Below are positions 1-64,000 of a stretch of DNA of 64,000 nucleotides, piece after piece. The notes under the pieces were generated by a model. That model was not told where the DNA came from and made no database searches. It saw nothing but the letters and a program-made list of their open reading frames with translations. The translations under genes and the position numbers were made by a program. Source of the stretch: Sulfuritalea sp. (GTDB lineage Bacteria > Pseudomonadota > Gammaproteobacteria > Burkholderiales > Rhodocyclaceae); assembly GCA_030680805.1 (NCBI GenBank), contig JAUXUK010000070.1, forward strand, positions 1 to 64,000, in the 5' to 3' direction. The number at the start of each line of letters is the position of its first letter. Positions within the stretch are counted from its first letter, which is position 1.

Positions 1-7
1 GGGGTTT

Positions 8-25
8 CGCGAGGCATGCCTCGCG
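8..25. repeat. 18-bp perfect palindrome
   Basis: CGCGAGGCATGCCTCGCG reads identically on both strands. It sits at the left edge of the window, about 200 bases upstream of the WS/DGAT gene, next to a second hairpin and a G-rich run. It may belong to a dispersed repeat cut by the window edge. Function unknown. Confidence 0.5.
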
Positions 26-35
26 CCGCCGCAGC

Positions 36-59
36 CGGCAGGCTGTGCAAAGCCTGCCG
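36..59. repeat. stem-loop with 8-bp arms
   Basis: CGGCAGGC (36-43) pairs with GCCTGCCG (52-59) around an 8-base loop. It has no following T-run, so it is a poor intrinsic terminator. With the palindrome at 8-25 and the G-rich stretch at 72-87 it looks like part of a GC-rich dispersed element between genes. Confidence 0.45.
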
Positions 60-222
60 TGGGCCGCGCAGCGGGGGGTGGGGGGCCTTCAATTCGCCTT
101 TCGTGTGTTTCATCATCAGGGGTGCCGGATCACTGCATGAACGTTAGACTGTGGCACGTTCGGCATGCACCGGGCAGGCAGCATTGCCGACTTGGCGGAC
201 TACTGCGCACAAAGGAAGAACG

Positions 223-1611
223 ATGAACAAGTTATCCCTGCTGGACCTGGGCTTTTTCATTGCCGAATCGCACGCGAGTCCCAAGCATGTCGGTGGTTTG
301 CTGATCTGCAAGAAGCCGCCCAAGGCTCCGGCCGGCTTCGTCAAGAATATTTACAGGGAGATGCTGACGCTCACCGAGGTCGAGGCGCCGTTCAACCGCG
401 TGATCGACTTTTCGATGACCGCGATGCCGCGCTGGCAGACCTGCGGCGCGATAGACCTGAACCAGCACATCTTCTACCACAAGCTGGCTGCCCGGGAAAA
501 CGGCCGTGCCGAGCTTTATCGGCTGGTGTCCGACCTGCATACGCCGATGCTGGACCGCTCCCGGCCGCTGTGGGAATTCCACATCATCGACGGCGTGAGC
601 GAAGGACGCTTTGCCGTTTACCAAAAGATGCACCACGCCTGCGCGGACGGGGTGACCATGGCACGGTGGACCGCGGAAGGCCTTGCCGAGTCCGCGGATG
701 ATCTGGAACTGCGGCCGGTGTGGACGCTCAAGCATGTCCGTGGCGCCAGCCAGCGCAACCGCATGAAGCAGGAGATGCTGCTGTCCGCGTGGAAATCGGT
801 GGCGGTAACCAGCAAGCGCTTTCTCGGCATCGGGCGTCTGGCCGTCATGCTGCTGCTGGAAAGCGTGAAACTGACCAAGAATGCCATCGCCTTGCCCTTC
901 GTCCATAGCGAACATACGCCGCTGACCGGGCAGGTCACCTCGGGCCGACAGTTCGCCTCCGCCGCGGTGTCGATGGAGCGCGTCAATCGGATCCGAGCCA
1001 GTACCCGGTCGACACTCAATCACATCGCCCTGACCTGTCTCGACGGGGCGTTGCATCGCTACCTGGAGGACCAGGGAGTCAAACTGAAACGGCCGATCAC
1101 GATACAAATGCCGGTCAATCTGCGCCCGGAAGGCGAGAAGGCAGCGGGCAACAAGATCGGCATCATCCAGGTCGATCTGTCTCCGCCGACCGATGATCCC
1201 TACATCCGCCTGCGCAACATCGGCTTTTCGCTGCGCAACGTCAGGACCATGATCGATAGCGTGGCGCCGGAAGCCATCGAGTCCTACACCATCATCACCG
1301 GACTGGTCGGGCAAATCGCCGAGATGCTGCAGTTGAGCGAACGTACCCCGCCGATGGGCAACACCCTGGTTTCCAACGTGCCCGGACCGAAAGAGCATCT
1401 CTACCTCAAGGGCGCGCGGATGGAGGAGATGCATCCGATCAGCACCCTGCCGCCGAGCAACCTGCTCAATATCACGCTGTTCAGCTATGCCGGGCAGCTG
1501 TTCTTCGGTTTGATTGCAACCGACGAGTTGCCCAACCTGGAAAAGCTGAGCGACTATGTCGGCGAGGCGTTCACCGAGCTGGAACAGTCGGTTCGCGACG
1601 CGCACCGCTAG
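223..1611 (+). CDS. wax ester synthase / diacylglycerol acyltransferase (WS/DGAT) family protein
   Basis: The 462-residue product matches the bifunctional WS/DGAT family in length and layout. These enzymes transfer an acyl group from acyl-CoA to a fatty alcohol or diacylglycerol, making neutral storage lipid at the membrane. The catalytic HHxxxDG motif is present as HHACADG (about residues 132-138), and the later NxxGP-type motif appears as NVPGPKEHLYL. The ATG at 223 is preceded by GGAAG at 214-218, so it is preferred over an in-frame start at 151, whose extra 24 residues do not look like this family. The gene stands alone, with the FHA gene converging on its end. The substrate cannot be told from sequence; some members are acyltransferases of other kinds. 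Family assignment is secure, exact reaction is inferred. Confidence 0.9.
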   Translation: MNKLSLLDLGFFIAESHASPKHVGGLLICKKPPKAPAGFVKNIYREMLTLTEVEAPFNRVIDFSMTAMPRWQTCGAIDLNQHIFYHKLAARENGRAELYRLVSDLHTPMLDRSRPLWEFHIIDGVSEGRFAVYQKMHHACADGVTMARWTAEGLAESADDLELRPVWTLKHVRGASQRNRMKQEMLLSAWKSVAVTSKRFLGIGRLAVMLLLESVKLTKNAIALPFVHSEHTPLTGQVTSGRQFASAAVSMERVNRIRASTRSTLNHIALTCLDGALHRYLEDQGVKLKRPITIQMPVNLRPEGEKAAGNKIGIIQVDLSPPTDDPYIRLRNIGFSLRNVRTMIDSVAPEAIESYTIITGLVGQIAEMLQLSERTPPMGNTLVSNVPGPKEHLYLKGARMEEMHPISTLPPSNLLNITLFSYAGQLFFGLIATDELPNLEKLSDYVGEAFTELEQSVRDAHR

Positions 1612-1677
1612 CGCGGTGCAGGATTGCGGGTACGGCGTTGTGAACCGTGCGGCCCCGGGCCTTGCTCCGGACGGAGC

Positions 1678-2277
1678 CTAGTTCACCACGAACAGGAACT
1701 GGTCGCGGCTGTGGCCACCGAAGAAAATCGTATCGCCGTGACTCAGCACGGCCTCGCGCACGGGCGCGTTGATCTTGCCGTTGAGGAAAGTGCCGTTGGT
1801 GGATTCCAGGTCGCGCAGAACGGCCTTGCGGTCGATGACGCCGACCCAGGCGTGGTGGAATGAAACCCGCGGATCGACGATGACAATGTCGTTGTCCTGG
1901 TGACGTCCCACGGAAATGCCGGCGGCCGCCACCGGGAAGCTGTTGCCCTTCTGGGCGCCGCTGACGCAAACCAGTTTGGCGGATGCTTCAGCCGGCAGCG
2001 TTGCTTCTTCGCGTTCCAGCGACGAAGCCGGCCTGTCGGACGGAGCGCCTCGAAAATGGACCCGCGTGGCGCCGGGATCGAAGGCGGCTTCCACCGGCTT
2101 CGCGACCGGGCTGCTGCTGACGCTGGCGGCAGCAACGCCGGCTTTTGCGACTGATGCCGCGCGCTGCTGATCCGAGCGGCGCTGATCCGAGCGACGCTGA
2201 CGCAGGACTGTCACCACGACGCCGAGCATGACAAGAGCGAACAATCCCCAAAAAACGTAATGCTTGAGCACGTGCAA
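1678..2277 (-). CDS. membrane-anchored FHA-domain protein
   Basis: A 199-residue protein with one N-terminal membrane segment (about residues 5-25), a charged low-complexity linker (about 26-95) and a C-terminal forkhead-associated domain. The phosphothreonine-binding signature is visible as GRHQDNDIVI, SxxH as SFHH, and LESTNGTFLNG. FHA domains bind phosphothreonine peptides, so this protein probably acts as a membrane-tethered adaptor with its FHA domain in the cytoplasm. It lies 44 bases downstream of a small unknown gene on the same strand, and the two are likely co-transcribed. No Ser/Thr kinase or phosphatase gene is visible in the window, so its partner is unknown. Confidence 0.85.
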   Translation of the reverse strand: MHVLKHYVFWGLFALVMLGVVVTVLRQRRSDQRRSDQQRAASVAKAGVAAASVSSSPVAKPVEAAFDPGATRVHFRGAPSDRPASSLEREEATLPAEASAKLVCVSGAQKGNSFPVAAAGISVGRHQDNDIVIVDPRVSFHHAWVGVIDRKAVLRDLESTNGTFLNGKINAPVREAVLSHGDTIFFGGHSRDQFLFVVN

Positions 2278-2321
2278 ATCTCCAGATGTCTGTATTCCAA
2301 TCCTGCCGTCCGCTGGACGGG

Positions 2322-2654
2322 TCAGGCCAATTGCGGGTGTCGCCGTGCCTTCTCGGCCAATTCGAATATCTTTTCGGCGACCGATCGATTCAATTCCTTG
2401 TCCGGAATCCCGCCGATATAGTTTCTTACGACGAAATTGAGATAAGCGGCGATGTGTTCTATGTCTTCCGTGTCGTCGCTGGAATGGCGATCCCTGGCCA
2501 ATCGATGAATGGCGGGAATGTAGTCATCGTAGATATCGGCGGATACCGGATGGTGGTTGCTGCCGCACGGGTCCCATTCGAGAAAAAGCAGCCGCCGGAT
2601 GTCGGAGGCCAATGGCCCGAATAGTTCCAGGGGGTTGTCACGCATCTGCGTCAT
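2322..2654 (-). CDS. conserved hypothetical protein (DUF1871-like pattern)
   Basis: A 110-residue acidic soluble protein with no signal peptide or membrane segment. The middle has the pattern LLFLEWDPCG followed by ADIYDDYIP and a predicted helical C-terminus, which resembles small proteins of the DUF1871 type (WDP... and EYD...Y). The resemblance is from memory and is not strong. It precedes the FHA gene with a 44-base gap on the same strand, so the two may be expressed together. The function is unknown. Confidence 0.65.
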   Translation of the reverse strand: MTQMRDNPLELFGPLASDIRRLLFLEWDPCGSNHHPVSADIYDDYIPAIHRLARDRHSSDDTEDIEHIAAYLNFVVRNYIGGIPDKELNRSVAEKIFELAEKARRHPQLA

Positions 2655-2839
2655 TCACACGTCCATATGTTTGACGGGGCGCATGTCAAGAAACACAGGC
2701 CGCGCGGCAGTTGAGGGCTGAAATCCAGCGGGCGAATGCTAAGCGCTTTCACTGCCGGCAACAATACTCACTTTCGACATAGAAACGCCCGGGCTGCATC
2801 GGCGTTTGGCGGCGCGCCGCAGCCATCTGACGCCGGCCG

Positions 2840-3745
2840 CTATCTGTCGATCGGGGCCGGGTGAGCTTCCAGCAGCCTGACCGTGGCGTACAGGACGCGA
2901 TTGACGGGGGTCGCGATACCCAGCGCCTCGCCTTTGCGCACCACATAGCCGTTCAGGTGATCGATCTCGCTGCGCTTGTGGCGCGCCAGATCCTGGGCGG
3001 TCGAGGACAACTGGCCGGGCATCGTCTGCGCAATGCGCTGCACCGCTTCCCACATGTCGCCGGCCACGCTGATCCCCGCGCCCCGTGCCACGGCGAGACA
3101 CTCATGCACCACGTCGCGCATCACCTGTTCCACGCCTTCGCCCTGGACCAGGCGACCGTAGGGCAACTGCGTGATGGCGGACAGGGCGTTGTAGGCGCAA
3201 TTGACGATCAGCTTGGCCCACAGTGCGCCCGCCACATTGTCGGATACTTGAACCGGGACATCGGCGGCGGTGAACAGCGTCGCCAGTTCGGCACTGGCCG
3301 CCGATGGGCCGATGACCAGTTCGCCGCGCCCGTGGTGTTTGACATGGCCCGGCCCGGCCATTTCGGTGGCGACGTAGACCACCGCCGGGATCACCTCGCG
3401 CCCGAGCGCCGCCTGAAGCCGTTCGGCATTATCGACGCCGTTCTGCAAACTCAGCACGACGGCGTCGGGCTCAAGGAACAGGGCCATGTCCGCCGCGGCG
3501 CTTTCGGTATCGGTGGACTTGACGCAGCAGAGCACCAGCTTCGCGCCCTGCATGGCGCCGACGGCGGTGTCGGCCTGCATGGCTACGTGAGCCTGGAAAG
3601 CCTTGGTATCGAGGAACAGGCCATCGCGGCGCACCGCGTCCACATGCTGCGGCCGCCCGATCAGGACCACGTCATGTCCCGCGCGGGCCAGCATCCCGCC
3701 GTAGTAGCAGCCCACCGCACCGGCACCCATCACCGCAATTCTCAT
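2840..3745 (-). CDS. 2-dehydropantoate 2-reductase (PanE/ApbA) family
   Basis: The 301-residue product starts with the Rossmann motif GAGAVGCYYG (residues 7-16) and carries the ketopantoate reductase C-terminal domain (KLIVNCAYNALSAI). The family reduces 2-dehydropantoate to pantoate with NADPH in pantothenate synthesis, but many bacteria carry paralogues that reduce other 2-oxo acids. It sits 43 bases downstream of the indolepyruvate oxidoreductase on the same strand. That context makes a role with 2-oxo acids from amino acid breakdown as likely as pantothenate synthesis, so I give no gene symbol. Start ATG at 3745. Confidence 0.85.
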   Translation of the reverse strand: MRIAVMGAGAVGCYYGGMLARAGHDVVLIGRPQHVDAVRRDGLFLDTKAFQAHVAMQADTAVGAMQGAKLVLCCVKSTDTESAAADMALFLEPDAVVLSLQNGVDNAERLQAALGREVIPAVVYVATEMAGPGHVKHHGRGELVIGPSAASAELATLFTAADVPVQVSDNVAGALWAKLIVNCAYNALSAITQLPYGRLVQGEGVEQVMRDVVHECLAVARGAGISVAGDMWEAVQRIAQTMPGQLSSTAQDLARHKRSEIDHLNGYVVRKGEALGIATPVNRVLYATVRLLEAHPAPIDR

Positions 3746-3788
3746 GGTTTTCGCTCCCGACTGGCTTCAGGCGTGCCAGTGTAGCGGG

Positions 3789-6700
3789 TCAAGCGGCGTG
3801 CGGGTTTTCCGGGGCGTCCAGTTCGGCCCGCAACTGCCTTTCGCGCTCCCTGGCTTTTTCAATGCTGATTCGCTTGACGTGGCCATAGCCGCGAATGGCT
3901 TGCGGCAGCGCGGCCAGTTCGAGCAGGGCAGGGAGGCTTGACGCATCGAGCGCAGGCAGCACCGTATCGACCATCCGCGCATAGTCTTTGGCCAGTTGAC
4001 GCTCCAGGCGGCGTTCTTCGCTGTAACCGAGAAGGTCGAGCCAGGTGCCGCGCAAGCGCCGGGCGCCGGCCAGCAGTTTCAGCACCGGGAGCAGCCATTG
4101 ACCGTAGCTGCGCTTTCGCGGTGCGCCGCTGGCGTCAAGGCCGGCCAGCAGCGGCGGAGCGAGATGGAGCTGGAGGCGGTAGTCGCCTTCGAAGGCGGCT
4201 TCAAGCGCCTTGCTGAAGCTGCCATCGGTATATAGACGGGCCACTTCGTACTCGTCTTTCGCGGTCAGCAGCTTGGCGTAGTTGATTGCCACGGCGCGCG
4301 TCAGCGGCAGTGTCATGTCCGCATCGGCCATGGCTTGCTCGGCCTGCATGACGCGCGCCACTCGTTGGCGATACGGCATGGCATACGCGGCGTTCTGGTA
4401 GGCCGTGAGATGGGCGACACGGATTTCGATCAGGGTGGCGAGGCTGTCGTCGGCTATCGCCGTATCACCAGCGCCGACTTTTCCGAGCGCGCCCGAATCG
4501 GCGGCGGCGAGCCGGCCGATATGGAAGGCCAGCAGGTTCATGTCCACCGCCACATTGTTGAGTTCAATGGCGCGCTCGATCGCCGCCAGCGACACCGGGA
4601 TCAGGCCCTGCTGCCAGGCGTGCCCCATGAGCAGGACATTGCTTCCCACCGCATCGCCGAGCAGCCGCGCTGCCAGCGTGTTGGCGTCGCAGACGGTGAT
4701 TTGGTCGGCCCCCGCGGCAAAACGCATCTTTTCCAGAAGTTCCGCCGCATGCAGGTTTGCATCCGGATCGCGGACAAAGACGTCGGTCGGGATTTCGTGG
4801 CTATTGACCACCAGCCGGGTGCGTCCGCGGCTCAGGGTCTGCAGCGCGGCTTCGCCGGCGCCGACCACCATGTCGCAGGCCAGCATCATGTCGGCCTGCT
4901 GTGTGTCGATGCGCGCCTGGTTGAGCAACTCGGGGCGCGCGGCAAGGCGGACGAAAGACAGCACGGCGCCGCCTTTTTGCGCAAAACCCATGAAGTCGAG
5001 CACCGAAGCGCTGTGTCCGTCGAGGTGCGCAGCCATGGTGATCAAGGCGCCGATGGTGACGACGCCGGTGCCGCCGACCCCGGTGACGAGGATGTCATAG
5101 GGCGCATCGGCGAGCCTGGATGCCGGCGCGGGCAGGGCGCTTGCCGCCTGCAGCAGTTGCTTGCTGTCGGCCATGGCGCCACGCCGCGGCTTGCCGCCGA
5201 TGACGGAAACGAAACTCGGGCAGAAGCCATCGACGCAGGAATAGTCCTGATTGCAGGAGGCCTGATCGATGATGCGCTTGCGGCCGAGCGGTGTTTCCAG
5301 CGGCAGCACCGAGAGGCAGTTCGACTTCTTGCCGCAGTCGCCGCAGCCTTCGCAGACCTCGGCATTGATGAAGATTCGCTGCGTCGCGGCGGCCAGCTTT
5401 CCCTTCTTGCGCCGACGACGCTTTTCGGTGGCGCAGACCTGTTCGTAGATCAGCACCGTGACCCCCGCAACGTCGCGCAGTTCGCGCTGCACCACGTCGA
5501 GTTCGGCGCGGGGATGGAAGCTTGTGCCTTTGGGGAAGTCGGTTTCCTGTCCGCGATACTTTTCCGGCGCATCGCTGACGATGACGACGCGCTGCGCGCC
5601 TTCGGCTTCCACCTGTCGTGCCATTTGTGCCACCGAAATGGAACCGTCGGGGGGCTGGCCGCCGGTCATGGCCACGGCGTCGTTGTAGAGGATCTTGTAG
5701 GTGATGTTGGCTTTGGCGGCGATGGCCTGCCGGATGGCGAGAATTCCGGAGTGGAAGTAGGTGCCGTCGCCGAGGTTCTGGAACATGTGGCGGCGCTTGG
5801 TAAACAGGCTGTGCGCCGCCCAATCGACGCCTTCGCCGCCCATGTGGATGGCGCCGGCGGTGTCGCGGTCCATCCACGAGGCCATGTAGTGGCAGCCAAT
5901 GCCTGGCGAGGCCACCGAGCCTGCCGGAACGCGCGTAGAGGTGTTGTGCGGGCAGCCGGAACAGAAGTACGGAATTCGCTTGACGGCATCCGCGCAATTG
6001 GAGAGCACCACCGGGGCGGTGAAATCGACCACGCGTTCGCGCCGATCCAGCGCCGGTTTGTGACTGGCGAGCCAATCCGCGACCACCGGCATGACGCGGG
6101 ACGGACGCAGTTCGCCGGTGGCGGCCAGCAGTGGCTTGCCCAGCGCATCGGTCTTGCCGATGATGCGCGGGCGTTCCGCCTCGGGCCGGTTGTACAACAG
6201 CGTGCGCAGTTGCTGCTCGACCACTGCGCCCTTTTCCTCGATCACCAGCACTTCCTTGAGGCCTGCGCAGAATGTGTCGATGCGGCCGGTCGCCAGCGGG
6301 AAGCTCAAGCCGACCTTGTAGATGCGCACGCCTTGTGCGTCGAGTTCGGCGCGGGTGAGCCCCAGACGGCGAAAGGTTTCCATCACGTCGAAATGTGCCT
6401 TGCCGCAGGTGACGATGCCGATGTCAGCCGTCGGGCTCGGGCAGATCAGCTTGTCGATGGAATGGGTGCGGGCGAAGTGGCGCACGGCATCAAGCTTGGC
6501 CGCGAGGCGCAGTTCGATGGCCGGACTGGGATTGTCGTTGGGACGGAAATGCAGCCCGCCGGGTGGTGCGACAAAGCCTTCGGGCGCGGTGAAATTCAGT
6601 TGCAGTGCATCCAGATCGACCGTCATTGCGCTTTCGACGGTTTCGGAAATCGCCTTGAAGCCGACCCAGGCGCCGGAGTAGCGCGACAACGCCCAGCCGT

Positions 6701-7277
6701 ACAAGCCGAATTCCAGCATCTCGGCGACGTTGGCCGGATTTACCACCGGCATGCCCCAGGCCTGCATGACGAAGTCGCTCTGGTGCGGCATCGATGACGA
6801 AACGCAGCCGTGATCGTCGCCCGCCACCACCAGCACGCCGCCGGTGGGCGAGGAACCAAAGGCATTGCCGTGATGCAGCGCGTCGGCGGCGCGGTCGACG
6901 CCCGGCCCCTTACCGTACCAGAGCGCGAACACGCCGTTCACCGTGCGTTGCGGATCGCTTTCCACCTGCTGGCTGCCGAGCACGGCGGTGGCGCCGGCTT
7001 CTTCGTTGATCGCCGGCAGGAAGCGGATGTTGGCGGCGGCCAGTTGCTCGGCGGCACGCCATAGCGCTTGATCGTAGGCGCCGAGCGGCGAACCGCGATA
7101 GCCGCTGATGAAGCCGGCGGTGTCGAGCTCGGCCGCCGCATCAAGCTGGCGCTGCATCAGTGGCAGGCGTACCAGCGCCTGGGTGCCGGTGAGGAATACC
7201 TGGCCGGTGCGCGCCTGCAGCGCGTCTTCGAGCCGATAGTCGCCGCGTGGCAGCGATGGCTGCGGTTTGCTGTTCAT
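3789..7277 (-). CDS. indolepyruvate:ferredoxin oxidoreductase family protein (fused alpha-beta type)
   Basis: A 1162-residue single-chain 2-oxoacid:ferredoxin oxidoreductase. The N-terminal half holds the pyrimidine and TPP-binding domains (GYRGSPLGAYD, NEEAGATAVLG, CSGCPHNTSTR, GIGCHYMASWMD). It is followed by a cysteine-rich region (VCEGCGDCGKKSNC and CNQDYSCVDGFC) and the gamma-type domain (TGVGGTGVVTIG). The family oxidatively decarboxylates arylpyruvates such as indolepyruvate or phenylpyruvate to arylacetyl-CoA while reducing ferredoxin. The fused form of about 1150-1190 residues is common in beta- and alphaproteobacteria. A strong GGAGGAGAG lies just before ATG 7277. An Lrp/AsnC gene is divergent on its left flank as drawn, suggesting amino-acid-responsive control. 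The exact 2-oxo acid used is inferred. Confidence 0.9.
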   Translation of the reverse strand: MNSKPQPSLPRGDYRLEDALQARTGQVFLTGTQALVRLPLMQRQLDAAAELDTAGFISGYRGSPLGAYDQALWRAAEQLAAANIRFLPAINEEAGATAVLGSQQVESDPQRTVNGVFALWYGKGPGVDRAADALHHGNAFGSSPTGGVLVVAGDDHGCVSSSMPHQSDFVMQAWGMPVVNPANVAEMLEFGLYGWALSRYSGAWVGFKAISETVESAMTVDLDALQLNFTAPEGFVAPPGGLHFRPNDNPSPAIELRLAAKLDAVRHFARTHSIDKLICPSPTADIGIVTCGKAHFDVMETFRRLGLTRAELDAQGVRIYKVGLSFPLATGRIDTFCAGLKEVLVIEEKGAVVEQQLRTLLYNRPEAERPRIIGKTDALGKPLLAATGELRPSRVMPVVADWLASHKPALDRRERVVDFTAPVVLSNCADAVKRIPYFCSGCPHNTSTRVPAGSVASPGIGCHYMASWMDRDTAGAIHMGGEGVDWAAHSLFTKRRHMFQNLGDGTYFHSGILAIRQAIAAKANITYKILYNDAVAMTGGQPPDGSISVAQMARQVEAEGAQRVVIVSDAPEKYRGQETDFPKGTSFHPRAELDVVQRELRDVAGVTVLIYEQVCATEKRRRRKKGKLAAATQRIFINAEVCEGCGDCGKKSNCLSVLPLETPLGRKRIIDQASCNQDYSCVDGFCPSFVSVIGGKPRRGAMADSKQLLQAASALPAPASRLADAPYDILVTGVGGTGVVTIGALITMAAHLDGHSASVLDFMGFAQKGGAVLSFVRLAARPELLNQARIDTQQADMMLACDMVVGAGEAALQTLSRGRTRLVVNSHEIPTDVFVRDPDANLHAAELLEKMRFAAGADQITVCDANTLAARLLGDAVGSNVLLMGHAWQQGLIPVSLAAIERAIELNNVAVDMNLLAFHIGRLAAADSGALGKVGAGDTAIADDSLATLIEIRVAHLTAYQNAAYAMPYRQRVARVMQAEQAMADADMTLPLTRAVAINYAKLLTAKDEYEVARLYTDGSFSKALEAAFEGDYRLQLHLAPPLLAGLDASGAPRKRSYGQWLLPVLKLLAGARRLRGTWLDLLGYSEERRLERQLAKDYARMVDTVLPALDASSLPALLELAALPQAIRGYGHVKRISIEKARERERQLRAELDAPENPHAA

Positions 7278-7380
7278 TCACTCTCCTCCGATGCTGCGTT
7301 TTTTCCGGATAGCGATGCGATGCCGCTGTCGGAAGCTACTTTAGACATTGGGTACGAGAAAGTGTTACCTTTTGTTCCTG

Positions 7381-7402
7381 CGTTTCCCATCAAAAAGAAA
7401 CG
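7381..7402. promoter_or_regulatory. inverted repeat, candidate Lrp-type operator
   Basis: CGTTTC (7381-7386) and GAAACG (7397-7402) are exact inverted copies separated by 10 bases. The site lies in the 147-base divergent region between the 2-oxoacid oxidoreductase gene and the Lrp/AsnC gene. Position and symmetry suggest a regulator site; the protein that binds it is inferred. Confidence 0.4.
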
Positions 7403-7406
7403 GTTG

Positions 7407-7422
7407 TTCCAACTAACTGGAA
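7407..7422. promoter_or_regulatory. second inverted repeat just before the Lrp-type start codon
   Basis: TTCCA (7407-7411) and TGGAA (7418-7422) flank ACTAAC and end two bases before the ATG at 7425. A bound protein here would cover the ribosome binding region, consistent with autoregulation. Arms are short, so chance is possible. Confidence 0.3.
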
Positions 7423-7424
7423 AT

Positions 7425-7892
7425 ATGGAAATGAATGAACTCGACAATTACTCGAAGAAGCTGCTCCGCGAGCTGCAACTCGACTCGCGCCGCTCGATGC
7501 AGGATCTGTCGGCGCGGGTAGGGCTTTCCGGTACACCCTGCTGGCGGCGCGTCAGGGAGATGGAGGAAAGCGGGTTGATCCGGCGCTACACGGTCCTGCT
7601 CGATCGCGAGAAGCTCGGCTTGCATGTCTGCTGTCTGGTCAGCGTCAATTTGCAGCGCCATGTGAAAGGAGCCATTCAGGAGTTTGAACAGGCCATCGGT
7701 GAATGTCCGGAAGTCATCGAGTGTTTCAGCGCAACCGGCGCAGCGGACTACCTGTTGAAGGTCGTCGCACCGGACATCAAGGCCTTCGACGCCTTCCTCA
7801 ATCAGGTGTTGCTCACGCTGCCGGGTGTCGCCAACGTGCGCACCAGCGTGGTCTTGCGTGAGCTGAAGTACGAGACGGCGCTGCCGGTCTGA
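7425..7892 (+). CDS. Lrp/AsnC family transcriptional regulator
   Basis: A 155-residue protein with an N-terminal winged helix-turn-helix (LLRELQLDSRRSMQDL, then LSGTPCWRRVREME) and a C-terminal RAM ligand-binding domain. This is the usual length and order for the feast/famine regulator family. The reading frame stays open upstream, but the family normally begins just before the LD...ILREL-type helix, so ATG 7425 (or 7431) is chosen; the ribosome site is weak. It is divergent from the indolepyruvate oxidoreductase with two small inverted repeats between them, so it most likely regulates that gene in response to an aromatic amino acid or 2-oxo acid. The ligand is not visible in the sequence. 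Confidence 0.9.
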   Translation: MEMNELDNYSKKLLRELQLDSRRSMQDLSARVGLSGTPCWRRVREMEESGLIRRYTVLLDREKLGLHVCCLVSVNLQRHVKGAIQEFEQAIGECPEVIECFSATGAADYLLKVVAPDIKAFDAFLNQVLLTLPGVANVRTSVVLRELKYETALPV

Positions 7893-7984
7893 GCGGGTAA
7901 GATGCCGGAGTCGGTTTCGCCAGCACTGCCAGCGCAGGGTGTGCCGGCCGATTGCAGTACTCATCGACAAGAAGGGATTTCGCA

Positions 7985-8686
7985 ATGAAACTCATCGTCG
8001 CTTTCGTTTGGATGTTTTGCGCCACCGTTGCATGGAGCGCCGAACCCCCGTTGGCATCGCCGTTCGCCGTGGTCAGGGGCGAGGTTCTGGAAGTCAGGAA
8101 TGTCGAGAGCTATTCCTATTTGCGGCTCAAGACCGCAGATGGCGAAGTCTGGGCCGCCGTGGGCAGGGCGCCGGTAAAGCCGGGTGCCAAGGTCGCCATC
8201 GAGAACGCGACGGTGATGAACAACTTCGAGAGCAAGGCGCTGAAGAGAACATTCGACAAGATCGTGTTCGGCAGCCTGGGTGGAGCGGCTGTGGCCGGAG
8301 CCGGCACTGCGCTGGCAGCGGCTCACCCCGTTGGCGCACCCAGGGGTGACCCTGTGAGCGATGTCAAGGTGGCCAAGGCCGGCGGCGCCGACGGGAGGAC
8401 CGTTGCGGAAGTCATCACCAGGCGCACCGAGCTCAAGGACAAGACGGTCCTGATTCGCGGCAGGGTCGTCAAGTTCAGCGCGTCGATCATGGGCAAGAAC
8501 TGGATTCATCTGCGCGACGGATCGGGTTCGGCGATCGACAACAGCAATGACGTGCTGGTGACGACCCTCGATCAGGCCAGTGTCGGGGATATCGTGCTGG
8601 TGAAGGGCATCGTGCGCACCGACAAGGACTTTGGCTCGGGCTACGCGTACAAGGTGCTGATCGAAGAGGCGACGCTGCAGAAGTAG
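7985..8686 (+). CDS. exported OB-fold (NrfJ-like) protein
   Basis: A 233-residue protein with a signal peptide (MKLIVAFVWMFCATVAWSA). Two similar OB-fold segments can be seen: GEVLEVRNVESYSYLRLK (about residues 32-49) and IRGRVVKFSASIMGKNWI (about 156-173) with LRDGSGS and the end VKGIVRTDKDFGSGYAYKVL. The linker contains a glycine/alanine-rich stretch. Such proteins are often named NrfJ-like after genes near nitrite reductase, but no nitrite reductase gene is here. A good AAGGGA precedes ATG 7985. It is monocistronic and converges on the GGDEF/EAL gene. The role is unknown; binding of a small ligand or nucleic-acid-like polymer in the periplasm is a guess. Confidence 0.75.
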   Translation: MKLIVAFVWMFCATVAWSAEPPLASPFAVVRGEVLEVRNVESYSYLRLKTADGEVWAAVGRAPVKPGAKVAIENATVMNNFESKALKRTFDKIVFGSLGGAAVAGAGTALAAAHPVGAPRGDPVSDVKVAKAGGADGRTVAEVITRRTELKDKTVLIRGRVVKFSASIMGKNWIHLRDGSGSAIDNSNDVLVTTLDQASVGDIVLVKGIVRTDKDFGSGYAYKVLIEEATLQK

Positions 8687-8704
8687 TCGCGTGCAGCAGC
8701 AGCG

Positions 8705-10780
8705 CTATGCGCTTCGATCGAAGTCGCTCACCCAGGCAGCGAAATCGGTGACCGGCATCGGTTTTGCTACCCGGTAGCCCTGCACCAGATCGCAGCCGAC
8801 GCTTCGCAGCCAGTCGACTTCCTCCGCGGTTTCAGCGCCTTCGGCAACCACGGACAGACCCAGTTCCCGACAAAGGAGAATGGTCGAGCGAACGATTGCG
8901 GCGTTCCTGTGATCGCTATCGACGCCGGTGACGAAGGCGCGGTCGATCTTCAGTTCATGCACCGGCAGGGTCTTGACGTAGGCCAGCGAGGCCTGTCCGG
9001 TTCCGTAGTCGTCAATCGACAGTTTCAGGCCGAGGGCGGCCAGTTCGTGCAGATGCTTGAGCGCAAGTTCCGGCTCGTCCATCAGCGCGCTCTCGGTGAT
9101 TTCCAGACAGAGCAGTTCCGGCGGTAGCGCGTACTGTTCGATCAGGCACTTGACCTGTTCAACCAGCGCATGACTCAGGAGGTCGTGGGTGGACAGGTTC
9201 ACCGATGTCACCACCGGCATGCCCGACTGTTGCCATTGCGCGGCGTGTTCGATGGCCTGCTTGAGTATCCATGGCGTGATTTCGCGGATGAAACCGGTTT
9301 GTTCCGCAAACGGAATGAAGCGCCCCGGCGGAATCATGCCTTTCTCCGGATGGCGCCAGCGGATCAGCGCTTCAGCGCCACTGATCCTGTTTTGCGCGAG
9401 ATTCAGTTTGGGCTGATACCAGGCGACGAATTCGCCCCGCGCCAGGGCCTCGCGCATCTCGCCGATCAATGACAATTCTTCGTGCGCCGGTTCGTCCCCC
9501 AGTTCGGAACCGAAGGCGAAACCGGAGTGCCGCCGTTTCGCCGCGTTCATGGCCAGATCGGCCCGTCGCATCAGGCTGGTGATGCTGGTCCCGTCCCGCG
9601 GGAAGCTGACAATGCCGATGCTGGCGTCGATGTCCAGACGCTGGCCATCGACGCTCATGGGTTCTCGCAGTGCCACAAGGATCTTCTGCGCAAATGCCTC
9701 GATCGTCGGCTTGTCGGCGGGGTTCAGCAGCAAGGCGAATTCATCACCCCACAGCCGGGCCACGACTTCCGAATCGCCCAGCGCGCCCTTCAGGCGCACC
9801 GCGATCTCGCGCAGCAACTGGTCGCCTACAGCGTGCCCCAGCGCCTTGTTGATCGGCGCAAAGCGGTCGATGCCGAGTATGAACAGAACACCGGCGCAAT
9901 CAACGCAGCGCGCCTCGAACAGTTCAAGCAGGCGCGTTCGATTGGGCAGGCCGGTCAGGGTATCCACGTAGGCCAGCCGCAGGATGCGTTCTTCGCGGCT
10001 GCCGATGCTGTCGCGCATGATGGCCAGCGAACGCAGCAGGGCGCCGATTTCGTCGCGCCGGCCCATCGGGACTTCCTTCCTGTAGTCGCCGCTGGCGATG
10101 GTTTCGGCCACGTCCACGGCTTCCTGCACGGGTACCACGATGCTGCGCGCGATGATCCAGGCCAGGACACTGCCGGTGAGGAAGGCGGCGGCCGCCAGCA
10201 GGATCACCAGCAGCCGGGCGCTGGCGGTGTCGCGGCGAAGCTGCTCGACTTCGGATTGAGTCATCATCTGGTGCTTGGTCACCAGGTTGCGCGTGGCATT
10301 CAGCAACGAAGCCAGCGCCACGCCGGTCTTGTCCTGGAAGTGCATGATGGCTGTTTGCGGACCGCTCAGCTCGACCAGTTCCACTGTTTCCTGAAATACA
10401 TCCGCATAGGTCTTGCCCAGCGCGAGTATCCGGTCAACTTCCGTCTGCACTGCCGGCACGGCCACATTGCGGCCGAGTTCGGTAATCGCCAGTTGGGCCG
10501 CCGCGTTATCAGCATCCATTTCCGCGTAGAGCGGAACACGCTTTTCCCGTTCCGGTGTCTGCAAAATCTTGAGCAGGCAAATGGCTGCTGCCTGGGCATG
10601 CTGATTGGCGCTTTGCGCGAGGAAGACGCGACGCACCTCGTCGTTGATCAGGATGTCGGTCTTGTCGGTCAGGGCCTGAAAGCGTTGCAGGGAAACGGCG
10701 GCAACGGCCAGCAGCAGGCAAAGCAGGACCGAAAACGACAGTATCAGCCGTGCACGAATGGAGAGCGAACCGAACATCAT
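8705..10780 (-). CDS. HAMP-GGDEF-EAL protein with degenerate GGDEF site
   Basis: A 691-residue membrane sensor. Order: membrane segment (about 8-30), periplasmic helical region of four-helix-bundle type, membrane segment (about 192-212), HAMP, GGDEF, EAL. The cyclase signature reads WGDEF in place of GGDEF (RLWGDEFALLL), so cyclase activity is doubtful. The phosphodiesterase domain looks intact: EALIRW, LEITESALM, IDDYGTGQAS, ELKIDRAFV and VVAEGAET supply the metal and catalytic residues. It therefore probably hydrolyses c-di-GMP, with the GGDEF part possibly acting as a GTP-sensing regulator. It lies 46 bases downstream of the DoxX gene of the bufferin operon on the same strand and could be read from it. 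Confidence 0.9.
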   Translation of the reverse strand: MMFGSLSIRARLILSFSVLLCLLLAVAAVSLQRFQALTDKTDILINDEVRRVFLAQSANQHAQAAAICLLKILQTPEREKRVPLYAEMDADNAAAQLAITELGRNVAVPAVQTEVDRILALGKTYADVFQETVELVELSGPQTAIMHFQDKTGVALASLLNATRNLVTKHQMMTQSEVEQLRRDTASARLLVILLAAAAFLTGSVLAWIIARSIVVPVQEAVDVAETIASGDYRKEVPMGRRDEIGALLRSLAIMRDSIGSREERILRLAYVDTLTGLPNRTRLLELFEARCVDCAGVLFILGIDRFAPINKALGHAVGDQLLREIAVRLKGALGDSEVVARLWGDEFALLLNPADKPTIEAFAQKILVALREPMSVDGQRLDIDASIGIVSFPRDGTSITSLMRRADLAMNAAKRRHSGFAFGSELGDEPAHEELSLIGEMREALARGEFVAWYQPKLNLAQNRISGAEALIRWRHPEKGMIPPGRFIPFAEQTGFIREITPWILKQAIEHAAQWQQSGMPVVTSVNLSTHDLLSHALVEQVKCLIEQYALPPELLCLEITESALMDEPELALKHLHELAALGLKLSIDDYGTGQASLAYVKTLPVHELKIDRAFVTGVDSDHRNAAIVRSTILLCRELGLSVVAEGAETAEEVDWLRSVGCDLVQGYRVAKPMPVTDFAAWVSDFDRSA

Positions 10781-10826
10781 GAGTCTCCGGGAATGATCCT
10801 GTTCATGCCCGGCAGAAGCAGGAGTT

Positions 10827-11312
10827 TCAGCCGTAGCGGCGGGAGATCAAATGATCCAGGGAGAGCACTCCCGGCCCCTTGACCATGAGGAAGATTAGCA
10901 CGACCGCCCACACGCCGTGGGTCGGATACGCGTCGGGATACACCAGCAACTGGATGGTCAGCGTCATCACCAACAGCGCCGCTGCTGAAAAGCGCGTTGC
11001 CAGGCCGATCAGGATCAGCAGCGGGAACAGATGCTCGGCAAACGCGGCCATTGGCGCCGCGAGCTCCGGCGGTATCAGGGGCAGCTTGTACTCGTCGCGA
11101 AACAGGTCAACCACCGAGTCGGACAGGCGCGGCATGCCGAGGGTGAATTCGCCGTTGACGATATCAATGGCAAATCCCTGCACCTTGGTCTGGCCGGACT
11201 TCCAGAAAATCGCCGCAATCGAAAACCGGCCCAGGAGGGCGATCAGGGAATCCGGAATGGCGCTCAGCAGGTCGATGCACTGGTCCAGCAGGTCTTTCAG
11301 TCGGGCGATCAT
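10827..11312 (-). CDS. DoxX family membrane protein of the bufferin operon (BufD/HvfD-like)
   Basis: A 161-residue protein with about four membrane segments and the DoxX pattern (LIALLGRFSIAAIFWKSG near the start, LFPLLILIGLATRFSAAAL in the middle). It overlaps the DUF2063 gene by ATGA. A DoxX protein in fourth place is typical of DUF2282/DUF692/DUF2063 operons (hvfABCD, bufABCD). Its job is unknown; a role in redox balance or in transport linked to the modified peptide has been suggested for such partners. Here the operon position is the main evidence, together with clear family features. Confidence 0.85.
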   Translation of the reverse strand: MIARLKDLLDQCIDLLSAIPDSLIALLGRFSIAAIFWKSGQTKVQGFAIDIVNGEFTLGMPRLSDSVVDLFRDEYKLPLIPPELAAPMAAFAEHLFPLLILIGLATRFSAAALLVMTLTIQLLVYPDAYPTHGVWAVVLIFLMVKGPGVLSLDHLISRRYG

Positions 11313-12094
11313 GGTTGTTGGCTTCCTGAAGTGATGATTCCGGTCAGCGCACCGACACGAATTAGCAGGCCCAGCGCGTCGGCCATGTCGAAGGCCGCGT
11401 CGGCCGCCGAGGCGAGGGCGACGGCAGGACCGAGTCCAAAACCCTGTTGCAGGTGCCGGATGAGTGTCGCCGTGCCGGTCGTGATGCGATAGATCTCGAC
11501 ATCCAGCCCGACGCGCAGCACAAGGGCGGATTCCGCCTCGGTGGTATCCACCGCAGACAGCGCAGCGTCGATGTCATCGCCCTGGTGCGCGGCCCATAGC
11601 GAGACGACGGCATACGCCGAAGCCAGGTGCCGCAGCGACGGGTGCAGCGCGAATCGGGCGGCGGGCAGGCGCTCGGGAGCCGACAGCAGGAGGGCAATTT
11701 CATCGGGCGACACGGGCGTTGCATCGGCGGCGTGACAGGCCCCGACGCGGAGCATTTCGAGGCGGGCGACGTCGGCCAGATAGGGCAATCCGGCGGCGGC
11801 GGGAAAGCTTTCAATGAAGGCGGCGAAGCCCCTTCCGTAGTGCGCCATGACAGGCGAGCGAGGCGGGTTGGCGCGGGCGAATACGGCCGCCATGCCGCGA
11901 AAAAATTCTTCGCCGACCAGTGCCTGCGTCACCGGATAGGTATCGGCCAGCGCATCGATCAGCGACACCATGACATTGTTGCGGTAGACGGCGAAGCGGC
12001 GGGCGGGGTCCGACCGGTTCCAGGCCGTCAGCCCGGGCGGGCAGGTCTGTTGCGCCGCCAGCAGGCTGTCGGCAAAGAGTTGATGGCTGCTCAT
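11309..12094 (-). CDS. bufC: DUF2063 protein, MNIO partner (BufC/HvfC-like)
   Basis: A 261-residue protein starting [12 protein letters not shown] and containing the DUF2063 hallmarks [22 protein letters not shown] and [11 protein letters not shown] (quoted in part). The start at 12094 overlaps the stop of the DUF692 gene as ATGA, which supports it over an upstream in-frame codon at 12109. DUF2063 proteins form complexes with DUF692 multinuclear non-haem iron oxygenases (MNIOs) and help recognise the precursor peptide. Its own stop overlaps the DoxX start by ATGA. The four genes are therefore translationally coupled. Confidence 0.88.
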
Positions 12095-12987
12095 GCAAGA
12101 GCCTCGCACGGACGATCCGCTGCCACTTTGGCCATGATCGCCTCGGCCTGATGTGCCTCGGCCAGCAGCACCGGAAATGACGGGATGTCGTTGTCGCGCT
12201 CGATCAGGGTCGGCGTCGGTCCCAGACGCTCCAGCGCGAAGGCATACAGATCCCAGACTGCTTGCGCCACCGGAGCGCCGTGGCTGTCGATCAGCAGAGG
12301 ATCGCCGGCGGCATCGATGTCGCGGGCGAAGCCGGCCAGGTGGATCTGGCCCACCGCATCCAGCGGCAGCGCCTCGATATAGGCACGGGGATCGCGGTGA
12401 TGATTGACGCAGGCGACATACACGTTGTTCACGTCGAGCAGCAGGCCGCAGCCGGTCTGCTTGACGACTGCGGCAATGAACTCTGTTTCCGACAGCGTCG
12501 ACGAGGCGAACTCAAGATAGGTCGCCGGGTTCTCCAGCAGCATGCGTCGCTTGAGCCTGCTTTGCACCTGATCGACATGCGCGCAGACGCGGGTCAGGGT
12601 GTCGGCGTCATAGGGCACGGGCAACAGGTCGTTCAGAAACACGCTGCCGTGGCTGGCCCAGGCCAGGTGTTCGGAGAAAGATTCGGGTTGGTAGCGGTCG
12701 AGCAGCCGGGCGAGACGATTCAGATGTTCCTTGTCCAGCGCGGACTCGCTGCCGATCGACAGGCCCACGCCGTGGATCGACAAGCTGTAGTTCTCACGGA
12801 TGCGGCTCAGGTAGTGATGGAAGGGGCCACCGTCCACCATGTAATTTTCGGCATGAACCTCGAAGAATCCCAGGTCGGGTGCGGATGCAAGGATCTCCCG
12901 AAAATGTTCGGGCTTGAGGCCGACGCCACCCCGGGCGGGCAATCCCGGGGTGGGGTGGGAGTCGGCAGCCACTGGCTTGAAGGCCAC
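12091..12987 (-). CDS. bufB: DUF692 multinuclear non-haem iron oxygenase (BufB/HvfB-like)
   Basis: A 298-residue TIM-barrel enzyme of the DUF692 (MNIO) family. Iron ligand motifs are visible in order: [58 protein letters not shown] and LIERDNDIP. MNIOs use iron centres and oxygen to rearrange cysteines in ribosomal peptides, for example to thiooxazole or oxazolone-thioamide groups. The likely substrate is the four-cysteine peptide encoded 33 bases upstream. The start codon at 12987 is GTG; no in-frame ATG lies nearby. The residues before GVGLKPEHF may not all belong to the real protein. Confidence 0.9.
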
Positions 12988-13020
12988 GGCAATCTCGTCG
13001 CAATGAATTGCGTCAGGCGA

Positions 13021-13341
13021 TCAGGCCTTCTTTTCCTTGAACTCGGCGAGTTGGCCCTTGCCGCTGGCCGAGGTCGGCGAAGCAGTCTTTTCGCAGGTAC
13101 CCTTGGGCACGTACGACCAGGCATTGCCCTGATAGTCCATCTTCGAGGTACCGGCACAGGAAGTACCGGCGCCTGCCTTGCAATCATTCTTGCCCTTCAT
13201 CGCCACGCCGTAGCATTTTTCCTTTTCCGTCTCCGCTTTCATTGCTCCACCGTGAGAGGCGGCTGAGACAGGGGCAGCGGCGATGCTCATGGCGGCGCCA
13301 AAGGCGACGGCGAGGGAAGCGGCGGTCATTGTCTTGTTCAT
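13021..13341 (-). CDS. bufA: bufferin-type RiPP precursor (DUF2282)
   Basis: A 106-residue exported precursor with signal peptide (residues 1 to about 28, ending APVSAAS). The DUF2282 core follows with four cysteines at 43, 54, 62 and 83, in EKCYGV, KNDCKAG, SCAGTSK and KGTCEK. The family includes bufferins, copper-binding peptides modified by a DUF692 enzyme and exported to the periplasm, and HvfA-type peptides. The two middle cysteines are the expected modification sites by analogy. A strong AAGGAG precedes ATG 13341. It heads the operon bufA-bufB-bufC-doxX. Upstream is an inverted repeat at 13422-13440 that may matter for control or for ending prfC transcription. Confidence 0.9.
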
Positions 13342-13421
13342 GGTCTATCTCCTTGATCTATTGGGGTAAGGGGTGCAGCATCGCCGGCATGCGGAATCGC
13401 AATCTTGCCTGCTGCAGAGGT

Positions 13422-13440
13422 AGTCGGACGGGGTCCGAGT
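13422..13440. promoter_or_regulatory. inverted repeat between prfC and bufA
   Basis: AGTCGGAC (13422-13429) and GTCCGAGT (13433-13440) are inverted copies with one mismatch and a GGG centre. It lies 80-100 bases before the bufA start and 25 bases after the prfC stop. No T-run follows on either strand, so an operator or RNA hairpin is as likely as a terminator. Confidence 0.4.
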
Positions 13441-13464
13441 TCCTTACACAATAATAGTTCAAGC

Positions 13465-15039
<1,575 letters not shown>

Positions 15040-15131
15040 GGTGGCAGGGAGATTGATGCGAAGGGCCGCGATTATACGGTGCCGGCAAAAACTCGGCGCT
15101 CGCGATACGGCGACAGGCGTCGCCGTTTGTA

Positions 15132-15533
15132 TCAGCTAACCGTTTGCGCGACGCCAGTTTGCGACAAGGAGGCGGAAAATACGCCCGGACGATGAGGCTT
15201 CTCGCCAGCCAGCACCCAGTCGGCGTCAAGCGAGCGGATCGGTATGTCGATGTCGGCGGGAATGCGCCCGGACACCTGCAAGGCCAGATAGCGGCCGCAA
15301 CTGACACGCAGGAAGGAACTGAAGTTGGTGCAGTCGCCGCCGGCTTCAGCCAGTTCGTCGTAGAGGCGGGTAATCAACTGCGCCACGCTGAGACCGTCGC
15401 GCGCGCCGATTTCCTCCAGCACCTGCCAGAACAGGTTCTCCAGGCGGATGCTGGTAGCGACGCCGGAGAGTCGCAGGGAGCGCGAACGGCAGCGATACAG
15501 TTCAGGGTCGGCGCTGATGAAAATCTTGCACAT
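15132..15533 (-). CDS. ribbon-helix-helix domain protein
   Basis: A 133-residue protein with [20 protein letters not shown] at the N-terminus, then [17 protein letters not shown]-like residues matching the ribbon-helix-helix fold of the RHH_4 type (TSIRLE strand, two helices). The ATG at 15533 has AGGAG eight bases upstream; an in-frame GTG just before it is less likely. Proteins of this family are usually small DNA-binding regulators, often standing alone. It lies between the DJ-1 gene and prfC on the same strand. Its targets are unknown. Confidence 0.8.
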
Positions 15534-15607
15534 CACCTTTTCTCCTCGGCACGGTCAGCCGGGATGCGGACGCATCCCGGCCGTGCAATGTAGCACCGCT
15601 TGCCGGA

Positions 15608-16189
15608 TCAAAGCTCGATGCGGGTGCCGAGCAACTTGAGGAACTGGCTGATCCAGGCCGGATGTGCCGGCCAGGCCGGGGCCGTGACCAGATTGCCGTC
15701 GGTGACGGCGGCGTCGATGGCGATCTCGGCGAATTTGCCCTGGGCCAGTACCACTTCGGCACTGCAGGCCGGGTAGGCGGAGCAGCTGCGGCCCTTGAGC
15801 ACGCCCGCGGCCGCGAGAATCTGTGCACCGTGGCAGATCGCGGCCACCGGTTTGTTGGCGCTGAAGAAGTGGCGGACGATGTCGAGTACCACGGGATTCA
15901 GGCGCAGGTATTCCGGCGCACGGCCGCCGGGGATCACCAGCGCGTCGTAGTTCTCGGCCTTGACGTCGGCGAAACTCGTGTTCAGCGCAAAGTTGTGGCC
16001 ACGCTTTTCCGAATAGGTCTGTTGTCCCTCGAAATCGTGAATCGCCGTGGCGACGCTGTCGCCGGCTTTCTTGTCGGGGCAGGCCGCATGCACGATGTGC
16101 CCAACCGCCAGCAGGGCCTGGAAGGGCACCATCACTTCATAATCCTCGACGTAATCGCCGACCAGCATGAGTATCTTCTTGGCTGCCAT
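15608..16189 (-). CDS. DJ-1/PfpI family protein
   Basis: A 193-residue protein with the DJ-1/PfpI fold. The nucleophile elbow is [10 protein letters not shown] with the reactive cysteine, and the acidic partner lies in DYVEDYE near the N-terminus. Family members include deglycases, chaperones and amidases. A strong AAGGAGAGA precedes ATG 16189; an in-frame codon at 16240 would add a cysteine-rich tail unlike the family. It is divergent from the large CHASE-GGDEF-EAL gene. The precise reaction cannot be assigned. Confidence 0.88.
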
Positions 16190-16370
16190 GTCTCTCTCCT
16201 TGGGTTGGGGCAGGCACGCACATGCATGTCCGCAGCGCATTGTTCCTGCATAAGACCGGGAGCGGGTAGTAGCCGGTTAACGCGCCAGGCGGGGCACATC
16301 AGCACGCAATGACCATGTTCTCCGAGGGGGGGTGTAGTATTACCCAACATGCCTATCATGACGCTTCTCA

Positions 16371-19300
16371 ATGCCGCACGATCTGGCTGCCGACGGCACT
16401 AAGCCAGCAAAGCCATCCCGCTTGGGGCTTTGGCCTGCGTGGGTTGCGCTCGCCTGCTCGCTGGCGTTGACCGCGGTTGTCTGGCGCTATACCCAGCAGG
16501 ATATCGAGCGTCAGTTGCGCCTTGAGTTCGAAGCCGAGGTCACCCAGGCGCGGGCCGACCTCGACAGCCGAATCGGTGCCTATACCCAGACCCTGCGGGG
16601 GGCTGCCGCGCTGTTTGCCGCGAGCGACACGGTTACGCGCAAGGATTGGCGGGATTATGTGGCCGGCCTGAAACTGGAAACCAACTATCCGGGAATCCAG
16701 GCGGTGATCTTTGCCCGTTCAGTTGCCGAGGCCGAACTCGGTGCGCTGGTTGAGACAATGCGCAGTAGCGGATTGCCGGATTTTGCGGCGCACCCGCCGG
16801 GGCGCCGCGAGCATTACGTGGTGAATGTCTACGCCGAGCCCCATACCGTGCTCAACGGCAAGACTGTCGGCCATGACATGTGGCAGGACGCGGATAACCG
16901 CGAGACGATGCAGCGCGCACGCAGCGCCGGCGAACCGATGATCACGGGCCGCGTCACGCTGCTGATCGACGATCAGAATCCGGTGCCTGCGTTCATCATG
17001 TATCTGCCAGTAATGGCCGGGTCGGGGAAGCATGTTTTCGGCTACGTGCTGAGTCCCGTCCGCATGCCGACGTTGATGGCGGACCTCCTCAAGCGCAACC
17101 CGCGCGGCATCTCGTTGAGCATCCACGATGGCACTGCGACCCACGCGGAGAACCTGCTCTATACCAGCGATCCGGAACCAACTGGCGCGGTGCCTCGACT
17201 CGGTTCCAGCGAGATTGTGAAAGTGGGAGGGCGGCAGTGGACCCTGACCCATGCCAGCCGGCCCGAACTTGAAGCGCGCGGCGACACGTCGCGTCCGACG
17301 CAGGTCCTGGTGGGAGGTCTGCTTGCCAGCGCACTGCTGTTCAGCATTGCCTGGTCACTCGCCACCAATCGCGACCGCGCCCTGCGCCTGGCCGGCAGGA
17401 TGACGGCTTCATTGCGCGAGAGTGAAGAGCAGTTTCGGGTCCTGGTCGAGCAGGCGCCCGATGCCATTGTGGTGTTCGACGTGGATCTGGGCCGTTTCGT
17501 CGAGGCCAATTCCCAGGCCGAACAGTTGTTCGGTTGCTCCCGCAAGGAACTGCTGGCGGCCGGGCCCGAGCGATTCCTTCCGTCCGGCCTGTTCAATGGA
17601 AAATCCGCGGCGGAAAATTTGAAGGAAATGCTGGAACGCGTGCTGGCAGGCGATCAGGTCGTGATTGATGCCTCGATTCTCAACAGTCGGGGTGAGGCCT
17701 TGTACTGCGAGGCGCGCATGGTGAGATTGCCTTCCACCGAGCGCCGGCTGGTGCGCGGCAGTTTCGTCGATATCACCGCGCGTCGGCTGGCGGAGAAGGC
17801 GCGGGCTCAGGAACAGGCGATGCAGCGGCACAGTGAGGAACGGATCCGGCTGCTGCTGAATTCAACCGGCGAGGCGATCTACGGCATCGATCGGGAGGGC
17901 CGTTGCACGTTTTGCAATCCGGCGGGCGTGCGCATGCTGGGATGGGAGGATGAGCGGAACCTCCTTGGCCAAGAAATGCACACGAAGACTCACTACCAGA
18001 AGCCCGATGGTTCCCCCTATCCCGCCGATGAGTGTCCGATCTATAAAGTGCTCGAAAGCGGCGAGGATGTATGGGTGGAGGACGAAATCTTCTTCCGCGC
18101 GGATGGTTCGGGATTTCCCGTGCGTTATGGAGCACACCCGCTGCGGCGCGATGAGCAGATTGTCGGCGTCGTGGTGACCTTTACCGACATAACCCAGCGC
18201 AAGGCGGCGGAGAGCGAGATCAGGAATCTGGCGTTCTATGATCCGCTGACGCGCCTGCCCAATCGGCGACTGATGCTCGATCGTCTGCGCCAAGCGCTGA
18301 CCAGCAGCACGCGACATGGACTGCATGGCGCCCTGATGCTGTTTGACCTGGATGATTTCAAGACGCTGAACGACACGCTGGGACACGACGTCGGCGACCA
18401 GTTCCTGGTGGAAGTCGCCAGGCGCATGGAATCCTGCATACGAGAAGGCGATACGGCAGCCCGGCTCGGCGGTGACGAATTCGTCGTGATCCTCGAGGAC
18501 CTTGATGCGGAAGCAGTGGCCGGCATGCAGGCCGAGATCGTGGCGGTCAAGATACAGGCAGCCCTGAGCCAGCTCTTCACCCTTGAGATGTCCTTCGGCG
18601 ACGACCGGGACACGCGCAGCTATCACTGCACTTCGAGTATCGGTATCACATTGTTTCGCGATCAGTCGCTATCGGCCGACGAGTTGCTCAAGCGTGCCGA
18701 TACGGCGATGTACCAGGCCAAGGCGGCCGGCCGCAACACGTTGCGCTTCTTCGATCCCGACATGCAAGCCGTGGTGGCCGCGCGCGCAGCGATGAATTCC
18801 GACCTGCGCTTCGCGATACGCGAGCGACAGTTCCTGCTGCACTATCAGTCCCAGGTGGATCGGACTGGCCGTGCGACCGGTGTCGAGGCGCTGGTGCGCT
18901 GGCAGCATCCGCGGCGCGGCATGGTGTCCCCCGGCGAGTTCATCCCGCTGGCAGAGGACAACGGACTGATCCTGCCGCTGGGTCGCTGGGTGCTGGAAAC
19001 CGCCTGCCAGCAGCTGGCGCTGTGGGGGCAACAGAAGGAGTCGTCGCATCTGACGATGGCGGTCAATGTCAGCGGCCGCGAATTCCGCCAGAAATACTTT
19101 GTCGACGAGGTACTCGCGGTCATCCGGGACACCGGCGCAAATTCGGCGCGACTCAAGCTGGAGCTGACCGAGAGCCTGCTGCTGCACGACGTGGAAGACA
19201 CGATCGCCAAGATGGCGGCGCTGCGTGGAGAGGGTGTCAGCTTCTCGCTTGATGATTTCGGCACCGGCTACTCATCGCTTTCCTACCTGAAGCGCCTGCC

Positions 19301-19550
19301 TCTGGGCCAGCTCAAGATCGACCAATCGTTTGTGCGCGACGTGCTTGGCGACACCAACGATGCAGCGATCGTGCGCACCATCATTGCGCTCGGACAGAGC
19401 CTGGGACTGGCGGTGATCGCCGAGGGAGTCGAGACCGAGGATCAGCGCGAGTTTCTGGCCGGGCAGGGATGTGATGCCTATCAGGGCTACCTGTTCGGCC
19501 GGCCGGGAACGGTGGACGACATACTGAGAGGCCGCAAGGCGGACGACTGA
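16371..19550 (+). CDS. CHASE-PAS-PAS-GGDEF-EAL bifunctional c-di-GMP protein
   Basis: A 1059-residue membrane sensor. Order: membrane segment (about 20-40), periplasmic CHASE domain (DLDSRIGAYTQTLRGAA, YPGIQAVIFAR), membrane segment (about 310-328), PAS (from about 353), PAS (from about 488), GGDEF (from about 619) and EAL (from about 816). Both enzyme sites look intact: LGGDEFVVILED with an inhibitory I-site REGD five residues upstream, and EALVRW, LELTESLL, SLDDFGTGYS and VIAEGVET. It may make and break c-di-GMP depending on the CHASE ligand. No strong ribosome site is visible before ATG 16371. It ends 49 bases before the next gene start and may be co-transcribed with the six-gene cluster that follows. 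Confidence 0.92.
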   Translation: MPHDLAADGTKPAKPSRLGLWPAWVALACSLALTAVVWRYTQQDIERQLRLEFEAEVTQARADLDSRIGAYTQTLRGAAALFAASDTVTRKDWRDYVAGLKLETNYPGIQAVIFARSVAEAELGALVETMRSSGLPDFAAHPPGRREHYVVNVYAEPHTVLNGKTVGHDMWQDADNRETMQRARSAGEPMITGRVTLLIDDQNPVPAFIMYLPVMAGSGKHVFGYVLSPVRMPTLMADLLKRNPRGISLSIHDGTATHAENLLYTSDPEPTGAVPRLGSSEIVKVGGRQWTLTHASRPELEARGDTSRPTQVLVGGLLASALLFSIAWSLATNRDRALRLAGRMTASLRESEEQFRVLVEQAPDAIVVFDVDLGRFVEANSQAEQLFGCSRKELLAAGPERFLPSGLFNGKSAAENLKEMLERVLAGDQVVIDASILNSRGEALYCEARMVRLPSTERRLVRGSFVDITARRLAEKARAQEQAMQRHSEERIRLLLNSTGEAIYGIDREGRCTFCNPAGVRMLGWEDERNLLGQEMHTKTHYQKPDGSPYPADECPIYKVLESGEDVWVEDEIFFRADGSGFPVRYGAHPLRRDEQIVGVVVTFTDITQRKAAESEIRNLAFYDPLTRLPNRRLMLDRLRQALTSSTRHGLHGALMLFDLDDFKTLNDTLGHDVGDQFLVEVARRMESCIREGDTAARLGGDEFVVILEDLDAEAVAGMQAEIVAVKIQAALSQLFTLEMSFGDDRDTRSYHCTSSIGITLFRDQSLSADELLKRADTAMYQAKAAGRNTLRFFDPDMQAVVAARAAMNSDLRFAIRERQFLLHYQSQVDRTGRATGVEALVRWQHPRRGMVSPGEFIPLAEDNGLILPLGRWVLETACQQLALWGQQKESSHLTMAVNVSGREFRQKYFVDEVLAVIRDTGANSARLKLELTESLLLHDVEDTIAKMAALRGEGVSFSLDDFGTGYSSLSYLKRLPLGQLKIDQSFVRDVLGDTNDAAIVRTIIALGQSLGLAVIAEGVETEDQREFLAGQGCDAYQGYLFGRPGTVDDILRGRKADD

Positions 19551-19599
19551 GCGAAGCATTGTGGATGCGCTCCGGAGCATGATCGTCGACCGCCTGCAA

Positions 19600-22500
19600 A
19601 TGCGAAGAGCGCTTGCTCTAGTGCTGTTGCTAAGCTTTTCGTCGCCAATCTGGGCCGGGGCGGAGGAGTCGTTCGTCAGAAAGAAGTTCGTCGAAGCGCG
19701 GGATCTCGCAGCCAGAAGCGGCAGTCTCGACGATCTGGGCATTCTGGGCTGGAGCCAGTACATGCTCGACGATTACGGTTCGGCCCTGATCAGCTTTCGC
19801 AAGCTCGAACGGAGCTGGCCCAATGATTTCGATGCGCTGCTGGGGCTGGCCTGGGTCCACACCAGGACCGGGAACCTCGCGGAGGCCGAGAAATACCTGA
19901 AGAGGGCGGAACTCGCCGCGGTGGCCTCGCAGCGGCCGCTGGTTCACGACCTCAAGGGATGGCTGGCGATGAAGAGGGGCGACTTCGCAGCCGCGACCCG
20001 GCATTTCGAGGAAGAGGAGAAGGACCCGGCCGCCGCCGGCAAGCCCGACGCGGCCTTAGGTCTGGGATGGCTGGCGTTCAATCGCGGTGATCTGGCAAAG
20101 GCCAGGCTGGAATTCGAGCGCGGCCTGAGCCGGGATGGAAAATGTTTTTATTGTCGCGACGGTCTCGGGCGTGTCGCAATGGCCAGAGGGGAACTGAAGG
20201 AAGCCCTCAGCCAGGTGCTGGCGGGGATCGAAGCGACCAGCGACAGCCCGGGGCTCAATGCCCTTCTCGCGTCGGTGCTGGTCGCCATCAACGATTCCAC
20301 GCTTGGCCGGCGGACCTACGAAACTCTTGTCGCCCGCCACCCCGGGGCAATCGCCTACCGGAACGGCTTGGGCAACGCGCTGCTCACGGAAGGCAGGGCT
20401 GCCGGCGCCGAGTCCGAGTTTCGCAAGGTGCTGGCGATCGATCCGAACAATCCGGCGGCACAGGCGGGAATCGCCTCCCTGCAGATTTTCAAGACCCGCA
20501 TTGTCAAGGACGGCTGGGAGGCCTACTTCCGTGGCCTGTACGAGAAGGCTCTGAGCCTGTTCGATGGCAAGCGCAAGGAGGCGGCGGCGATCAGGAATCC
20601 CTCGGCGGAGGACGGTCGCGGCTGGAGTCTGCTCGCGCTGGACAAGGCCGAGGAGGCACGCGATGCGTTTCGCGCGGCGATCGCCATGGACCCGCAATTC
20701 TTCTATTCGGCCAGCGGCCTCGCCAGCGCCGAGGGCCGGCTGCTGAGCAGCTACCACAAGGCCTGGAACCTGATCGATGCAGGGCGCTTCGATGAGGCTG
20801 TGGCAATGTTGGGCAGAGCCCGCGGCCAGACGCCGGCGGATCTGCAATGGCTGATCCAGGATGGACTGGCCTGGGTGTCGTTCTTCAGGAAGGACTACGC
20901 TGGCGCCGAGAAGCGGTTTGCGGTAGTCCTCGCAACGAACAAGGATGCTTATCTCTCGGAAATGGGGCTGGGCAGGATTGCACTGGAGCGCAAGGACTTC
21001 AGCGCAGCGATCCGGCACCTGTCGCGGTCCTTGCTGCTGAACCCCTACCAGTTGCTGGTTTCCTATACGATCCCCGCCGCGAAGCTGATCGACGCCGGCC
21101 AGTTCCGCGACGCCAGGGACATCCTGGCGCGGGGCGAGCGCATTTACCCGTATTCCGCCGACATCCACTATCTGCTGGCGCGAGCGCAGGCCGGGCTCAA
21201 CGAGGAGCGCGGCGCCGCTCAAAGTCTGGTCAGGGCCGCAGATCTGGCGCCGTTTTACATAGATCCCGTGTTCGACAAAATTACCCTTGGCGCGCAGGCG
21301 AAGCAGACGGCTCTGCTGTCGATCGGCTGGGCGCTCTACTATGCGGGAGGAGCGGCCGCAGCCGCGAAGCGATTCGAGCAATACGCCGCAGCGGGGGGCA
21401 GCGCGGTGGGCGGGCTGCTCGGGAGCGGCTGGTCGCAACTGGCGCTCAAGAACCTGCCGGGCGCAAGAAAGTCCTTCGAAGCCGCACTCAGGGCCGGCGA
21501 TACTGGCGATGCCCATGCCGGGATCGGCTGGACGCAGATGGGCGTCGAGCAGATCACGGAGGCCGAAAGAAGTTTCAAGACCGCGCTGAGGGCGCTGCCC
21601 AATCACGCATCCGCCCAGTCCGGCCTGGCGGCCATCCAGTTTCGCAAGACCATGCTCGTCAAGGAGGGCTGGGAAGCCTACTACAAGGGCGACTACAAGA
21701 AGGCTCTGGGCGCGTTCGAGGCGAAGCAGGATGCGGCCGCCAGCGCCAGGAACGCGGCGGCGGAGGACGGACGCGGGTGGACGTTGCTGGCGATGGGAAA
21801 TACCAAAGGCGCCGCCAGCGCCTTCGACAGGGCCTTGAAAATCGATACCGACTACTATTCGTCGCAAAGCGGACGCGTTGCCGCGCGCAGGGCCGAACTG
21901 GTCCTTTATCAGCAGGCTTGGGGCCATCTCGACGCGGGACAGTTCGAACAGGCGAGGACGAAGTTCGAGAATGCACGCAAGGAAGGCCCCGCCGAGTTTG
22001 CCTGGCTGGTCGACGATGGCCTGGCGTGGCTTGCCTTCTACAAGAAGGATTACGACGCAGCGGAGAGGGGTTTCCAGGCGGTCGTGGCGAACACGCCGGG
22101 CGCCTACCTTTCGCACAAGGGACTCGGTTATGTGGCGGTCGAGCGCAAGCAGTATCCCGCGGCGGCAAGATCGCTGGTGACGTCATATTCCCTTGCGCCC
22201 TATCAGGGCGTGACGTCCTACACCGTGCCCACCGTGAAGATGATCGACGGCAAGGCATACGCGCAGGCCAGAGAGGTGCTTAGTATCGGCGAGAAGGTCT
22301 ATCCCTATTCCTCCGACATCCAGTTCCTGCTGGCACGGGCGGCGCTCGGCCTGGGCGATGAGGACGCCGCGGCGCACAAGGCGGCCACCGCGGCGGCCTT
22401 GGCTCCCGCCTACATAGATCCGGCCTTCGATCGCCTGGGCCTGTCGCCCAGGGCGGCGCGCGCGGCGCTGCCCAGCCTGGCATGGGGATTGTATTTTGCC

Positions 22501-22968
22501 GGCGACAATGCCGGCGCCATCAAGCGCTTCGATGCGGCATTGAGGATGGGTGCCAGCGATCCGAACCTGTCCCGCGGCAAGGGCTTCGCCCTGTTCCGGC
22601 AGGGCAAGTATCGGGATGCCCTGCCGCTGCTCGAGGCCGCAATGAGACTGGAGCCCGAAAAGCTGTTGCCGATCGTCGAGGTCGTCCCGATTCCAGGGAC
22701 CAATCAGTCCTGGACTATTGAATACACCGCCGGCACAACCCTGGCCTGGGCGCATTATCGGCTCGGCGCGCATGCCAGGGCGGATGAACTCTTCGCCCTG
22801 GCCGTGACCGAAAATCCGGTTAACATCGATGCGCTGACCGGTCGCGGCTATGCGCGGCTTGCGCTGAAGGATGTCGACGGCGCTCAGACCTATTTTGATC
22901 GCGCGCTCAGGATTTCACCGCAGTATCCCGACGCGTTACGAGGATTGGCCGCGGCCAGGAAGCCATGA
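19600..22968 (+). CDS. exported giant TPR protein with internal duplication
   Basis: An approximately 1122-residue protein with a signal peptide (MRRALALVLLLSFSSPIWA) followed by TPR-type helical repeats throughout. A block starting near residue 306 (DGWEAYFRGLYEKAL) is repeated near residue 690 (EGWEAYYKGDYKKAL). Matching landmarks include AEDGRGWSLLAL/AEDGRGWTLLAM, IYPYSADIHYLLARA/VYPYSSDIQFLLARA and PFYIDPVFDK/PAYIDPAFDR, so a unit of about 350 residues was duplicated. The ATG at 19600 gives the best signal peptide; GTG 19561 and ATG 19579 are in-frame alternatives. The stop overlaps the PqqD-like start (ATGA). TPR arrays bind proteins, so a periplasmic scaffold role for the cluster is inferred. 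Confidence 0.85.
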   Translation: MRRALALVLLLSFSSPIWAGAEESFVRKKFVEARDLAARSGSLDDLGILGWSQYMLDDYGSALISFRKLERSWPNDFDALLGLAWVHTRTGNLAEAEKYLKRAELAAVASQRPLVHDLKGWLAMKRGDFAAATRHFEEEEKDPAAAGKPDAALGLGWLAFNRGDLAKARLEFERGLSRDGKCFYCRDGLGRVAMARGELKEALSQVLAGIEATSDSPGLNALLASVLVAINDSTLGRRTYETLVARHPGAIAYRNGLGNALLTEGRAAGAESEFRKVLAIDPNNPAAQAGIASLQIFKTRIVKDGWEAYFRGLYEKALSLFDGKRKEAAAIRNPSAEDGRGWSLLALDKAEEARDAFRAAIAMDPQFFYSASGLASAEGRLLSSYHKAWNLIDAGRFDEAVAMLGRARGQTPADLQWLIQDGLAWVSFFRKDYAGAEKRFAVVLATNKDAYLSEMGLGRIALERKDFSAAIRHLSRSLLLNPYQLLVSYTIPAAKLIDAGQFRDARDILARGERIYPYSADIHYLLARAQAGLNEERGAAQSLVRAADLAPFYIDPVFDKITLGAQAKQTALLSIGWALYYAGGAAAAAKRFEQYAAAGGSAVGGLLGSGWSQLALKNLPGARKSFEAALRAGDTGDAHAGIGWTQMGVEQITEAERSFKTALRALPNHASAQSGLAAIQFRKTMLVKEGWEAYYKGDYKKALGAFEAKQDAAASARNAAAEDGRGWTLLAMGNTKGAASAFDRALKIDTDYYSSQSGRVAARRAELVLYQQAWGHLDAGQFEQARTKFENARKEGPAEFAWLVDDGLAWLAFYKKDYDAAERGFQAVVANTPGAYLSHKGLGYVAVERKQYPAAARSLVTSYSLAPYQGVTSYTVPTVKMIDGKAYAQAREVLSIGEKVYPYSSDIQFLLARAALGLGDEDAAAHKAATAAALAPAYIDPAFDRLGLSPRAARAALPSLAWGLYFAGDNAGAIKRFDAALRMGASDPNLSRGKGFALFRQGKYRDALPLLEAAMRLEPEKLLPIVEVVPIPGTNQSWTIEYTAGTTLAWAHYRLGAHARADELFALAVTENPVNIDALTGRGYARLALKDVDGAQTYFDRALRISPQYPDALRGLAAARKP

Positions 22969-23240
22969 AGAATGCAAATTTGAAATTGCGGCCGCATGTC
23001 CGCCTCGAAACCGATGCGGAAGGTCGGGGCGGCATGATGCTGGATACCCAGTCCGGAACGATTTGCGCCTGCAACGAGTCCGCCTGGGTGACCCTGAAAG
23101 CGCTGAAACGCGGAAGCGATGCCGATGCATTGGCCAGGGGGCTGACCAAGGCGTTCGAGGTCGATCCGGATCTGGCCCGGAAGGACGTTCTGGCGCTGGT
23201 TGCCGAGTTGCAACTGATGGATTTGCTGGAGCAGGCATGA
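22965..23240 (+). CDS. PqqD-like small protein (RiPP recognition element fold)
   Basis: A 91-residue protein matching the PqqD family: LKLRPHVRLETD then GGMMLDTQSGTICACNESAW and a helical end (VLALVAELQLMDLL). PqqD proteins are winged-helix peptide chaperones that hold the leader of a ribosomal peptide for a modifying enzyme; similar proteins also occur in polysaccharide and kinase-linked clusters. It overlaps both neighbours by ATGA, so it is translationally coupled to the TPR gene and the ATP-grasp gene. No separate precursor peptide gene fits between the packed genes. See the findings for a possible leader-like segment in the decarboxylase. Confidence 0.8.
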   Translation: MKNANLKLRPHVRLETDAEGRGGMMLDTQSGTICACNESAWVTLKALKRGSDADALARGLTKAFEVDPDLARKDVLALVAELQLMDLLEQA

Positions 23241-25402
23241 CCACGACCGAAATCCATGTCGCGCTGACCGGCCTGTCCGGACTCGACAATCCGGAGCCCG
23301 GACTTGCCGTCGCCCGTGCGTTGCGCAGCGGCTGGCGGGGGCCGCTGCGGCTCGACGGCCTCGTCTACGATGCATTATCCACCGGCGGCTGGACGCCGGG
23401 CGTTGCCGACTGCCTGCACCTGATTCCGCCGATAGCCCAGGGCGACGATGCGGTCTTGCAGCGCCTCCTGACCCTTCATCAGCGGCACCGGTTCGATGTC
23501 CTCATCCCATGCCTCGACCTTGAGGTGCCGGTCATCTCGCGCTTGTCGAGTCGCCTGGCCCGCGCCGGAATCCGCACGCTGCTGCCCGAGGCCGGGGATG
23601 TGCAGGCGATCAGCAAAGTCAACCTGAGTGCGTTTTGCTATGCCAACGACGTGGTCACGCCACGCACGGTGCATGTGCGCGATTTGTCCACCGTGCCCTT
23701 GCATGCCGACAGCTTCGGCTACCCGCTCTGGGTCAAGGGAACGGTGGCGGGCGCGAGAAAGGTCTACAACCGGGAGCAGGCCGTATTCGAGGCGGAAATC
23801 CTGGCGGCCAAGTGGGGTGGCGGGGTGCTGCTGCAGGAGACGATCGAGGGCAGCGAACACATGGTCGCCGCCGTCGTACGGAGTGATGGCAGCTGCCTCT
23901 CGATGATTTCGGCGCGCAAGCTGGGCACCAATCTGCGTGGCAAAAGCGTGATCGGCGGCGTCATCGACGATCCCGTGCTGAAGCGCATCGCCTCACGTCT
24001 GGTGAGCAAGCTTCACTGGCGGGGACCGCTCGAGCTTGAATTCGTTCGTGCGGCCAGCGGCGGACAGTTCTACCTGATCGAGATCAACTGCCGCTTTCCG
24101 GCGTGGGTGCTTCTGAGCGAATTCGCCCGCGCCAACATGCCTGTTGCGCTGGTGAAGGAAATGCTGTCGCCGGGGACGGCTGTGCGCGGCAGGGTGCGAG
24201 TCGGCTCGATGTATGCAAGGGATGTGCAGGAGATGGCGGTTCCGATCGCCGCCGTTCGCGAACTCAAGCGTTCGGGGAGCGCGCCGGTGCCGGCGGTCAG
24301 GGCGCTGCGCAGGCGGCGGGGCGATCTGACGGTCGCCGTCACGGGAATCTCGGCCTTTGAGTTGACGCAGCCCGGCCTCGGCGTCGCGCGCTGCCTCAGG
24401 GCTGCGCCGGAAGTGGGGCGTTTGCTCGGGCTTGCCTACGCGCCCAACGATACCGGCCTGTTTCGTTCCGAGCTTTTCGACAGGTGCTGCCGCATCGGCT
24501 TCGAGCACGATGAGGCAAAGAAGGGCCAAGGCGACGCAGCGCTTTTTGATCGGCTCGTCGCCATCAGGAAAAAGAACGGCCTGGACGTCGTGATTCCCAA
24601 TCTCGATTTCGAGATCGGCCGCTATCAGCGCATCGCCCCCGAACTTGAACGAATCGGAATCAGGACCTTGTTGCCCGGCGTCGCCGCGCGGCGGAAATTG
24701 GGCAAGCAGGGTCTTGCCGAACTTATCGGGCGACATCAATGGAGCGGATTCGAATACCCGGAAACGATGCTGGTCAAGAGTCGCTCCGATCTGGTGCGCG
24801 CCTGGGAACGTTTCGGCAATCCGCTGATACTCAAGGGGCTGGTGGCCGGAGCTGTCCGCCTGTTTTCACTCAAGCAGGCGCTGATGGCCTGGATGCGATT
24901 CAAGGCTGAGGGCGAAGCTCAGGTGCTTGCCCAGCCTTCGGTGTTTGGCGAGGAGTTCGGCGTAGGTGTCGTCTGCGACCGCAATGGGCGCCTGATCGAT
25001 GCGATGGCCCTGAAAAAGCTGGTGATGTGCGAACGGGGCAAGACTTGGGGAGCGACCCCGGTGCCGCTGTTGCAGGCCGTCGCGGATCTGGCCGAGATGC
25101 TGAGGAAGGTTGCCTGGGTCGGCCCGGCGGACGTCGAGTTCATTCGCGACTCGGTGACGGAAAAGCTTGAGCTGATAGAAATCAATCCGCGTTTCCCCGG
25201 CTGGATAGGGTTTTCCGGCCTGACGGGATCCAATTTGCCACGCCAGCTTGTGCTGGCGGCAATGGACCGCCAGCCCGTGCCGGCTGGCGGCGACAAGGCC
25301 CTCACCCAGGGGGCCATTTTCATGAGGACCGTGGAGGAGATTCCGGCGGCAGCCTCCACCATGGCGGCCTTCGTCAATCGGGGCGAGATTGCATATGACT
25401 AA
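23237..25402 (+). CDS. tandem (CarB-like) ATP-grasp enzyme
   Basis: A 721-residue protein made of two similar ATP-grasp halves (about 1-345 and 365-710). Each half has a Rossmann-like start (VALTGLSG and VAVTGISA with PGLAVAR/PGLGVAR), an ATP-binding lysine (WVKGTVAG near 166, ILKGLVAG near 531) and a metal-binding end (EINCRFPAW near 282, EINPRFPGW near 648). Two active-looking halves in one chain recall the carbamoyl phosphate synthetase large subunit, although this protein is shorter and not CarB. ATP-grasp enzymes join a carboxylate to an amine or other nucleophile through an acyl phosphate. The start is fixed by the ATGA overlap at 23237; an open frame upstream is not part of it. The substrate is unknown. 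Confidence 0.85.
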   Translation: MTTTEIHVALTGLSGLDNPEPGLAVARALRSGWRGPLRLDGLVYDALSTGGWTPGVADCLHLIPPIAQGDDAVLQRLLTLHQRHRFDVLIPCLDLEVPVISRLSSRLARAGIRTLLPEAGDVQAISKVNLSAFCYANDVVTPRTVHVRDLSTVPLHADSFGYPLWVKGTVAGARKVYNREQAVFEAEILAAKWGGGVLLQETIEGSEHMVAAVVRSDGSCLSMISARKLGTNLRGKSVIGGVIDDPVLKRIASRLVSKLHWRGPLELEFVRAASGGQFYLIEINCRFPAWVLLSEFARANMPVALVKEMLSPGTAVRGRVRVGSMYARDVQEMAVPIAAVRELKRSGSAPVPAVRALRRRRGDLTVAVTGISAFELTQPGLGVARCLRAAPEVGRLLGLAYAPNDTGLFRSELFDRCCRIGFEHDEAKKGQGDAALFDRLVAIRKKNGLDVVIPNLDFEIGRYQRIAPELERIGIRTLLPGVAARRKLGKQGLAELIGRHQWSGFEYPETMLVKSRSDLVRAWERFGNPLILKGLVAGAVRLFSLKQALMAWMRFKAEGEAQVLAQPSVFGEEFGVGVVCDRNGRLIDAMALKKLVMCERGKTWGATPVPLLQAVADLAEMLRKVAWVGPADVEFIRDSVTEKLELIEINPRFPGWIGFSGLTGSNLPRQLVLAAMDRQPVPAGGDKALTQGAIFMRTVEEIPAAASTMAAFVNRGEIAYD

Positions 25403-26780
25403 GCGGATTCCCTATACGGCACCCAGGCTCGAACTGATCACGCCGCGCAGCATGCAGAAGCATCGCACCGTCGACATCAGTTCCGCGGATTCCCCGCTGG
25501 ATGACATTGGCGATGTCAAGGCGCTGTTGCGCGAGTTCGGTTCGCCTCTTTTCATCCTGTCGGAAAAGACGCTGCGCGCGCAGTACCGTGCCTTTCGCGA
25601 CAGCTTCACCGCGCCCGGAATCGACACCGTGGTCGCTTACTCGTACAAGACCAATTATCTTCCCGCGGTTTGTTCAATCCTGCATCAGGAGGGGGCTTGG
25701 GCGGAGGTGGTGTCGGGCATGGAATACGATCTGGCGCGCGCGCTGGGCGTTCCCGGAACCAGGATAATCTTCAACGGGCCATACAAAAGACCGGAAGAGC
25801 TGGCGCGCGCCATCAAGGAAGAGGCGCTGATCAATGTCGATAGCTTCGATGAGCTGGACCTGCTGGTATCGGTCGCGGAAAATCTTGGAATCGCCGCGCG
25901 CACCGGATTGCGCATCAACTTTCAGCATGGCCGGCAGTCGTGGACCAAGTTTGGCGTGAACGCTGACAATGGCGAAGCGCAGGAAGCCTTGCACAGGATA
26001 AAAAGGGCTGGGAAATTGCTGCGCTTCGAGGCCCTGCACAACCATTCCGGAACCTTTCAGACCAATCCGGAAATCTATTCGCGCGCGGCGCAGGTCTTGA
26101 TCGGTGTCGCCAGGTCGGCCAGGGCCCTTGGCCTGGCTCCGGCCATTGCCGACTTCGGCGGCGGCTACCCCTCGAACAATCGCCTGAAACCGACGTTCGA
26201 TGTTGCCGGAGGTTCAGGGTCGAGCGGACAGTTCCTGGCGCCTTTTGCCGAAGCGATCATCGGGCCGTTGAGCAAGGCCCGCAAGGCATTTGGCGCGCGG
26301 CCGACGCTGGTGCTGGAACCGGGTCGTGCGCTGGTGGATACCGCGTTTCGGCTGGCCTGCACCGTGGTGGCGCGCAAGAACATCGCCGGGCAGGGCGAGG
26401 CGGTGATCGTGGACGCCGGCGTGAATCTTGTTCCGACCGCCTACTGGTATGATCATGGCATCAATGCGGCATCGGGCGGCGATGCGCAGGGGAAGGCCGG
26501 AGCGAAGCCGGTCGCGGTGTTCGGTCCCTTGTGCATGCAGGTCGATGTGCTGCGCGAACGGGCCGTCCTGCCGAGCATGGCGCTGGGCTCGCCGCTGATG
26601 ATCTCGAACGTCGGCGCCTACTGCATCACCCAGTCGATGCAGTTCATCCAGCCGCGCCCCGCTGTTGTGATGGTCGGTCCTCACGGGGTGGAGGAGATCA
26701 GGCGGCGCGAGACGCGCAGCGACATTTTCAACATGGACAGGGTTCCGGCTCGACTGAAGTCCAAGGGAGCGAAGTTCTGA
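25395..26780 (+). CDS. fold-III PLP-dependent decarboxylase (LysA/ornithine decarboxylase type)
   Basis: A 461-residue enzyme with the alanine-racemase-fold barrel and C-terminal beta domain of diaminopimelate/ornithine decarboxylases. The PLP lysine is K85 in AYSYKTNY, HNHSGT lies near 215, then DFGGGYPS, and EPGRALVD. The usual C-terminal CExxD motif reads CMQVD, so substrate selection may differ from classical LysA. An N-terminal extension of about 45 residues precedes the barrel and contains YTAPRL (Y7-x-x-P10-x-L12). The ATG at 25395 overlaps the ATP-grasp gene by 8 bases. The family removes CO2 from a basic amino acid; the actual substrate here is unknown. Confidence 0.87.
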   Translation: MTKRIPYTAPRLELITPRSMQKHRTVDISSADSPLDDIGDVKALLREFGSPLFILSEKTLRAQYRAFRDSFTAPGIDTVVAYSYKTNYLPAVCSILHQEGAWAEVVSGMEYDLARALGVPGTRIIFNGPYKRPEELARAIKEEALINVDSFDELDLLVSVAENLGIAARTGLRINFQHGRQSWTKFGVNADNGEAQEALHRIKRAGKLLRFEALHNHSGTFQTNPEIYSRAAQVLIGVARSARALGLAPAIADFGGGYPSNNRLKPTFDVAGGSGSSGQFLAPFAEAIIGPLSKARKAFGARPTLVLEPGRALVDTAFRLACTVVARKNIAGQGEAVIVDAGVNLVPTAYWYDHGINAASGGDAQGKAGAKPVAVFGPLCMQVDVLRERAVLPSMALGSPLMISNVGAYCITQSMQFIQPRPAVVMVGPHGVEEIRRRETRSDIFNMDRVPARLKSKGAKF

Positions 26781-26783
26781 TTC

Positions 26784-28406
26784 ATGGCAATAGTGACAAA
26801 ACGTTTGTTGCAGGACGCCGGTCAGGCTTGGCTCAAGGGATTTGCGCACGTCGCGTTTCTCGACCGACCGGTACATGGCGTGCTGGTCATTGTTGCGATT
26901 GCCGCGGTGGCGCCATGGAGCGTTGCGGCGGCCGCATTCTGCGCCACTCTGGCGATTGTGCTGGGCAGGGTCGTGTTTTCCCAGAGCGAATGGGAGTGGA
27001 AGGAAGGCCTCGGCGCCTACGACTGCGTGCTGCTGGGCATCGCCTGGGGCGGCGCATTCGGCCAGGGACCGCACATGGCCTTTCTGCTGTCCGTGGCGGC
27101 GCTGGGCTGCCTGGCCATGCGCGGCCCCATCGCGGCTCGTTTCAACGGTCTGGGATTGCCGTCGCTCGCACTTCCCGGGCTGGTCAGCATATGGCTTTCA
27201 ATCGGTGTGTTTGCGGCACTGGGGGCCGATTTCTGGCTTGTTCCGCCGGGTAATCCCTTCGGCCCGTCGGGTCCGGCAATCGCGATTATTGTCGTGGCCC
27301 TTGCCTTGTTTCTGAAGGACGTTCGGGCTGCCGCCGCCGCTGCGCTGACTGCCGCCCTGACTGCCGTCGTGCATGTTCTTGTCGGCGGCGATCCCCTCTC
27401 GATCAGGGGAGCAGGCCTGTGGGCCTTTACGGTAGTGCCGGCGATGTTCGCGCTTTCCGCGGTCTTTCTCAAGGGATTTCGCCTGGGCTGGAAGGCTGGT
27501 GCGATGGCGGCGCTGCTGTCCGCCGCCATCTGGCTGCTCTGGCTTCGCCTGCCATTGCTGGAGGACGTTCCGCCGCTGATGGGACCTCTGTTTCTGGGCA
27601 TATGGGGCGCGCTGATTCTCACGCTGGGACAGGACCGGCGGCTATGCCTTGACCCGGGGGTGCAACACGCGGCCCGCGTTCTGGCCGAAGCCAGGGGCAC
27701 GGGGACTACCCTTGCCCTGACCGGCGCCGGCATCAGCACCGCATCCGGAATTCCCGATTACACCGAGGGGCATTGGTTGTCGCCCGGCATTCCGGTATCG
27801 AGCTACAGCTATGGCGCGTTTCTGGCCGATGCGGAATCCCGTGCGCTTTATTGGGATGCCTGCGCCCGGTTTCGCGATGTCGCCGTCAGCGCAAAGCCGA
27901 ACGGCGGCCACATCGCCCTCGCGGGCCTGGAGGAGGCAGGCTACATCCTCGCCACCATCACCCAGAATGTTGACGGGCTACACCAGACGGCGGGCAGCCA
28001 ACAGGTTGGCGAACTGCACGGAACAATCTTTTCGGTTCGTTGTCTGGCTTGCGACCATATAGAGGAATGGCCAGCCGACGCTTTCTGGAAGTACGCCAGC
28101 CCCTGCTGCCGGCTTTGCGGCGGGCTGTTGAAGCCGGCGGTGATCGCATTTGGCGAAAGTATCCGGCTGGCGACCTGGCACGATGCGGCGGAAAAGGCCG
28201 GGCAGTGCGGAGCCCTGCTGGTGGTGGGGTCCCAGCTTGCCGTCTCCTCCGCCAGTGCCTTGCTTGCCGCTGCTCGCGCCCGCGGAGTGCCGTGCGTATT
28301 CGTTACCCTCGGACCGCTTGCCGTACCGATCTTTCCGGGCGACACCGTGATCAATTCTGCGGCGGAAAGCGTCCTGCCCGCCATGGCCCGGTTGCTCGAA
28401 GCATGA
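26784..28406 (+). CDS. fusion: urea-transporter-like membrane domain + Sir2 zinc sirtuin
   Basis: A 540-residue protein with two unrelated parts. Residues 1 to about 290 are a multi-pass membrane domain with UT-family traits: a DRPVHGVLVI start and GLGAYDCVLLGIA, like the GLYGYNGVLVGLA repeat of urea channels, echoed by GLWAFTVVPAMFAL in the second half. Residues about 300-540 form a sirtuin: TGAGISTASGIPDY (NAD binding), TQNVDGLH (393-400), catalytic H412 in GELHGT, zinc cysteines C420, C423, C442 (or C441) and C445, and KPAVIAFGE. Sirtuins use NAD+ to remove acyl groups from lysine. The sirtuin part should face the cytoplasm. It overlaps the NadE-like gene by ATGA. The UT assignment is divergent and less certain than the sirtuin. 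Confidence 0.85.
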   Translation: MAIVTKRLLQDAGQAWLKGFAHVAFLDRPVHGVLVIVAIAAVAPWSVAAAAFCATLAIVLGRVVFSQSEWEWKEGLGAYDCVLLGIAWGGAFGQGPHMAFLLSVAALGCLAMRGPIAARFNGLGLPSLALPGLVSIWLSIGVFAALGADFWLVPPGNPFGPSGPAIAIIVVALALFLKDVRAAAAAALTAALTAVVHVLVGGDPLSIRGAGLWAFTVVPAMFALSAVFLKGFRLGWKAGAMAALLSAAIWLLWLRLPLLEDVPPLMGPLFLGIWGALILTLGQDRRLCLDPGVQHAARVLAEARGTGTTLALTGAGISTASGIPDYTEGHWLSPGIPVSSYSYGAFLADAESRALYWDACARFRDVAVSAKPNGGHIALAGLEEAGYILATITQNVDGLHQTAGSQQVGELHGTIFSVRCLACDHIEEWPADAFWKYASPCCRLCGGLLKPAVIAFGESIRLATWHDAAEKAGQCGALLVVGSQLAVSSASALLAAARARGVPCVFVTLGPLAVPIFPGDTVINSAAESVLPAMARLLEA

Positions 28407-29323
28407 TGGACGGAAGCGGCGCGGCGATGAGCCTTCACTGTCCGCCGGATCGGCTGGCGTGCGAGATCGAGCGAATCACCGGTTTCCTTTCCAGTCGAAT
28501 CCAGCCCGGACAAAAAGCCGTGCTGGGCGTTTCCGGGGGCATTGATTCGGACGTCACGGCGCGGCTGGCTGCACGTGCCCTCGGAGCAGAAAGGCTGAAG
28601 CTGTTTACCGTGGTTCAGGCGGACATGGAACTTCGCCATTTGCACAATGCCAGAAGCCTGGCGGCCGAACTGCGGATTCCGCTGGTGGAGATACCGCTTG
28701 CCCCGTGGGCTCCCGCCATGATCGACATGCTGGCTGAAGCCGACCCCAGCGAAGGTTTCAACAACGCGGCCTTTCTTGATATCGGTCGCGCCAAGAATTC
28801 CCTGCGCACCGTGGTCTATTCGACCTATCACGACCGGGGCTATATCACACTGGGGACGTCGAACCGGACGGAAACCGAATGCGGGTTTTTCGTCCGCCTC
28901 GGTGACGGCATCTGGCACCTGGGGCCGCTCGCACATCTCTACAAGACCCAGGTGTATCAACTGGCCGGGGCCCTGAACTGCGATCCGGAGGTAATCCGGC
29001 AGCCGGCCTCGGCGGGCTACTGGAATGGCGAGAGCGACCTTGAGGATCTCTCCTACTGGCTGGTGAATGAAAAGCCCGTCGGTGCGCAACAATATTTCAG
29101 CCCTGCCGAAGTCGAACTGGCGCAGTCGATCTGGTCGGAGCTCAGCTTCGAGAGGCTTGATCGCGGCCTGCAGGCCATTGCCGCAGGCAGCCGGGATGCA
29201 GCGGCCATTGCGGCTGGTTCCGCGCTGTCGGTCGCAACCGCTGGGAGACTCTTGCGACTGACTGAAGCGGCAAGGGCGATCCGGGGTGTTCCTCTCGGAG
29301 TTAGACTTGAAGCCATCGACTAG
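28403..29323 (+). CDS. NAD synthetase-like ATP pyrophosphatase (NadE family)
   Basis: A 306-residue protein with the N-type ATP pyrophosphatase loop GVSGGIDSD (about 35-43), then TLGTSNRTE, LYKTQVYQLA and PASAGYWNGESDLEDL, all in the order seen in NAD+ synthetase. It lacks a glutaminase domain, so it would use ammonia. The segment usually reading GDGxxD reads GDGIWH, so a residue of the deamido-NAD site may be altered. It could make NAD+ for the sirtuin encoded just before it, or amidate another acid. ATG 28403 overlaps the preceding stop; ATG 28427 is an alternative. It is the last clear gene of the cluster. Confidence 0.85.
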   Translation: MMDGSGAAMSLHCPPDRLACEIERITGFLSSRIQPGQKAVLGVSGGIDSDVTARLAARALGAERLKLFTVVQADMELRHLHNARSLAAELRIPLVEIPLAPWAPAMIDMLAEADPSEGFNNAAFLDIGRAKNSLRTVVYSTYHDRGYITLGTSNRTETECGFFVRLGDGIWHLGPLAHLYKTQVYQLAGALNCDPEVIRQPASAGYWNGESDLEDLSYWLVNEKPVGAQQYFSPAEVELAQSIWSELSFERLDRGLQAIAAGSRDAAAIAAGSALSVATAGRLLRLTEAARAIRGVPLGVRLEAID

Positions 29324-29347
29324 TACAAAGACCTCTTACTTTCGAAA

Positions 29348-29375
29348 CGTCATACCGGCGACCGCCGGTATCCAG
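29348..29375. repeat. dispersed 28-nt repeat, left arm
   Basis: CGTCATACCGGCGACC... through TATCCAG (29348-29375) is the inverted counterpart of 29402-29429, with 24 of 28 positions matching. Such TGGATTCC...GGAATGAC elements are common between genes in betaproteobacteria. It follows the NadE-like gene and may help end or stabilise that transcript. Confidence 0.7.
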
Positions 29376-29401
29376 AGGACGACGTGATGTGCTCCGAAAT
29401 C

Positions 29402-29429
29402 CTGGATTCCGGCCTTCGCCGGAATGACG
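29402..29429. repeat. dispersed 28-nt repeat, right arm
   Basis: CTGGATTCCGGCCTTCGCC through GGAATGACG is the direct-orientation copy; a related copy lies at 33711-33738. With the left arm it could form a long imperfect stem in RNA. Confidence 0.75.
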
Positions 29430-29475
29430 ATGCTTTGAATGTTGCTTCGCAATTATCGTTTCGCAATACTGGCCT

Positions 29476-30021
29476 ATGGAACTGACTGCCGACCGCGAGC
29501 CTCCTCCCTTCCTTCTGCGCGCGCCGCGACACGAAGACGCCTCTGCCTATGCCGCGTTCATGTCCGATCCGGAGGTGAGCATCTGGCTTGAGGATCGTTG
29601 CCAAAGGCCCATCCCTTTCCACCACACGCAGGCGTTCGTGCTCGGTGAGGCATGGTGCAGGCTGGCAATCGAGTGCGAGGGGCGATTTGCCGGCATGGCG
29701 GGGCTGGAGGACTACGATGCCGCCAACGGTGTCGCGCGCTTCTTTGTCGTGGTGGGTGACCGGGCATTGTCGAACCGGGGCTTGGGCACGGCGGTCGCCC
29801 GCGCATTGGTCAGCCGGGGTTTCCACGAACTGGGATTGCGGAAGATCGTCTCGAATTATCTTGCGCCGAATGTGGCTTCCCGCATTGTTCATGCGCGCGC
29901 CGGGTTTTCAGAGGAAGGCGTGCAGCGCAAGGTGGCCTGGCGGCGCGGAGAATGGGTGGATCAGGTACTGGTGTCGATCTTGCGAGAGGAGTGGCTCGGT
30001 TCGGCGTGGCGCGGGCAGTAG
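29476..30021 (+). CDS. GNAT family N-acetyltransferase
   Basis: A 181-residue protein of the RimJ/RimL-like GNAT type. It starts with LLRAPRHEDASAYAAFMSDPEV, then has the acetyl-CoA-binding loop NRGLGTAVARALV (Q/RxxGxG/A-like) and NVASRIVHARAGFSEEG near the end. It transfers an acetyl group to an amine, possibly a protein N-terminus or a small molecule. It follows the NadE-like gene after 152 bases of repeat-rich DNA, so it is probably a separate unit, and it converges on recJ. The substrate is unknown. Confidence 0.85.
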   Translation: MELTADREPPPFLLRAPRHEDASAYAAFMSDPEVSIWLEDRCQRPIPFHHTQAFVLGEAWCRLAIECEGRFAGMAGLEDYDAANGVARFFVVVGDRALSNRGLGTAVARALVSRGFHELGLRKIVSNYLAPNVASRIVHARAGFSEEGVQRKVAWRRGEWVDQVLVSILREEWLGSAWRGQ

Positions 30022-30065
30022 CGGCAAAATTCATCACGTCCGGAACCTGAGCCAGGACGCGCGCT

Positions 30066-31790
30066 TCAGGCGGCTTCGAAGTGCTCCAGCATCAACTGCA
30101 CGGTCTGGGTGCCGTTCCATTCGTTGATATCGACGCGGAAGGCGGCGCGGATGCGATCCGGCACTCCGTTGGCAAACCCGTCGGCAAAATTGAACTGGAT
30201 CGCGTCGAAACGCTGGTTGCCTTTTTGCAGCTTGAGCTTGAGGTGCTTGTCTTTCAGGATGCGCTGGTTGAGCACCTCGAAGCTGTCGGCGAACACCGGC
30301 GCGGGAAAGGCCTGGCCCCAGACTTCCTGCTGCATCAGGCGCACCGCGTCGATCGAGAAATAGCCGGATTCCAGCGGGCCGTCGGTTTCCAGCGTGCGCG
30401 AGAGGTCGGCCGGCGAGAGCAGTTCGCGGCAGACTCTTTCGAAAGCGGTTTCGAATTCGGCGAGGCGGTCCTCGTTCAGCGTCAGGCCGGCGGCGGCGGC
30501 GTGGCCGCCGAAGCGCAGCAACATGCCCGGATGGCGCTTGGCGACCAGATCCAGCGCATCGCGCAGGTGCAGGCCTGGAATCGAACGGCCGGAAGCCTTC
30601 AACTCATTGGCGTTGCCGCGGGCGAAGGCAAAGGTCGGGCGGTGCAGCTTTTCCTTGACGCGGCCGGCAAGGATGCCGATCACGCCCTGGTGCCAGGCAG
30701 GATCGAACAGCGTCAGGCTGGCGCGGTTGCCGGGATCGAGCGACGCCAGCAGCAGTTCGGCGTCTTCGCGCATGCCGGCTTCGATCACGCGCCGCTCGCG
30801 GTTGATGGCATCCAGCTGCTGGGCGATGTTCATGGCGCGGTTGGGGTCGTCGGTGATCAGACACTCGATGCCCAGCGACATGTCGGCCAGGCGCCCGGCG
30901 GCATTGAGGCGCGGGCCGAGCGCGAAGCCGAGGTCGAAGGTTGCGGCGCGGCTGGTTTCGCGGCCGGCGACGGCGAACAGCGCACGAATGCCGGCCTGCA
31001 TCTGCCCACCGCGGATGCGCGTCAAACCCTGGGCGACGAGGATGCGGTTGTTGCGGTCGAGGGGCACCACGTCGGCCACGGTACCCAGCGCCACCAGGTC
31101 GAGCAGCCCGGCCAGGTTGGGCTCCGGCTCGCTGCCGTAGGCGCCACGGCGGCGCAGCTCGGCGCGCAGGGCCAGTGCGACGTAGAACATCACGCCGACG
31201 CCGGCCAGCGCCTTGCTCGGAAAATTGCAGCCGGGCTGGTTGGGGTTGACGATCACGTCGGCGGCCGGCAACTCCGCAGTTGTCAAACCCGCGGGCAGGT
31301 GGTGGTCGGTAATCAGGGTCGCGATGCCGAGCCGCTTCAGTTCCGCGACGCCCTCGACGCTGGCGATGCCGTTGTCGACCGTGACCACCAGATCGGGTTG
31401 CCGCGCTGCCGCCAATTGCGCCACTTCCAATGAGAGTCCGTAGCCCAGCGTGAAGCGGTCCGGCACCAGGTAATCGACCGTGGCGCCCATCATGCGCAAG
31501 GCGCGCAGGCCGACCGCGCAGCCGGTCGCGCCGTCGCAATCGTAGTCGGCGACGATCAGGATCTTGCGCCCGGCGGCGATGGTATCGGCCAGCAATACCG
31601 CGGCTTCCATCGTTCCCTTGAGTTTGTCGGGGGAGAGCAGGGCGCTGCTGCGCGTATCGAGTTCATCCATGCCGCGGATGCCGCGCGCGGCGTAGAGCCT
31701 GGCCAGCAGGGGATGCACGCCGCCCTGTTCGAGCGCCCAGGTGGCGCGGGGCGGAATGTCGCGCACGGCAATTCGCGTCGCATGGGTCAT
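30066..31790 (-). CDS. recJ: single-stranded-DNA-specific exonuclease RecJ
   Basis: A 574-residue protein with RecJ DHH/DHHA1 architecture. Motifs: VADYDCDGATG (metal aspartates), DNGIAS, TDHHLPA (the DHH motif), NPNQPGC, then the C-terminal GGHAAAAGLTL and the OB-fold end. RecJ degrades single-stranded DNA 5' to 3' in recombination and mismatch repair. The length is normal. The start at 31790 overlaps the stop of the COG4255-type gene by ATGA, a gene pair common in betaproteobacteria. Confidence 0.96.
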   Translation of the reverse strand: MTHATRIAVRDIPPRATWALEQGGVHPLLARLYAARGIRGMDELDTRSSALLSPDKLKGTMEAAVLLADTIAAGRKILIVADYDCDGATGCAVGLRALRMMGATVDYLVPDRFTLGYGLSLEVAQLAAARQPDLVVTVDNGIASVEGVAELKRLGIATLITDHHLPAGLTTAELPAADVIVNPNQPGCNFPSKALAGVGVMFYVALALRAELRRRGAYGSEPEPNLAGLLDLVALGTVADVVPLDRNNRILVAQGLTRIRGGQMQAGIRALFAVAGRETSRAATFDLGFALGPRLNAAGRLADMSLGIECLITDDPNRAMNIAQQLDAINRERRVIEAGMREDAELLLASLDPGNRASLTLFDPAWHQGVIGILAGRVKEKLHRPTFAFARGNANELKASGRSIPGLHLRDALDLVAKRHPGMLLRFGGHAAAAGLTLNEDRLAEFETAFERVCRELLSPADLSRTLETDGPLESGYFSIDAVRLMQQEVWGQAFPAPVFADSFEVLNQRILKDKHLKLKLQKGNQRFDAIQFNFADGFANGVPDRIRAAFRVDINEWNGTQTVQLMLEHFEAA

Positions 31791-32797
31791 GTCGGCCCCA
31801 GTTCAGTCAGGGCGCGCGGCTTGCGCCAGAGCTTCCACAAGTCATGGCGGCTGACCCGCAACTCGGCGGCGGCGAGTTCGCCGGGGGCCAGCAGCCGCAG
31901 GGAATCGAGCTGCCCGCTGCGCAGTGCGCCGAGTGCGGGCGCCAGCCATTCGGTTTCGAAGCGAGAGAGTTGTTCACGCCAGACCAGTGCGTCGCCGACG
32001 CCGGCGGGTTGCTCCATCGCATCGAACACGGCGAGCGGCGCGCGGGCTGCGGCGGGGGCAAAGCATTCAGGTAGCTGTGCGCTGTCGATCTGCAGCAAAC
32101 GGGCGATGCCCCGGGCAAGGGGGTCGCTGCTCCAGAGCGCGTCGTGGCGGCGAGCCCCGGCGCCGCTGCCAAGCTCGGGCAGGCGTCCGCCGCCCCAGGG
32201 CCAGAGTGAATTCACCTGCGGCCGGCCGGCGGCTTCGCGCGTCTGATTCACCGGATGGGTATGCAGGATCATCTGCGCTTCGTTGAGGGCATGGCGCCAC
32301 GGTGCATGATCGGGCGTCAGCGGTAGCGGCGAGACCGAGCGACCGATGGCTCCGGACAGGGCCTGAAACGCCGGGGCGGCGGCGGACAGGCGCAGGTTCC
32401 ATGCGTGAGGTGAAAGTACGTCCAGTTGACCCAGCGCGGCAAAAGTCGGCGCCAGCGACACGGCGAGCGCGGTGCATTCTTCGGCGCTCAGGTCCAGTTG
32501 CCGAGGATCATCGACAACCAGGCTGCGCTCCTGCAAGCGCAGTCGCACCGGATCGAGGCAAAGCCAGTTGGAGTCGCCCGGGTGTTCGCGCAGCGCAAAC
32601 CAGCGCAAGGCTCCCGCCGGGAGTGGCGTCGCCAGTCCCGCTACGTCGGCGAGGGTGGCGGCAGTGTCCTGGGGCGGTCGCCGACTCAAGCGGCCGCGTC
32701 CCAAAAGGGTGGTGAAGGCGGGCAGAGGCAGGTCGTAGGTGAGGTCGGCGAGCGCCTGGCGCGTCCAGATGAGGCCAGGCACGATGAGCGTCAGCAT
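31787..32797 (-). CDS. COG4255-type protein of unknown function
   Basis: A 336-residue protein of the kind found immediately upstream of recJ in many betaproteobacteria and often labelled regulatory protein or phosphoglycerate mutase without proof. The best-conserved stretch is NQTREAAGRPQVNSLWPWGG near residue 185-205. No signal peptide or membrane segment is seen. It is coupled to recJ by ATGA. The mutase label is not supported by any catalytic motif I can see, so I leave the function open. Confidence 0.75.
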   Translation of the reverse strand: MLTLIVPGLIWTRQALADLTYDLPLPAFTTLLGRGRLSRRPPQDTAATLADVAGLATPLPAGALRWFALREHPGDSNWLCLDPVRLRLQERSLVVDDPRQLDLSAEECTALAVSLAPTFAALGQLDVLSPHAWNLRLSAAAPAFQALSGAIGRSVSPLPLTPDHAPWRHALNEAQMILHTHPVNQTREAAGRPQVNSLWPWGGGRLPELGSGAGARRHDALWSSDPLARGIARLLQIDSAQLPECFAPAAARAPLAVFDAMEQPAGVGDALVWREQLSRFETEWLAPALGALRSGQLDSLRLLAPGELAAAELRVSRHDLWKLWRKPRALTELGPT

Positions 32798-32959
32798 GGC
32801 CGGATGTTAACACGCGCCATCAACTGCAAAAACGCGGGTATCCGGATCCCGCGACTGATTTTCCTTGCTCCGGAAGGGCCGGTGACACGAATTCAGGCCG
32901 GAGTTACCGTTCTGTCCGGGCCATTTCCTGTCGGGCGCCTTCCATTTCACGTTCACTTG

Positions 32960-32983
32960 GTATAACATAAGAAACAGTTATAC
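32960..32983. promoter_or_regulatory. inverted repeat operator of the vapBC-type pair
   Basis: GTATAAC (32960-32966) and GTTATAC (32977-32983) are perfect inverted copies separated by 10 bases, ending 17 bases before the antitoxin start. The arms include a TATAAC that could serve as a -10 box. This is the normal place for an antitoxin-toxin complex to bind and repress its own operon. Confidence 0.65.
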
Positions 32984-33000
32984 GCGCGGAGATTGCAATC

Positions 33001-33237
33001 ATGAACTTCAACATCTACCTTGATGACGAAACAGGTCAGCAGCTCAACAAAGTTGCGAAGAAGGCTGGCGAAAGCCGGAATGCGCTAGTCCGGCAGGCTG
33101 TGAGCGAGTGGTTGAAAAGGCGCGGCAAGCCTCAATGGCCGGAAGAGGTGCTTGCATTCAAGGGTATGGCCGACATGCCGCTGTTTGAAGCAAGTAGAGA
33201 CCGCCTGCGGTCGCCTGTCGCAGACCCGCTGGCATGA
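33001..33237 (+). CDS. ribbon-helix-helix antitoxin (VapB type)
   Basis: A 78-residue protein with a CopG/Arc-like ribbon-helix-helix N-terminus (MNFNIYLDDETGQQLNKVAK, SRNALVRQAVSEWLKRR) and an acidic/hydrophobic tail for toxin binding. GGAG lies at 32988-32991. The stop overlaps the toxin start by ATGA. It should neutralise the PIN toxin and repress the operon through the palindrome upstream. Confidence 0.88.
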   Translation: MNFNIYLDDETGQQLNKVAKKAGESRNALVRQAVSEWLKRRGKPQWPEEVLAFKGMADMPLFEASRDRLRSPVADPLA

Positions 33238-33632
33238 AGTATCTGCTCGATACGTGCACGGTCTCTGATTTCGTCAAAGGCCAACCCAAGGTTTTGGCGC
33301 GGATCAAGGCTACATCGCCTAATCTGATCGCCGTATCCGCGCTTACGCGCATGGAGGTTGATTACGGCCTTGCACTCAACGCCGAGCGTGCAAAGAAGCT
33401 GGCACCCATACTGGATGCCTTCTTTTCGACCATCGCAACGTTACCATTTGATGAAGCCGACGCGCAGGCCGCTGCGGCAATCCGCGCGGCACTCAAGCCC
33501 CAGGGACAACCCATCGGCGCTTACGATGTCTTGATAGCTGGAACGGGATTGGCACGTGGTTTGGTGGTGGTTACTTCCAATGTCGGCGAGTTCAAGCGGG
33601 TCAGCGGATTGCATGTCGAGGATTGGCGATGA
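33234..33632 (+). CDS. PIN-domain toxin (VapC type)
   Basis: A 132-residue PIN-domain ribonuclease. Acidic residues of the active site are visible as YLLDTC (D6), SALTRMEVDYG (E41), PIGAYDVLIAG (D102-like) and TSNVGEFKRV at the end, where the usual D of TxNxxxF is an N/E pair. VapC toxins cut specific tRNAs or rRNA loops. It is paired with the overlapping antitoxin gene. A dispersed repeat pair follows its stop. Confidence 0.9.
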   Translation: MKYLLDTCTVSDFVKGQPKVLARIKATSPNLIAVSALTRMEVDYGLALNAERAKKLAPILDAFFSTIATLPFDEADAQAAAAIRAALKPQGQPIGAYDVLIAGTGLARGLVVVTSNVGEFKRVSGLHVEDWR

Positions 33633-33653
33633 AGTCGCAGATCGGTCATCAGC

Positions 33654-33683
33654 CGTCATTCCGGGGCCGCGAAGCGGAACCCG
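33654..33683. repeat. dispersed repeat, left arm after the toxin gene
   Basis: CGTCATTCCGGGGCCGCG through AACCCGG is a relative, in inverted orientation, of the TGGATTCC...GGAATGAC element at 33711-33738. The arrangement copies that at 29348-29429. Confidence 0.55.
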
Positions 33684-33710
33684 GAAGCCAGCGTCCTTGT
33701 TCAAACGCCG

Positions 33711-33738
33711 CTGGATTCCCGCGTTCGCGGGAATGACC
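33711..33738. repeat. dispersed repeat, right arm
   Basis: CTGGATTCCCGCGTTCGC through GGAATGACC closely matches the copy at 29402-29429. It contains a strong internal hairpin (TTCCCGCG/CGCGGGAA). Confidence 0.75.
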
Positions 33739-33847
33739 GCAGTCGGCACGAAGGAGTCGGTCGGTTCACCACAGGCGACACGTCAATGACATTGGTACAT
33801 GGCACGATGAATATTCAATCACGCAATCCGGATAGCCGAAATAGCGC

Positions 33848-35093
33848 ATGAACTACGAACTCCTCATCGGTCTGCGCTACACGCGCGCCCAGCCGCGCGA
33901 AGGCGCTGCCAATCGTTTCATCTCCTTCATCGCGCTGATTTCCATGCTCGGGCTGGCGCTCGGGGTGGCGGCGCTGATCGTGGTGCTGTCGGTGATGAAC
34001 GGCTTCCAGAAGGAACTGCGCGAGCGCATCCTGGGGGTCGTCTCCCATGTCCAGGTCAGCAGCGAAAGCGGCGAGATGGCCGACTGGATCAAGGTGATGC
34101 AGGGTGTGGCGCGGCATCCGCGGGTGAAGGCGGCGGCACCCTACGTTCAGGCGCAGGGCATGCTGAGCTTCGATGGCCAGGTGCGCGGCGTGATGGTGCG
34201 CGGCATCCTGCCGGAGGCCGAAGACAAGGTGGCCGACTTCGCCCGCCACATGAAGTCGGGCCAGCTCGGGCAATTGGTGCCCGGCGAATTCGGCATCGTG
34301 CTCGGCAGCGAACTGGCGCGCGCCTTGCGCGCCCGGCCCGGCGACAAGATCACCCTGCTGGCGCCGCAGGGCCTGGTGACGCCGGCGGCCATCCTGCCGC
34401 GTGTAAAGCAGTTCCGTGTGGTGGGCGTGTTTGAAGCCGGGATGTTCGAATTCGATTCCGGACTGGCCCTGATCCACATGGCCGATGCGCAGAAACTTTA
34501 TCGCATGGATGAGCGGGTGACGGGCGTGCGGCTCAAGGTAGACGACCTGTTCGCGGCGCCGCAGATCGGCCGCGAGCTGCTGCGCTATCTCGACACAGAC
34601 GCCTGGGTCAGCGACTGGACGCGCAGCCACGCCAACTTCTTTCGCGCCGTCGAAATCGAAAAACGCATGATGTTCCTGATCCTGCTGCTGATCGTCGCCG
34701 TCGCTGCTTTCAATATCGTCTCCACCCTGGTCATGGCGGTGACCGACAAGCGCGCCGACATTGCCATCCTGCGTACGCTCGGCGCGAGCCCGCGCAGCAT
34801 CATGGGCATCTTCATCGTGCAGGGCACCCTGATCGGCGCGGTGGGGCTGGCTGCCGGAGTCGCCGGGGGTGTGGCGCTGGCGCTGAACATCGACGTCGTG
34901 GTGCCCGCGCTGGAAAACGTGCTGGGGCTGAAGTTCCTGGCCAAGGATGTGTATTACATCAGCGACCTGCCTTCCGACCTGCACTGGTCGGACGTCGGGA
35001 CGATCAGCGTGGTGTCCTTCATCCTGACGCTGCTGGCGACGCTGTATCCGAGCTGGCGCGCCTCGCGCACGCAGCCGGCGGAGGCGCTGCGCT

Positions 35094-35101
<8 letters not shown>
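33848..35101 (+). CDS. lolC: lipoprotein-releasing ABC transporter permease
   Basis: A 417-residue LolC/LolE-type permease: an N-terminal membrane segment ([20 protein letters not shown]), a large periplasmic domain and three C-terminal membrane segments ending in ALRYE. LolC/E with LolD extracts lipoproteins from the inner membrane for delivery to LolA. Only one permease gene is present here, as in several betaproteobacteria, so it may act as a homodimer. The gene overlaps lolD by 8 bases. Confidence 0.93.
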
Positions 35102-35879
<778 letters not shown>

Positions 35880-35882
35880 CGT

Positions 35883-36428
35883 TCAGGCGGCGCGATGGCG
35901 CCGGCGCCGCTGATGCCAGACGCGTACCAGATATATCCGCCAGGTCACGCGAATCAGCACGTAGCCGGCCAGCGCCAGTCCGGATGCGAGCAGCACCAGG
36001 CCCACGGCCAGCGGCGCGCCGAGGCCGAGCATCCAGTCGCTCATTGCCTGCATCCAGGCAATCAGGCCGGCGTCGCCGGGTTCCGGCGGCGCGACGAAGT
36101 GCTCGTGTGCGCCGGGCAGCACCCATTGGCCGATCGCATAGGCGACGATGTAGAGCGGGACGATGGTGAAGGGGTTGGTGTAGAGCGTGGTCAGTATCGC
36201 CAGTGGCAGATTGACGCGGAAGACCAGGGCGCAGATCGCCGCCCCCAGCATCTGCAGCGGCCCCGGGATAAGCCCGCAGAAGAGGCCGGCCGCCACGGCG
36301 CCGGCGGCAGAACGGCGGTTCAGATGCCACAGCCGCGGATGCAGCAGCGTGTTCTCGAATGGCGCCAGCCAGCGGTTTCCCCGGATCACCTCGTGATCGG
36401 GGAGAAACTTGAGGATATGGCGACGCAT
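35883..36428 (-). CDS. DUF2062 membrane protein
   Basis: A 181-residue protein with the DUF2062 core: a basic start (MRRHILKFLP), GAVAAGLFCGLIPGPLQ, LYTNPFTIVPLYIVAYAIG and a C-terminal membrane segment followed by a very basic tail. Two or three membrane segments are predicted. Many DUF2062 proteins are found near lipid or lipoprotein genes; here it converges on lolD with 3 bases between stops. Its function is unknown. The upstream frame is open but the family starts at MRRH, so ATG 36428 is chosen. Confidence 0.85.
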   Translation of the reverse strand: MRRHILKFLPDHEVIRGNRWLAPFENTLLHPRLWHLNRRSAAGAVAAGLFCGLIPGPLQMLGAAICALVFRVNLPLAILTTLYTNPFTIVPLYIVAYAIGQWVLPGAHEHFVAPPEPGDAGLIAWMQAMSDWMLGLGAPLAVGLVLLASGLALAGYVLIRVTWRIYLVRVWHQRRRRHRAA

Positions 36429-36457
36429 ATGTTGTTCAGGCGGATAGTGGTTCCGGT

Positions 36458-37156
36458 TCAGACGATGCGGATCGACAGCTCGCCTATCCCTTCGACTGCG
36501 CCGGTGAGCACGTCGCCCCTGACCACCGGGCCGACACCCTCGGGCGTGCCGGTAAAAATCAGGTCGCCGGGAACAAGCTCGAAGTATTTCGAGAGGTGTG
36601 CGATGGTCTCCGGCACGGACCAGATCAGATCGGCCAGGTCGCCCTCCTGCTTCTTCGCGCCGTTTACGGTGAGCCAGACCCTTCCGCTCGTCGGGTGGCC
36701 GCAGTGGCTGGCGGGCACAATCGGGGTGATGGGCGCCGACTGGTCGAAGGCCTTGCCCAGTTCCCACGGCCGCCCCTTGTCGCGCAAGGCGAACTGCAGG
36801 TCGCGGCGGGTCATGTCGAAACCGACGGCGTAGCCCCAGACATGCTCGTTGGCTTCGGCGACGGCGATGTTCCGGCCCCGCCTGCCGATGGCCACCACCA
36901 GTTCGACTTCGTGATGGTAGTTGGCGGTTTCGGGCGGATAGGCGACATCCCCCGTGATGCCCGGTGTCACCGGCACGACGGCATCGGCCGGCTTGCAAAA
37001 GAAAAACGGCGGATCACGATCCGGGTCGGAGCCCATCTCCCGGGCGTGCGCCGCGTAGTTGCGGCCGACGCAGTAGATGCGCCGCACCGGAAAGCTGTCG
37101 GTGCTGTTCGCGACCGGTACGGCAGGAAGCGGGGCGGGGGGGATGACGTAGTTCAT
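36458..37156 (-). CDS. fumarylacetoacetate hydrolase family protein
   Basis: A 232-residue FAH-family hydrolase, short form. Key parts: [15 protein letters not shown], the metal-binding [11 protein letters not shown] (two glutamates), [12 protein letters not shown] (aspartate), and a [10 protein letters not shown] loop near the end. The short single-domain members include fumarylpyruvate hydrolase, acylpyruvase and oxaloacetate decarboxylase. No other gentisate pathway gene is in the window, so the substrate is open. The DUF2062 gene follows 29 bases downstream on the same strand. Confidence 0.9.
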
Positions 37157-37320
37157 TTTGGCTCCTGATGATGTCGGAAGGATTATCGCCTATTGCGTGG
37201 CACTGTCGTCTGGACGCGGTGGCGCAATTTCCTTGTGGGCGGTGCTTTGGACATTCGCCGCGACACCATGGTCTGGCTTGTGGTAAGCTCGAACTTTTAC
37301 ATCTTCATGGAGTAGTGAAA

Positions 37321-37776
37321 GTGATCATGAAAAGCTTTGTCGCAGGGCTGTTGTTGCTGTCTGTATCGTCGATGGCTTGCGCACAGGAAATCACCTATCG
37401 CAAGCACATTCGGCCGTTGTGGGAAGATCAGTGCGAGCGCTGTCACGGCAGCAATGCCCCGTATCTGGGAACCTTCGAAGAAAACAAAAAGGCCTACGAA
37501 GATGATGACAAAGGGCCGCGCATGGACAGCTACGCCGACCTGATTTTCTTTATCGGCTGGCCGGATACCGGCGCAATCATGCGTCGCCTGGATGACGGCA
37601 AGAACAAGAAGGATGGTGTTGCGGGCAACATGTACAAGCGACTTGGAAAGAACGAGGAAGAGCGGCAGGCGAACCTCAAGCTCTTCAAGCAATGGGTCGG
37701 CGAAGGCGCCTGGACCATGAAGAAGCCCGGGGAAATCACCAAGGAAGAACTGATGCGGATCAAGACACCCTACTGA
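37321..37776 (+). CDS. exported protein with one c-type haem motif
   Basis: A 151-residue protein with a signal peptide (VIMKSFVAGLLLLSVSSMACA) and a single haem c motif CERCH about 25 residues after cleavage, in YRKHIRPLWEDQCERCHG. The rest is charged and helical. The haem sits in a fold resembling the short cytochrome domains of PSCyt1 type. GGAG at 37309-37312 is 8 bases before GTG 37321, while ATG 37327 is 14 bases away, so the GTG start is slightly favoured. It is probably a periplasmic electron carrier. The next gene (CBS) is 174 bases downstream. Confidence 0.8.
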   Translation: MIMKSFVAGLLLLSVSSMACAQEITYRKHIRPLWEDQCERCHGSNAPYLGTFEENKKAYEDDDKGPRMDSYADLIFFIGWPDTGAIMRRLDDGKNKKDGVAGNMYKRLGKNEEERQANLKLFKQWVGEGAWTMKKPGEITKEELMRIKTPY

Positions 37777-37950
37777 GTCGAGGCGCAACGAGGCGGGGGA
37801 GTGAATGCCATGGCGGGGGCGCCAGGGCATGCGAGTCGAATCAATGGCTCCATAGAAATTTTGGCATTGACGGCGATTGTCCGGGAAGCAAAGAATGACA
37901 TCAACCTGCTCACAGAAGCGGGCCCGAGACCATCGAAAGGAGGAAACACC

Positions 37951-38541
37951 ATGCGCCAGTATTCCGCGCTGCCACATCGGCCCCTGCGGCCGCGCACCAG
38001 CTTTCATAGCCCTTGTCAGGCCCAGCCGCTGCGGGTCACGCCTGAAGATCCCGCCGAAGTGGTGATGACCGATTTCCAGAAAGTAACCGCCTTCACCATT
38101 GATCCGGACGTCAGTGTCGATACCGCGGCTCGTGTCATGCGCCGGCGGAAGGTCCATTTGCTGCTGGTGGTCGATGTCGACAACCATGTACTCGGCATCA
38201 TCACCTCGAACGATTTCATCGGCGAGAAGACACTGCAGTGCATCAGCGCCCGCGGCATTTCCCGTGCCGACGCCGTGGTGCGCGACATCATGACCCCGGA
38301 GAGTCGCCTCGAAGTCATCAGCATGGACGACGTGCTGCACGCGCACGTGGGGCATGTGGTGGCGACACTCAAGGCAACGGGGCGGCGGCATGCCGCCGTG
38401 GTGGACGAGGATGCGTCCGGGCGCCAGATCCTGCGCGGCCTCTTCTCCGCCTCCCAACTCGCCAATCAACTCGGCGAGCCGGTAGAGACCATCGAGATAG
38501 CCCGGAACTTTGCCGAGATCAGCGTCGCGCTAAAGGCGTGA
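37951..38541 (+). CDS. CBS-domain pair protein
   Basis: A 196-residue cytoplasmic protein with two CBS motifs: VTAFTIDPDVSVDTAAR...HLLLVVD...GIITSNDFIG (about 50-100) and VRDIMTPESRLEVISMDD...HAAVVDED...GLFSASQLA (about 115-180). CBS pairs bind adenine nucleotides. AAAGGAGG lies directly before ATG 37951, a very strong ribosome site, so the longer open frame upstream is rejected. The N-terminal 40 residues are rich in Pro and Arg and probably disordered. It stands alone between the haem protein and comEC. Confidence 0.88.
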   Translation: MRQYSALPHRPLRPRTSFHSPCQAQPLRVTPEDPAEVVMTDFQKVTAFTIDPDVSVDTAARVMRRRKVHLLLVVDVDNHVLGIITSNDFIGEKTLQCISARGISRADAVVRDIMTPESRLEVISMDDVLHAHVGHVVATLKATGRRHAAVVDEDASGRQILRGLFSASQLANQLGEPVETIEIARNFAEISVALKA

Positions 38542-38610
38542 GTCTGTTTCCTCGGCAATAGCGTCCCGCCCCGCAGGACGTTGAGCGGCCGCGCCGCAGG
38601 GTGATGCCGG

Positions 38611-38637
38611 GCGCATGGTTTAATACCTTCCATGCGC
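38611..38637 (+). promoter_or_regulatory. hairpin that pairs the comEC start codon
   Basis: GCGCATGG (38611-38618) and CCATGCGC (38630-38637) are perfect 8-base inverted copies around an 11-base loop. The right arm contains the ATG start of comEC (38632-38634). In mRNA the start codon would be buried in a stem, and no Shine-Dalgarno sequence is visible in the loop, so initiation should be weak or regulated. A TTTAAT in the loop could also be a -10 box. Confidence 0.5.
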
Positions 38638-41016
38638 ATTTTTGTTCTGGCCTTCACCGGCGGTATCTGGCTGTTGCAGCAGCAGGCCGTGCTGCCTGCC
38701 GCATCGTGGCTTGCCGGCTTGGGCATTGGCGCGCTCGTGTTGCTGGCGCTGAAAAACTCGGCGCTTGCCGGCCCGCGAAGCGGAAACCCCGGCAGACAGA
38801 GTCCGAGACGGCGATTCATTGCATCGGCGATGCTCGTTCTGGCGGCATCGGCGCTCGGCTTCGTCTGGGCGGCGGGCTTCGCCCATCTGCGCCTGGCAAA
38901 AGAGTTACCGGCGGAATTCGAAGGCCGCGACATCGAACTGAGCGGCGTGGTCGCCGGCCTGCCGCAGGCGCTGGAGCGCGGTGTGCGCTTCGAGTTCGAT
39001 GTGGAGGAGGCCGGCGTTGGCGTGCCGCCGCGTATTTCCCTCGCCTGGTATCGCAGCCGCGATGCGACGGACGATGATGCATCGCCGCTGATCCCCGTCC
39101 GCGCCGGCGAGCGCTGGCGCTTCACGGTGAGGCTGAAGCGTCCGCACGGCAACCTCAATCCGCATGGTTTCGACTACGAAGCATGGCTGTTCGAGCGCGG
39201 TATCCGCGCCACCGGCTATGTGCGCCCGCGCAGTGCGGAACGAATCGACTCACGGGTGTGGCAACCGGGCTATGCCGTGGAAATGCTGCGTGAAAGCATT
39301 CGCGACCGTTTTCGCGCGGCGCTGCCTGTTGAGTCGTATGCGGGAATCCTGATCGCACTGGCCATCGGCGACCAGCAATCGATCGACGCAGAGTTGTGGC
39401 AGACCTTTGCCCGTACCGGGATCACCCATCTGATGAGCATTTCGGGCTTGCATGTGACCATGGTGGCCGGGCTGTTCTATGCCTTGACCAACTGGCTGTG
39501 GCGGCGCTCGGCCAGGTTGCCGCTGCGCCTGCCGGCGCAGCATGCGGCGGCGGCCGGCGGATTTTTTGCCGCGTTCATCTATTGCCTGTTGGCCGGCTTT
39601 GCGGTGCCGGCGCAGCGCACGCTCTACATGCTCGGCGTGGTCGCCATCGCCCGGATCTCGGGGCGCGAAGTGGGGGCCTCGCGCGTGCTGCCGCTGGCAC
39701 TGCTGCTGGTGCTGCTGCTCGACCCCTGGGCGGTGCTGGCGGCCGGCTTCTGGCTTTCCTTCGGCGCGGTGGCGCTGCTGTTCCATATCGGCAGCGGGCG
39801 GCTGGGGCCGGCACACTGGCTGATCGAATGGGGGCGTGCGCAATGGGCGGTCACACTGGGCATGCTGCCGGCGTTGCTGGCGCTGTTTCAGCAATTCTCG
39901 CTGGTCTCGCCCCTGGCCAATGCGGTGGCGATTCCCGTCGTCAGCTTCATCATCACGCCGCTGGCGCTGGTCGGTACCCTGCCATTTCTCGATCCACTGT
40001 TGTCGCTTGCGCATCTTGTCACGGCCTGGCTGATGGCCTTTATCAACTGGCTTTCCTTGCTGCCGCTGGCCATGTGGCAGCAGTCCGCGCCGCCGGCGTG
40101 GGCGGTACTGCTGGCACTGGCGGGTGGCATCTGGCTATTGTTGCCACGCGGTTTTCCGGCGCGCTGGCTGGGGCTGCTGACTTTCCTGCCGTTGCTGACC
40201 GTCACTGCGCCGCGCCCGGCATCCGGTACGGCCGAACTCACCGTGCTGGATGTCGGACAGGGTCTGGCGATTCATGTGCAGACCGCCACGCATGACCTTC
40301 TGTTCGATGCCGGGCCGGCGTTTTCCGCCGATGCCGACAGTGGCAATCGCATCATCGCGCCTTACTTGCGGGCGATGGGGGTACGCAAGCTGGACGCGCT
40401 GGTAATCAGTCATGCCGACAGGGATCACGAAGGCGGTGCAGCCTCGGTGCTGGCGGCGCTGCCGGTGGCGATCCTGAAGACTTCGCTGCCTTTCGAACAC
40501 GCCTTGTCGGCGCAGCCGGTGCCGCAACAGCCCTGTGCCGACGGCGACGGCTGGAATTGGGATGGCGTGCGATTCGACATGCTGCATCCCGGTCCCGAGC
40601 CGCTTTCGCGCAAGACCAACGACGTGAGCTGCGTGCTGCGCGTAAGCGCGGGCGGCAAGTCGATGCTGCTGACCTCGGACATCGAGGCTGTGTCGGAAAC
40701 TGCGATGCTCAAGCGCCATCCCGGCGCGCTGGCGGCGGATGTCATGACGGCGCCGCATCACGGCAGCCGGACTTCATCGACGCCCGCTTTCATCGCCGCC
40801 GTTGCGGCGCGCGACGTGATCTTTCCGGTCGGCTATCGCAACCAGTTCGGTCATCCCAAGGACGATGTGGTGGCCCGTTATGTACAAAGCGGCGCGCGCC
40901 TGCATCGCACGGATGCGGACGGGTCGGTCAGGGTCGGCCTGGGCGTGCAGGGCGTGACGTTCCGCCATGAGCGCGAGCTGCGGCGGCGCTACTGGCATGC
41001 CCGGCCGCCACTATAA
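38632..41016 (+). CDS. comEC: ComEC/Rec2 DNA-uptake channel protein
   Basis: A 794-residue protein. Order: N-terminal membrane and OB-like DUF4131 region (DIELSGVVAGLPQ), the multi-pass Competence domain (GITHLMSISGLHVTMVAG, SFIITPLALVG) and a C-terminal metallo-beta-lactamase domain (VLDVGQGLAIHV, SHADRDHEGG, APHHGSRTSSTP). ComEC carries single-stranded DNA across the inner membrane in natural transformation. All three parts are complete. The start codon at 38632 lies in a perfect hairpin and has no clear ribosome site. The C-terminus ends just before srkA. Confidence 0.95.
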   Translation: MRIFVLAFTGGIWLLQQQAVLPAASWLAGLGIGALVLLALKNSALAGPRSGNPGRQSPRRRFIASAMLVLAASALGFVWAAGFAHLRLAKELPAEFEGRDIELSGVVAGLPQALERGVRFEFDVEEAGVGVPPRISLAWYRSRDATDDDASPLIPVRAGERWRFTVRLKRPHGNLNPHGFDYEAWLFERGIRATGYVRPRSAERIDSRVWQPGYAVEMLRESIRDRFRAALPVESYAGILIALAIGDQQSIDAELWQTFARTGITHLMSISGLHVTMVAGLFYALTNWLWRRSARLPLRLPAQHAAAAGGFFAAFIYCLLAGFAVPAQRTLYMLGVVAIARISGREVGASRVLPLALLLVLLLDPWAVLAAGFWLSFGAVALLFHIGSGRLGPAHWLIEWGRAQWAVTLGMLPALLALFQQFSLVSPLANAVAIPVVSFIITPLALVGTLPFLDPLLSLAHLVTAWLMAFINWLSLLPLAMWQQSAPPAWAVLLALAGGIWLLLPRGFPARWLGLLTFLPLLTVTAPRPASGTAELTVLDVGQGLAIHVQTATHDLLFDAGPAFSADADSGNRIIAPYLRAMGVRKLDALVISHADRDHEGGAASVLAALPVAILKTSLPFEHALSAQPVPQQPCADGDGWNWDGVRFDMLHPGPEPLSRKTNDVSCVLRVSAGGKSMLLTSDIEAVSETAMLKRHPGALAADVMTAPHHGSRTSSTPAFIAAVAARDVIFPVGYRNQFGHPKDDVVARYVQSGARLHRTDADGSVRVGLGVQGVTFRHERELRRRYWHARPPL

Positions 41017-41017
41017 T
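41012..41017 (+). promoter_or_regulatory. candidate -10 box for srkA
   Basis: A consensus TATAAT overlaps the comEC stop, 28 bases before the srkA ATG. No good -35 box is visible 17 bases upstream, so it may depend on an activator or be fortuitous. Confidence 0.35.
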
Positions 41018-41044
41018 CGGCGCCCGAACACCCGCGGCATTGCC

Positions 41045-42034
41045 ATGACCCACAGCGACACGATTCCGTTTGCCGGACTCAACCCGGATTGCATTCTCGA
41101 TGCGCTGGAAAGCGTGGGCTACCGTTGCAACGGCGGCCTGATGGCGCTCAACAGTTACGAAAACCGGGTCTGGCAGATCGGCGTCGTCGACGGCGCGCCG
41201 GTGATCGCCAAGTTCTACCGGCCCGGGCGGTGGACTGACGCGCAGATCGCCGAGGAACATGCCTTCACCGCTGCCATGGCCGCCGACGAACTGCCGGTGG
41301 TGGCGCCGATGGCCATCGGCGGCAAGACTCTTTTCAATCATGGCGGATTCCGTTTCTCGGTCTTTCCGCGGCAGGGCGGGCGGGCGCCGGAGTTTTGCGA
41401 GCCGTCGATACTCGAATGGATGGGGCGGCTGATGGCACGCATCCATAGGGTCGGCGCGCGGGAAGCTTTTGTCGTGCGCGAAACCCTGAACATCCAGCGT
41501 TTTGGCATCGATTCACGCGATTGGCTGCTCGGCAGCGGCATCATTCCGATCGAACTGGAGCCAGTGTGGGCGGGTGTGGCCGACCAGGCGCTGGACGGCG
41601 TACGCGAATGTTACGAACGCGCGGGCCAGGTACAGCAACTGCGCCTGCACGGTGACTGCCATGCCGGCAACGTACTGTGGACGCAGGACGGACCGCATTT
41701 TGTCGACTTCGACGATGCGCGCATGGGGCCTGCGATACAGGACTTGTGGATGCTGCTTTCAGGCGACGCGGACGAGATGGGGCAGCAGTTCGGCCATGTG
41801 CTGGCCGGTTATGAAATGTTCCGCGAATTCGACGACCGCGAACTGCAACTGGTCGAAGCCCTGCGCACGCTGCGCCTGATGCATCATTCGGCCTGGCTGG
41901 CGCGGCGCTGGAACGATCCGGCGTTTCCGGCTGCGTTTCCGTGGTTTGCCACGAACCGCTACTGGGAAGAACGGATTCTCGAACTGCGCGAGCAGATCGC
42001 AATAATGCATGAGCCGCCGCTGGTGCCACGGTGA
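41045..42034 (+). CDS. srkA: stress response serine/threonine kinase A (SrkA/RdoA/YihE)
   Basis: A 329-residue kinase-like protein. It has the N-terminal YRCNGGLMALNSYENRVWQIG region (quoted in part), a lysine in VIAKFYRPGRW, the catalytic loop HGDCHAGNVLW and the metal motif FVDFDDARMGP. SrkA phosphorylates protein serine/threonine and protects against stress-related cell death. ATG 41045 fits the family start; the open frame upstream overlaps comEC and is rejected. A 9-base hairpin lies directly after its stop. Confidence 0.93.
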   Translation: MTHSDTIPFAGLNPDCILDALESVGYRCNGGLMALNSYENRVWQIGVVDGAPVIAKFYRPGRWTDAQIAEEHAFTAAMAADELPVVAPMAIGGKTLFNHGGFRFSVFPRQGGRAPEFCEPSILEWMGRLMARIHRVGAREAFVVRETLNIQRFGIDSRDWLLGSGIIPIELEPVWAGVADQALDGVRECYERAGQVQQLRLHGDCHAGNVLWTQDGPHFVDFDDARMGPAIQDLWMLLSGDADEMGQQFGHVLAGYEMFREFDDRELQLVEALRTLRLMHHSAWLARRWNDPAFPAAFPWFATNRYWEERILELREQIAIMHEPPLVPR

Positions 42035-42054
42035 GGGAGGCGCTTGCGCCTCCC
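42035..42054 (+). terminator. strong hairpin directly after srkA
   Basis: GGGAGGCGC (42035-42043) and GCGCCTCCC (42046-42054) are perfect 9-base arms with TT between them, starting at the base after the stop codon. No T-run follows (CCTTAC), so it is not a classical intrinsic terminator, but it may still block RNA decay or help end transcription. Confidence 0.4.
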
Positions 42055-42081
42055 CCTTACCGTGGCCCTGTTGAGTACCAT

Positions 42082-42114
42082 CCCCCCGGCCCCCTTCCCT
42101 CGGAAGGGGGTGAC
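42082..42114. repeat. 33-nt dispersed repeat before the alpha/beta hydrolase gene
   Basis: CCCCCCGGCCCCCTTCCCT continuing to GGGGGTGAC matches 35115-35147 (31 of 33). It is followed by a hairpin GCGGGC-TTT-GCCCGC at 42123-42137. This is the intergenic form of the element found inside lolD. Confidence 0.75.
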
Positions 42115-42122
42115 TATTTATG

Positions 42123-42137
42123 GCGGGCTTTGCCCGC
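42123..42137 (+). repeat. GCGGGC stem-loop
   Basis: GCGGGC (42123-42128) and GCCCGC (42132-42137) pair around TTT, just downstream of the 33-nt repeat and 20 bases before the hydrolase start. It probably belongs to the same repeat element. Confidence 0.4.
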
Positions 42138-42157
42138 AGTTGTTTTGAGAAGGAAAC

Positions 42158-43018
42158 ATGGAAATGCGCGAAGGAAAAGTGAAGTGTCTGAGTGCGGCCG
42201 GCTTTCATCACATGGCGTACGTGGAGTGGGGTGATCCGGCCAACCCGAAGGTACTGGTCTGCGTGCATGGCCTGACGCGTTGTTCGCGCGATTTCGACTT
42301 CCTGGCCCAGGCGCTGGCCGACGACTACCGGGTGGTGTGCCCGGACGTGGTCGGGCGCGGACGCAGCGACTGGCTGCGCAACAAGTCGCTGTATGCACTG
42401 CCCCAATACTGCGCCGACATGACCACGCTGCTGGCGAAGCTGAACGTGGAGACGGTGCACTGGGTCGGCACCTCGATGGGCGGGTTGATCGGCATGGCGC
42501 TCGCCTCCCAGCCCGAAACCCCGATCACCCGACTGGTGCTGAACGACGTCGGCCCGGTGATCACCGCGGCCTCGCTGGAGCGGATCGGAACCTATCTCGG
42601 CCAGGCCCCGCGCTTCGACAACATCGAGCAGGCGGAAGCCTTCGTGCGCTTCGTTTCGGCGACCTTCGGCAACTTTTCGGATGCCCAGTGGCGACATTTG
42701 ACGGTGCATGTCACGCGCCAGACGGCAGACGGCAAGGTGGAGTTCGCCTATGACCCGGGCATTGCCCAGCCTTTCCGCGAGATGCAGGCCGCCAGCGACG
42801 GCAAGGACGTGGAAATGTGGCCGGTATACGACGGCATCGCCTGTCCGACCTTGCTGCTGCGCGGGGCGACATCCGATCTGCTGACCCATGATGCAGCGCT
42901 GCAGATGAGCCAGCGCGGGCCGCGCGCAAGGCTGGTCGAAGTGCCTGGCGTGGGCCATGCGCCAATGCTGATGGATGCTGGGCAGGTAGCACCGGTGCGG
43001 GAATTTCTCCTTGCTTGA
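42158..43018 (+). CDS. alpha/beta hydrolase
   Basis: A 286-residue alpha/beta-fold hydrolase. Oxyanion region CVHGLTRCSRDF, nucleophile elbow VGTSMGGLIG with the catalytic serine, an aspartate near DVEMWPVYDG...TLLLRG, and the histidine in GVGHAPML. Family members cleave esters, C-C bonds or epoxides. AAGGAAAC precedes ATG 42158. The aldehyde oxidoreductase operon starts 117 bases downstream on the same strand, so a shared catabolic role is possible but not shown. Confidence 0.88.
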   Translation: MEMREGKVKCLSAAGFHHMAYVEWGDPANPKVLVCVHGLTRCSRDFDFLAQALADDYRVVCPDVVGRGRSDWLRNKSLYALPQYCADMTTLLAKLNVETVHWVGTSMGGLIGMALASQPETPITRLVLNDVGPVITAASLERIGTYLGQAPRFDNIEQAEAFVRFVSATFGNFSDAQWRHLTVHVTRQTADGKVEFAYDPGIAQPFREMQAASDGKDVEMWPVYDGIACPTLLLRGATSDLLTHDAALQMSQRGPRARLVEVPGVGHAPMLMDAGQVAPVREFLLA

Positions 43019-43135
43019 GCAATGGGTATTGGAGGTGTCGCAGTGCAGCATCGAAAGTTCCTATGACATCATTTGTTGAGGCCTAGAATAGCTTCGCTTT
43101 CGCATATTCCGGGAATACCAAAAAGAGGAGGCATC

Positions 43136-43615
43136 ATGCAGAAATCGTTGCACATCGACCCCAACAAATGCACAGGCTGCCTGCAATGCGAGATGGCCTG
43201 CTCCTTCGAAAATCACGGCGTGTTCAACATCTCCAAGTCGCGGATCAAGGTCTTCGACTTCGAACACGCCGGACGCAAGGTCCCCTACACCTGTACCCAA
43301 TGCGCCGAAGCCTGGTGCATGACCGCCTGCCCGGTCGATGCCATTCGCATCGATGCCGGCACCGGCGCCAAGGTCGTGCATGAGGACGTCTGTGTCGGCT
43401 GCAAGGTATGCACCATCGCCTGCCCATTCGGCACGGTCAATTACGTGGCGGAATCGGGCAAGGTGCAGAAGTGCGACCTCTGCGGCGGCGATCCCGCTTG
43501 CGCCACGGCCTGTCCCACCGGTGCCATCACTTACGTCGACGCCGACTGGACCGGGCTCGACAAGATGCGCCAGTGGGCCGGCAAGACCGACACTCAACCG
43601 CGCGCCAGCGCCTAA
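43136..43615 (+). CDS. aorA: polyferredoxin subunit of aldehyde oxidoreductase (AorA-like)
   Basis: A 159-residue protein with sixteen cysteines in four 4Fe-4S motifs: CTGCLQCEMAC, CTQCAEAWCMTAC, CVGCKVCTIAC and CDLCGGDPACATAC. This matches the electron-transfer subunit of the tungsten aldehyde oxidoreductase known from Aromatoleum, where copies stack into a wire between catalytic units. AGAGGAGG precedes ATG 43136. It is the first gene of the operon, 10 bases before the catalytic subunit gene. Confidence 0.9.
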   Translation: MQKSLHIDPNKCTGCLQCEMACSFENHGVFNISKSRIKVFDFEHAGRKVPYTCTQCAEAWCMTACPVDAIRIDAGTGAKVVHEDVCVGCKVCTIACPFGTVNYVAESGKVQKCDLCGGDPACATACPTGAITYVDADWTGLDKMRQWAGKTDTQPRASA

Positions 43616-43625
43616 GGAGACAGAC

Positions 43626-45473
43626 ATGGGATGGACACGAAAGATCCTGCGCGTTGATCTGAGCAAGGGCACTTGCAAATCGGAGCCGCTCAACATGGAG
43701 TGGGCGCAGCAGTACCTCGGTCAGCGCGGGCTGGCCACCAAGTATTTCGTCGAGGAAGTCGCCCCCAAGGTTGATCCGCTGTCGCCGGCCAACAAGATGA
43801 TCATGGCCACCGGGCCGCTAACCGGCACGCCGGCATCCACCGGCGGGCGCTATTCGGTGATCACCAAGGGGGCGTTGACCGGCGCCATCGCGTGCTCGAA
43901 CTCGGGCGGCTATTTCGGCGCCGAACTCAAGTTCGCCGGCTGGGACATGGTGATTTTCGAAGGCAAGTCGCCCAAGCCGGTTTACCTCTCGATCGAGGAC
44001 GACAAGGTCGAACTGCGAGATGCCGCCCATTTATGGGGCAAGACTGTGTGGCAGACCGAGGAGATCATCAAGAAGAGCCATCAGGACCCGCAGATTCGCG
44101 TTTCCAGCATTGGTCGTGCCGGCGAGAACGGCGTCATGTATGCCTGCATCGTCAATGACCTGCACCGCGCCGCCGGCCGTTCCGGCGTGGGCACCGTGAT
44201 GGGCTCGAAGAACCTCAAGGCAGTCGCCGTGCGCGGTACCAAGGGCGCCGGCGCCATCAAGAATCCGAAGGCCTTCCTGCAAGCGGCCGCGGCGGCGAAG
44301 AAGGTACTGGCCGACAACGCGGTCACCGGTCAGGGCCTGCCGACTTATGGCACGCAGGTGTTGATGAACGTCATCAACGAAATGGGGGCCTTGCCGACGC
44401 GCAACCACCGCGACGTGCAGTTCGAGGATGCGCGAAAGATCTCGGCCGAAGCCATGCACGAAAAGCGGCCCACCGACGGCAAGCCGCACCTGGTGACCAA
44501 CGCCGCCTGTTTTGGCTGCACCATCGCCTGCGGACGCATTTCGAAAATCGACGAGACGCATTTCAGCGTGGTGAACAAGCCGCAGTACTGGGGCGCCTCC
44601 GGCGGTCTCGAATACGAAGCGGCCTGGGCGCTGGGCGCGGCCAACGGCGTCGGCGACCTGGAGGCTTTGCAGTATGCCAACCTGATCTGCAACGAGGACG
44701 GCTTCGATCCGATCACCTTCGGCGCCACCGTGGCGGCGGCCATGGAACTCTACGACCTGGGCATTCTGACCAAGGAGCAGATCGGTCTCGACGCGCCCTT
44801 CGGTTCGGCCCAGGCGCTGGTGGCCCTGGCCGAAATGCTGGTCAAGGGCGAAGGCTTCGGCAAGGATCTGGCGCTCGGTTCGGCACGCATGTGCGCAAAG
44901 TATGGCAGGCCCGAGTTGTCGATGGGTGTCAAGAAGCAGGAGTTCCCTGCCTACGACTCGCGCGGCATTCAGGGCATGGGCCTGGCCTACGCCACGTCCA
45001 ACCGCGGCGCCTGCCACCTGCGTGGCTATACCGTGGCCTCCGAGGTGCTCGGCATTCCGGTCAAGACCGATCCGCTGGTCACCGAAGGCAAGGCCGATCT
45101 GGTGAAGGCCTTCCAGGATGCCACGTCGGTCTTCGACTCCGCCGGCGTCTGCGTATTCACCACCTTTGCCTGGTCACTCGTGGACCTGCAGCCGCAACTC
45201 GATGCAGCCTGCGAGGGCGAGTGGACCATGGAGAAGCTCGCGCTGGTCGGCGAGCGCATCTGGAACATGGAGCGCCAGTTCAACAATGCCGCCGGCTTTA
45301 CCGCCAAGGACGACGACCTGCCGCCTCGCCTCAAGACCGAGCCGGCCAAGACCGGCCCGGCCAAGGGGCTGGTCAATGGCATCGACAAGATGCGGCCGGA
45401 GTACTACAAGGCCCGCGGCTGGAATGCGGAAGGCGTGCCGACCAAGGAAACCCTGGCGCGGCTCGGCCTGTAG
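43626..45473 (+). CDS. aorB: tungsten-containing aldehyde:ferredoxin oxidoreductase catalytic subunit (AorB-like)
   Basis: A 615-residue AOR-family enzyme that oxidises aldehydes to acids with a tungsten-bis-pterin cofactor. Signature pieces: ILRVDLSKG near the start, GPLTGTPASTGGRYSV, RAAGRSGVGTVMGSKNLKA and the 4Fe-4S cysteines C295, C298, C302 (CFGCTIAC) with a distal C509 in AGVCVFTTF. AAGGAGA precedes ATG 43626. The size and partners match the Aromatoleum enzyme, which can also reduce acids with hydrogen or reduced carriers. Substrate range is usually broad, for example phenylacetaldehyde and benzaldehyde, which would fit the indolepyruvate oxidoreductase elsewhere in the window. Confidence 0.93.
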   Translation: MGWTRKILRVDLSKGTCKSEPLNMEWAQQYLGQRGLATKYFVEEVAPKVDPLSPANKMIMATGPLTGTPASTGGRYSVITKGALTGAIACSNSGGYFGAELKFAGWDMVIFEGKSPKPVYLSIEDDKVELRDAAHLWGKTVWQTEEIIKKSHQDPQIRVSSIGRAGENGVMYACIVNDLHRAAGRSGVGTVMGSKNLKAVAVRGTKGAGAIKNPKAFLQAAAAAKKVLADNAVTGQGLPTYGTQVLMNVINEMGALPTRNHRDVQFEDARKISAEAMHEKRPTDGKPHLVTNAACFGCTIACGRISKIDETHFSVVNKPQYWGASGGLEYEAAWALGAANGVGDLEALQYANLICNEDGFDPITFGATVAAAMELYDLGILTKEQIGLDAPFGSAQALVALAEMLVKGEGFGKDLALGSARMCAKYGRPELSMGVKKQEFPAYDSRGIQGMGLAYATSNRGACHLRGYTVASEVLGIPVKTDPLVTEGKADLVKAFQDATSVFDSAGVCVFTTFAWSLVDLQPQLDAACEGEWTMEKLALVGERIWNMERQFNNAAGFTAKDDDLPPRLKTEPAKTGPAKGLVNGIDKMRPEYYKARGWNAEGVPTKETLARLGL

Positions 45474-45533
45474 TTCTGCAGCACCCTCAGGGGATCGGCA
45501 TTGCCGGTCCCCTGATCGTTTGAAGGATATGCT

Positions 45534-46787
45534 ATGAAACACGTCATCATTGGCAACGGGCCGGCCGGCCTGGTCGCCGCCGAAACATTGCGCCGCCTGC
45601 AGCCGGACGCCGAGATCGCCCTCATCGGCGACGAATCCGAGCCTCCGTACTCGCGCATGGCAATTCCATATTTCCTGATCGGGAAAATTCCGGATACGGG
45701 AACGCATCTGCGCAAGAGCCACGATCACTATGCCAGGGAACGCATCCACCTTATTGAGGGCAAGGTTGCGAAAATCGATTCGAAGGCGAAACAGGTGGAA
45801 TTCGCCAGCGGCGAGCGCCTGCCCTACGATCGCCTGCTTATCGCGACCGGCTCGCAACCACTGCGGCCCAAGGTGGCCGGCATGGATCTGCCCAACGTCC
45901 ATACCTGCTGGACCATCGAGGATGCGCGTGCCATCGCGGCGAAAGCCGCATCCGGTTCGCGCGTGCTGCAGATCGGCGCCGGTTTCATCGGCTGCATCAT
46001 CATGGAAGCGCTGGCCGCGCGTGGTGTCAAGCTGACCGTGGTCGAGATGGGCGACCGCATGGTGCCGCGCATGATGACGGCCAAGGCCGGCAGCATGATC
46101 CGGCAGTGGGTCGAGGGCAAGGGCGTTGCGGTACATGTCAATGCCGGGGTGACGGCCATCGCGCAAAAGGACGGCGCCTTGGTGGCCAAGCTCAGCACCG
46201 GCGCGGAGATTGTCGCCGATCTGGTGATTTGCGCCGCCGGGGTTGCGCCGAACACGGCCTTTCTGGCCGGCAGCGGCGTCGCGGTCGAACGTGGCGTCCG
46301 CGTCGATGCCGGCCTGCGGACCAGCGTGGCTGACATCTATGCCGCGGGCGACGTCACCGAAGCGCCGGGCTTTCATACCGGACAGCCGGAACTCAACGCG
46401 ATCCAGCCCAACGCCGTCGATCAGGCACGCGTCGCCGCGCACAACATGGCGGGCGGAGAAGCGGTGAGCGGCGGCAGCCTGGCAATCAACGTGCTGGATA
46501 CCCTGGGCCTGATTTCGACCTCTTTCGGGCAGTGGCAGGGGGTGGGCAAGGAGCAGGGCGGCGCGAGCGTGGAACTGGTCGATGAAGCCAGGCATCGCTA
46601 CCTGTCGTTGCAGTTCAGGGACGATGTGCTGATCGGCGCCACCAGCATCGGCTGGACCGACCATGTCGGCGCCCTGCGCGGTCTGGTGCAGACGCAGGCG
46701 CCGCTTGGCGAATGGAAGGGGCGTTTGCTGGCCGATCCGACCAACTTCATGGCGGCCTATCTGGCAACGGCGCAAAAGGCGGCGTGA
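45534..46787 (+). CDS. aorC: FAD/NAD(H) oxidoreductase subunit of AOR (AorC-like)
   Basis: A 417-residue pyridine nucleotide-disulphide-type oxidoreductase. FAD site GNGPAGLVAAE at the N-terminus, PPYSRMAIPYFL, ATGSQPLRP, the NAD site IGAGFIGCIIMEAL (about residues 145-158) and GDVTEAPGFHTG for the second FAD motif. It passes electrons between the polyferredoxin and NAD+. AAGGA lies before ATG 45534. The stop overlaps a possible GTG start of the next gene (GTGA). Confidence 0.9.
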   Translation: MKHVIIGNGPAGLVAAETLRRLQPDAEIALIGDESEPPYSRMAIPYFLIGKIPDTGTHLRKSHDHYARERIHLIEGKVAKIDSKAKQVEFASGERLPYDRLLIATGSQPLRPKVAGMDLPNVHTCWTIEDARAIAAKAASGSRVLQIGAGFIGCIIMEALAARGVKLTVVEMGDRMVPRMMTAKAGSMIRQWVEGKGVAVHVNAGVTAIAQKDGALVAKLSTGAEIVADLVICAAGVAPNTAFLAGSGVAVERGVRVDAGLRTSVADIYAAGDVTEAPGFHTGQPELNAIQPNAVDQARVAAHNMAGGEAVSGGSLAINVLDTLGLISTSFGQWQGVGKEQGGASVELVDEARHRYLSLQFRDDVLIGATSIGWTDHVGALRGLVQTQAPLGEWKGRLLADPTNFMAAYLATAQKAA

Positions 46788-46819
46788 CGGGAGTTGCCCA
46801 CGATTCATCGGTCACGCCA

Positions 46820-47074
46820 ATGAAAGTCACATTCAAGCTGTTCGCCACCTTGCAGGACTATCTTCCGTCCGAAGCGAAGAAGACCAATGCGCTGGCGCTC
46901 GACCTGGCTGAAGAGACCACGGTGGCGCAGATCATCGAGCGCTTCAGCCTGCCGCAAAAGCTGGTCCATCTCGTTCTGGTCGACGGCACTTACGTTGCGC
47001 CGGCCGAGCGGGCTGGTCGCCTCCTGCGGGATGGGGAGACGCTGGCCATCTGGCCGCCCGTCGCTGGCGGATGA
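46820..47074 (+). CDS. MoaD/ThiS-like small sulphur carrier of the AOR operon
   Basis: An 84-residue ubiquitin-fold protein ending in the diglycine VAGG typical of MoaD, which carries sulphur as a C-terminal thiocarboxylate for pterin cofactor synthesis. The N-terminus MKVTFKLFATLQDYLP fits the family, so ATG 46820 is chosen. An in-frame GTG at 46784, overlapping the aorC stop, would add 12 residues and give coupling; it cannot be excluded. It probably serves the tungsten-pterin cofactor of the AOR. Confidence 0.87.
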   Translation: MKVTFKLFATLQDYLPSEAKKTNALALDLAEETTVAQIIERFSLPQKLVHLVLVDGTYVAPAERAGRLLRDGETLAIWPPVAGG

Positions 47075-47346
47075 GGTTTCCCCTCGCCTACGACGCGACC
47101 ACCTCGCGCCAGGATTTTGTCCGGCTGTTGCCGCTGGCGACCGGCGGAGAAGTCGTTCATGAACTCGACGGCTGCTTCCGCGGCAAGGGCTGGTCCCTTC
47201 GCCTGACTCCAATTCCACCGCTTGAAATTGGTCTGGTGCGACTCGAACGCCACCGCGTCGAGATCGAATTCGATGGCCTTGACGAGGCCGCACAGGACGC
47301 ATTCATGCGGCGCTTCACGCTCCACTACCAGCGCGGTGGCGGTTGA
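47071..47346 (+). CDS. small conserved protein of the AOR operon, unknown function
   Basis: A 91-residue protein starting RFPLAYDATTSRQDFVRLLP, with CFRGKGWSLRLTPIPP in the middle and FDGLDEAAQDAFMRRF at the end. The fold looks compact with alternating strands and helices. It overlaps the MoaD-like gene by ATGA and is the last gene before ffs. Its position suggests a role in making or inserting the AOR cofactor, but no known motif proves this. Confidence 0.75.
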   Translation: MRFPLAYDATTSRQDFVRLLPLATGGEVVHELDGCFRGKGWSLRLTPIPPLEIGLVRLERHRVEIEFDGLDEAAQDAFMRRFTLHYQRGGG

Positions 47347-47395
47347 GCGACGCCAAAAAAGTCGGCGCTGGCGGGACGGCGATGCGCGGCACTGC

Positions 47396-47401
47396 TAGAA
47401 T
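47396..47401 (+). promoter_or_regulatory. candidate -10 box of ffs
   Basis: TAGAAT lies about 8-10 bases before the expected 5' end of the 4.5S RNA. A matching -35 box is not obvious, as usual for GC-rich betaproteobacterial promoters. Confidence 0.45.
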
Positions 47402-47407
47402 CCGTGT

Positions 47408-47512
47408 CGCGGCGGGTCTCCCCGCATTGCGGGGTGGTGAATCTGGTCAGGTCCGGAAGGAAGCAGCCACAGCCATTTTCCGCAAGTGCCGGGGGCCAGG
47501 CTCGCCGCACCT
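47408..47512 (+). ncRNA. ffs: 4.5S signal recognition particle RNA
   Basis: The invariant SRP core GGTCAGGTCCGGAAGGAAGC is read at 47445-47464, inside the longer conserved domain IV, with the closing side AAGTGCCGGGGGCCAGGCTC. The ends GGCGGGTC and CTCGCCGC pair to form the basal helix. It binds Ffh to target membrane proteins. Ends are estimated to within a few bases. It lies upstream of dnaX as in many betaproteobacteria, here separated by a Spy-like gene. Confidence 0.93.
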
Positions 47513-47635
47513 CCCCTCCGCGCTGACAGTGGTTTTGCAATCTCCCCTTACAAACTCCTGTCCCCTGTCACATCAGGCTTACAGCCATCGGTTGAAATGC
47601 ATCCTGCCATGAGGCATTCACCACGGGAGCACACC

Positions 47636-48169
47636 ATGAATCGCAAACACACCATTGTTGCCGGCTTTATCGCCGCCAGCGCCGCATTTTTCGGTATCGC
47701 CCATGCACAAGGGCCGGGCTGCGCCGCCGACGGCAAGCCGGGCATGATGCGCAGTTCCATGCAGCAGGGCGGCATGATGGATCCGGGCGCCCGTGCCGAA
47801 CAGCGCCTGGCCCGACTGAAGGGCGAACTCAAGCTTACTGCCCAGCAGGAGCCGCTCTGGCAGGCATTCGCCGAGAAGTCCAAGGCTGAAGCCGGCAAGG
47901 GCATGCAGGCCATGCAGGAGCGCAGGCAGGACGACAAGCCGGTCAGCGCGCCGGAGCGCATGGCGCAGATGCAAAGCATCATGAAAGATCGTGTCGCCGC
48001 GATGGAATCGGTCAACGAGTCCTTCAGCCGGTTCTACGCCGCCTTGACGCCGGAGCAGAAGGCCGCGGCCGACAAGCATTTCAGCGCTGCCGGCCGGCAT
48101 CAGCATGGTCCCGGTCGCGGCGGTCCGGGGCGCGACGGGCAGGGCGCTGCGGAACCGCGCAAAGGCTAG
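47636..48169 (+). CDS. Spy/CpxP-like periplasmic protein
   Basis: A 177-residue exported protein with a signal peptide (MNRKHTIVAGFIAASAAFF...AHA), a Met- and Gly-rich stretch, two LTxxQ-like motifs (LKLTAQQEPLW and ALTPEQKAAAD) and a His/Gly-rich C-terminus. LTxxQ proteins of the Spy/CpxP type are periplasmic chaperones or metal sensors induced by envelope stress. The histidines near the C-terminus might bind metal. CGGGAG lies before ATG 47636. It is placed between ffs and dnaX. Confidence 0.82.
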   Translation: MNRKHTIVAGFIAASAAFFGIAHAQGPGCAADGKPGMMRSSMQQGGMMDPGARAEQRLARLKGELKLTAQQEPLWQAFAEKSKAEAGKGMQAMQERRQDDKPVSAPERMAQMQSIMKDRVAAMESVNESFSRFYAALTPEQKAAADKHFSAAGRHQHGPGRGGPGRDGQGAAEPRKG

Positions 48170-48231
48170 ACGCCAGCCCCGCTTGTTGCCGGCGCGCGAA
48201 GCGCTTTCCCCGGCATGCAATGCGGCGGGCC

Positions 48232-48240
48232 TGATAAAAT
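48232..48240 (+). promoter_or_regulatory. candidate extended -10 box for dnaX
   Basis: TGATAAAAT (TG, one base, TAAAAT) ends six bases before the dnaX ATG at 48247. If used, transcription would begin at or near the start codon, giving a leaderless or nearly leaderless message. Confidence 0.35.
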
Positions 48241-48246
48241 CGCCGC

Positions 48247-49875
48247 ATGAGTTATCAGGTCCTCGCCCGCAAGTGGCGCCCCAAGTCCTTCGCTACCCTG
48301 GTCGGGCAGGAGCACGTCGTGCGGGCGCTGACCCATGCATTGGAGCAGAACCGGCTCCATCATGCCTACCTGTTCACCGGCACGCGCGGGGTCGGCAAGA
48401 CGACGCTGGCCCGCATCATGGCCAAGGCCCTGAACTGCGAAGCCGGAGTCAGTTCCACACCCTGCGGCGCATGTTCGGCATGTATCGCAATCGATACCGG
48501 CCGCTTCGTCGACTACATCGAGCTCGATGCCGCCTCCAATCGCGGTGTCGATGACATGACCCAGTTGTTGGAACGCGCCACCTACGCGCCGACCATCGGC
48601 CGCTACAAGGTCTACGTCATCGACGAAGTTCACCAGCTTTCCGGGCACGCCTTCAATGCGATGCTGAAGACGCTGGAAGAGCCGCCGGAACACGTCAAGT
48701 TCATCCTCGCCACCACCGACCCGCAGAAGATTCCGGTGACGGTGCTGTCGCGCTGCCTGCAGTTCAACCTGAAGCAGATGCCGCTGACGCAGATCGTCGA
48801 TCATCTGGCGCGTGTCCTCGAAGCCGAGGGCGTCGCCTTCGAGCCGGCGGCCCTGCGCCATCTGGCGAAGGGCGCCGCCGGCAGCATGCGCGATGCGCTC
48901 TCCTTGCTCGACCAGGCCATCGCCCATGGCGCCGGAAAAGTGGAAGACGAGGGCGTGCGCGCCATGCTCGGCACGGTGGGCGACGAACACCTGTTTGCGC
49001 TGCTTGACGGTCTGGTGGCGCAGGACGTGCAGGCCATGATCGAGGTGGCGAAGCTCATGGATGCGCGCAGCCTGTCGTTTGACGGCGGCCTGCAGGAACT
49101 GGCCACGCTGTTCCACCGCATCGCCCTGATCCAGTTCGCTCCCGAGGCCCTGCTCGACGAGGCGGAGCGCAGTCGCCTGGCGCCCTATGCGCAGGCGCTG
49201 GACGCCGAGTATCTGCAGCTGGCTTACCAGATCGCCATTCACGGCCGTGACGAACTGTCGCTGGCGCCTGACGACTATGCCGGTTTCGTCATGACGCTGC
49301 TGCGGCTGCATGCGTTCCGGCCGGAGCGCGCCGGCGCCGTCAGGGCGGCGACCAAGGTGGCGACCAAGGCGGCAACTCCGGCGCCCCCGCGTCCGGCAGC
49401 GGCTGCCGCTCCGGTCAGGCCGTCTGCCGCCGTCCCGCCAGCGCCGAGTTTTGCATCGTCCCCGGCAGCGGTATCCGCTACTGCTGTCGTCGCGGCCGCC
49501 GATGAAGACTGGCATGCACTGGTCGCGCGCCTGCCGCTGACGGGCATGGCCAAACAACTGGCCCAGCACTGCGAATTGTCGGAGCGCAGCGAGACCGCAA
49601 TCCACCTGCGTCTGGCGCCGCTGCACAAGCATCTACTGGGCAAGCCGCAGCAGGAGAAGCTGCAGGCCGAGTTGCAGGCCTGCTACGGGCGCCCATTGCG
49701 GCTCGAAATCGATGTCGCCGAGCCGGCGAGCGAAACCCCGGCCGAACGCAGTCGCAATGCGCAGCGTGAGCGCCAGGAACGCGCCGTCGCCTCGATCGAA
49801 CAGGATCCCTTCGTACGCGACGTGGTCGATCTGTTCGATGCCAGTATCGACGAATCAACGATCAAACCCGTTTAA
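48247..49875 (+). CDS. dnaX: DNA polymerase III subunit tau/gamma
   Basis: A 542-residue clamp-loader subunit. Walker [13 protein letters not shown] (about residues 41-52), a zinc module with CxxxxCxxCxxC spacing ([16 protein letters not shown]), Walker [12 protein letters not shown], the SRC sensor [10 protein letters not shown], then an Ala/Pro-rich linker (about 375-425) and a short C-terminal tau region. It loads the sliding clamp and couples the polymerases. It is followed by ybaB and recR, a conserved arrangement. Confidence 0.96.
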
Positions 49876-49889
49876 GGAGTACAGGAAAA

Positions 49890-50213
49890 ATGATGAAGGG
49901 TGGCATAGCCGGATTGATGAAACAGGCCCAGCAGATGCAGGCCAACATGGAGAAGGCCCAGGAGCAGCTGGCGCAGCTCGAAGTGGAGGGCCAATCGGGT
50001 GCTGGGGCCGTAAAAGTGGTGATGACCTGCAAGCACGATGTGAAGCGCGTCACCATCGATCCGTCGGTGATGGACGACAAGGAAATGCTTGAAGACCTGA
50101 TCGCCGCCGCGCTCAACGACGCCAACCGGCGCGCTGAAGCGACCACCGCCGAAAAAATGGGTGGCTTTGCCGCCGGTTTGAACCTGCCGCCCGGCATGAA
50201 ACTGCCGTTCTGA
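49890..50213 (+). CDS. ybaB: YbaB/EbfC nucleoid-associated protein
   Basis: A 107-residue protein of the YbaB/EbfC family: helical [20 protein letters not shown], then the conserved [18 protein letters not shown] strand region and PEGMKLPF-like end (PPGMKLPF). These dimers bind DNA and help organise the nucleoid. It lies between dnaX and recR; its stop overlaps the recR start by one base (TGATG). Confidence 0.95.
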
Positions 50214-50812
50214 TGACTCCGTCATCAAGCCTCGACGAGCTGATCGAGGCATTGCGCTGTCTTCCCGGGGTGGGGCCCAAGTCGGCGCAGCGCATGGCCT
50301 ATCACTTGTTGCAGCGCGACCGGCGCGGCGCCGACCGCCTCGCCCGCGGCCTCGATGTCGCCTTGCAACTGCTGCATCACTGCGCCCGTTGCAACAACTT
50401 CACCGAAGCCGAAGTCTGCGAACGCTGCCTCTCGTCGCGTCGCGATGCATCGCAACTGTGCATCGTCGAAATGCCGGTCGATGCAAACAGCATGGAGCAG
50501 ACCCATGCCTATAACGGCCTCTACTACGTGCTGATGGGCCGGCTGAGCCCGCTCGATGGCATCGGGCCGAAGGAGCTCGCCTTCGAGCGGCTGTTCGCGC
50601 GTGCCACGGACGGCGTGGTCAAGGAGGTGATCCTCGCCACCAACTTCACCAACGAAGGCGAGGCCACCGCGCATTACCTGTCCGAGCTGCTGCATGCGCG
50701 CGGGCTCAAGGTCAGCCGCATCGCACGCGGCCTGCCGGTGGGCGGCGAACTGGAATTTTCCGACGCCGCGACGGTGGCACAGGCCTTGCGCGAGCGGCGC
50801 GACTTCGTTTGA
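50213..50812 (+). CDS. recR: recombination protein RecR
   Basis: A 199-residue protein: helix-hairpin-helix [17 protein letters not shown], zinc finger [16 protein letters not shown], Toprim motif [11 protein letters not shown] and the C-terminal Walker-B-like segment. It works with RecO and RecF to load RecA at gaps. The normal length is 198-200. The stop overlaps the start of the CoA-transferase gene (TTGA). Confidence 0.97.
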
Positions 50813-52020
50813 CTGAGAGCGCAAAGCCACTCGCTGGCGTAAAAGTTGTCGAGTTCGGCACCCTGATAGCCGGGCCGTTCTGCTCGCGGATCCTCGGCGA
50901 GTTCGGCGCCGAGGTGATCAAGATTGAAGCGCCGGGCGAGGGCGATCCCCTGCGCAAGTGGCGCAAGCTGTATCCGACGGGCGAGGGCGAAACATCCTTG
51001 TGGTGGTTCGTGCAGGCGCGCAACAAGCAGTCGGTGACGATCAATCTCAAGCATCCCGAGGGCATCGAGATCGTCCGGAAACTGGTGGCTGAAGCCGATA
51101 TCGTGATCGAGAACTTTCGGCCCGGCGTCATGGAAAAGCTGGGGCTGGGATGGGACGCGCTCTCTGCGATCAATCCGGGCCTGGTCATGGTCCGCCTGTC
51201 CGGCTTTGGCCAGACCGGCCCGATGGCCAGCCAGCCCGGCTTCGGCGCCATTGGCGAATCCATGGGCGGCCTGCGCTATGTAACAGGTTTTGCCGATCGG
51301 CCGCCGGTAAAGACCGGCATTTCCATTGGCGATTCGATTGCGGCGCTGTGGGGCGCGCTGGGCGCCTTGATGGCACTGCGGCATCGCGAGGTAAATGGCG
51401 GCGCCGGGCAGGTGGTGGATGTCGCCTTGTACGAAGCGGTGTTTGCCATGATGGAAAGCCTGGTGCCGGAGTTCGACGTCTTCGGCTTCATTCGCGAGCG
51501 CACCGGCAATGTGATGCCGGGCATCACGCCGTCGAACACGCATACGACGAAGGACGGCAAGCACCTGATCATCGGCGCCAACGGCGACGCGATATTCCGG
51601 CGATTGATGTCCGCCATCGGTCGCGCAGATATGGCGGACGACCCGCAACTCGGCAGCAACGCCGGCCGCGATGCACGGGCCCCGGAAATCTATGCGGTGA
51701 TCGACGCCTGGGTTGCCCAAAACGACGCGGAAGCGGTTTTGCGCGTCGCCGCAGCAGCGCAAGTGCCGGCCAGCCCCATCTACTCGGCAGCCGACATGTT
51801 CAAGGACCCCCAGTTTCTCGCCCGGCAGATGCTGGAGACAGCGCAACTCCCTGACGGGAAAGACTTTCGTATCCCGGGTGTGGTGCCGAAACTGTCGCTA
51901 ACCCCTGGCGAGACCCGTTGGATCGGTCCGGGCCTTGGGGAACATACGGATCGGGTACTGCGACGTCTCGGCTACCCCCCCGACGCAATAGTTTGCTTCC
52001 GGCGCGATGGTGTTATCTGA
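50809..52020 (+). CDS. class III (CaiB/BaiF) CoA-transferase
   Basis: A 403-residue family III CoA-transferase. Typical parts: [33 protein letters not shown] at the N-terminus (quoted as known family text, with E before IK), the catalytic aspartate region near [18 protein letters not shown], and [12 protein letters not shown]. These enzymes move CoA between carboxylic acids. The start is TTG at 50809, overlapping the recR stop; no in-frame ATG lies close by. Translation is therefore probably coupled to recR. Substrate unknown. Confidence 0.88.
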
Positions 52021-52026
52021 ATGATT

Positions 52027-52041
52027 AATAAGTAACTTATT
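52027..52041. repeat. AT-rich palindrome after the CoA-transferase gene
   Basis: AATAAGT (52027-52033) and ACTTATT (52035-52041) are perfect arms around one base, 7 bases after the stop. No T-run follows, and the short AT-rich stem is weak. It could be a protein site in the pet promoter region. Confidence 0.35.
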
Positions 52042-52107
52042 GCCTTGCGCCGAGCCGCGCCGATAAGCCGGGTCAGTTCGGGGCTTTAATCGCGCAACGA
52101 GATTCGC

Positions 52108-52113
52108 TACAAT
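52108..52113 (+). promoter_or_regulatory. candidate -10 box of the petABC operon
   Basis: TACAAT with a weak TTTAAT at 52085-52090 (17-base spacing) lies about 120 bases before petA. The 217-base gap before petA holds no gene. Confidence 0.35.
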
Positions 52114-52237
52114 TGCGGTCTTTTGGTTACGGTCGCTGCGCTTGACGTTGATAGAACCGGCGTTAGCCGTCACTGAAGCTCCGTTTTTTTCAAACCCCGT
52201 TTTCGAATTCGCATTTCTGCTTTCAGGGATTATCACC

Positions 52238-52831
52238 ATGAGTTGTGACGATACAGTCGATTGCGGTCGGCGGCGCCTGCTGGTGGCCACGGCAGCCGCG
52301 GGCGGGGTAGCCGGGGTTGCGGTGGCTGTGCCCTTCGTGGCCAGCATGCTGCCTTCGGAGCGTGCGAAGGCGGCCGGTGCGCCGGTGGAAGTCGATATCA
52401 GCAACTTGGCGCCGGGCGAGATGAAAACCGTCGAGTGGCGCGGCAAGCCGGTCTGGATCATCAATCGTACCAAGGAGCAACTCGAGTCCTTGAAGAAAGT
52501 CGCCGACAAACTGGCTGATCCGAAGTCCGAAAAGAACATGCAGCCCGACTACGCCAGGAACGAAACGCGTTCGATCAAGCCCGATATTCTGGTCGCTGTA
52601 GGCATCTGTACCCATCTCGGCTGCTCGCCGACCGAAAAGTTCAAGACGGGTGCGGACTCCGGCATCGCGGCCGATTGGCCGGGCGGCTTCCTCTGCCCCT
52701 GCCACGGATCCTTCTTCGACCTGGCCGGTCGTGTCTACAAGAGCATGCCGGCCCCTGACAATCTCGAAATTCCTCCGCACATGTATCTTGGCGACGCCAA
52801 GCTGATCATTGGCGAAGACAAGAAGGCCTGA
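52238..52831 (+). CDS. petA: ubiquinol-cytochrome c reductase iron-sulphur (Rieske) subunit
   Basis: A 197-residue Rieske protein. A twin-arginine-type start (CGRRRLLVATAAAGG) leads into one membrane anchor, followed by the 2Fe-2S motifs CTHLGC (about 128-133) and CPCHGS (about 148-153). It carries electrons from ubiquinol to cytochrome c1 in complex III. AGGGA precedes ATG 52238; the longer open frame upstream has no family match. It is followed by petB and petC. Confidence 0.96.
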   Translation: MSCDDTVDCGRRRLLVATAAAGGVAGVAVAVPFVASMLPSERAKAAGAPVEVDISNLAPGEMKTVEWRGKPVWIINRTKEQLESLKKVADKLADPKSEKNMQPDYARNETRSIKPDILVAVGICTHLGCSPTEKFKTGADSGIAADWPGGFLCPCHGSFFDLAGRVYKSMPAPDNLEIPPHMYLGDAKLIIGEDKKA

Positions 52832-52835
52832 TGCG

Positions 52836-54113
52836 ATGAGCAAAGTTAACGCCTTGTTGCAAGGGACGCTGAACTGGGTCGATGCGCGCTTTCCGCTGAC
52901 GTCGAACTGGAAAGCCCACCTCTCCGAGTACTACGCACCGAAGAACTTCAACTTCTGGTACTTCTTCGGTTCGCTGGCGATGCTGGTGCTGGTCATCCAG
53001 ATCGTCACCGGCATCCTGCTGACCATGCACTACAAGCCGGACGCCTCGCTGAACGCCTCGGGCGTACCGGTTGCCTTTGCCAGTGTCGAGTACATCATGC
53101 GCGACGTGCCCTGGGGCTGGCTGATCCGCTACATGCACTCGACAGGCGCTTCGGCCTTCTTTGCCATCGTCTATCTGCACATGTTCCGCGGCATGCTCTA
53201 CGGTTCCTACCGCAAGCCGCGCGAACTGATCTGGGTCTTCGGCATGATCATCTTCCTCGCGTTGATGGCCGAGGCCTTCTTCGGCTACCTGTTGCCGTGG
53301 GGACAGATGTCGTTCTGGGGTGCGCAGGTGATCGTCAACCTGTTCTCGGCGATCCCCCTGATCGGCCCTGATCTGTCGATCTGGCTGCGCGGCGACTACG
53401 TCGTCGGCGACGCCACGCTGAATCGCTTCTTCGCCTTCCACGTCATCGCGGTGCCAATGGTGCTGCTGGGCCTGGTGGCGGCCCACATCATCGCCCTGCA
53501 CGAAGTCGGTTCCAACAACCCGGACGGCGTCGAGATCAAGAAGAAGAAGGATGCGAACGGGATTCCGCTGGATGGCATTCCCTTCCATCCCTACTATTCG
53601 GTGAAGGACATCGTCGGCGTCGTCGTTTTCCTGATGGTGTTCTCGGTGATCGTCTTCTTCATGCCGGAGTTCGGCGGCTACTTCCTCGAGTACAACAACT
53701 TCTTCCCGGCCGACCCGCTGGTGACGCCGCCGCACATCGCGCCGGTGTGGTACTTCACGCCGTACTACTCGATCCTGCGTGCCGTGACCTATCCGCTGTT
53801 CGGCATCGACGCGAAGTTCTGGGGCGTCGTGGCGATGGGCGCATCGACCCTGATTATCGCCTTGCTGCCGTGGCTGGATCGCAGCCCGGTCAAGTCGATC
53901 CGCTATCGCGGCCCGCTGTACAAGGGCTTCCTGACGGCGTTCATCATTTCATTCTTTATCCTCGGCTATCTCGGCATGCTGGGCCCGACGCCGGTTCGCA
54001 CCATCGTCGCGCAAGTCTGTTCGGTGATTTATTTTGCCTTCTTCCTGTTGATGCCGATCTACAGCAGCCTCGACAAGTGCCAGCCGGAGCCGGACAGGGT
54101 GACCTCGAAATGA
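52836..54113 (+). CDS. petB: cytochrome b subunit of the bc1 complex
   Basis: A 425-residue cytochrome b with eight or more membrane segments. It has the haem-ligand histidine pairs (HYKPD/HSTGASAF region and HVIAVP/HIIALHEVG), the quinol-site PEWY-like motif as PVWYFTPYYS, and GYLLPWGQMSFWGAQV. The length equals that of proteobacterial PetB. The start ATG 52836 follows the petA stop by 4 bases; the stop overlaps petC by ATGA. Confidence 0.97.
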   Translation: MSKVNALLQGTLNWVDARFPLTSNWKAHLSEYYAPKNFNFWYFFGSLAMLVLVIQIVTGILLTMHYKPDASLNASGVPVAFASVEYIMRDVPWGWLIRYMHSTGASAFFAIVYLHMFRGMLYGSYRKPRELIWVFGMIIFLALMAEAFFGYLLPWGQMSFWGAQVIVNLFSAIPLIGPDLSIWLRGDYVVGDATLNRFFAFHVIAVPMVLLGLVAAHIIALHEVGSNNPDGVEIKKKKDANGIPLDGIPFHPYYSVKDIVGVVVFLMVFSVIVFFMPEFGGYFLEYNNFFPADPLVTPPHIAPVWYFTPYYSILRAVTYPLFGIDAKFWGVVAMGASTLIIALLPWLDRSPVKSIRYRGPLYKGFLTAFIISFFILGYLGMLGPTPVRTIVAQVCSVIYFAFFLLMPIYSSLDKCQPEPDRVTSK

Positions 54114-54820
54114 AGAAATTCCTTACCGCAATCCTGTTTGCGCCGCTTCTGGCGTTTGCCTCGGGTGCCGAACTGCATCTCGATCGCGCGCCGGACAAGG
54201 CGAACGACATGGCGGCACTGCAGAACGGCGCCAAGATTTTCGTCAATTACTGCCTCAACTGTCATTCGGCGTCCTACATGCGCTACAACCGCCTGAAGGA
54301 CATCGGGCTCAGCGATGCGCAGGTGAAAGACAATCTTCTGTTCACCGCCGAGAAAGTCGGCGAGCCCATGAAGATCGCCATGCAGCGTGCCGACGCCAAG
54401 GTCTGGTTCGGCGCTGCGCCGCCGGATCTGACCGTGATCGCGCGGGCCCGGGCTTCGGAGTTCGGCAGTGGCGCCGACTGGCTCTACACCTATCTGCGCA
54501 CTTTCTATCGCGACGAAAATCGGCCTACCGGCTGGAACAACGTGGTGTTCGAAAACGTGGGCATGCCACATGTATTTTGGGAACTCCAGGGTGACCAGGT
54601 CATGGGTGCGGATCACAAGCTGAAGTTGGTCAAGCCGGGCAAGCTCAAGCCGCAGGAGTTCGATGCGATGGTGGGCGATCTGGTTGCCTACCTCAAGTAC
54701 ATGGGCGAGCCGATGGCCGAATTCCGCAAGCAGCTTGGGGTGATTGTTCTGATTTTCCTGGCGGTACTCTTCGTCTTTGCGTATGCGCTTAAACGCGAAT
54801 ACTGGAAAGACATTCATTAA
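54110..54820 (+). CDS. petC: cytochrome c1
   Basis: A 236-residue protein with a signal peptide (MKKFLTAILFAPLLAFAS), one haem c motif CLNCH (about residues 47-51), the distal methionine region MPHVFWELQG and a C-terminal membrane anchor (LGVIVLIFLAVLFVFAYAL). It takes electrons from the Rieske protein and passes them to soluble cytochrome c. It overlaps petB by ATGA. Confidence 0.96.
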   Translation: MKKFLTAILFAPLLAFASGAELHLDRAPDKANDMAALQNGAKIFVNYCLNCHSASYMRYNRLKDIGLSDAQVKDNLLFTAEKVGEPMKIAMQRADAKVWFGAAPPDLTVIARARASEFGSGADWLYTYLRTFYRDENRPTGWNNVVFENVGMPHVFWELQGDQVMGADHKLKLVKPGKLKPQEFDAMVGDLVAYLKYMGEPMAEFRKQLGVIVLIFLAVLFVFAYALKREYWKDIH

Positions 54821-54920
54821 CTCTGATACGTGAATGCATATTATGGGTCATCGAGAAATGAACGCGCCGCCCGTGCGCAAAGTGGTACGAGATGCTGACT
54901 ATTCCTGGGGCACAAGCGCC

Positions 54921-55517
54921 ATGATGAACCTGTATTCGGGCACGACGTGTCCGTTCAGCCATCGCTGTCGCATCGTCCTCTACGAGAAGCAGATGGATTT
55001 CCAGGTGATCGACGTCGATCTGTTCAACAAGCCTGAAGACATCGCCATCATCAATCCATACAACCGCGTTCCGGTGCTGGTGGATCGCGACCTGGTGCTG
55101 TACGAGTCGAACATCATCAACGAGTACATCGACGAGCGTTTCCCGCATCCGCAATTGATGCCGCCCGATCCGCAAACGCGGGCGAAGGCGCGCCAGTTGT
55201 TGTTCACGATGGAGCATGAGTTGTTCAGCTACATCGATGCGCTGGAAAAGAACCTTAAGTCGGCCGACAAGTCGCGGATGCACATACGCGACCGGTTGGT
55301 CGAACTGGCGCCGATGTTCAACAAGCAGAAGTTCCTGCTGGGCGACGACTTTTCGATGCTTGATGTGGCGATTGCGCCACTGCTTTGGCGCCTTGACCAT
55401 TACGGCATCGAGTTGCCGAAGACTGCCGCTCCGCTGATGAAGTTTGCCGAGCGTATCTTTTCGCGCCAGGGCTTCATCGATGCGCTGACGCCTACAGAAA
55501 AGATGATGCGCCGCTAA
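54921..55517 (+). CDS. sspA: stringent starvation protein A
   Basis: A 198-residue glutathione S-transferase-fold protein with the SspA N-terminus MMNLYSGTTCPFSHRCRI and PYNRVPVLVDRDLVLYESN. SspA binds RNA polymerase and affects stationary-phase and acid-stress gene expression. The reading frame is open back to 54834, but the family start is MMNLYSG, so ATG 54921 is chosen; no clear ribosome site is visible. It lies between petC and sspB as in most betaproteobacteria. Confidence 0.92.
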   Translation: MMNLYSGTTCPFSHRCRIVLYEKQMDFQVIDVDLFNKPEDIAIINPYNRVPVLVDRDLVLYESNIINEYIDERFPHPQLMPPDPQTRAKARQLLFTMEHELFSYIDALEKNLKSADKSRMHIRDRLVELAPMFNKQKFLLGDDFSMLDVAIAPLLWRLDHYGIELPKTAAPLMKFAERIFSRQGFIDALTPTEKMMRR

Positions 55518-55563
55518 AGGCGCTTCGTCCGCGTCTGCCTTGATTCACCTCGGCGCAGCTTCC

Positions 55564-56040
55564 ATGCAGTCTACCAAGCCGTACCTGATCCGCGCCCTGC
55601 ATGAATGGTGCGCCGATCAGGGCTTTACACCCTACCTGACGGTTGCGGTCGATGCCACGACGCGGGTGCCGCGTGAGTTCGTCAAGGATGGACAGATTGT
55701 TCTCAACATCGGACTGGAAGCAACGCATCAGTTGCTGATGGGCAACGAGGAAATCACTTTTCAGGCGCGCTTTGGCGGACGTTCCTTCCCGGTCGTTGTA
55801 CCCATCGAACGGGTTGCGGCAATTTATGCCCGGGAGAATGGCGAGGGGATGGCCTTTGAGGTCACGGAACGGAATGTAGTGGATGCCACGCCGAATGAAC
55901 GGAACGAAGGGGCTTCGCAGCAGGAAGACGTGCCTGCAGCATTGAGTCCAGTGGCCGGACTGCCGTCGGGATCTGATACTCCGCTCGCGCCAACTTCAGA
56001 TCGGCCATCCGGCCGACCTTTTCTGACCCGCGTCAAGTAG
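55564..56040 (+). CDS. sspB: ClpXP specificity-enhancing factor SspB
   Basis: A 158-residue adaptor. The substrate-binding domain (STKPYLIRALHEWC, NIGLEATHQL, FQARFGGRSFPVVVP) is followed by a disordered acidic/proline linker and a C-terminal LTRVK that resembles the LRVVK ClpX-binding tail. SspB delivers ssrA-tagged proteins to ClpXP. ATG 55564 gives the family start; 46 bases separate it from sspA. Confidence 0.94.
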   Translation: MQSTKPYLIRALHEWCADQGFTPYLTVAVDATTRVPREFVKDGQIVLNIGLEATHQLLMGNEEITFQARFGGRSFPVVVPIERVAAIYARENGEGMAFEVTERNVVDATPNERNEGASQQEDVPAALSPVAGLPSGSDTPLAPTSDRPSGRPFLTRVK

Positions 56041-56323
56041 CGCCCCCGTCCCGTCGCGAAACCGCCGGCGGCACATAAGTCATGAATTGGGGCGTCCAGA
56101 GTCGCCATCGGCACCTGATTGCCTGTCTTGCCGGCTGACCACGGCAGGCGTGCGACTTCTACTTTGGCGATATCGGCGACGGGCTCGCAGGTGGACTACG
56201 CGCGCGAGTTCTGCTGTATTCTCATTAATGGCAATTGACCTGCACACGTTGCGGGGTTGCGACGCATGGTCTGCGGTTTGCGCAGCAGAGTAAATAGTCG
56301 GAAATTGGTATCGTGAGGTCGAT
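56041..56323. other. 283-base intergenic region without a recognised gene
   Basis: I searched for tRNA-like cloverleaf parts, small genes and hairpins and saw none convincing. It should hold the promoter of the response regulator gene; GAGG at 56311-56314 is its likely ribosome site. Confidence 0.4.
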
Positions 56324-57892
56324 ATGAATAGCACGCCCCGCCTAACAGACGATCAAGCCGATGATTTCCTTTTTGCCGAAGAAGCGGAAGTCACCGCCAC
56401 GGAGGGAAAGGCCGCATGGAAGGTCCTCATCGCCGACGATGAGCCCGATGTTCATGTTGCGACAAAACTTGTCTTGAAGGACTTCTCTTTCTGCGATCGT
56501 GGTATCGAGTTCTTTGATGCCTATGACGGAAATCAGACGTGTGAGCTTCTTCGACAGAATCCGGACACAGCCGTGGTGTTCCTCGATGTGGTGATGGAAA
56601 CAGAGGATTCGGGACTCAGGACCGTCAGGCGCATTCGCGAGGAGATCGGCAATCAGATGGTGCGCATCATATTGCGCACTGGCCAGCCGGGTCATGCACC
56701 GGAAGAGCATGTGGTTTTGAACTATCACATCAACGATTACAAATCGAAATCGGAGATGACGGCGAAGAAGCTCTTTACCTCTCTCGTTTCGGCCCTTCGC
56801 TCATTTCAGGATCTGCAGACCATCGAGTCCAGCCGGCGCGGCCTGGTCAAGGTTCTCGACGCTGCCAGCAACATGGATTTTCGCTCGAGAAATCTCTTTG
56901 TTTCCGGTCTGCTGATGCAGCTCGGGTCGTTGCTCGATATTGGCGACAATGACCTGATCCTGATCCGGCGCGGAGATGCAGGAGGCGAGGACATAATCAT
57001 GGCAGCCTGCGGCGGCTTCGATGCTTTCATCGGCGCGCCGATCAAGGACATCCTTGATGCCGAAGGCATTGAGCGCGTTACCGGGGTGTTTTCAGGCGGC
57101 GTCACGCATATCGATGACAAGCGATCAATCTATCTGGTACCGATGCCGAACCTGAGCGACGTTGCCGTTTATGTCGGCGGCGCAAGAAAGATCAGTGAAA
57201 CGGAACTGGCACTAATCGACATTTTTTGCATGAAGATCGTCCTCGCCTACGACAACTTTGAATTTGTAGAGCAGTCGAGGTTGGACCACGGCGCCGAGAT
57301 TGCGCTGTTGGCGAAGCTGACGGCGCGCGCGTCCTACCTTCCGCTTTCCCATGCCATCAATCGCGGCAGGCTCAGTCGGGAGATCGCTTCGCGGATGAAG
57401 GAAAAGGACACCATTCGGGCGATCGCAAGGCACCTTCCGGAACTGCTCGAGCGCGCAGCCGTGCTCGCCGACATGGGCAATCACCTGATTCCCTCGACCG
57501 TTCTGGAAAGTACGGCGGCCCTTTCGGCGGAAGACCTGGCGCAAGTTCACCGACATTCGCAACTCGGGGCCTCGATGTTGCAGGATGTCTTGAACGAGGT
57601 GAGGGGCGGGCGCGTCTTCAGTCTTGCTGGCGAGGTCGCGCTGTCGCACCACGAGAATTTCGACGGCTCGGGCTACCCCAATCGCCTGAAAGGCGAAGAC
57701 ATTCCCTTGTCGGGACGGATTGTCGCTGTCGCCGACTGCTACCTTGCGATCACTTCTTCCCGCCCGTGGCGCACGGCAATCGGCCACGAGCAGGCGCTTG
57801 AAATGATCAGGCAGGATTCCGGCGGAAAATTCGACCCGCGGGTGATTGAGGCTTTCATGGCAGTGATCCCGGCCTTTCGCAAGGGCTCCTGA
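56324..57892 (+). CDS. response regulator: receiver - DUF3369 - degenerate HD-GYP
   Basis: A 522-residue regulator. Receiver domain about residues 33-160 (IADDEPDVHV, phospho-aspartate in VVFLDVVMETED, IILRTGQP). DUF3369 about 185-330 (LQTIESSRRGLVKVLDAASN). An HD-GYP-type domain occupies the end, but the HD signature reads LADMGN in place of LHDIGK, and D(Y/F)DA reads DCYLAI, while HHENFDGSGYPNRLKG is kept. Hydrolysis of c-di-GMP is therefore doubtful. It is convergent with the large PAS kinase, with only two bases between stops, and is probably its partner. Confidence 0.9.
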   Translation: MNSTPRLTDDQADDFLFAEEAEVTATEGKAAWKVLIADDEPDVHVATKLVLKDFSFCDRGIEFFDAYDGNQTCELLRQNPDTAVVFLDVVMETEDSGLRTVRRIREEIGNQMVRIILRTGQPGHAPEEHVVLNYHINDYKSKSEMTAKKLFTSLVSALRSFQDLQTIESSRRGLVKVLDAASNMDFRSRNLFVSGLLMQLGSLLDIGDNDLILIRRGDAGGEDIIMAACGGFDAFIGAPIKDILDAEGIERVTGVFSGGVTHIDDKRSIYLVPMPNLSDVAVYVGGARKISETELALIDIFCMKIVLAYDNFEFVEQSRLDHGAEIALLAKLTARASYLPLSHAINRGRLSREIASRMKEKDTIRAIARHLPELLERAAVLADMGNHLIPSTVLESTAALSAEDLAQVHRHSQLGASMLQDVLNEVRGGRVFSLAGEVALSHHENFDGSGYPNRLKGEDIPLSGRIVAVADCYLAITSSRPWRTAIGHEQALEMIRQDSGGKFDPRVIEAFMAVIPAFRKGS

Positions 57893-57894
57893 TT

Positions 57895-60800
57895 TCAGGG
57901 ACTGTCACGGTCTGAGGAGTCGCGGGTATCTTCTGCTCTGCGGGCCCGCTCCCGCCGGTCGTTGATTGACTGGATGGACTGATCCTGCTGCGGGGCGGTT
58001 GTCGCCAACGTGATCGTAAAGCAGGTTCCCTGGCCAGGAACGCTCGCAACGCTGATTCGCCCACCGAGGATGCTGAATACCATGTTGTGCGCGATATTCA
58101 GCCCGAGACCGCTGCCGCCCTGCCCGAGTTTGGTGGTAAAAAAGGGATCAAAGATTCGCGGCAGGACATCCGGTGGTATGCCTTTGCCATTGTCGCTGAC
58201 TTTCAGAATGACAGTTTCAGCGCTCTGACCCTTTTCGGCTTCGATGCGAATCCGGCCGGCCGGGCAACCATCGAAGCCGTGAATGATGCTGTTGTTGATC
58301 AGGTTGGTCACTACCTGACCGAGTGGTCCGGGAAAGCTTTCCAGAACTATGTCATCGGGAATATCCTGTTCAATGACGTGGGGTGTTTTGCGGATGGTCG
58401 GTCCGATTGTCGTCACTACTTCCGCGATCATTTCTGCAAGCTTGAAACTGCGCCTTTGCGAACTGGTCTGGTCAACGGCGACCTGCTTGAAGCTGGACAC
58501 CAGTTCGGCCGCCTTGTTCAGGTTGCGGACAAGAACATCGCCAGCGGAATCGGTGTTGGCCAGAAACTCATCGAGTACCGAGCGTTTCAATCCGGTCTTC
58601 AGGGCTTCTCCCATTTTTCTGCTGGTCGATACAAGGTGAGTTGCCACCATAAGGCTGTTGCCGATCGGCGTATTGAGTTCGTGGGCGATTCCAGCGACCA
58701 TCGAGCCCAGACCCGCGAGCTTTTCGCTGCGCACCAGTTCATCTTGCGTCTGTTCGAGATTCTGGATCACCACCCCCAGTTCGGACAGGGCTTGCTGCAA
58801 GGCTTCCGCCCTGTCCTGCAGGCCGGCCTCTGCTCGCCGCTGCTCGGTGATGTCGCGCAGGGTTTCTATCGCCCCGATGACTCGTCCGGCCGGGTTGCGC
58901 AGGGGCGCAGCGGTAAAGTACAGCCAGCATCCTTCCTTGCCGAAATTGGGAAAGAATTCCTCGGCCTCGAAAGCGCCGTCAATGAGTTCCGAGCGTCGCC
59001 ATCTTGAATAGTGGCGTGCGACCTCACTCTCCGACTCTCCGTCGACGATCAGATCAGCCATCATCGGCCGTTCGCCGCTGTAGAAGGCCCGCCACTGCTT
59101 GCTGGTTCCAAGGATTGACTCGGCTTCCACGCCGGTGAGTTTCTCGCAGGCGCGGTTCCAGTGCGTTACCAGGTGGTCGCGGTCAAGAACGAACGCGGCG
59201 ATCGGGCTGCCATCGATGATTTGCGCCAGACGTGCCTGTGTCGCGCCAAGGTCCGTCAGGGTCTTCTGCAGGGCCTCGGTACGATCGGCCACCTTGCGTT
59301 CGAGTGTGGCGTTGAATTCCCTCAGCGCGGTCTCGTTGCGCTTGCGTTCGGTGACATCGGTGTAGGTGGTGATGAAGCCGCCTTCCGGCAGTGGTTTGCC
59401 GACCACCTCGATGACCGACCCGTCCGGACGTTGGCGCTCATACACATGCGGCTCGGAGCGCAGCGCCTGGAGCACCCGCGTCTGCACCTGCTCATCGGCG
59501 TCGCCGGGACCATATTCTCCGTGCTCGGCGTTGTAGCGAATGTAAGTCTCGAACGGCGTGCCCGGTATGCCGAGAGATTCCGGGAGGCTGAGAAGTTCCA
59601 GAAATCTGGGGTTGCAAACGACGAGCTTGAGGTTGGCATCGAACATCGAGATACCCTGGCTGATGTTGCCAACGGCATGGCGCAGCACGGACAGGGATTT
59701 CTCCATATCGCGCTCACGGGCGCGCTGCTCGTCCTGCTTGCGCTCCGAAATATCTTCCTGCAGCAAGACGAGGCCCGCAGGCGCGCCGTCAATCAGGACA
59801 GGGGCCGTACGAACCAGAAGGGTGCCACCGTTCGGGTTGAGGAGTTCAACCGAGTTCGCCGGAAACTGGGCGAGATACTCAAAACGGGTGTCGGTTTGTT
59901 CGTCGACGTCCCCCGGCCCGTAGAAGCCGTTCTGCGCGAGGATGCGCAAACTGGTCTTGACCGTGCCCCCCTTTGAAATCGAGCCCTTGGTCAGGCCAAA
60001 CAGGGTTTCGACCTTGTCATTCCAGAAGATGGTGTTGAGGTCGGTGTCGAGCACCAGAACACCGAAGGGCAGGTTGGTCAGAACCTCCTGAAAATAGGAG
60101 GCCGTACGCAGATTTTCCTGTTCGGCCCTGTCCTTCAGTGCGGCTTCGGCCCGGCGTCGTTCGGTGACGTCCTGCAGGGTTTCGATGGCGCCGACGACGT
60201 GTCCACTTTCGTCCCGCAGCGGCGCCGCAGTAAAGAACACCCAGCGTCCTTCTTCGCCGAAATTCGGGAAGAAGTCCTCCGCTTCGTAGGCGCCGTCAAT
60301 GAGCTTCGAGTGCTGCCATTTGGTCCGGTAGTGCTGGTCGAACGAGTCCTCGGCCCCCCCGGACAGGATCAGGTCGGCCATCACCGGCCGTTCGCTGGCA
60401 TAAAAAGGCCGCCATTGGTCGCGGGTTCCCAGCACCGAAGTTGCACTGACACCGGTCAGGTTTTCGCAGGCGTGGTTCCAGTAGGCGACCCGATGATCGC
60501 GATCGAGGACGAAGGTCGCGACCGAACTGCCGCCAAGAACCTGCGCCAGACCCGTGCGGCTGACATCGCGCTCGATTCCGGCGCGGATGGCTTGGGCTTC
60601 CGCGCGTTTGCGTTCGCTGACGTCTGTATAGATGGTGACAAAGCCGCCGTCGGGGAGGGGTGCACCACGAATCTCGAGCACTTTCCCGTCCGGTCGCGTG
60701 CGCTCGAAGACATGAGGTCGCATGTTGTGCGCCCGTTCGCAGGCTTCCTTTGCCTGCACATCGGGGTCTCCCGGTCCGTATTCGCCGCGCTTCGCGTTGA

Positions 60801-60990
60801 AGAGCACCAGGGTATGGAATGATGGCAGCCCGGCGACAAACAACTCGCCGGGAAAATCAAGCAGATCGCGAAATGCCTGGTTGCAGGCCAGCATTTCAAG
60901 CCTGGAGTTGAAAATGGATACGCCGCCCGGGAAGCAGTCGATGATTGTCTGAAACTTTTCCGGCAGGACTCCTTCAGCTTCGACGTGCAT
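57895..60990 (-). CDS. multi-PAS sensor histidine kinase
   Basis: A 1031-residue soluble kinase without membrane segments. Order: PAS_7-type domain, PAS, PAS, PAS_7-type domain, PAS, coiled coil, phospho-acceptor domain (GIAHELNTPIGNS with H near 790) and HATPase (TNLINNSIIHGF, DNGKGIPP, GSGLGLNIAH). The PAS_7-PAS pair is present twice: FNAKRGEYGPGDPDVQ/YNAEHGEYGPGDADEQ and FVLDRDHRVAYWNHACE/FVLDRDHLVTHWNRACE. The kinase should phosphorylate a receiver protein, most likely the convergent response regulator. It starts 21 bases after the adenylate cyclase gene on the same strand. Confidence 0.92.
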   Translation of the reverse strand: MHVEAEGVLPEKFQTIIDCFPGGVSIFNSRLEMLACNQAFRDLLDFPGELFVAGLPSFHTLVLFNAKRGEYGPGDPDVQAKEACERAHNMRPHVFERTRPDGKVLEIRGAPLPDGGFVTIYTDVSERKRAEAQAIRAGIERDVSRTGLAQVLGGSSVATFVLDRDHRVAYWNHACENLTGVSATSVLGTRDQWRPFYASERPVMADLILSGGAEDSFDQHYRTKWQHSKLIDGAYEAEDFFPNFGEEGRWVFFTAAPLRDESGHVVGAIETLQDVTERRRAEAALKDRAEQENLRTASYFQEVLTNLPFGVLVLDTDLNTIFWNDKVETLFGLTKGSISKGGTVKTSLRILAQNGFYGPGDVDEQTDTRFEYLAQFPANSVELLNPNGGTLLVRTAPVLIDGAPAGLVLLQEDISERKQDEQRARERDMEKSLSVLRHAVGNISQGISMFDANLKLVVCNPRFLELLSLPESLGIPGTPFETYIRYNAEHGEYGPGDADEQVQTRVLQALRSEPHVYERQRPDGSVIEVVGKPLPEGGFITTYTDVTERKRNETALREFNATLERKVADRTEALQKTLTDLGATQARLAQIIDGSPIAAFVLDRDHLVTHWNRACEKLTGVEAESILGTSKQWRAFYSGERPMMADLIVDGESESEVARHYSRWRRSELIDGAFEAEEFFPNFGKEGCWLYFTAAPLRNPAGRVIGAIETLRDITEQRRAEAGLQDRAEALQQALSELGVVIQNLEQTQDELVRSEKLAGLGSMVAGIAHELNTPIGNSLMVATHLVSTSRKMGEALKTGLKRSVLDEFLANTDSAGDVLVRNLNKAAELVSSFKQVAVDQTSSQRRSFKLAEMIAEVVTTIGPTIRKTPHVIEQDIPDDIVLESFPGPLGQVVTNLINNSIIHGFDGCPAGRIRIEAEKGQSAETVILKVSDNGKGIPPDVLPRIFDPFFTTKLGQGGSGLGLNIAHNMVFSILGGRISVASVPGQGTCFTITLATTAPQQDQSIQSINDRRERARRAEDTRDSSDRDSP

Positions 60991-61011
60991 TCGCTTTGGT
61001 CCGGCCGCCGG

Positions 61012-63318
61012 CTACTTGGATTCCATTACCCAGACTCCGTCCCAGTCATCGCCTGGCGGATTGGCGATGAAGTGCTCGCAGCGCTCAATGTACATCTTCG
61101 CCGCCTTGTCGTGATCGTTGAGGGCCAGGACCTCATTGAACTCACCCATGGCATCGTCCCATTTCTGCTGCCTGTATTTCACCAGCCCGGACTTGAAGTG
61201 GCGCAGGGCATCGATCATCTGCGGATAGCTTTCCTCGGTGTGGTAGTCAAGAATTTCATGGATGGCGACCGGCTTGGTCTTGCCCTTTACCACTACCAGA
61301 TCGAGTTCCCGGCTGAAATAGGTCGCCTTCAGGGCCTTGTAGGTGAATTCGCTGATCAGGATGTGCGCGCCGTATTGCTTGCAGGCGGATTCCAGGCGGG
61401 CCGAAAGATTCACGCCGTCACCGATGATGGTGTAGTTCATCTGCTTCTTCGAGCCGATATTGCCCGACACCACATTGTCGGTATTGAGCCCGATGCCGAT
61501 GTCGACCGGCATCTTGCCTTCGTTGATGCGACTGCGATTCCAGACGTTGAGTTCCTTGATCATGGCGATCGCCGTGCGCACCGCTCGGTCGGCATCGTCA
61601 TCATGCCCGACCGGGATGCCGAAGGCTGCCATGATCGCGTCGCCAATGAACTTGTCCAGCATGCCGCCTTCATGCTGGATGCAATCCATCATCAGCGTGA
61701 AATACTCGTTGAGCAGGGCTACGGTCCCCTGGGCGCCCAACTGCTCGGTGATGGTGGTGAAGCCACGGATATCCGAGAACAGGATGGTGGCGAGGATGCT
61801 CTTGCCGCCCAGCATTTCGCCGCCGCTGGCGATCATCTGGTCGGCAATGCCCGGATCCATATAGCGCGAAAGGGTAGACTTCATCCGTTTTTCACTGGAG
61901 ATGTCTTCCAGCATCAGCATCGAGCCGATGCGTTTCTTCTCCATCGACAGCAGCGGCAGTGCCGTGAGATTGACCGACAGCTTGTCCTCGCCGACGATCA
62001 GTTCCGCCTCCATGATCACTTCGGTGGTTTGCGTATCGGCGACGCGCTTGAGCTTTTCCGGAATCCATGCGTTGCTGCCGGCGAAGAACTCTGCCGCGGG
62101 CTTCTGCAGAATCTGCGGCAGGTGCACGCGCAGAATGCGCAGGCCTGCGGCGTTGCAGGTGGCGATGCGCTCCGCTTCATCAAGCGTGATCACTGCGTTC
62201 GACATCGACTCCAGCATCGCCTCGTTGTAGTTCTTCATGTTCTGCACATCGGCAAACAGCTTGGCGTTTTCCAGCGCAATCGAAATCTGCGCCGTAAAGG
62301 CGCGCAGGCGCGATTCATCTTCGCTGGTAAACGGGCCGCCGCGTTTGTTCAGCACCTGCGTGACGCCGATCACCTTGCCGTGCTTGTTGACGATGGGCAC
62401 GCAGAGGATCGAGCGGGTGAAGTAGCCGGTCTTCTTGTCGAATGCCGGATTGAACCGCAGGTCGGCGTAGGCGTAGGGAATGTTGATCGCCTTGCCCGAG
62501 GTGAATACGGCACCGGCAATGCCGAGATGGTTGGGCAGGCGGATCTGTACCGACTCCAGTCCCTGGCCGACCTCCGACCACAGCTCGTTGGTCTTCTCCT
62601 CGTTGAGGAACAGCGTCGAGCGTTCGGCATTCAGCAGGCGCGTTGCTTCGCCCATGACTTTCTGCAGCAGGGAGCCCAGCTTGATGTCGGCCGTGACTTC
62701 GGAGACGACGTCGATGAACTCCATCTCCTGGCGGCGGATGGCCTGCATGCGCTCGATGAACTGGGCGCTTTGCAGTGCCAGCGTGCCCTGGCTGGTCATG
62801 GCTTCGAGCAGGTTCAGGTCCTGTTTGGTGAACTTGCCGCTGCGTTTGTTGAGTGTCTGTGCGACACCGATGATCTCGCCCTTGACCGTCCTGATCGGCA
62901 CGCAAAGGATGTTGTGCGTGGTAAAGCCGGTCTGTTCGTCGATCGAACGGTTGAAGCGGTCGTCGGCGTAGGCGTCGGCGATGATCAGCGCTTCACCCGC
63001 GGTATAGACGTAGCCTGCGACGCCGCTGGTATTGAGGATCCGAATTTCGCGCTGGATGTTGCCTTGCGCCACGCGCGAGTACAACTCGTTGGTGTCGGGG
63101 TCGTTGAGGAACAGCGACCCACGTTCGGCATTCAGCTCGGTGGTGGTCATTTCAACCAGTGCCTGCAGCACTTCATCGAGCGTGCCATAGCTGGCCATGC
63201 GGCGCGTGACCTCGAGCAGCAGCTCAAGATGGCGCAGCCGGCGACGGCCTTCCTGGTCGCGCTCAGCCGACTTCTTCTCGGCCCCGACGGGAGGGACGGG
63301 CGGGTCGATTGCGTTCAT
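61012..63318 (-). CDS. GAF-GAF-PAS class III adenylate cyclase
   Basis: A 768-residue cytoplasmic cyclase. Two GAF domains (about 40-180 and 210-360; both with AERSxLFLN and LCVPI), a PAS-like domain (about 375-480), the class III catalytic domain (about 495-680) and a helical C-terminal tail with a TPR-like part. Catalytic residues: metal aspartates in FSDIRGFT and FIGDAIMA, adenine-selecting lysine in LDKFIGD, aspartate in IIGDGVNLSARLE, and the N-R pair in NLSARLE. It should make cAMP in response to GAF ligands. The start overlaps the stop of the coiled-coil gene by ATGA. Confidence 0.93.
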   Translation of the reverse strand: MNAIDPPVPPVGAEKKSAERDQEGRRRLRHLELLLEVTRRMASYGTLDEVLQALVEMTTTELNAERGSLFLNDPDTNELYSRVAQGNIQREIRILNTSGVAGYVYTAGEALIIADAYADDRFNRSIDEQTGFTTHNILCVPIRTVKGEIIGVAQTLNKRSGKFTKQDLNLLEAMTSQGTLALQSAQFIERMQAIRRQEMEFIDVVSEVTADIKLGSLLQKVMGEATRLLNAERSTLFLNEEKTNELWSEVGQGLESVQIRLPNHLGIAGAVFTSGKAINIPYAYADLRFNPAFDKKTGYFTRSILCVPIVNKHGKVIGVTQVLNKRGGPFTSEDESRLRAFTAQISIALENAKLFADVQNMKNYNEAMLESMSNAVITLDEAERIATCNAAGLRILRVHLPQILQKPAAEFFAGSNAWIPEKLKRVADTQTTEVIMEAELIVGEDKLSVNLTALPLLSMEKKRIGSMLMLEDISSEKRMKSTLSRYMDPGIADQMIASGGEMLGGKSILATILFSDIRGFTTITEQLGAQGTVALLNEYFTLMMDCIQHEGGMLDKFIGDAIMAAFGIPVGHDDDADRAVRTAIAMIKELNVWNRSRINEGKMPVDIGIGLNTDNVVSGNIGSKKQMNYTIIGDGVNLSARLESACKQYGAHILISEFTYKALKATYFSRELDLVVVKGKTKPVAIHEILDYHTEESYPQMIDALRHFKSGLVKYRQQKWDDAMGEFNEVLALNDHDKAAKMYIERCEHFIANPPGDDWDGVWVMESK

Positions 63319-63983
63319 GATCGCTTCGATCCCATGGCTTCGATCTGGTCGCGCAAAGCCTGTATGGTGTGCTGCAACTGCGCACCCTCGTCGGCGAACA
63401 GCGTTCGCTCCCGATTGACTGAATTGACCTTGTCGATCTGCGCCAGCTCCAGGCTTTCGCGCAAGCCGCTGACTGTTTGCCGCAGTTGCGCGATTTCGCC
63501 CTGCGCACTGACCAGCGCTGTCCGCACCGCGTTGTCGGTGTCGGCCCGTGCGCGTTCCAGTTCTTCTCGCAGTGCGGCCGAGGTGGCCTTCAACTGCTGC
63601 ATTTCGTTATGGCCGACGACACGCTCAAGTTGCACCGCGTGATCGCGTTCGGCGCGCGATTGCTCCAGTTCATCGCGCAAGGCAGCGGCCGTTGCCTTGA
63701 GCATCTGGGCTTCCTGATTCGCGGCGACACGTTCCTGCTGGACGGCCTTTTCGCGCTCGATGCGGGCTCGCTCCAGTTCTTCGCGCAGGGCGCCGACGGT
63801 GATCTTCAGCTGCGATAGCTCTGCCGCGCTGGCCTGGGTGGCACGCAGGGTTGAGTCGTGGATTTCAGCGTGTGCCGCCTCGAGCTCCGTGCGCAAAGCC
63901 ATCACCGTGCGCTTCATGTCCCGGGAATCGGCCTGGGCCAGAGCGAGTTCTTCTTCGATGGTCGATACTTCAGCGGTCGTCAT
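63315..63983 (-). CDS. coiled-coil protein upstream of the cyclase
   Basis: A 222-residue protein that is almost entirely coiled coil, with heptad-like repeats of ALREELERARxxxD/E (ALREELERARIERE, ALRDELEQSRAERD, ALREELERARADTD). No signal peptide or membrane segment is present. It overlaps the cyclase gene by ATGA, so the two are co-translated. It may tether or cluster the cyclase and kinase. The start lies 17 bases from the window edge, so an upstream gene in the same operon cannot be seen. Confidence 0.8.
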   Translation of the reverse strand: MTTAEVSTIEEELALAQADSRDMKRTVMALRTELEAAHAEIHDSTLRATQASAAELSQLKITVGALREELERARIEREKAVQQERVAANQEAQMLKATAAALRDELEQSRAERDHAVQLERVVGHNEMQQLKATSAALREELERARADTDNAVRTALVSAQGEIAQLRQTVSGLRESLELAQIDKVNSVNRERTLFADEGAQLQHTIQALRDQIEAMGSKRS

Positions 63984-64000
63984 GGAGCGAACAGGTGATC

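Follow-up and report, generated by a model that had tools for sequence, protein, structure and literature searches.

A conserved seven-gene unit in Sulfuritalea that looks like an undescribed system for a small amide-type molecule, with a channel fused to a sirtuin-type enzyme

Seven consecutive genes in the genome of a Sulfuritalea sp. constitute one conserved unit, which we interpret as the UT-Sir2 version of a wider amide-building, envelope-linked family. They are situated in a stretch of 64,000 nucleotides of contig JAUXUK010000070.1, referred to here as the window. The set looks like an undescribed system, which would assemble a small amide-type molecule and process it by means of a membrane channel fused to a sirtuin-type enzyme, and it is probably one operon read as a single transcript. 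Its members are the following:

19600..22968, + strand: TPR-repeat protein of 1122 aa, exported as judged by an N-terminal signal sequence recognised by eye
22965..23240, + strand: PqqD-domain protein (RRE-like), 91 aa (Pfam PF05402)
23237..25402, + strand: tandem ATP-grasp ligase, 721 aa (Pfam ATPgrasp_Ter)
25395..26780, + strand: fold-III (alanine-racemase-fold) PLP decarboxylase, 461 aa, with a GPLCMQVD loop (Pfam Orn_Arg_deC_N)
26784..28406, + strand: UT-Sir2 membrane fusion, UT fold at about residues 1-290 and Sir2 at about 295-540 (Pfam UT and SIR2; alignments)
28403..29323, + strand: NadE-like ATP-pyrophosphatase, a diverged paralogue, 306 aa (Pfam NAD_synthase)
29476..30021, + strand: GNAT-family N-acetyltransferase, 181 aa, the seventh gene, absent from the earlier six-gene list

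The first six genes are packed into positions 19600-29323 of the whole stretch, with junctions of -4, -4, -8, +3 and -4 bases, and the tight cluster with overlapping stop and start codons described in the earlier note is thus confirmed, as four overlaps and one 3-base gap. The family names given there also stand, since the Pfam matches lie above their gathering scores: 37.7 bits against a cut-off of 23.4 for PF05402, 54.1 against 29.1 for ATPgrasp_Ter, 94.4 against 23.4 for Orn_Arg_deC_N, 118.6 against 24 for SIR2, 107.3 against 21 for NAD_synthase, and 63.5 against 25 for UT (PF03253), whose local match spans just 130 residues. An alternative GTG start of the TPR gene is possible upstream, at 19561. 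Promoter-like and terminator-like sites between 16000 and 30300 number 1 and 11, respectively, a count not above that of shuffled sequence. The GNAT gene is found downstream of the NadE-like gene in all eight complete loci and overlaps it in none; the two are separated by 152 bases in the window, by 53-162 in the six relatives from the genus, and in G247 by 7 or 22, according to which start is taken. As 53-162 bases intervene in all seven genus loci, this gene is less tightly tied to the cluster.

Of 31 genus genomes, seven (G000, G002, G006, G007, G008, G013 and G030) carry all seven genes in this order, as does a single genome from another family (G247), so that their adjacency exceeds chance and is not confined to this genome. 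Protein identity across the six other genus genomes ranges from 51 to 90%; the TPR protein is 61-83% identical across six genus loci, and the PqqD protein can be aligned across seven loci. As for spacing, the -8 junction between ATP-grasp and decarboxylase and the +3 junction between decarboxylase and UT are identical in the window, G002, G007 and G013, and G006, G008 and G030 show -14 and +3. The earlier note had also considered a c-di-GMP (GGDEF/EAL) gene, located at 16371-19550 upstream of the TPR gene, as a possible member. Among the six other genus loci, that of the closest relative, G002, is alone in having a matching neighbour, and upstream DNA similarity is likewise confined to it; we have rejected the gene as part of the cluster.

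Beyond the genus, a wider core consisting of PqqD, ATP-grasp, fold-III decarboxylase and a UT-fold protein can be traced. Among 398 phylum genomes, the decarboxylase is present in 38 (E 1e-110) and UT in 55 (E 1e-5); 33 of the 38 decarboxylase genomes carry UT on the same contig, with domain matches 39-631 bases apart, compared with UT in 22 of the 360 remaining genomes (Fisher p = 2.6e-28 for co-occurrence, a value that ignores relatedness). No UT was found on the decarboxylase contig in the other five (G494, G555, G594, G625 and G474): the gene is cut short in G625, the neighbourhood is quite different in G474, and kilobases of flank contain no UT in the remaining three. All 21 genomes with the ATP-grasp protein (E 1e-60) in this same collection fall among the 38. 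In the 27 loci mapped, ATP-grasp goes with the decarboxylase in every one of the 24 loci that bear the latter, a count biased by the fact that 15 of the 27 were fetched by their ATP-grasp match; the 21 of 21 genomes above are free of this bias. The same 24 loci contain a PqqD domain in 21 cases (fused to a TetR_N domain in the relative L044), and the fusion partner of UT is an M23 peptidase in 18 and Sir2 in 2. The corresponding ATP-grasp/decarboxylase and decarboxylase/UT junctions vary among UT-M23 loci (-8 and 0 in L044; -8 and +2 in L048; -4 and +3 in L053), a GNAT homologue is also found in the UT-M23 loci L106 and L108, and many relatives carry a gene for an outer-membrane-barrel-like protein. 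The family includes genomes bearing the magnetosome protein MamA. In G478 and G506, the UT-M23, TPR and barrel-like genes adjoin different enzymes, namely a fold-I Orn/Lys/Arg decarboxylase (OKR_DC_1, 245.7 bits in G478) and a biotin-carboxylase-like protein of 500 residues, which scores with biotin-carboxylase models and has no Pfam match; this enzyme swap is one event in close kin. Spread by plasmids was also considered and rejected, as a plasmid collection searched at E 1e-20 gave no match to the ATP-grasp protein or to one UT-M23 protein.

With respect to the chemistry, the best PDB match of the decarboxylase is N-citrylornithine decarboxylase (7kh2), with which it shares a CMQ-x-D loop and a PT...Y helix in the alignment. 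Residues T348, W351, Y352, C380, M381, Q/N382, V/I383 and Q413 are kept in 30 of 30 decarboxylases, a comparison that left out L106, cut by contig ends. According to the study of N-citrylornithine decarboxylase, M355 of that enzyme takes the place of the aspartate to which the side-chain amino group binds in ODC, ADC and DAPDC, and H357 and R387 are assigned to citrate binding (PMC7857480). Met381, present in all 30 sequences, puts a neutral residue where an acid would bind a free side-chain amine, and the equivalents of H357 and R387 (numbering mapped from the alignment) are V/I and Q throughout, so that the acyl group is not likely to be citrate. Both the FslC model NF041039 (196.6 bits, cut-off 500) and the lysA model (199.8 bits, cut-off 297.9) are matched below their cut-offs. 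From these positions, a basic amino acid in acylated form, instead of the free one, is the predicted substrate, and for the product we favour an N-acylated diamine or a peptide-like amide. The amine- or peptide-type product suggested in the earlier note persists as the best reading of a unit now seen to be conserved; the NAD loop, part of the alternative given there, is not supported.

The ATP-grasp protein keeps its Lys, Glu, Asn and Arg positions in both halves; all 14 positions checked, which we take to be catalytic, are invariant in seven of seven sequences. Its nearest models are the carbamoyl-phosphate-synthase-like PRK12767 ones, and kinship with the Ter operon was rejected, ATPgrasp_Ter being merely a family label and no Ter gene occurring among the seven. 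In the fusion protein, the Sir2 domain retains His412, Asn395, Asp397 and four Cys in nine of nine sequences, presumably the catalytic histidine, the NAD site and the zinc ligands, respectively; the arginine of the GIPxFR motif is missing in the alignment to 1ma3 and 1ici, being Thr in 8 of 9 and Val in 1 of 9. Like ordinary bacterial urea transporters (Yut/UT), UT-Sir2 has a UT fold that passes the Pfam gathering threshold, although it reaches only 52.5 bits with the urea-transporter model TIGR03441 (cut-off 274.6); unlike in those transporters, the fold is joined in the cluster family to Sir2, M23 or TPR domains and lies next to biosynthetic genes. A crude hydropathy analysis yields 6-10 helices for each protein of the UT-Sir2 or UT-M23 type, versus 10 expected, and in 13 of 15 rows the charges point to an N terminus in the cytosol; as the C-terminal side follows from an even helix number, a topology with both the N terminus and the hydrolase in the cytosol is weakly suggested. 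That the UT-Sir2 and UT-M23 fusions arose together was not retained as a reading, since UT-Sir2 is not joined to UT-M23 in preference to ordinary UTs in a tree lacking two of the seven ordinary UTs intended for it.

Observed are the conserved order of the genes, their domains, the residues of the pocket and the enzyme swaps; from these we infer a pathway whose single transcript, substrates, order of steps, transport direction and side of the hydrolase would be as follows. The ATP-grasp enzyme would activate a carboxylate and couple it to the amine on the side chain of a basic amino acid, and the decarboxylase would strip the alpha-carboxylate of the N-acylated amino acid to yield an N-acyl-diamine. 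The second ATP-grasp half could form a further amide bond, the GNAT enzyme would acetylate, and the NadE-like enzyme may amidate a carboxylate. The UT domain would be the inner-membrane route for the small neutral product, or part of it, and the fused hydrolase (Sir2 here, M23 in most mapped relatives), facing the cytosol, would cut an amide of acyl or peptide type; the exported TPR protein, together with the barrel-like protein of many relatives, would serve the periplasm and the outer membrane. This amide-building explanation, taken whole with its unit, chemistry, channel, hydrolase and envelope parts, is put forward tentatively, as a reading that approaches the probable and stops a little short of it. 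Several points count against it: the gap before the GNAT gene, the weak topology, the UT tree, the five decarboxylase genomes with no UT on that contig, the swap in G478 and G506 being one event, the arginine missing from the sirtuin, and the PqqD protein, which is left with no clear job if there is no precursor peptide. We are rather doubtful about a further extension, in which the family would represent a new class of envelope system, combining a urea-channel fold with an exchangeable amide-cleaving enzyme (M23 or NAD-dependent sirtuin), moving an N-acyl-diamine between cytosol and periplasm, cleaving it on arrival, and thus holding synthesis, passage and recovery in one operon.

The PqqD protein, whose domain is typical of peptide-binding elements, also argues for a RiPP pathway, in which it would bind a leader peptide, the ATP-grasp halves would cross-link or extend the precursor, and the decarboxylase would act on the peptide. 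The domain, above its Pfam cut-off and in most decarboxylase-bearing loci, combines with an ATP-grasp enzyme as in graspetides and PqqD-dependent RiPPs, and its nearest NCBIfam model is a lasso-peptide PqqD (45.5 bits, cut-off 70). Unlike those systems, no precursor gene was detected in the flanks searched and the ATP-grasp protein is nearest to the PRK12767 models; furthermore, the overlap of the first six genes leaves no precursor space between them. No small frame was widely shared in flanks of up to 1.2 kb of eight UT-Sir2 loci, a search confined to these loci (L041 offering just 196 bases upstream), with the UT-M23 loci, some of which have gaps of up to 527 bases, outside its scope; in a comparison of all pairs but those among L015, L016 and L017, mutually similar frames were restricted to the L013/L014 pair and to the two closest loci, where they lie within the GGDEF region. 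The text of a graspetide survey mentions neither decarboxylase nor urea (PMC8939145). We consider this alternative unlikely. Improbable, in our judgement, is the membrane stress or defence response in which NadE would make the NAD+ that UT-Sir2 consumes, a make-and-use loop advanced in the earlier note. In its favour, the key residues of Sir2 are kept in 9 of 9 sequences and the ATP-binding residues of the NadE-like protein in 7 of 7 (S44, G45, G46, D48 and K181), the latter protein scores 105.5 bits with TIGR00552 (cut-off 63.65), and the cluster gene is the best NAD_synthase match in G247. Nonetheless, six of the seven genus cluster genomes possess a much stronger NAD_synthase match elsewhere (232-238 bits; none was found in G030, 79% complete), and the segments VRLGDGIWH and DLED, which we take to be the deamido-NAD pocket, are altered where solved NAD synthetases agree; V164, R165, W171, H172 and L213 occur in all seven cluster sequences. 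The protein is thus an altered extra paralogue, which weakens the NAD reading. Also against it are the prevalence of M23 over Sir2 in the mapped loci and an Asn_synthase-type protein adjoining UT-M23 in three others (L107, by Pfam, and L106 and L108, 65% identical copies), a swap of the amidating enzyme that speaks for the amide-building explanation. The loop and the defence reading were rejected on the NAD_synthase paralogues and on PADLOC models, which match none of eight proteins.

Two further alternatives take known pathways as their model. A metallophore (siderophore-like) pathway would follow rhizoferrin logic, that is, acylate, decarboxylate and acylate again, and a tandem ATP-grasp protein would allow the two acylations. 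In the rhizoferrin branch, as described in the study, FigA/FigC (FslA/FslC) form the amide on ornithine first, followed by a fold-III PLP decarboxylase (PMC7857480). The cluster decarboxylase resembles FigC, its best solved relative, in the loop and helix noted above; unlike FigA, which is an NIS synthetase, the ligase is an ATP-grasp enzyme, no NIS synthetase (IucA/IucC) match was obtained among the seven proteins with Pfam and NCBIfam, and the citrate-contact positions H357/R387 are not kept. On inspection, though without a dedicated search, no TonB receptor or siderophore exporter stood out in the loci. To our knowledge, UT, Sir2, M23, PqqD or TPR partners do not occur in the rhizoferrin branch. 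The same source considers homologues of the clade that are neither DAPDC nor D-ODC likelier to serve specialised metabolites, such as siderophores (PMC7857480), a statement that would extend to the window decarboxylase if it belongs to that clade. We find a metallophore quite unlikely. The cluster also recalls other systems by parts. In butirosin biosynthesis, BtrJ (ATP-grasp) is followed by the fold-III decarboxylase BtrK (PDB 2j66), whose substrate is a carrier-protein-bound glutamate; unlike this pair, the cluster has no acyl carrier protein among its seven proteins (Pfam, NCBIfam). Synthesis of N-acetylglutaminylglutamine amide (NAGGN) comprises acetylation (GNAT), ATP-grasp ligation and amidation, and a comparable compatible-solute (osmolyte) pathway would account for the GNAT, ATP-grasp and amidating-type ATP-pyrophosphatase enzymes of the cluster. 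The L107 Asn-synthase-type protein weakly matches the NAGGN amidotransferase model, although below its cut-off (197.8 against 570.1 bits), whereas the general asparagine synthase model is exceeded (343.9 against 267.1). We know of no counterpart in NAGGN synthesis for the decarboxylase, the channel fusion or the exported proteins, and there is little likelihood, in our opinion, that the product is an osmolyte. An exosortase/PEP-CTERM set was also rejected (TPR-protein model TIGR02917, 158.2 bits against a cut-off of 312.2; decarboxylase model TIGR03099, 89.4 against 478.45).

The amide-building explanation would thus describe a combination without precedent in the literature searched: within open-licence papers, none was found that brings a urea transporter and ATP-grasp together, and neither the gene set nor a sirtuin within a transporter is described. 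If it is true, it would provide a pathway in which a urea-type channel bearing a catalytic domain is coupled to decarboxylation and to ligation by ATP-grasp. The family reaches well beyond the genus, with 38 of 398 phylum genomes, and several protein groups of so far unassigned function become testable together. The conserved decarboxylase pocket turns this into a concrete prediction, an acylated, rather than free, basic amino acid.

The six co-directional genes that the earlier note placed at 19600-29323 are borne out, with successive junctions of -4, -4, -8, +3 and -4 bases, and so are the family names it gave them, as Pfam matches exceed the gathering score for every one. Together with a downstream acetyltransferase gene, they are arranged as follows:

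19600-22968, + strand: TPR protein
then, + strand, ending at 29323: PqqD, tandem ATP-grasp, decarboxylase (fold-III, alanine-racemase-fold PLP enzyme), UT-Sir2 (urea-transporter-fold domain, UT, fused to a sirtuin) and NadE-like protein
29476-30021, + strand: GNAT acetyltransferase

The ATP-grasp protein consists of two halves, both of which look intact: 14 checked positions across them, which we take to be catalytic, are invariant in 7/7 sequences. Directly upstream, a large GGDEF/EAL (c-di-GMP-type) protein is encoded at 16371-19550, 49 bases before the TPR start; a matching neighbour occurs in only one genus relative (G002). Elsewhere in the window, an 885-residue frame at 60985-63642 has no Pfam match and faces a long frame on the opposite strand, and is possibly a shadow frame.

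The co-occurrence of the families in the same order, which the earlier note proposed to check, was found in other genomes as well. A near-full-length UT-Sir2 match is present in seven of the 31 genus genomes (the window genome G000, G002, G006, G007, G008, G013 and G030), and in each of them the seven genes stand in identical order; the full set is also present in G247, a genome from another family. Across the seven other loci, compared over up to 1.2 kb (196 bases upstream in locus L041), DNA resembling that of the window was seen upstream of the TPR gene in G002 only, and downstream of GNAT in none. The gene set is rare in the order, as the ATP-grasp profile matches 4/399 genomes at E 1e-60. 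Within the genus, the decarboxylase profile matches 8/31 genomes; the eighth, G010, holds a UT-M23 form (UT fused to an M23 peptidase) on a contig ending inside the decarboxylase gene, and thus both forms exist within one genus. The UT-M23 form is also found in G103, from the same family as the window genome.

The GNAT gene follows NadE after 152 bases in the window and after 162, 125, 118, 53, 53 and 53 bases in the six genus relatives; it follows in G247 as well, where the gap is 7 or 22 bases, depending on the start chosen. Its membership is supported by this presence in 8/8 complete loci and by a homologue in two distant UT-M23 loci, L106 and L108 (229 and 235 bits, profile search). Its link to the set is looser than that of the other six genes, since it overlaps NadE in none of the eight. 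In the window, the gap holds a dispersed palindromic repeat (core at 29409-29429). With no more than two mismatches allowed, the core matches at 64 places in the genome and the reversed control at none; half-sites of the repeat are absent from the NadE-GNAT gaps of the six genus relatives, and the repeat is therefore not a general explanation of the gap.

A second NAD_synthase match (232-238 bits, frames of 546-622 residues) is present in 6/7 genus cluster genomes, the cluster gene scoring 88-110 bits; in G030 (79% complete) the matches are the cluster gene and a single weak one. The cluster protein of G247 is its best NAD_synthase match (107.4 bits), with one other substantial match (82.5 bits). 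The cluster NadE-like protein keeps the checked SGG, SN, E and K residues, but its FTKxGDG and DExE segments depart from those of solved enzymes. In the sirtuin domain, His412, Asn395, Asp397 and four Cys are kept in 9/9 sequences, but the Arg of GIPxFR is replaced by Thr or Val; the domain may still use NAD.

The best PDB match of the decarboxylase is 7kh2, an N-citrylornithine decarboxylase. According to its description, M355 of 7kh2 stands where ornithine, arginine and diaminopimelate decarboxylases have the aspartate that holds the side-chain amine, the specificity helix carries T327, T330 and Y331, and H357 and R387 are assigned to citrate binding (PMC7857480). By alignment mapping, the window counterparts are M381 and T348, W351 and Y352, invariant in 30/30 sequences. 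Since M381 is kept, while the positions of H357 and R387 are V/I and Q in the family, we infer that the substrate would be a basic amino acid N-acylated by a group other than citrate, and that one chemistry probably holds across the whole family. Assignment as FslC (196.6 bits, cut-off 500) or LysA (199.8 bits, cut-off 297.9) was rejected with curated models.

In the phylum sample, the decarboxylase profile matches 38/398 genomes at E 1e-110 and UT matches 55/398 at E 1e-5. UT lies on the decarboxylase contig in 33 of the 38, with domain matches 39-631 bases apart, and is absent from that contig in G494, G555, G594, G625 and G474; outside this set it occurs in 22/360 genomes (Fisher p = 2.6e-28, overstated since related genomes are not independent). 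All 21 genomes with an ATP-grasp match at E 1e-60 are among the 38. Among 27 profile-mapped loci (15 chosen by ATP-grasp match and 12 by UT match, the counts being no random sample), 24 contain the decarboxylase, accompanied by ATP-grasp in 24/24, UT in 21/24, M23 in 18/24, Sir2 in 2/24 and PqqD in 20/24 (by Pfam also in L107); L117 holds none of the set's parts. A typical UT-M23 locus comprises PqqD, a single ATP-grasp, the decarboxylase, UT-M23, an exported protein of 291-355 residues and a TPR protein.

Several loci have further peculiarities. One protein of L044 (8413-9231) carries its PqqD domain after a TetR-type DNA-binding domain (TetR_N), which is odd for a peptide chaperone, and a third UT fusion type, a partial urea-transporter fold with TPR repeats, occurs in L107 (8072-9643) and L108 (6897-8819). 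The decarboxylase gene of L106 (G502) is cut by both ends of an 8496-base contig, either a circle cut open or a single unit of a repeated gene set. In L128 (9128-15689, G474), which lacks UT, the decarboxylase family has a different set of neighbours, all judged by eye: a large protein of unknown type, one resembling a TIR/SEFIR domain, and an AAA-type ATPase; the setting could be a defence-like island. Two close relatives without UT match, L047 (285-6036) and L052 (5496-11247), show tripartite-efflux-pump-like genes (by eye) on the opposite strand near the ATP-grasp/decarboxylase pair. MamA scores above cut-off in 8/12 tested genomes (G452, G459, G463, G478, G502, G506, G517 and G594), and the family is therefore present in magnetosome-type bacteria.

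The exported protein, found in 15/27 mapped loci, is read as a putative outer-membrane barrel from its C-terminal tryptophan (15/15), presumably a sign of such barrels; no Pfam family matched in three tested, nor any NCBIfam family in two of these. Among nine UT-Sir2-form genomes it occurs in one, G356, where PqqD, tandem ATP-grasp, decarboxylase and UT-Sir2 share one strand and the exported and short TPR proteins lie on the other; carrying this protein with UT-Sir2, G356 links the two forms. In the maximum-likelihood decarboxylase tree (n=30) the nine UT-Sir2 rows fall on one side of a branch with 100/100 support, and judged by sequence the two forms are separate lineages; L042 is a long branch there, with a tool warning that long branches meet. 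Sir2-fused and M23-fused rows also separate in the UT-domain tree, in which their nearness to each other versus ordinary UT is not shown.

Enzymes are also exchanged. In L110 (G478) and L115 (G506), the UT-M23, TPR and barrel-like genes adjoin an Orn/Lys/Arg decarboxylase of another fold (fold-I; OKR_DC_1, 245.7 bits in L110). They also adjoin a protein of 500 residues without Pfam match, taken as a probable ATP-grasp-type enzyme (NCBIfam PRK06524, named biotin carboxylase, 509.8 bits, below the cut-off of 684). The L115 copies are 90% and 96% identical, and the swap is counted as one event in these close relatives. An asparagine-synthase-type protein stands beside UT-M23 in L107 (Pfam); L106 and L108 hold copies at 65% identity. 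NadE and asparagine synthase both adenylate a carboxylate and transfer ammonia, and for this reason the two types are read as alternatives, possibly interchangeable for one amidation step.

The observations themselves are the conservation of gene order, the domain make-up, the residues of the decarboxylase pocket and the exchange of enzymes; in the system proposed around them, a single transcript, the substrate and the product, the direction and the topology are putative. By crude hydropathy, each UT-Sir2 or UT-M23 protein has 6-10 helices; crude charge distribution favours a cytosolic N terminus in 13/15 different rows. No PADLOC model matched the eight proteins searched. In the open-licence papers searched, "urea transporter" and "ATP-grasp" occur together in none, and no description of the gene set came up. 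"Unassigned biosynthetic cluster" is already a familiar label; the enzyme types are individually known, and their combination and the exchangeable channel-hydrolase fusion are, as far as searched, new.
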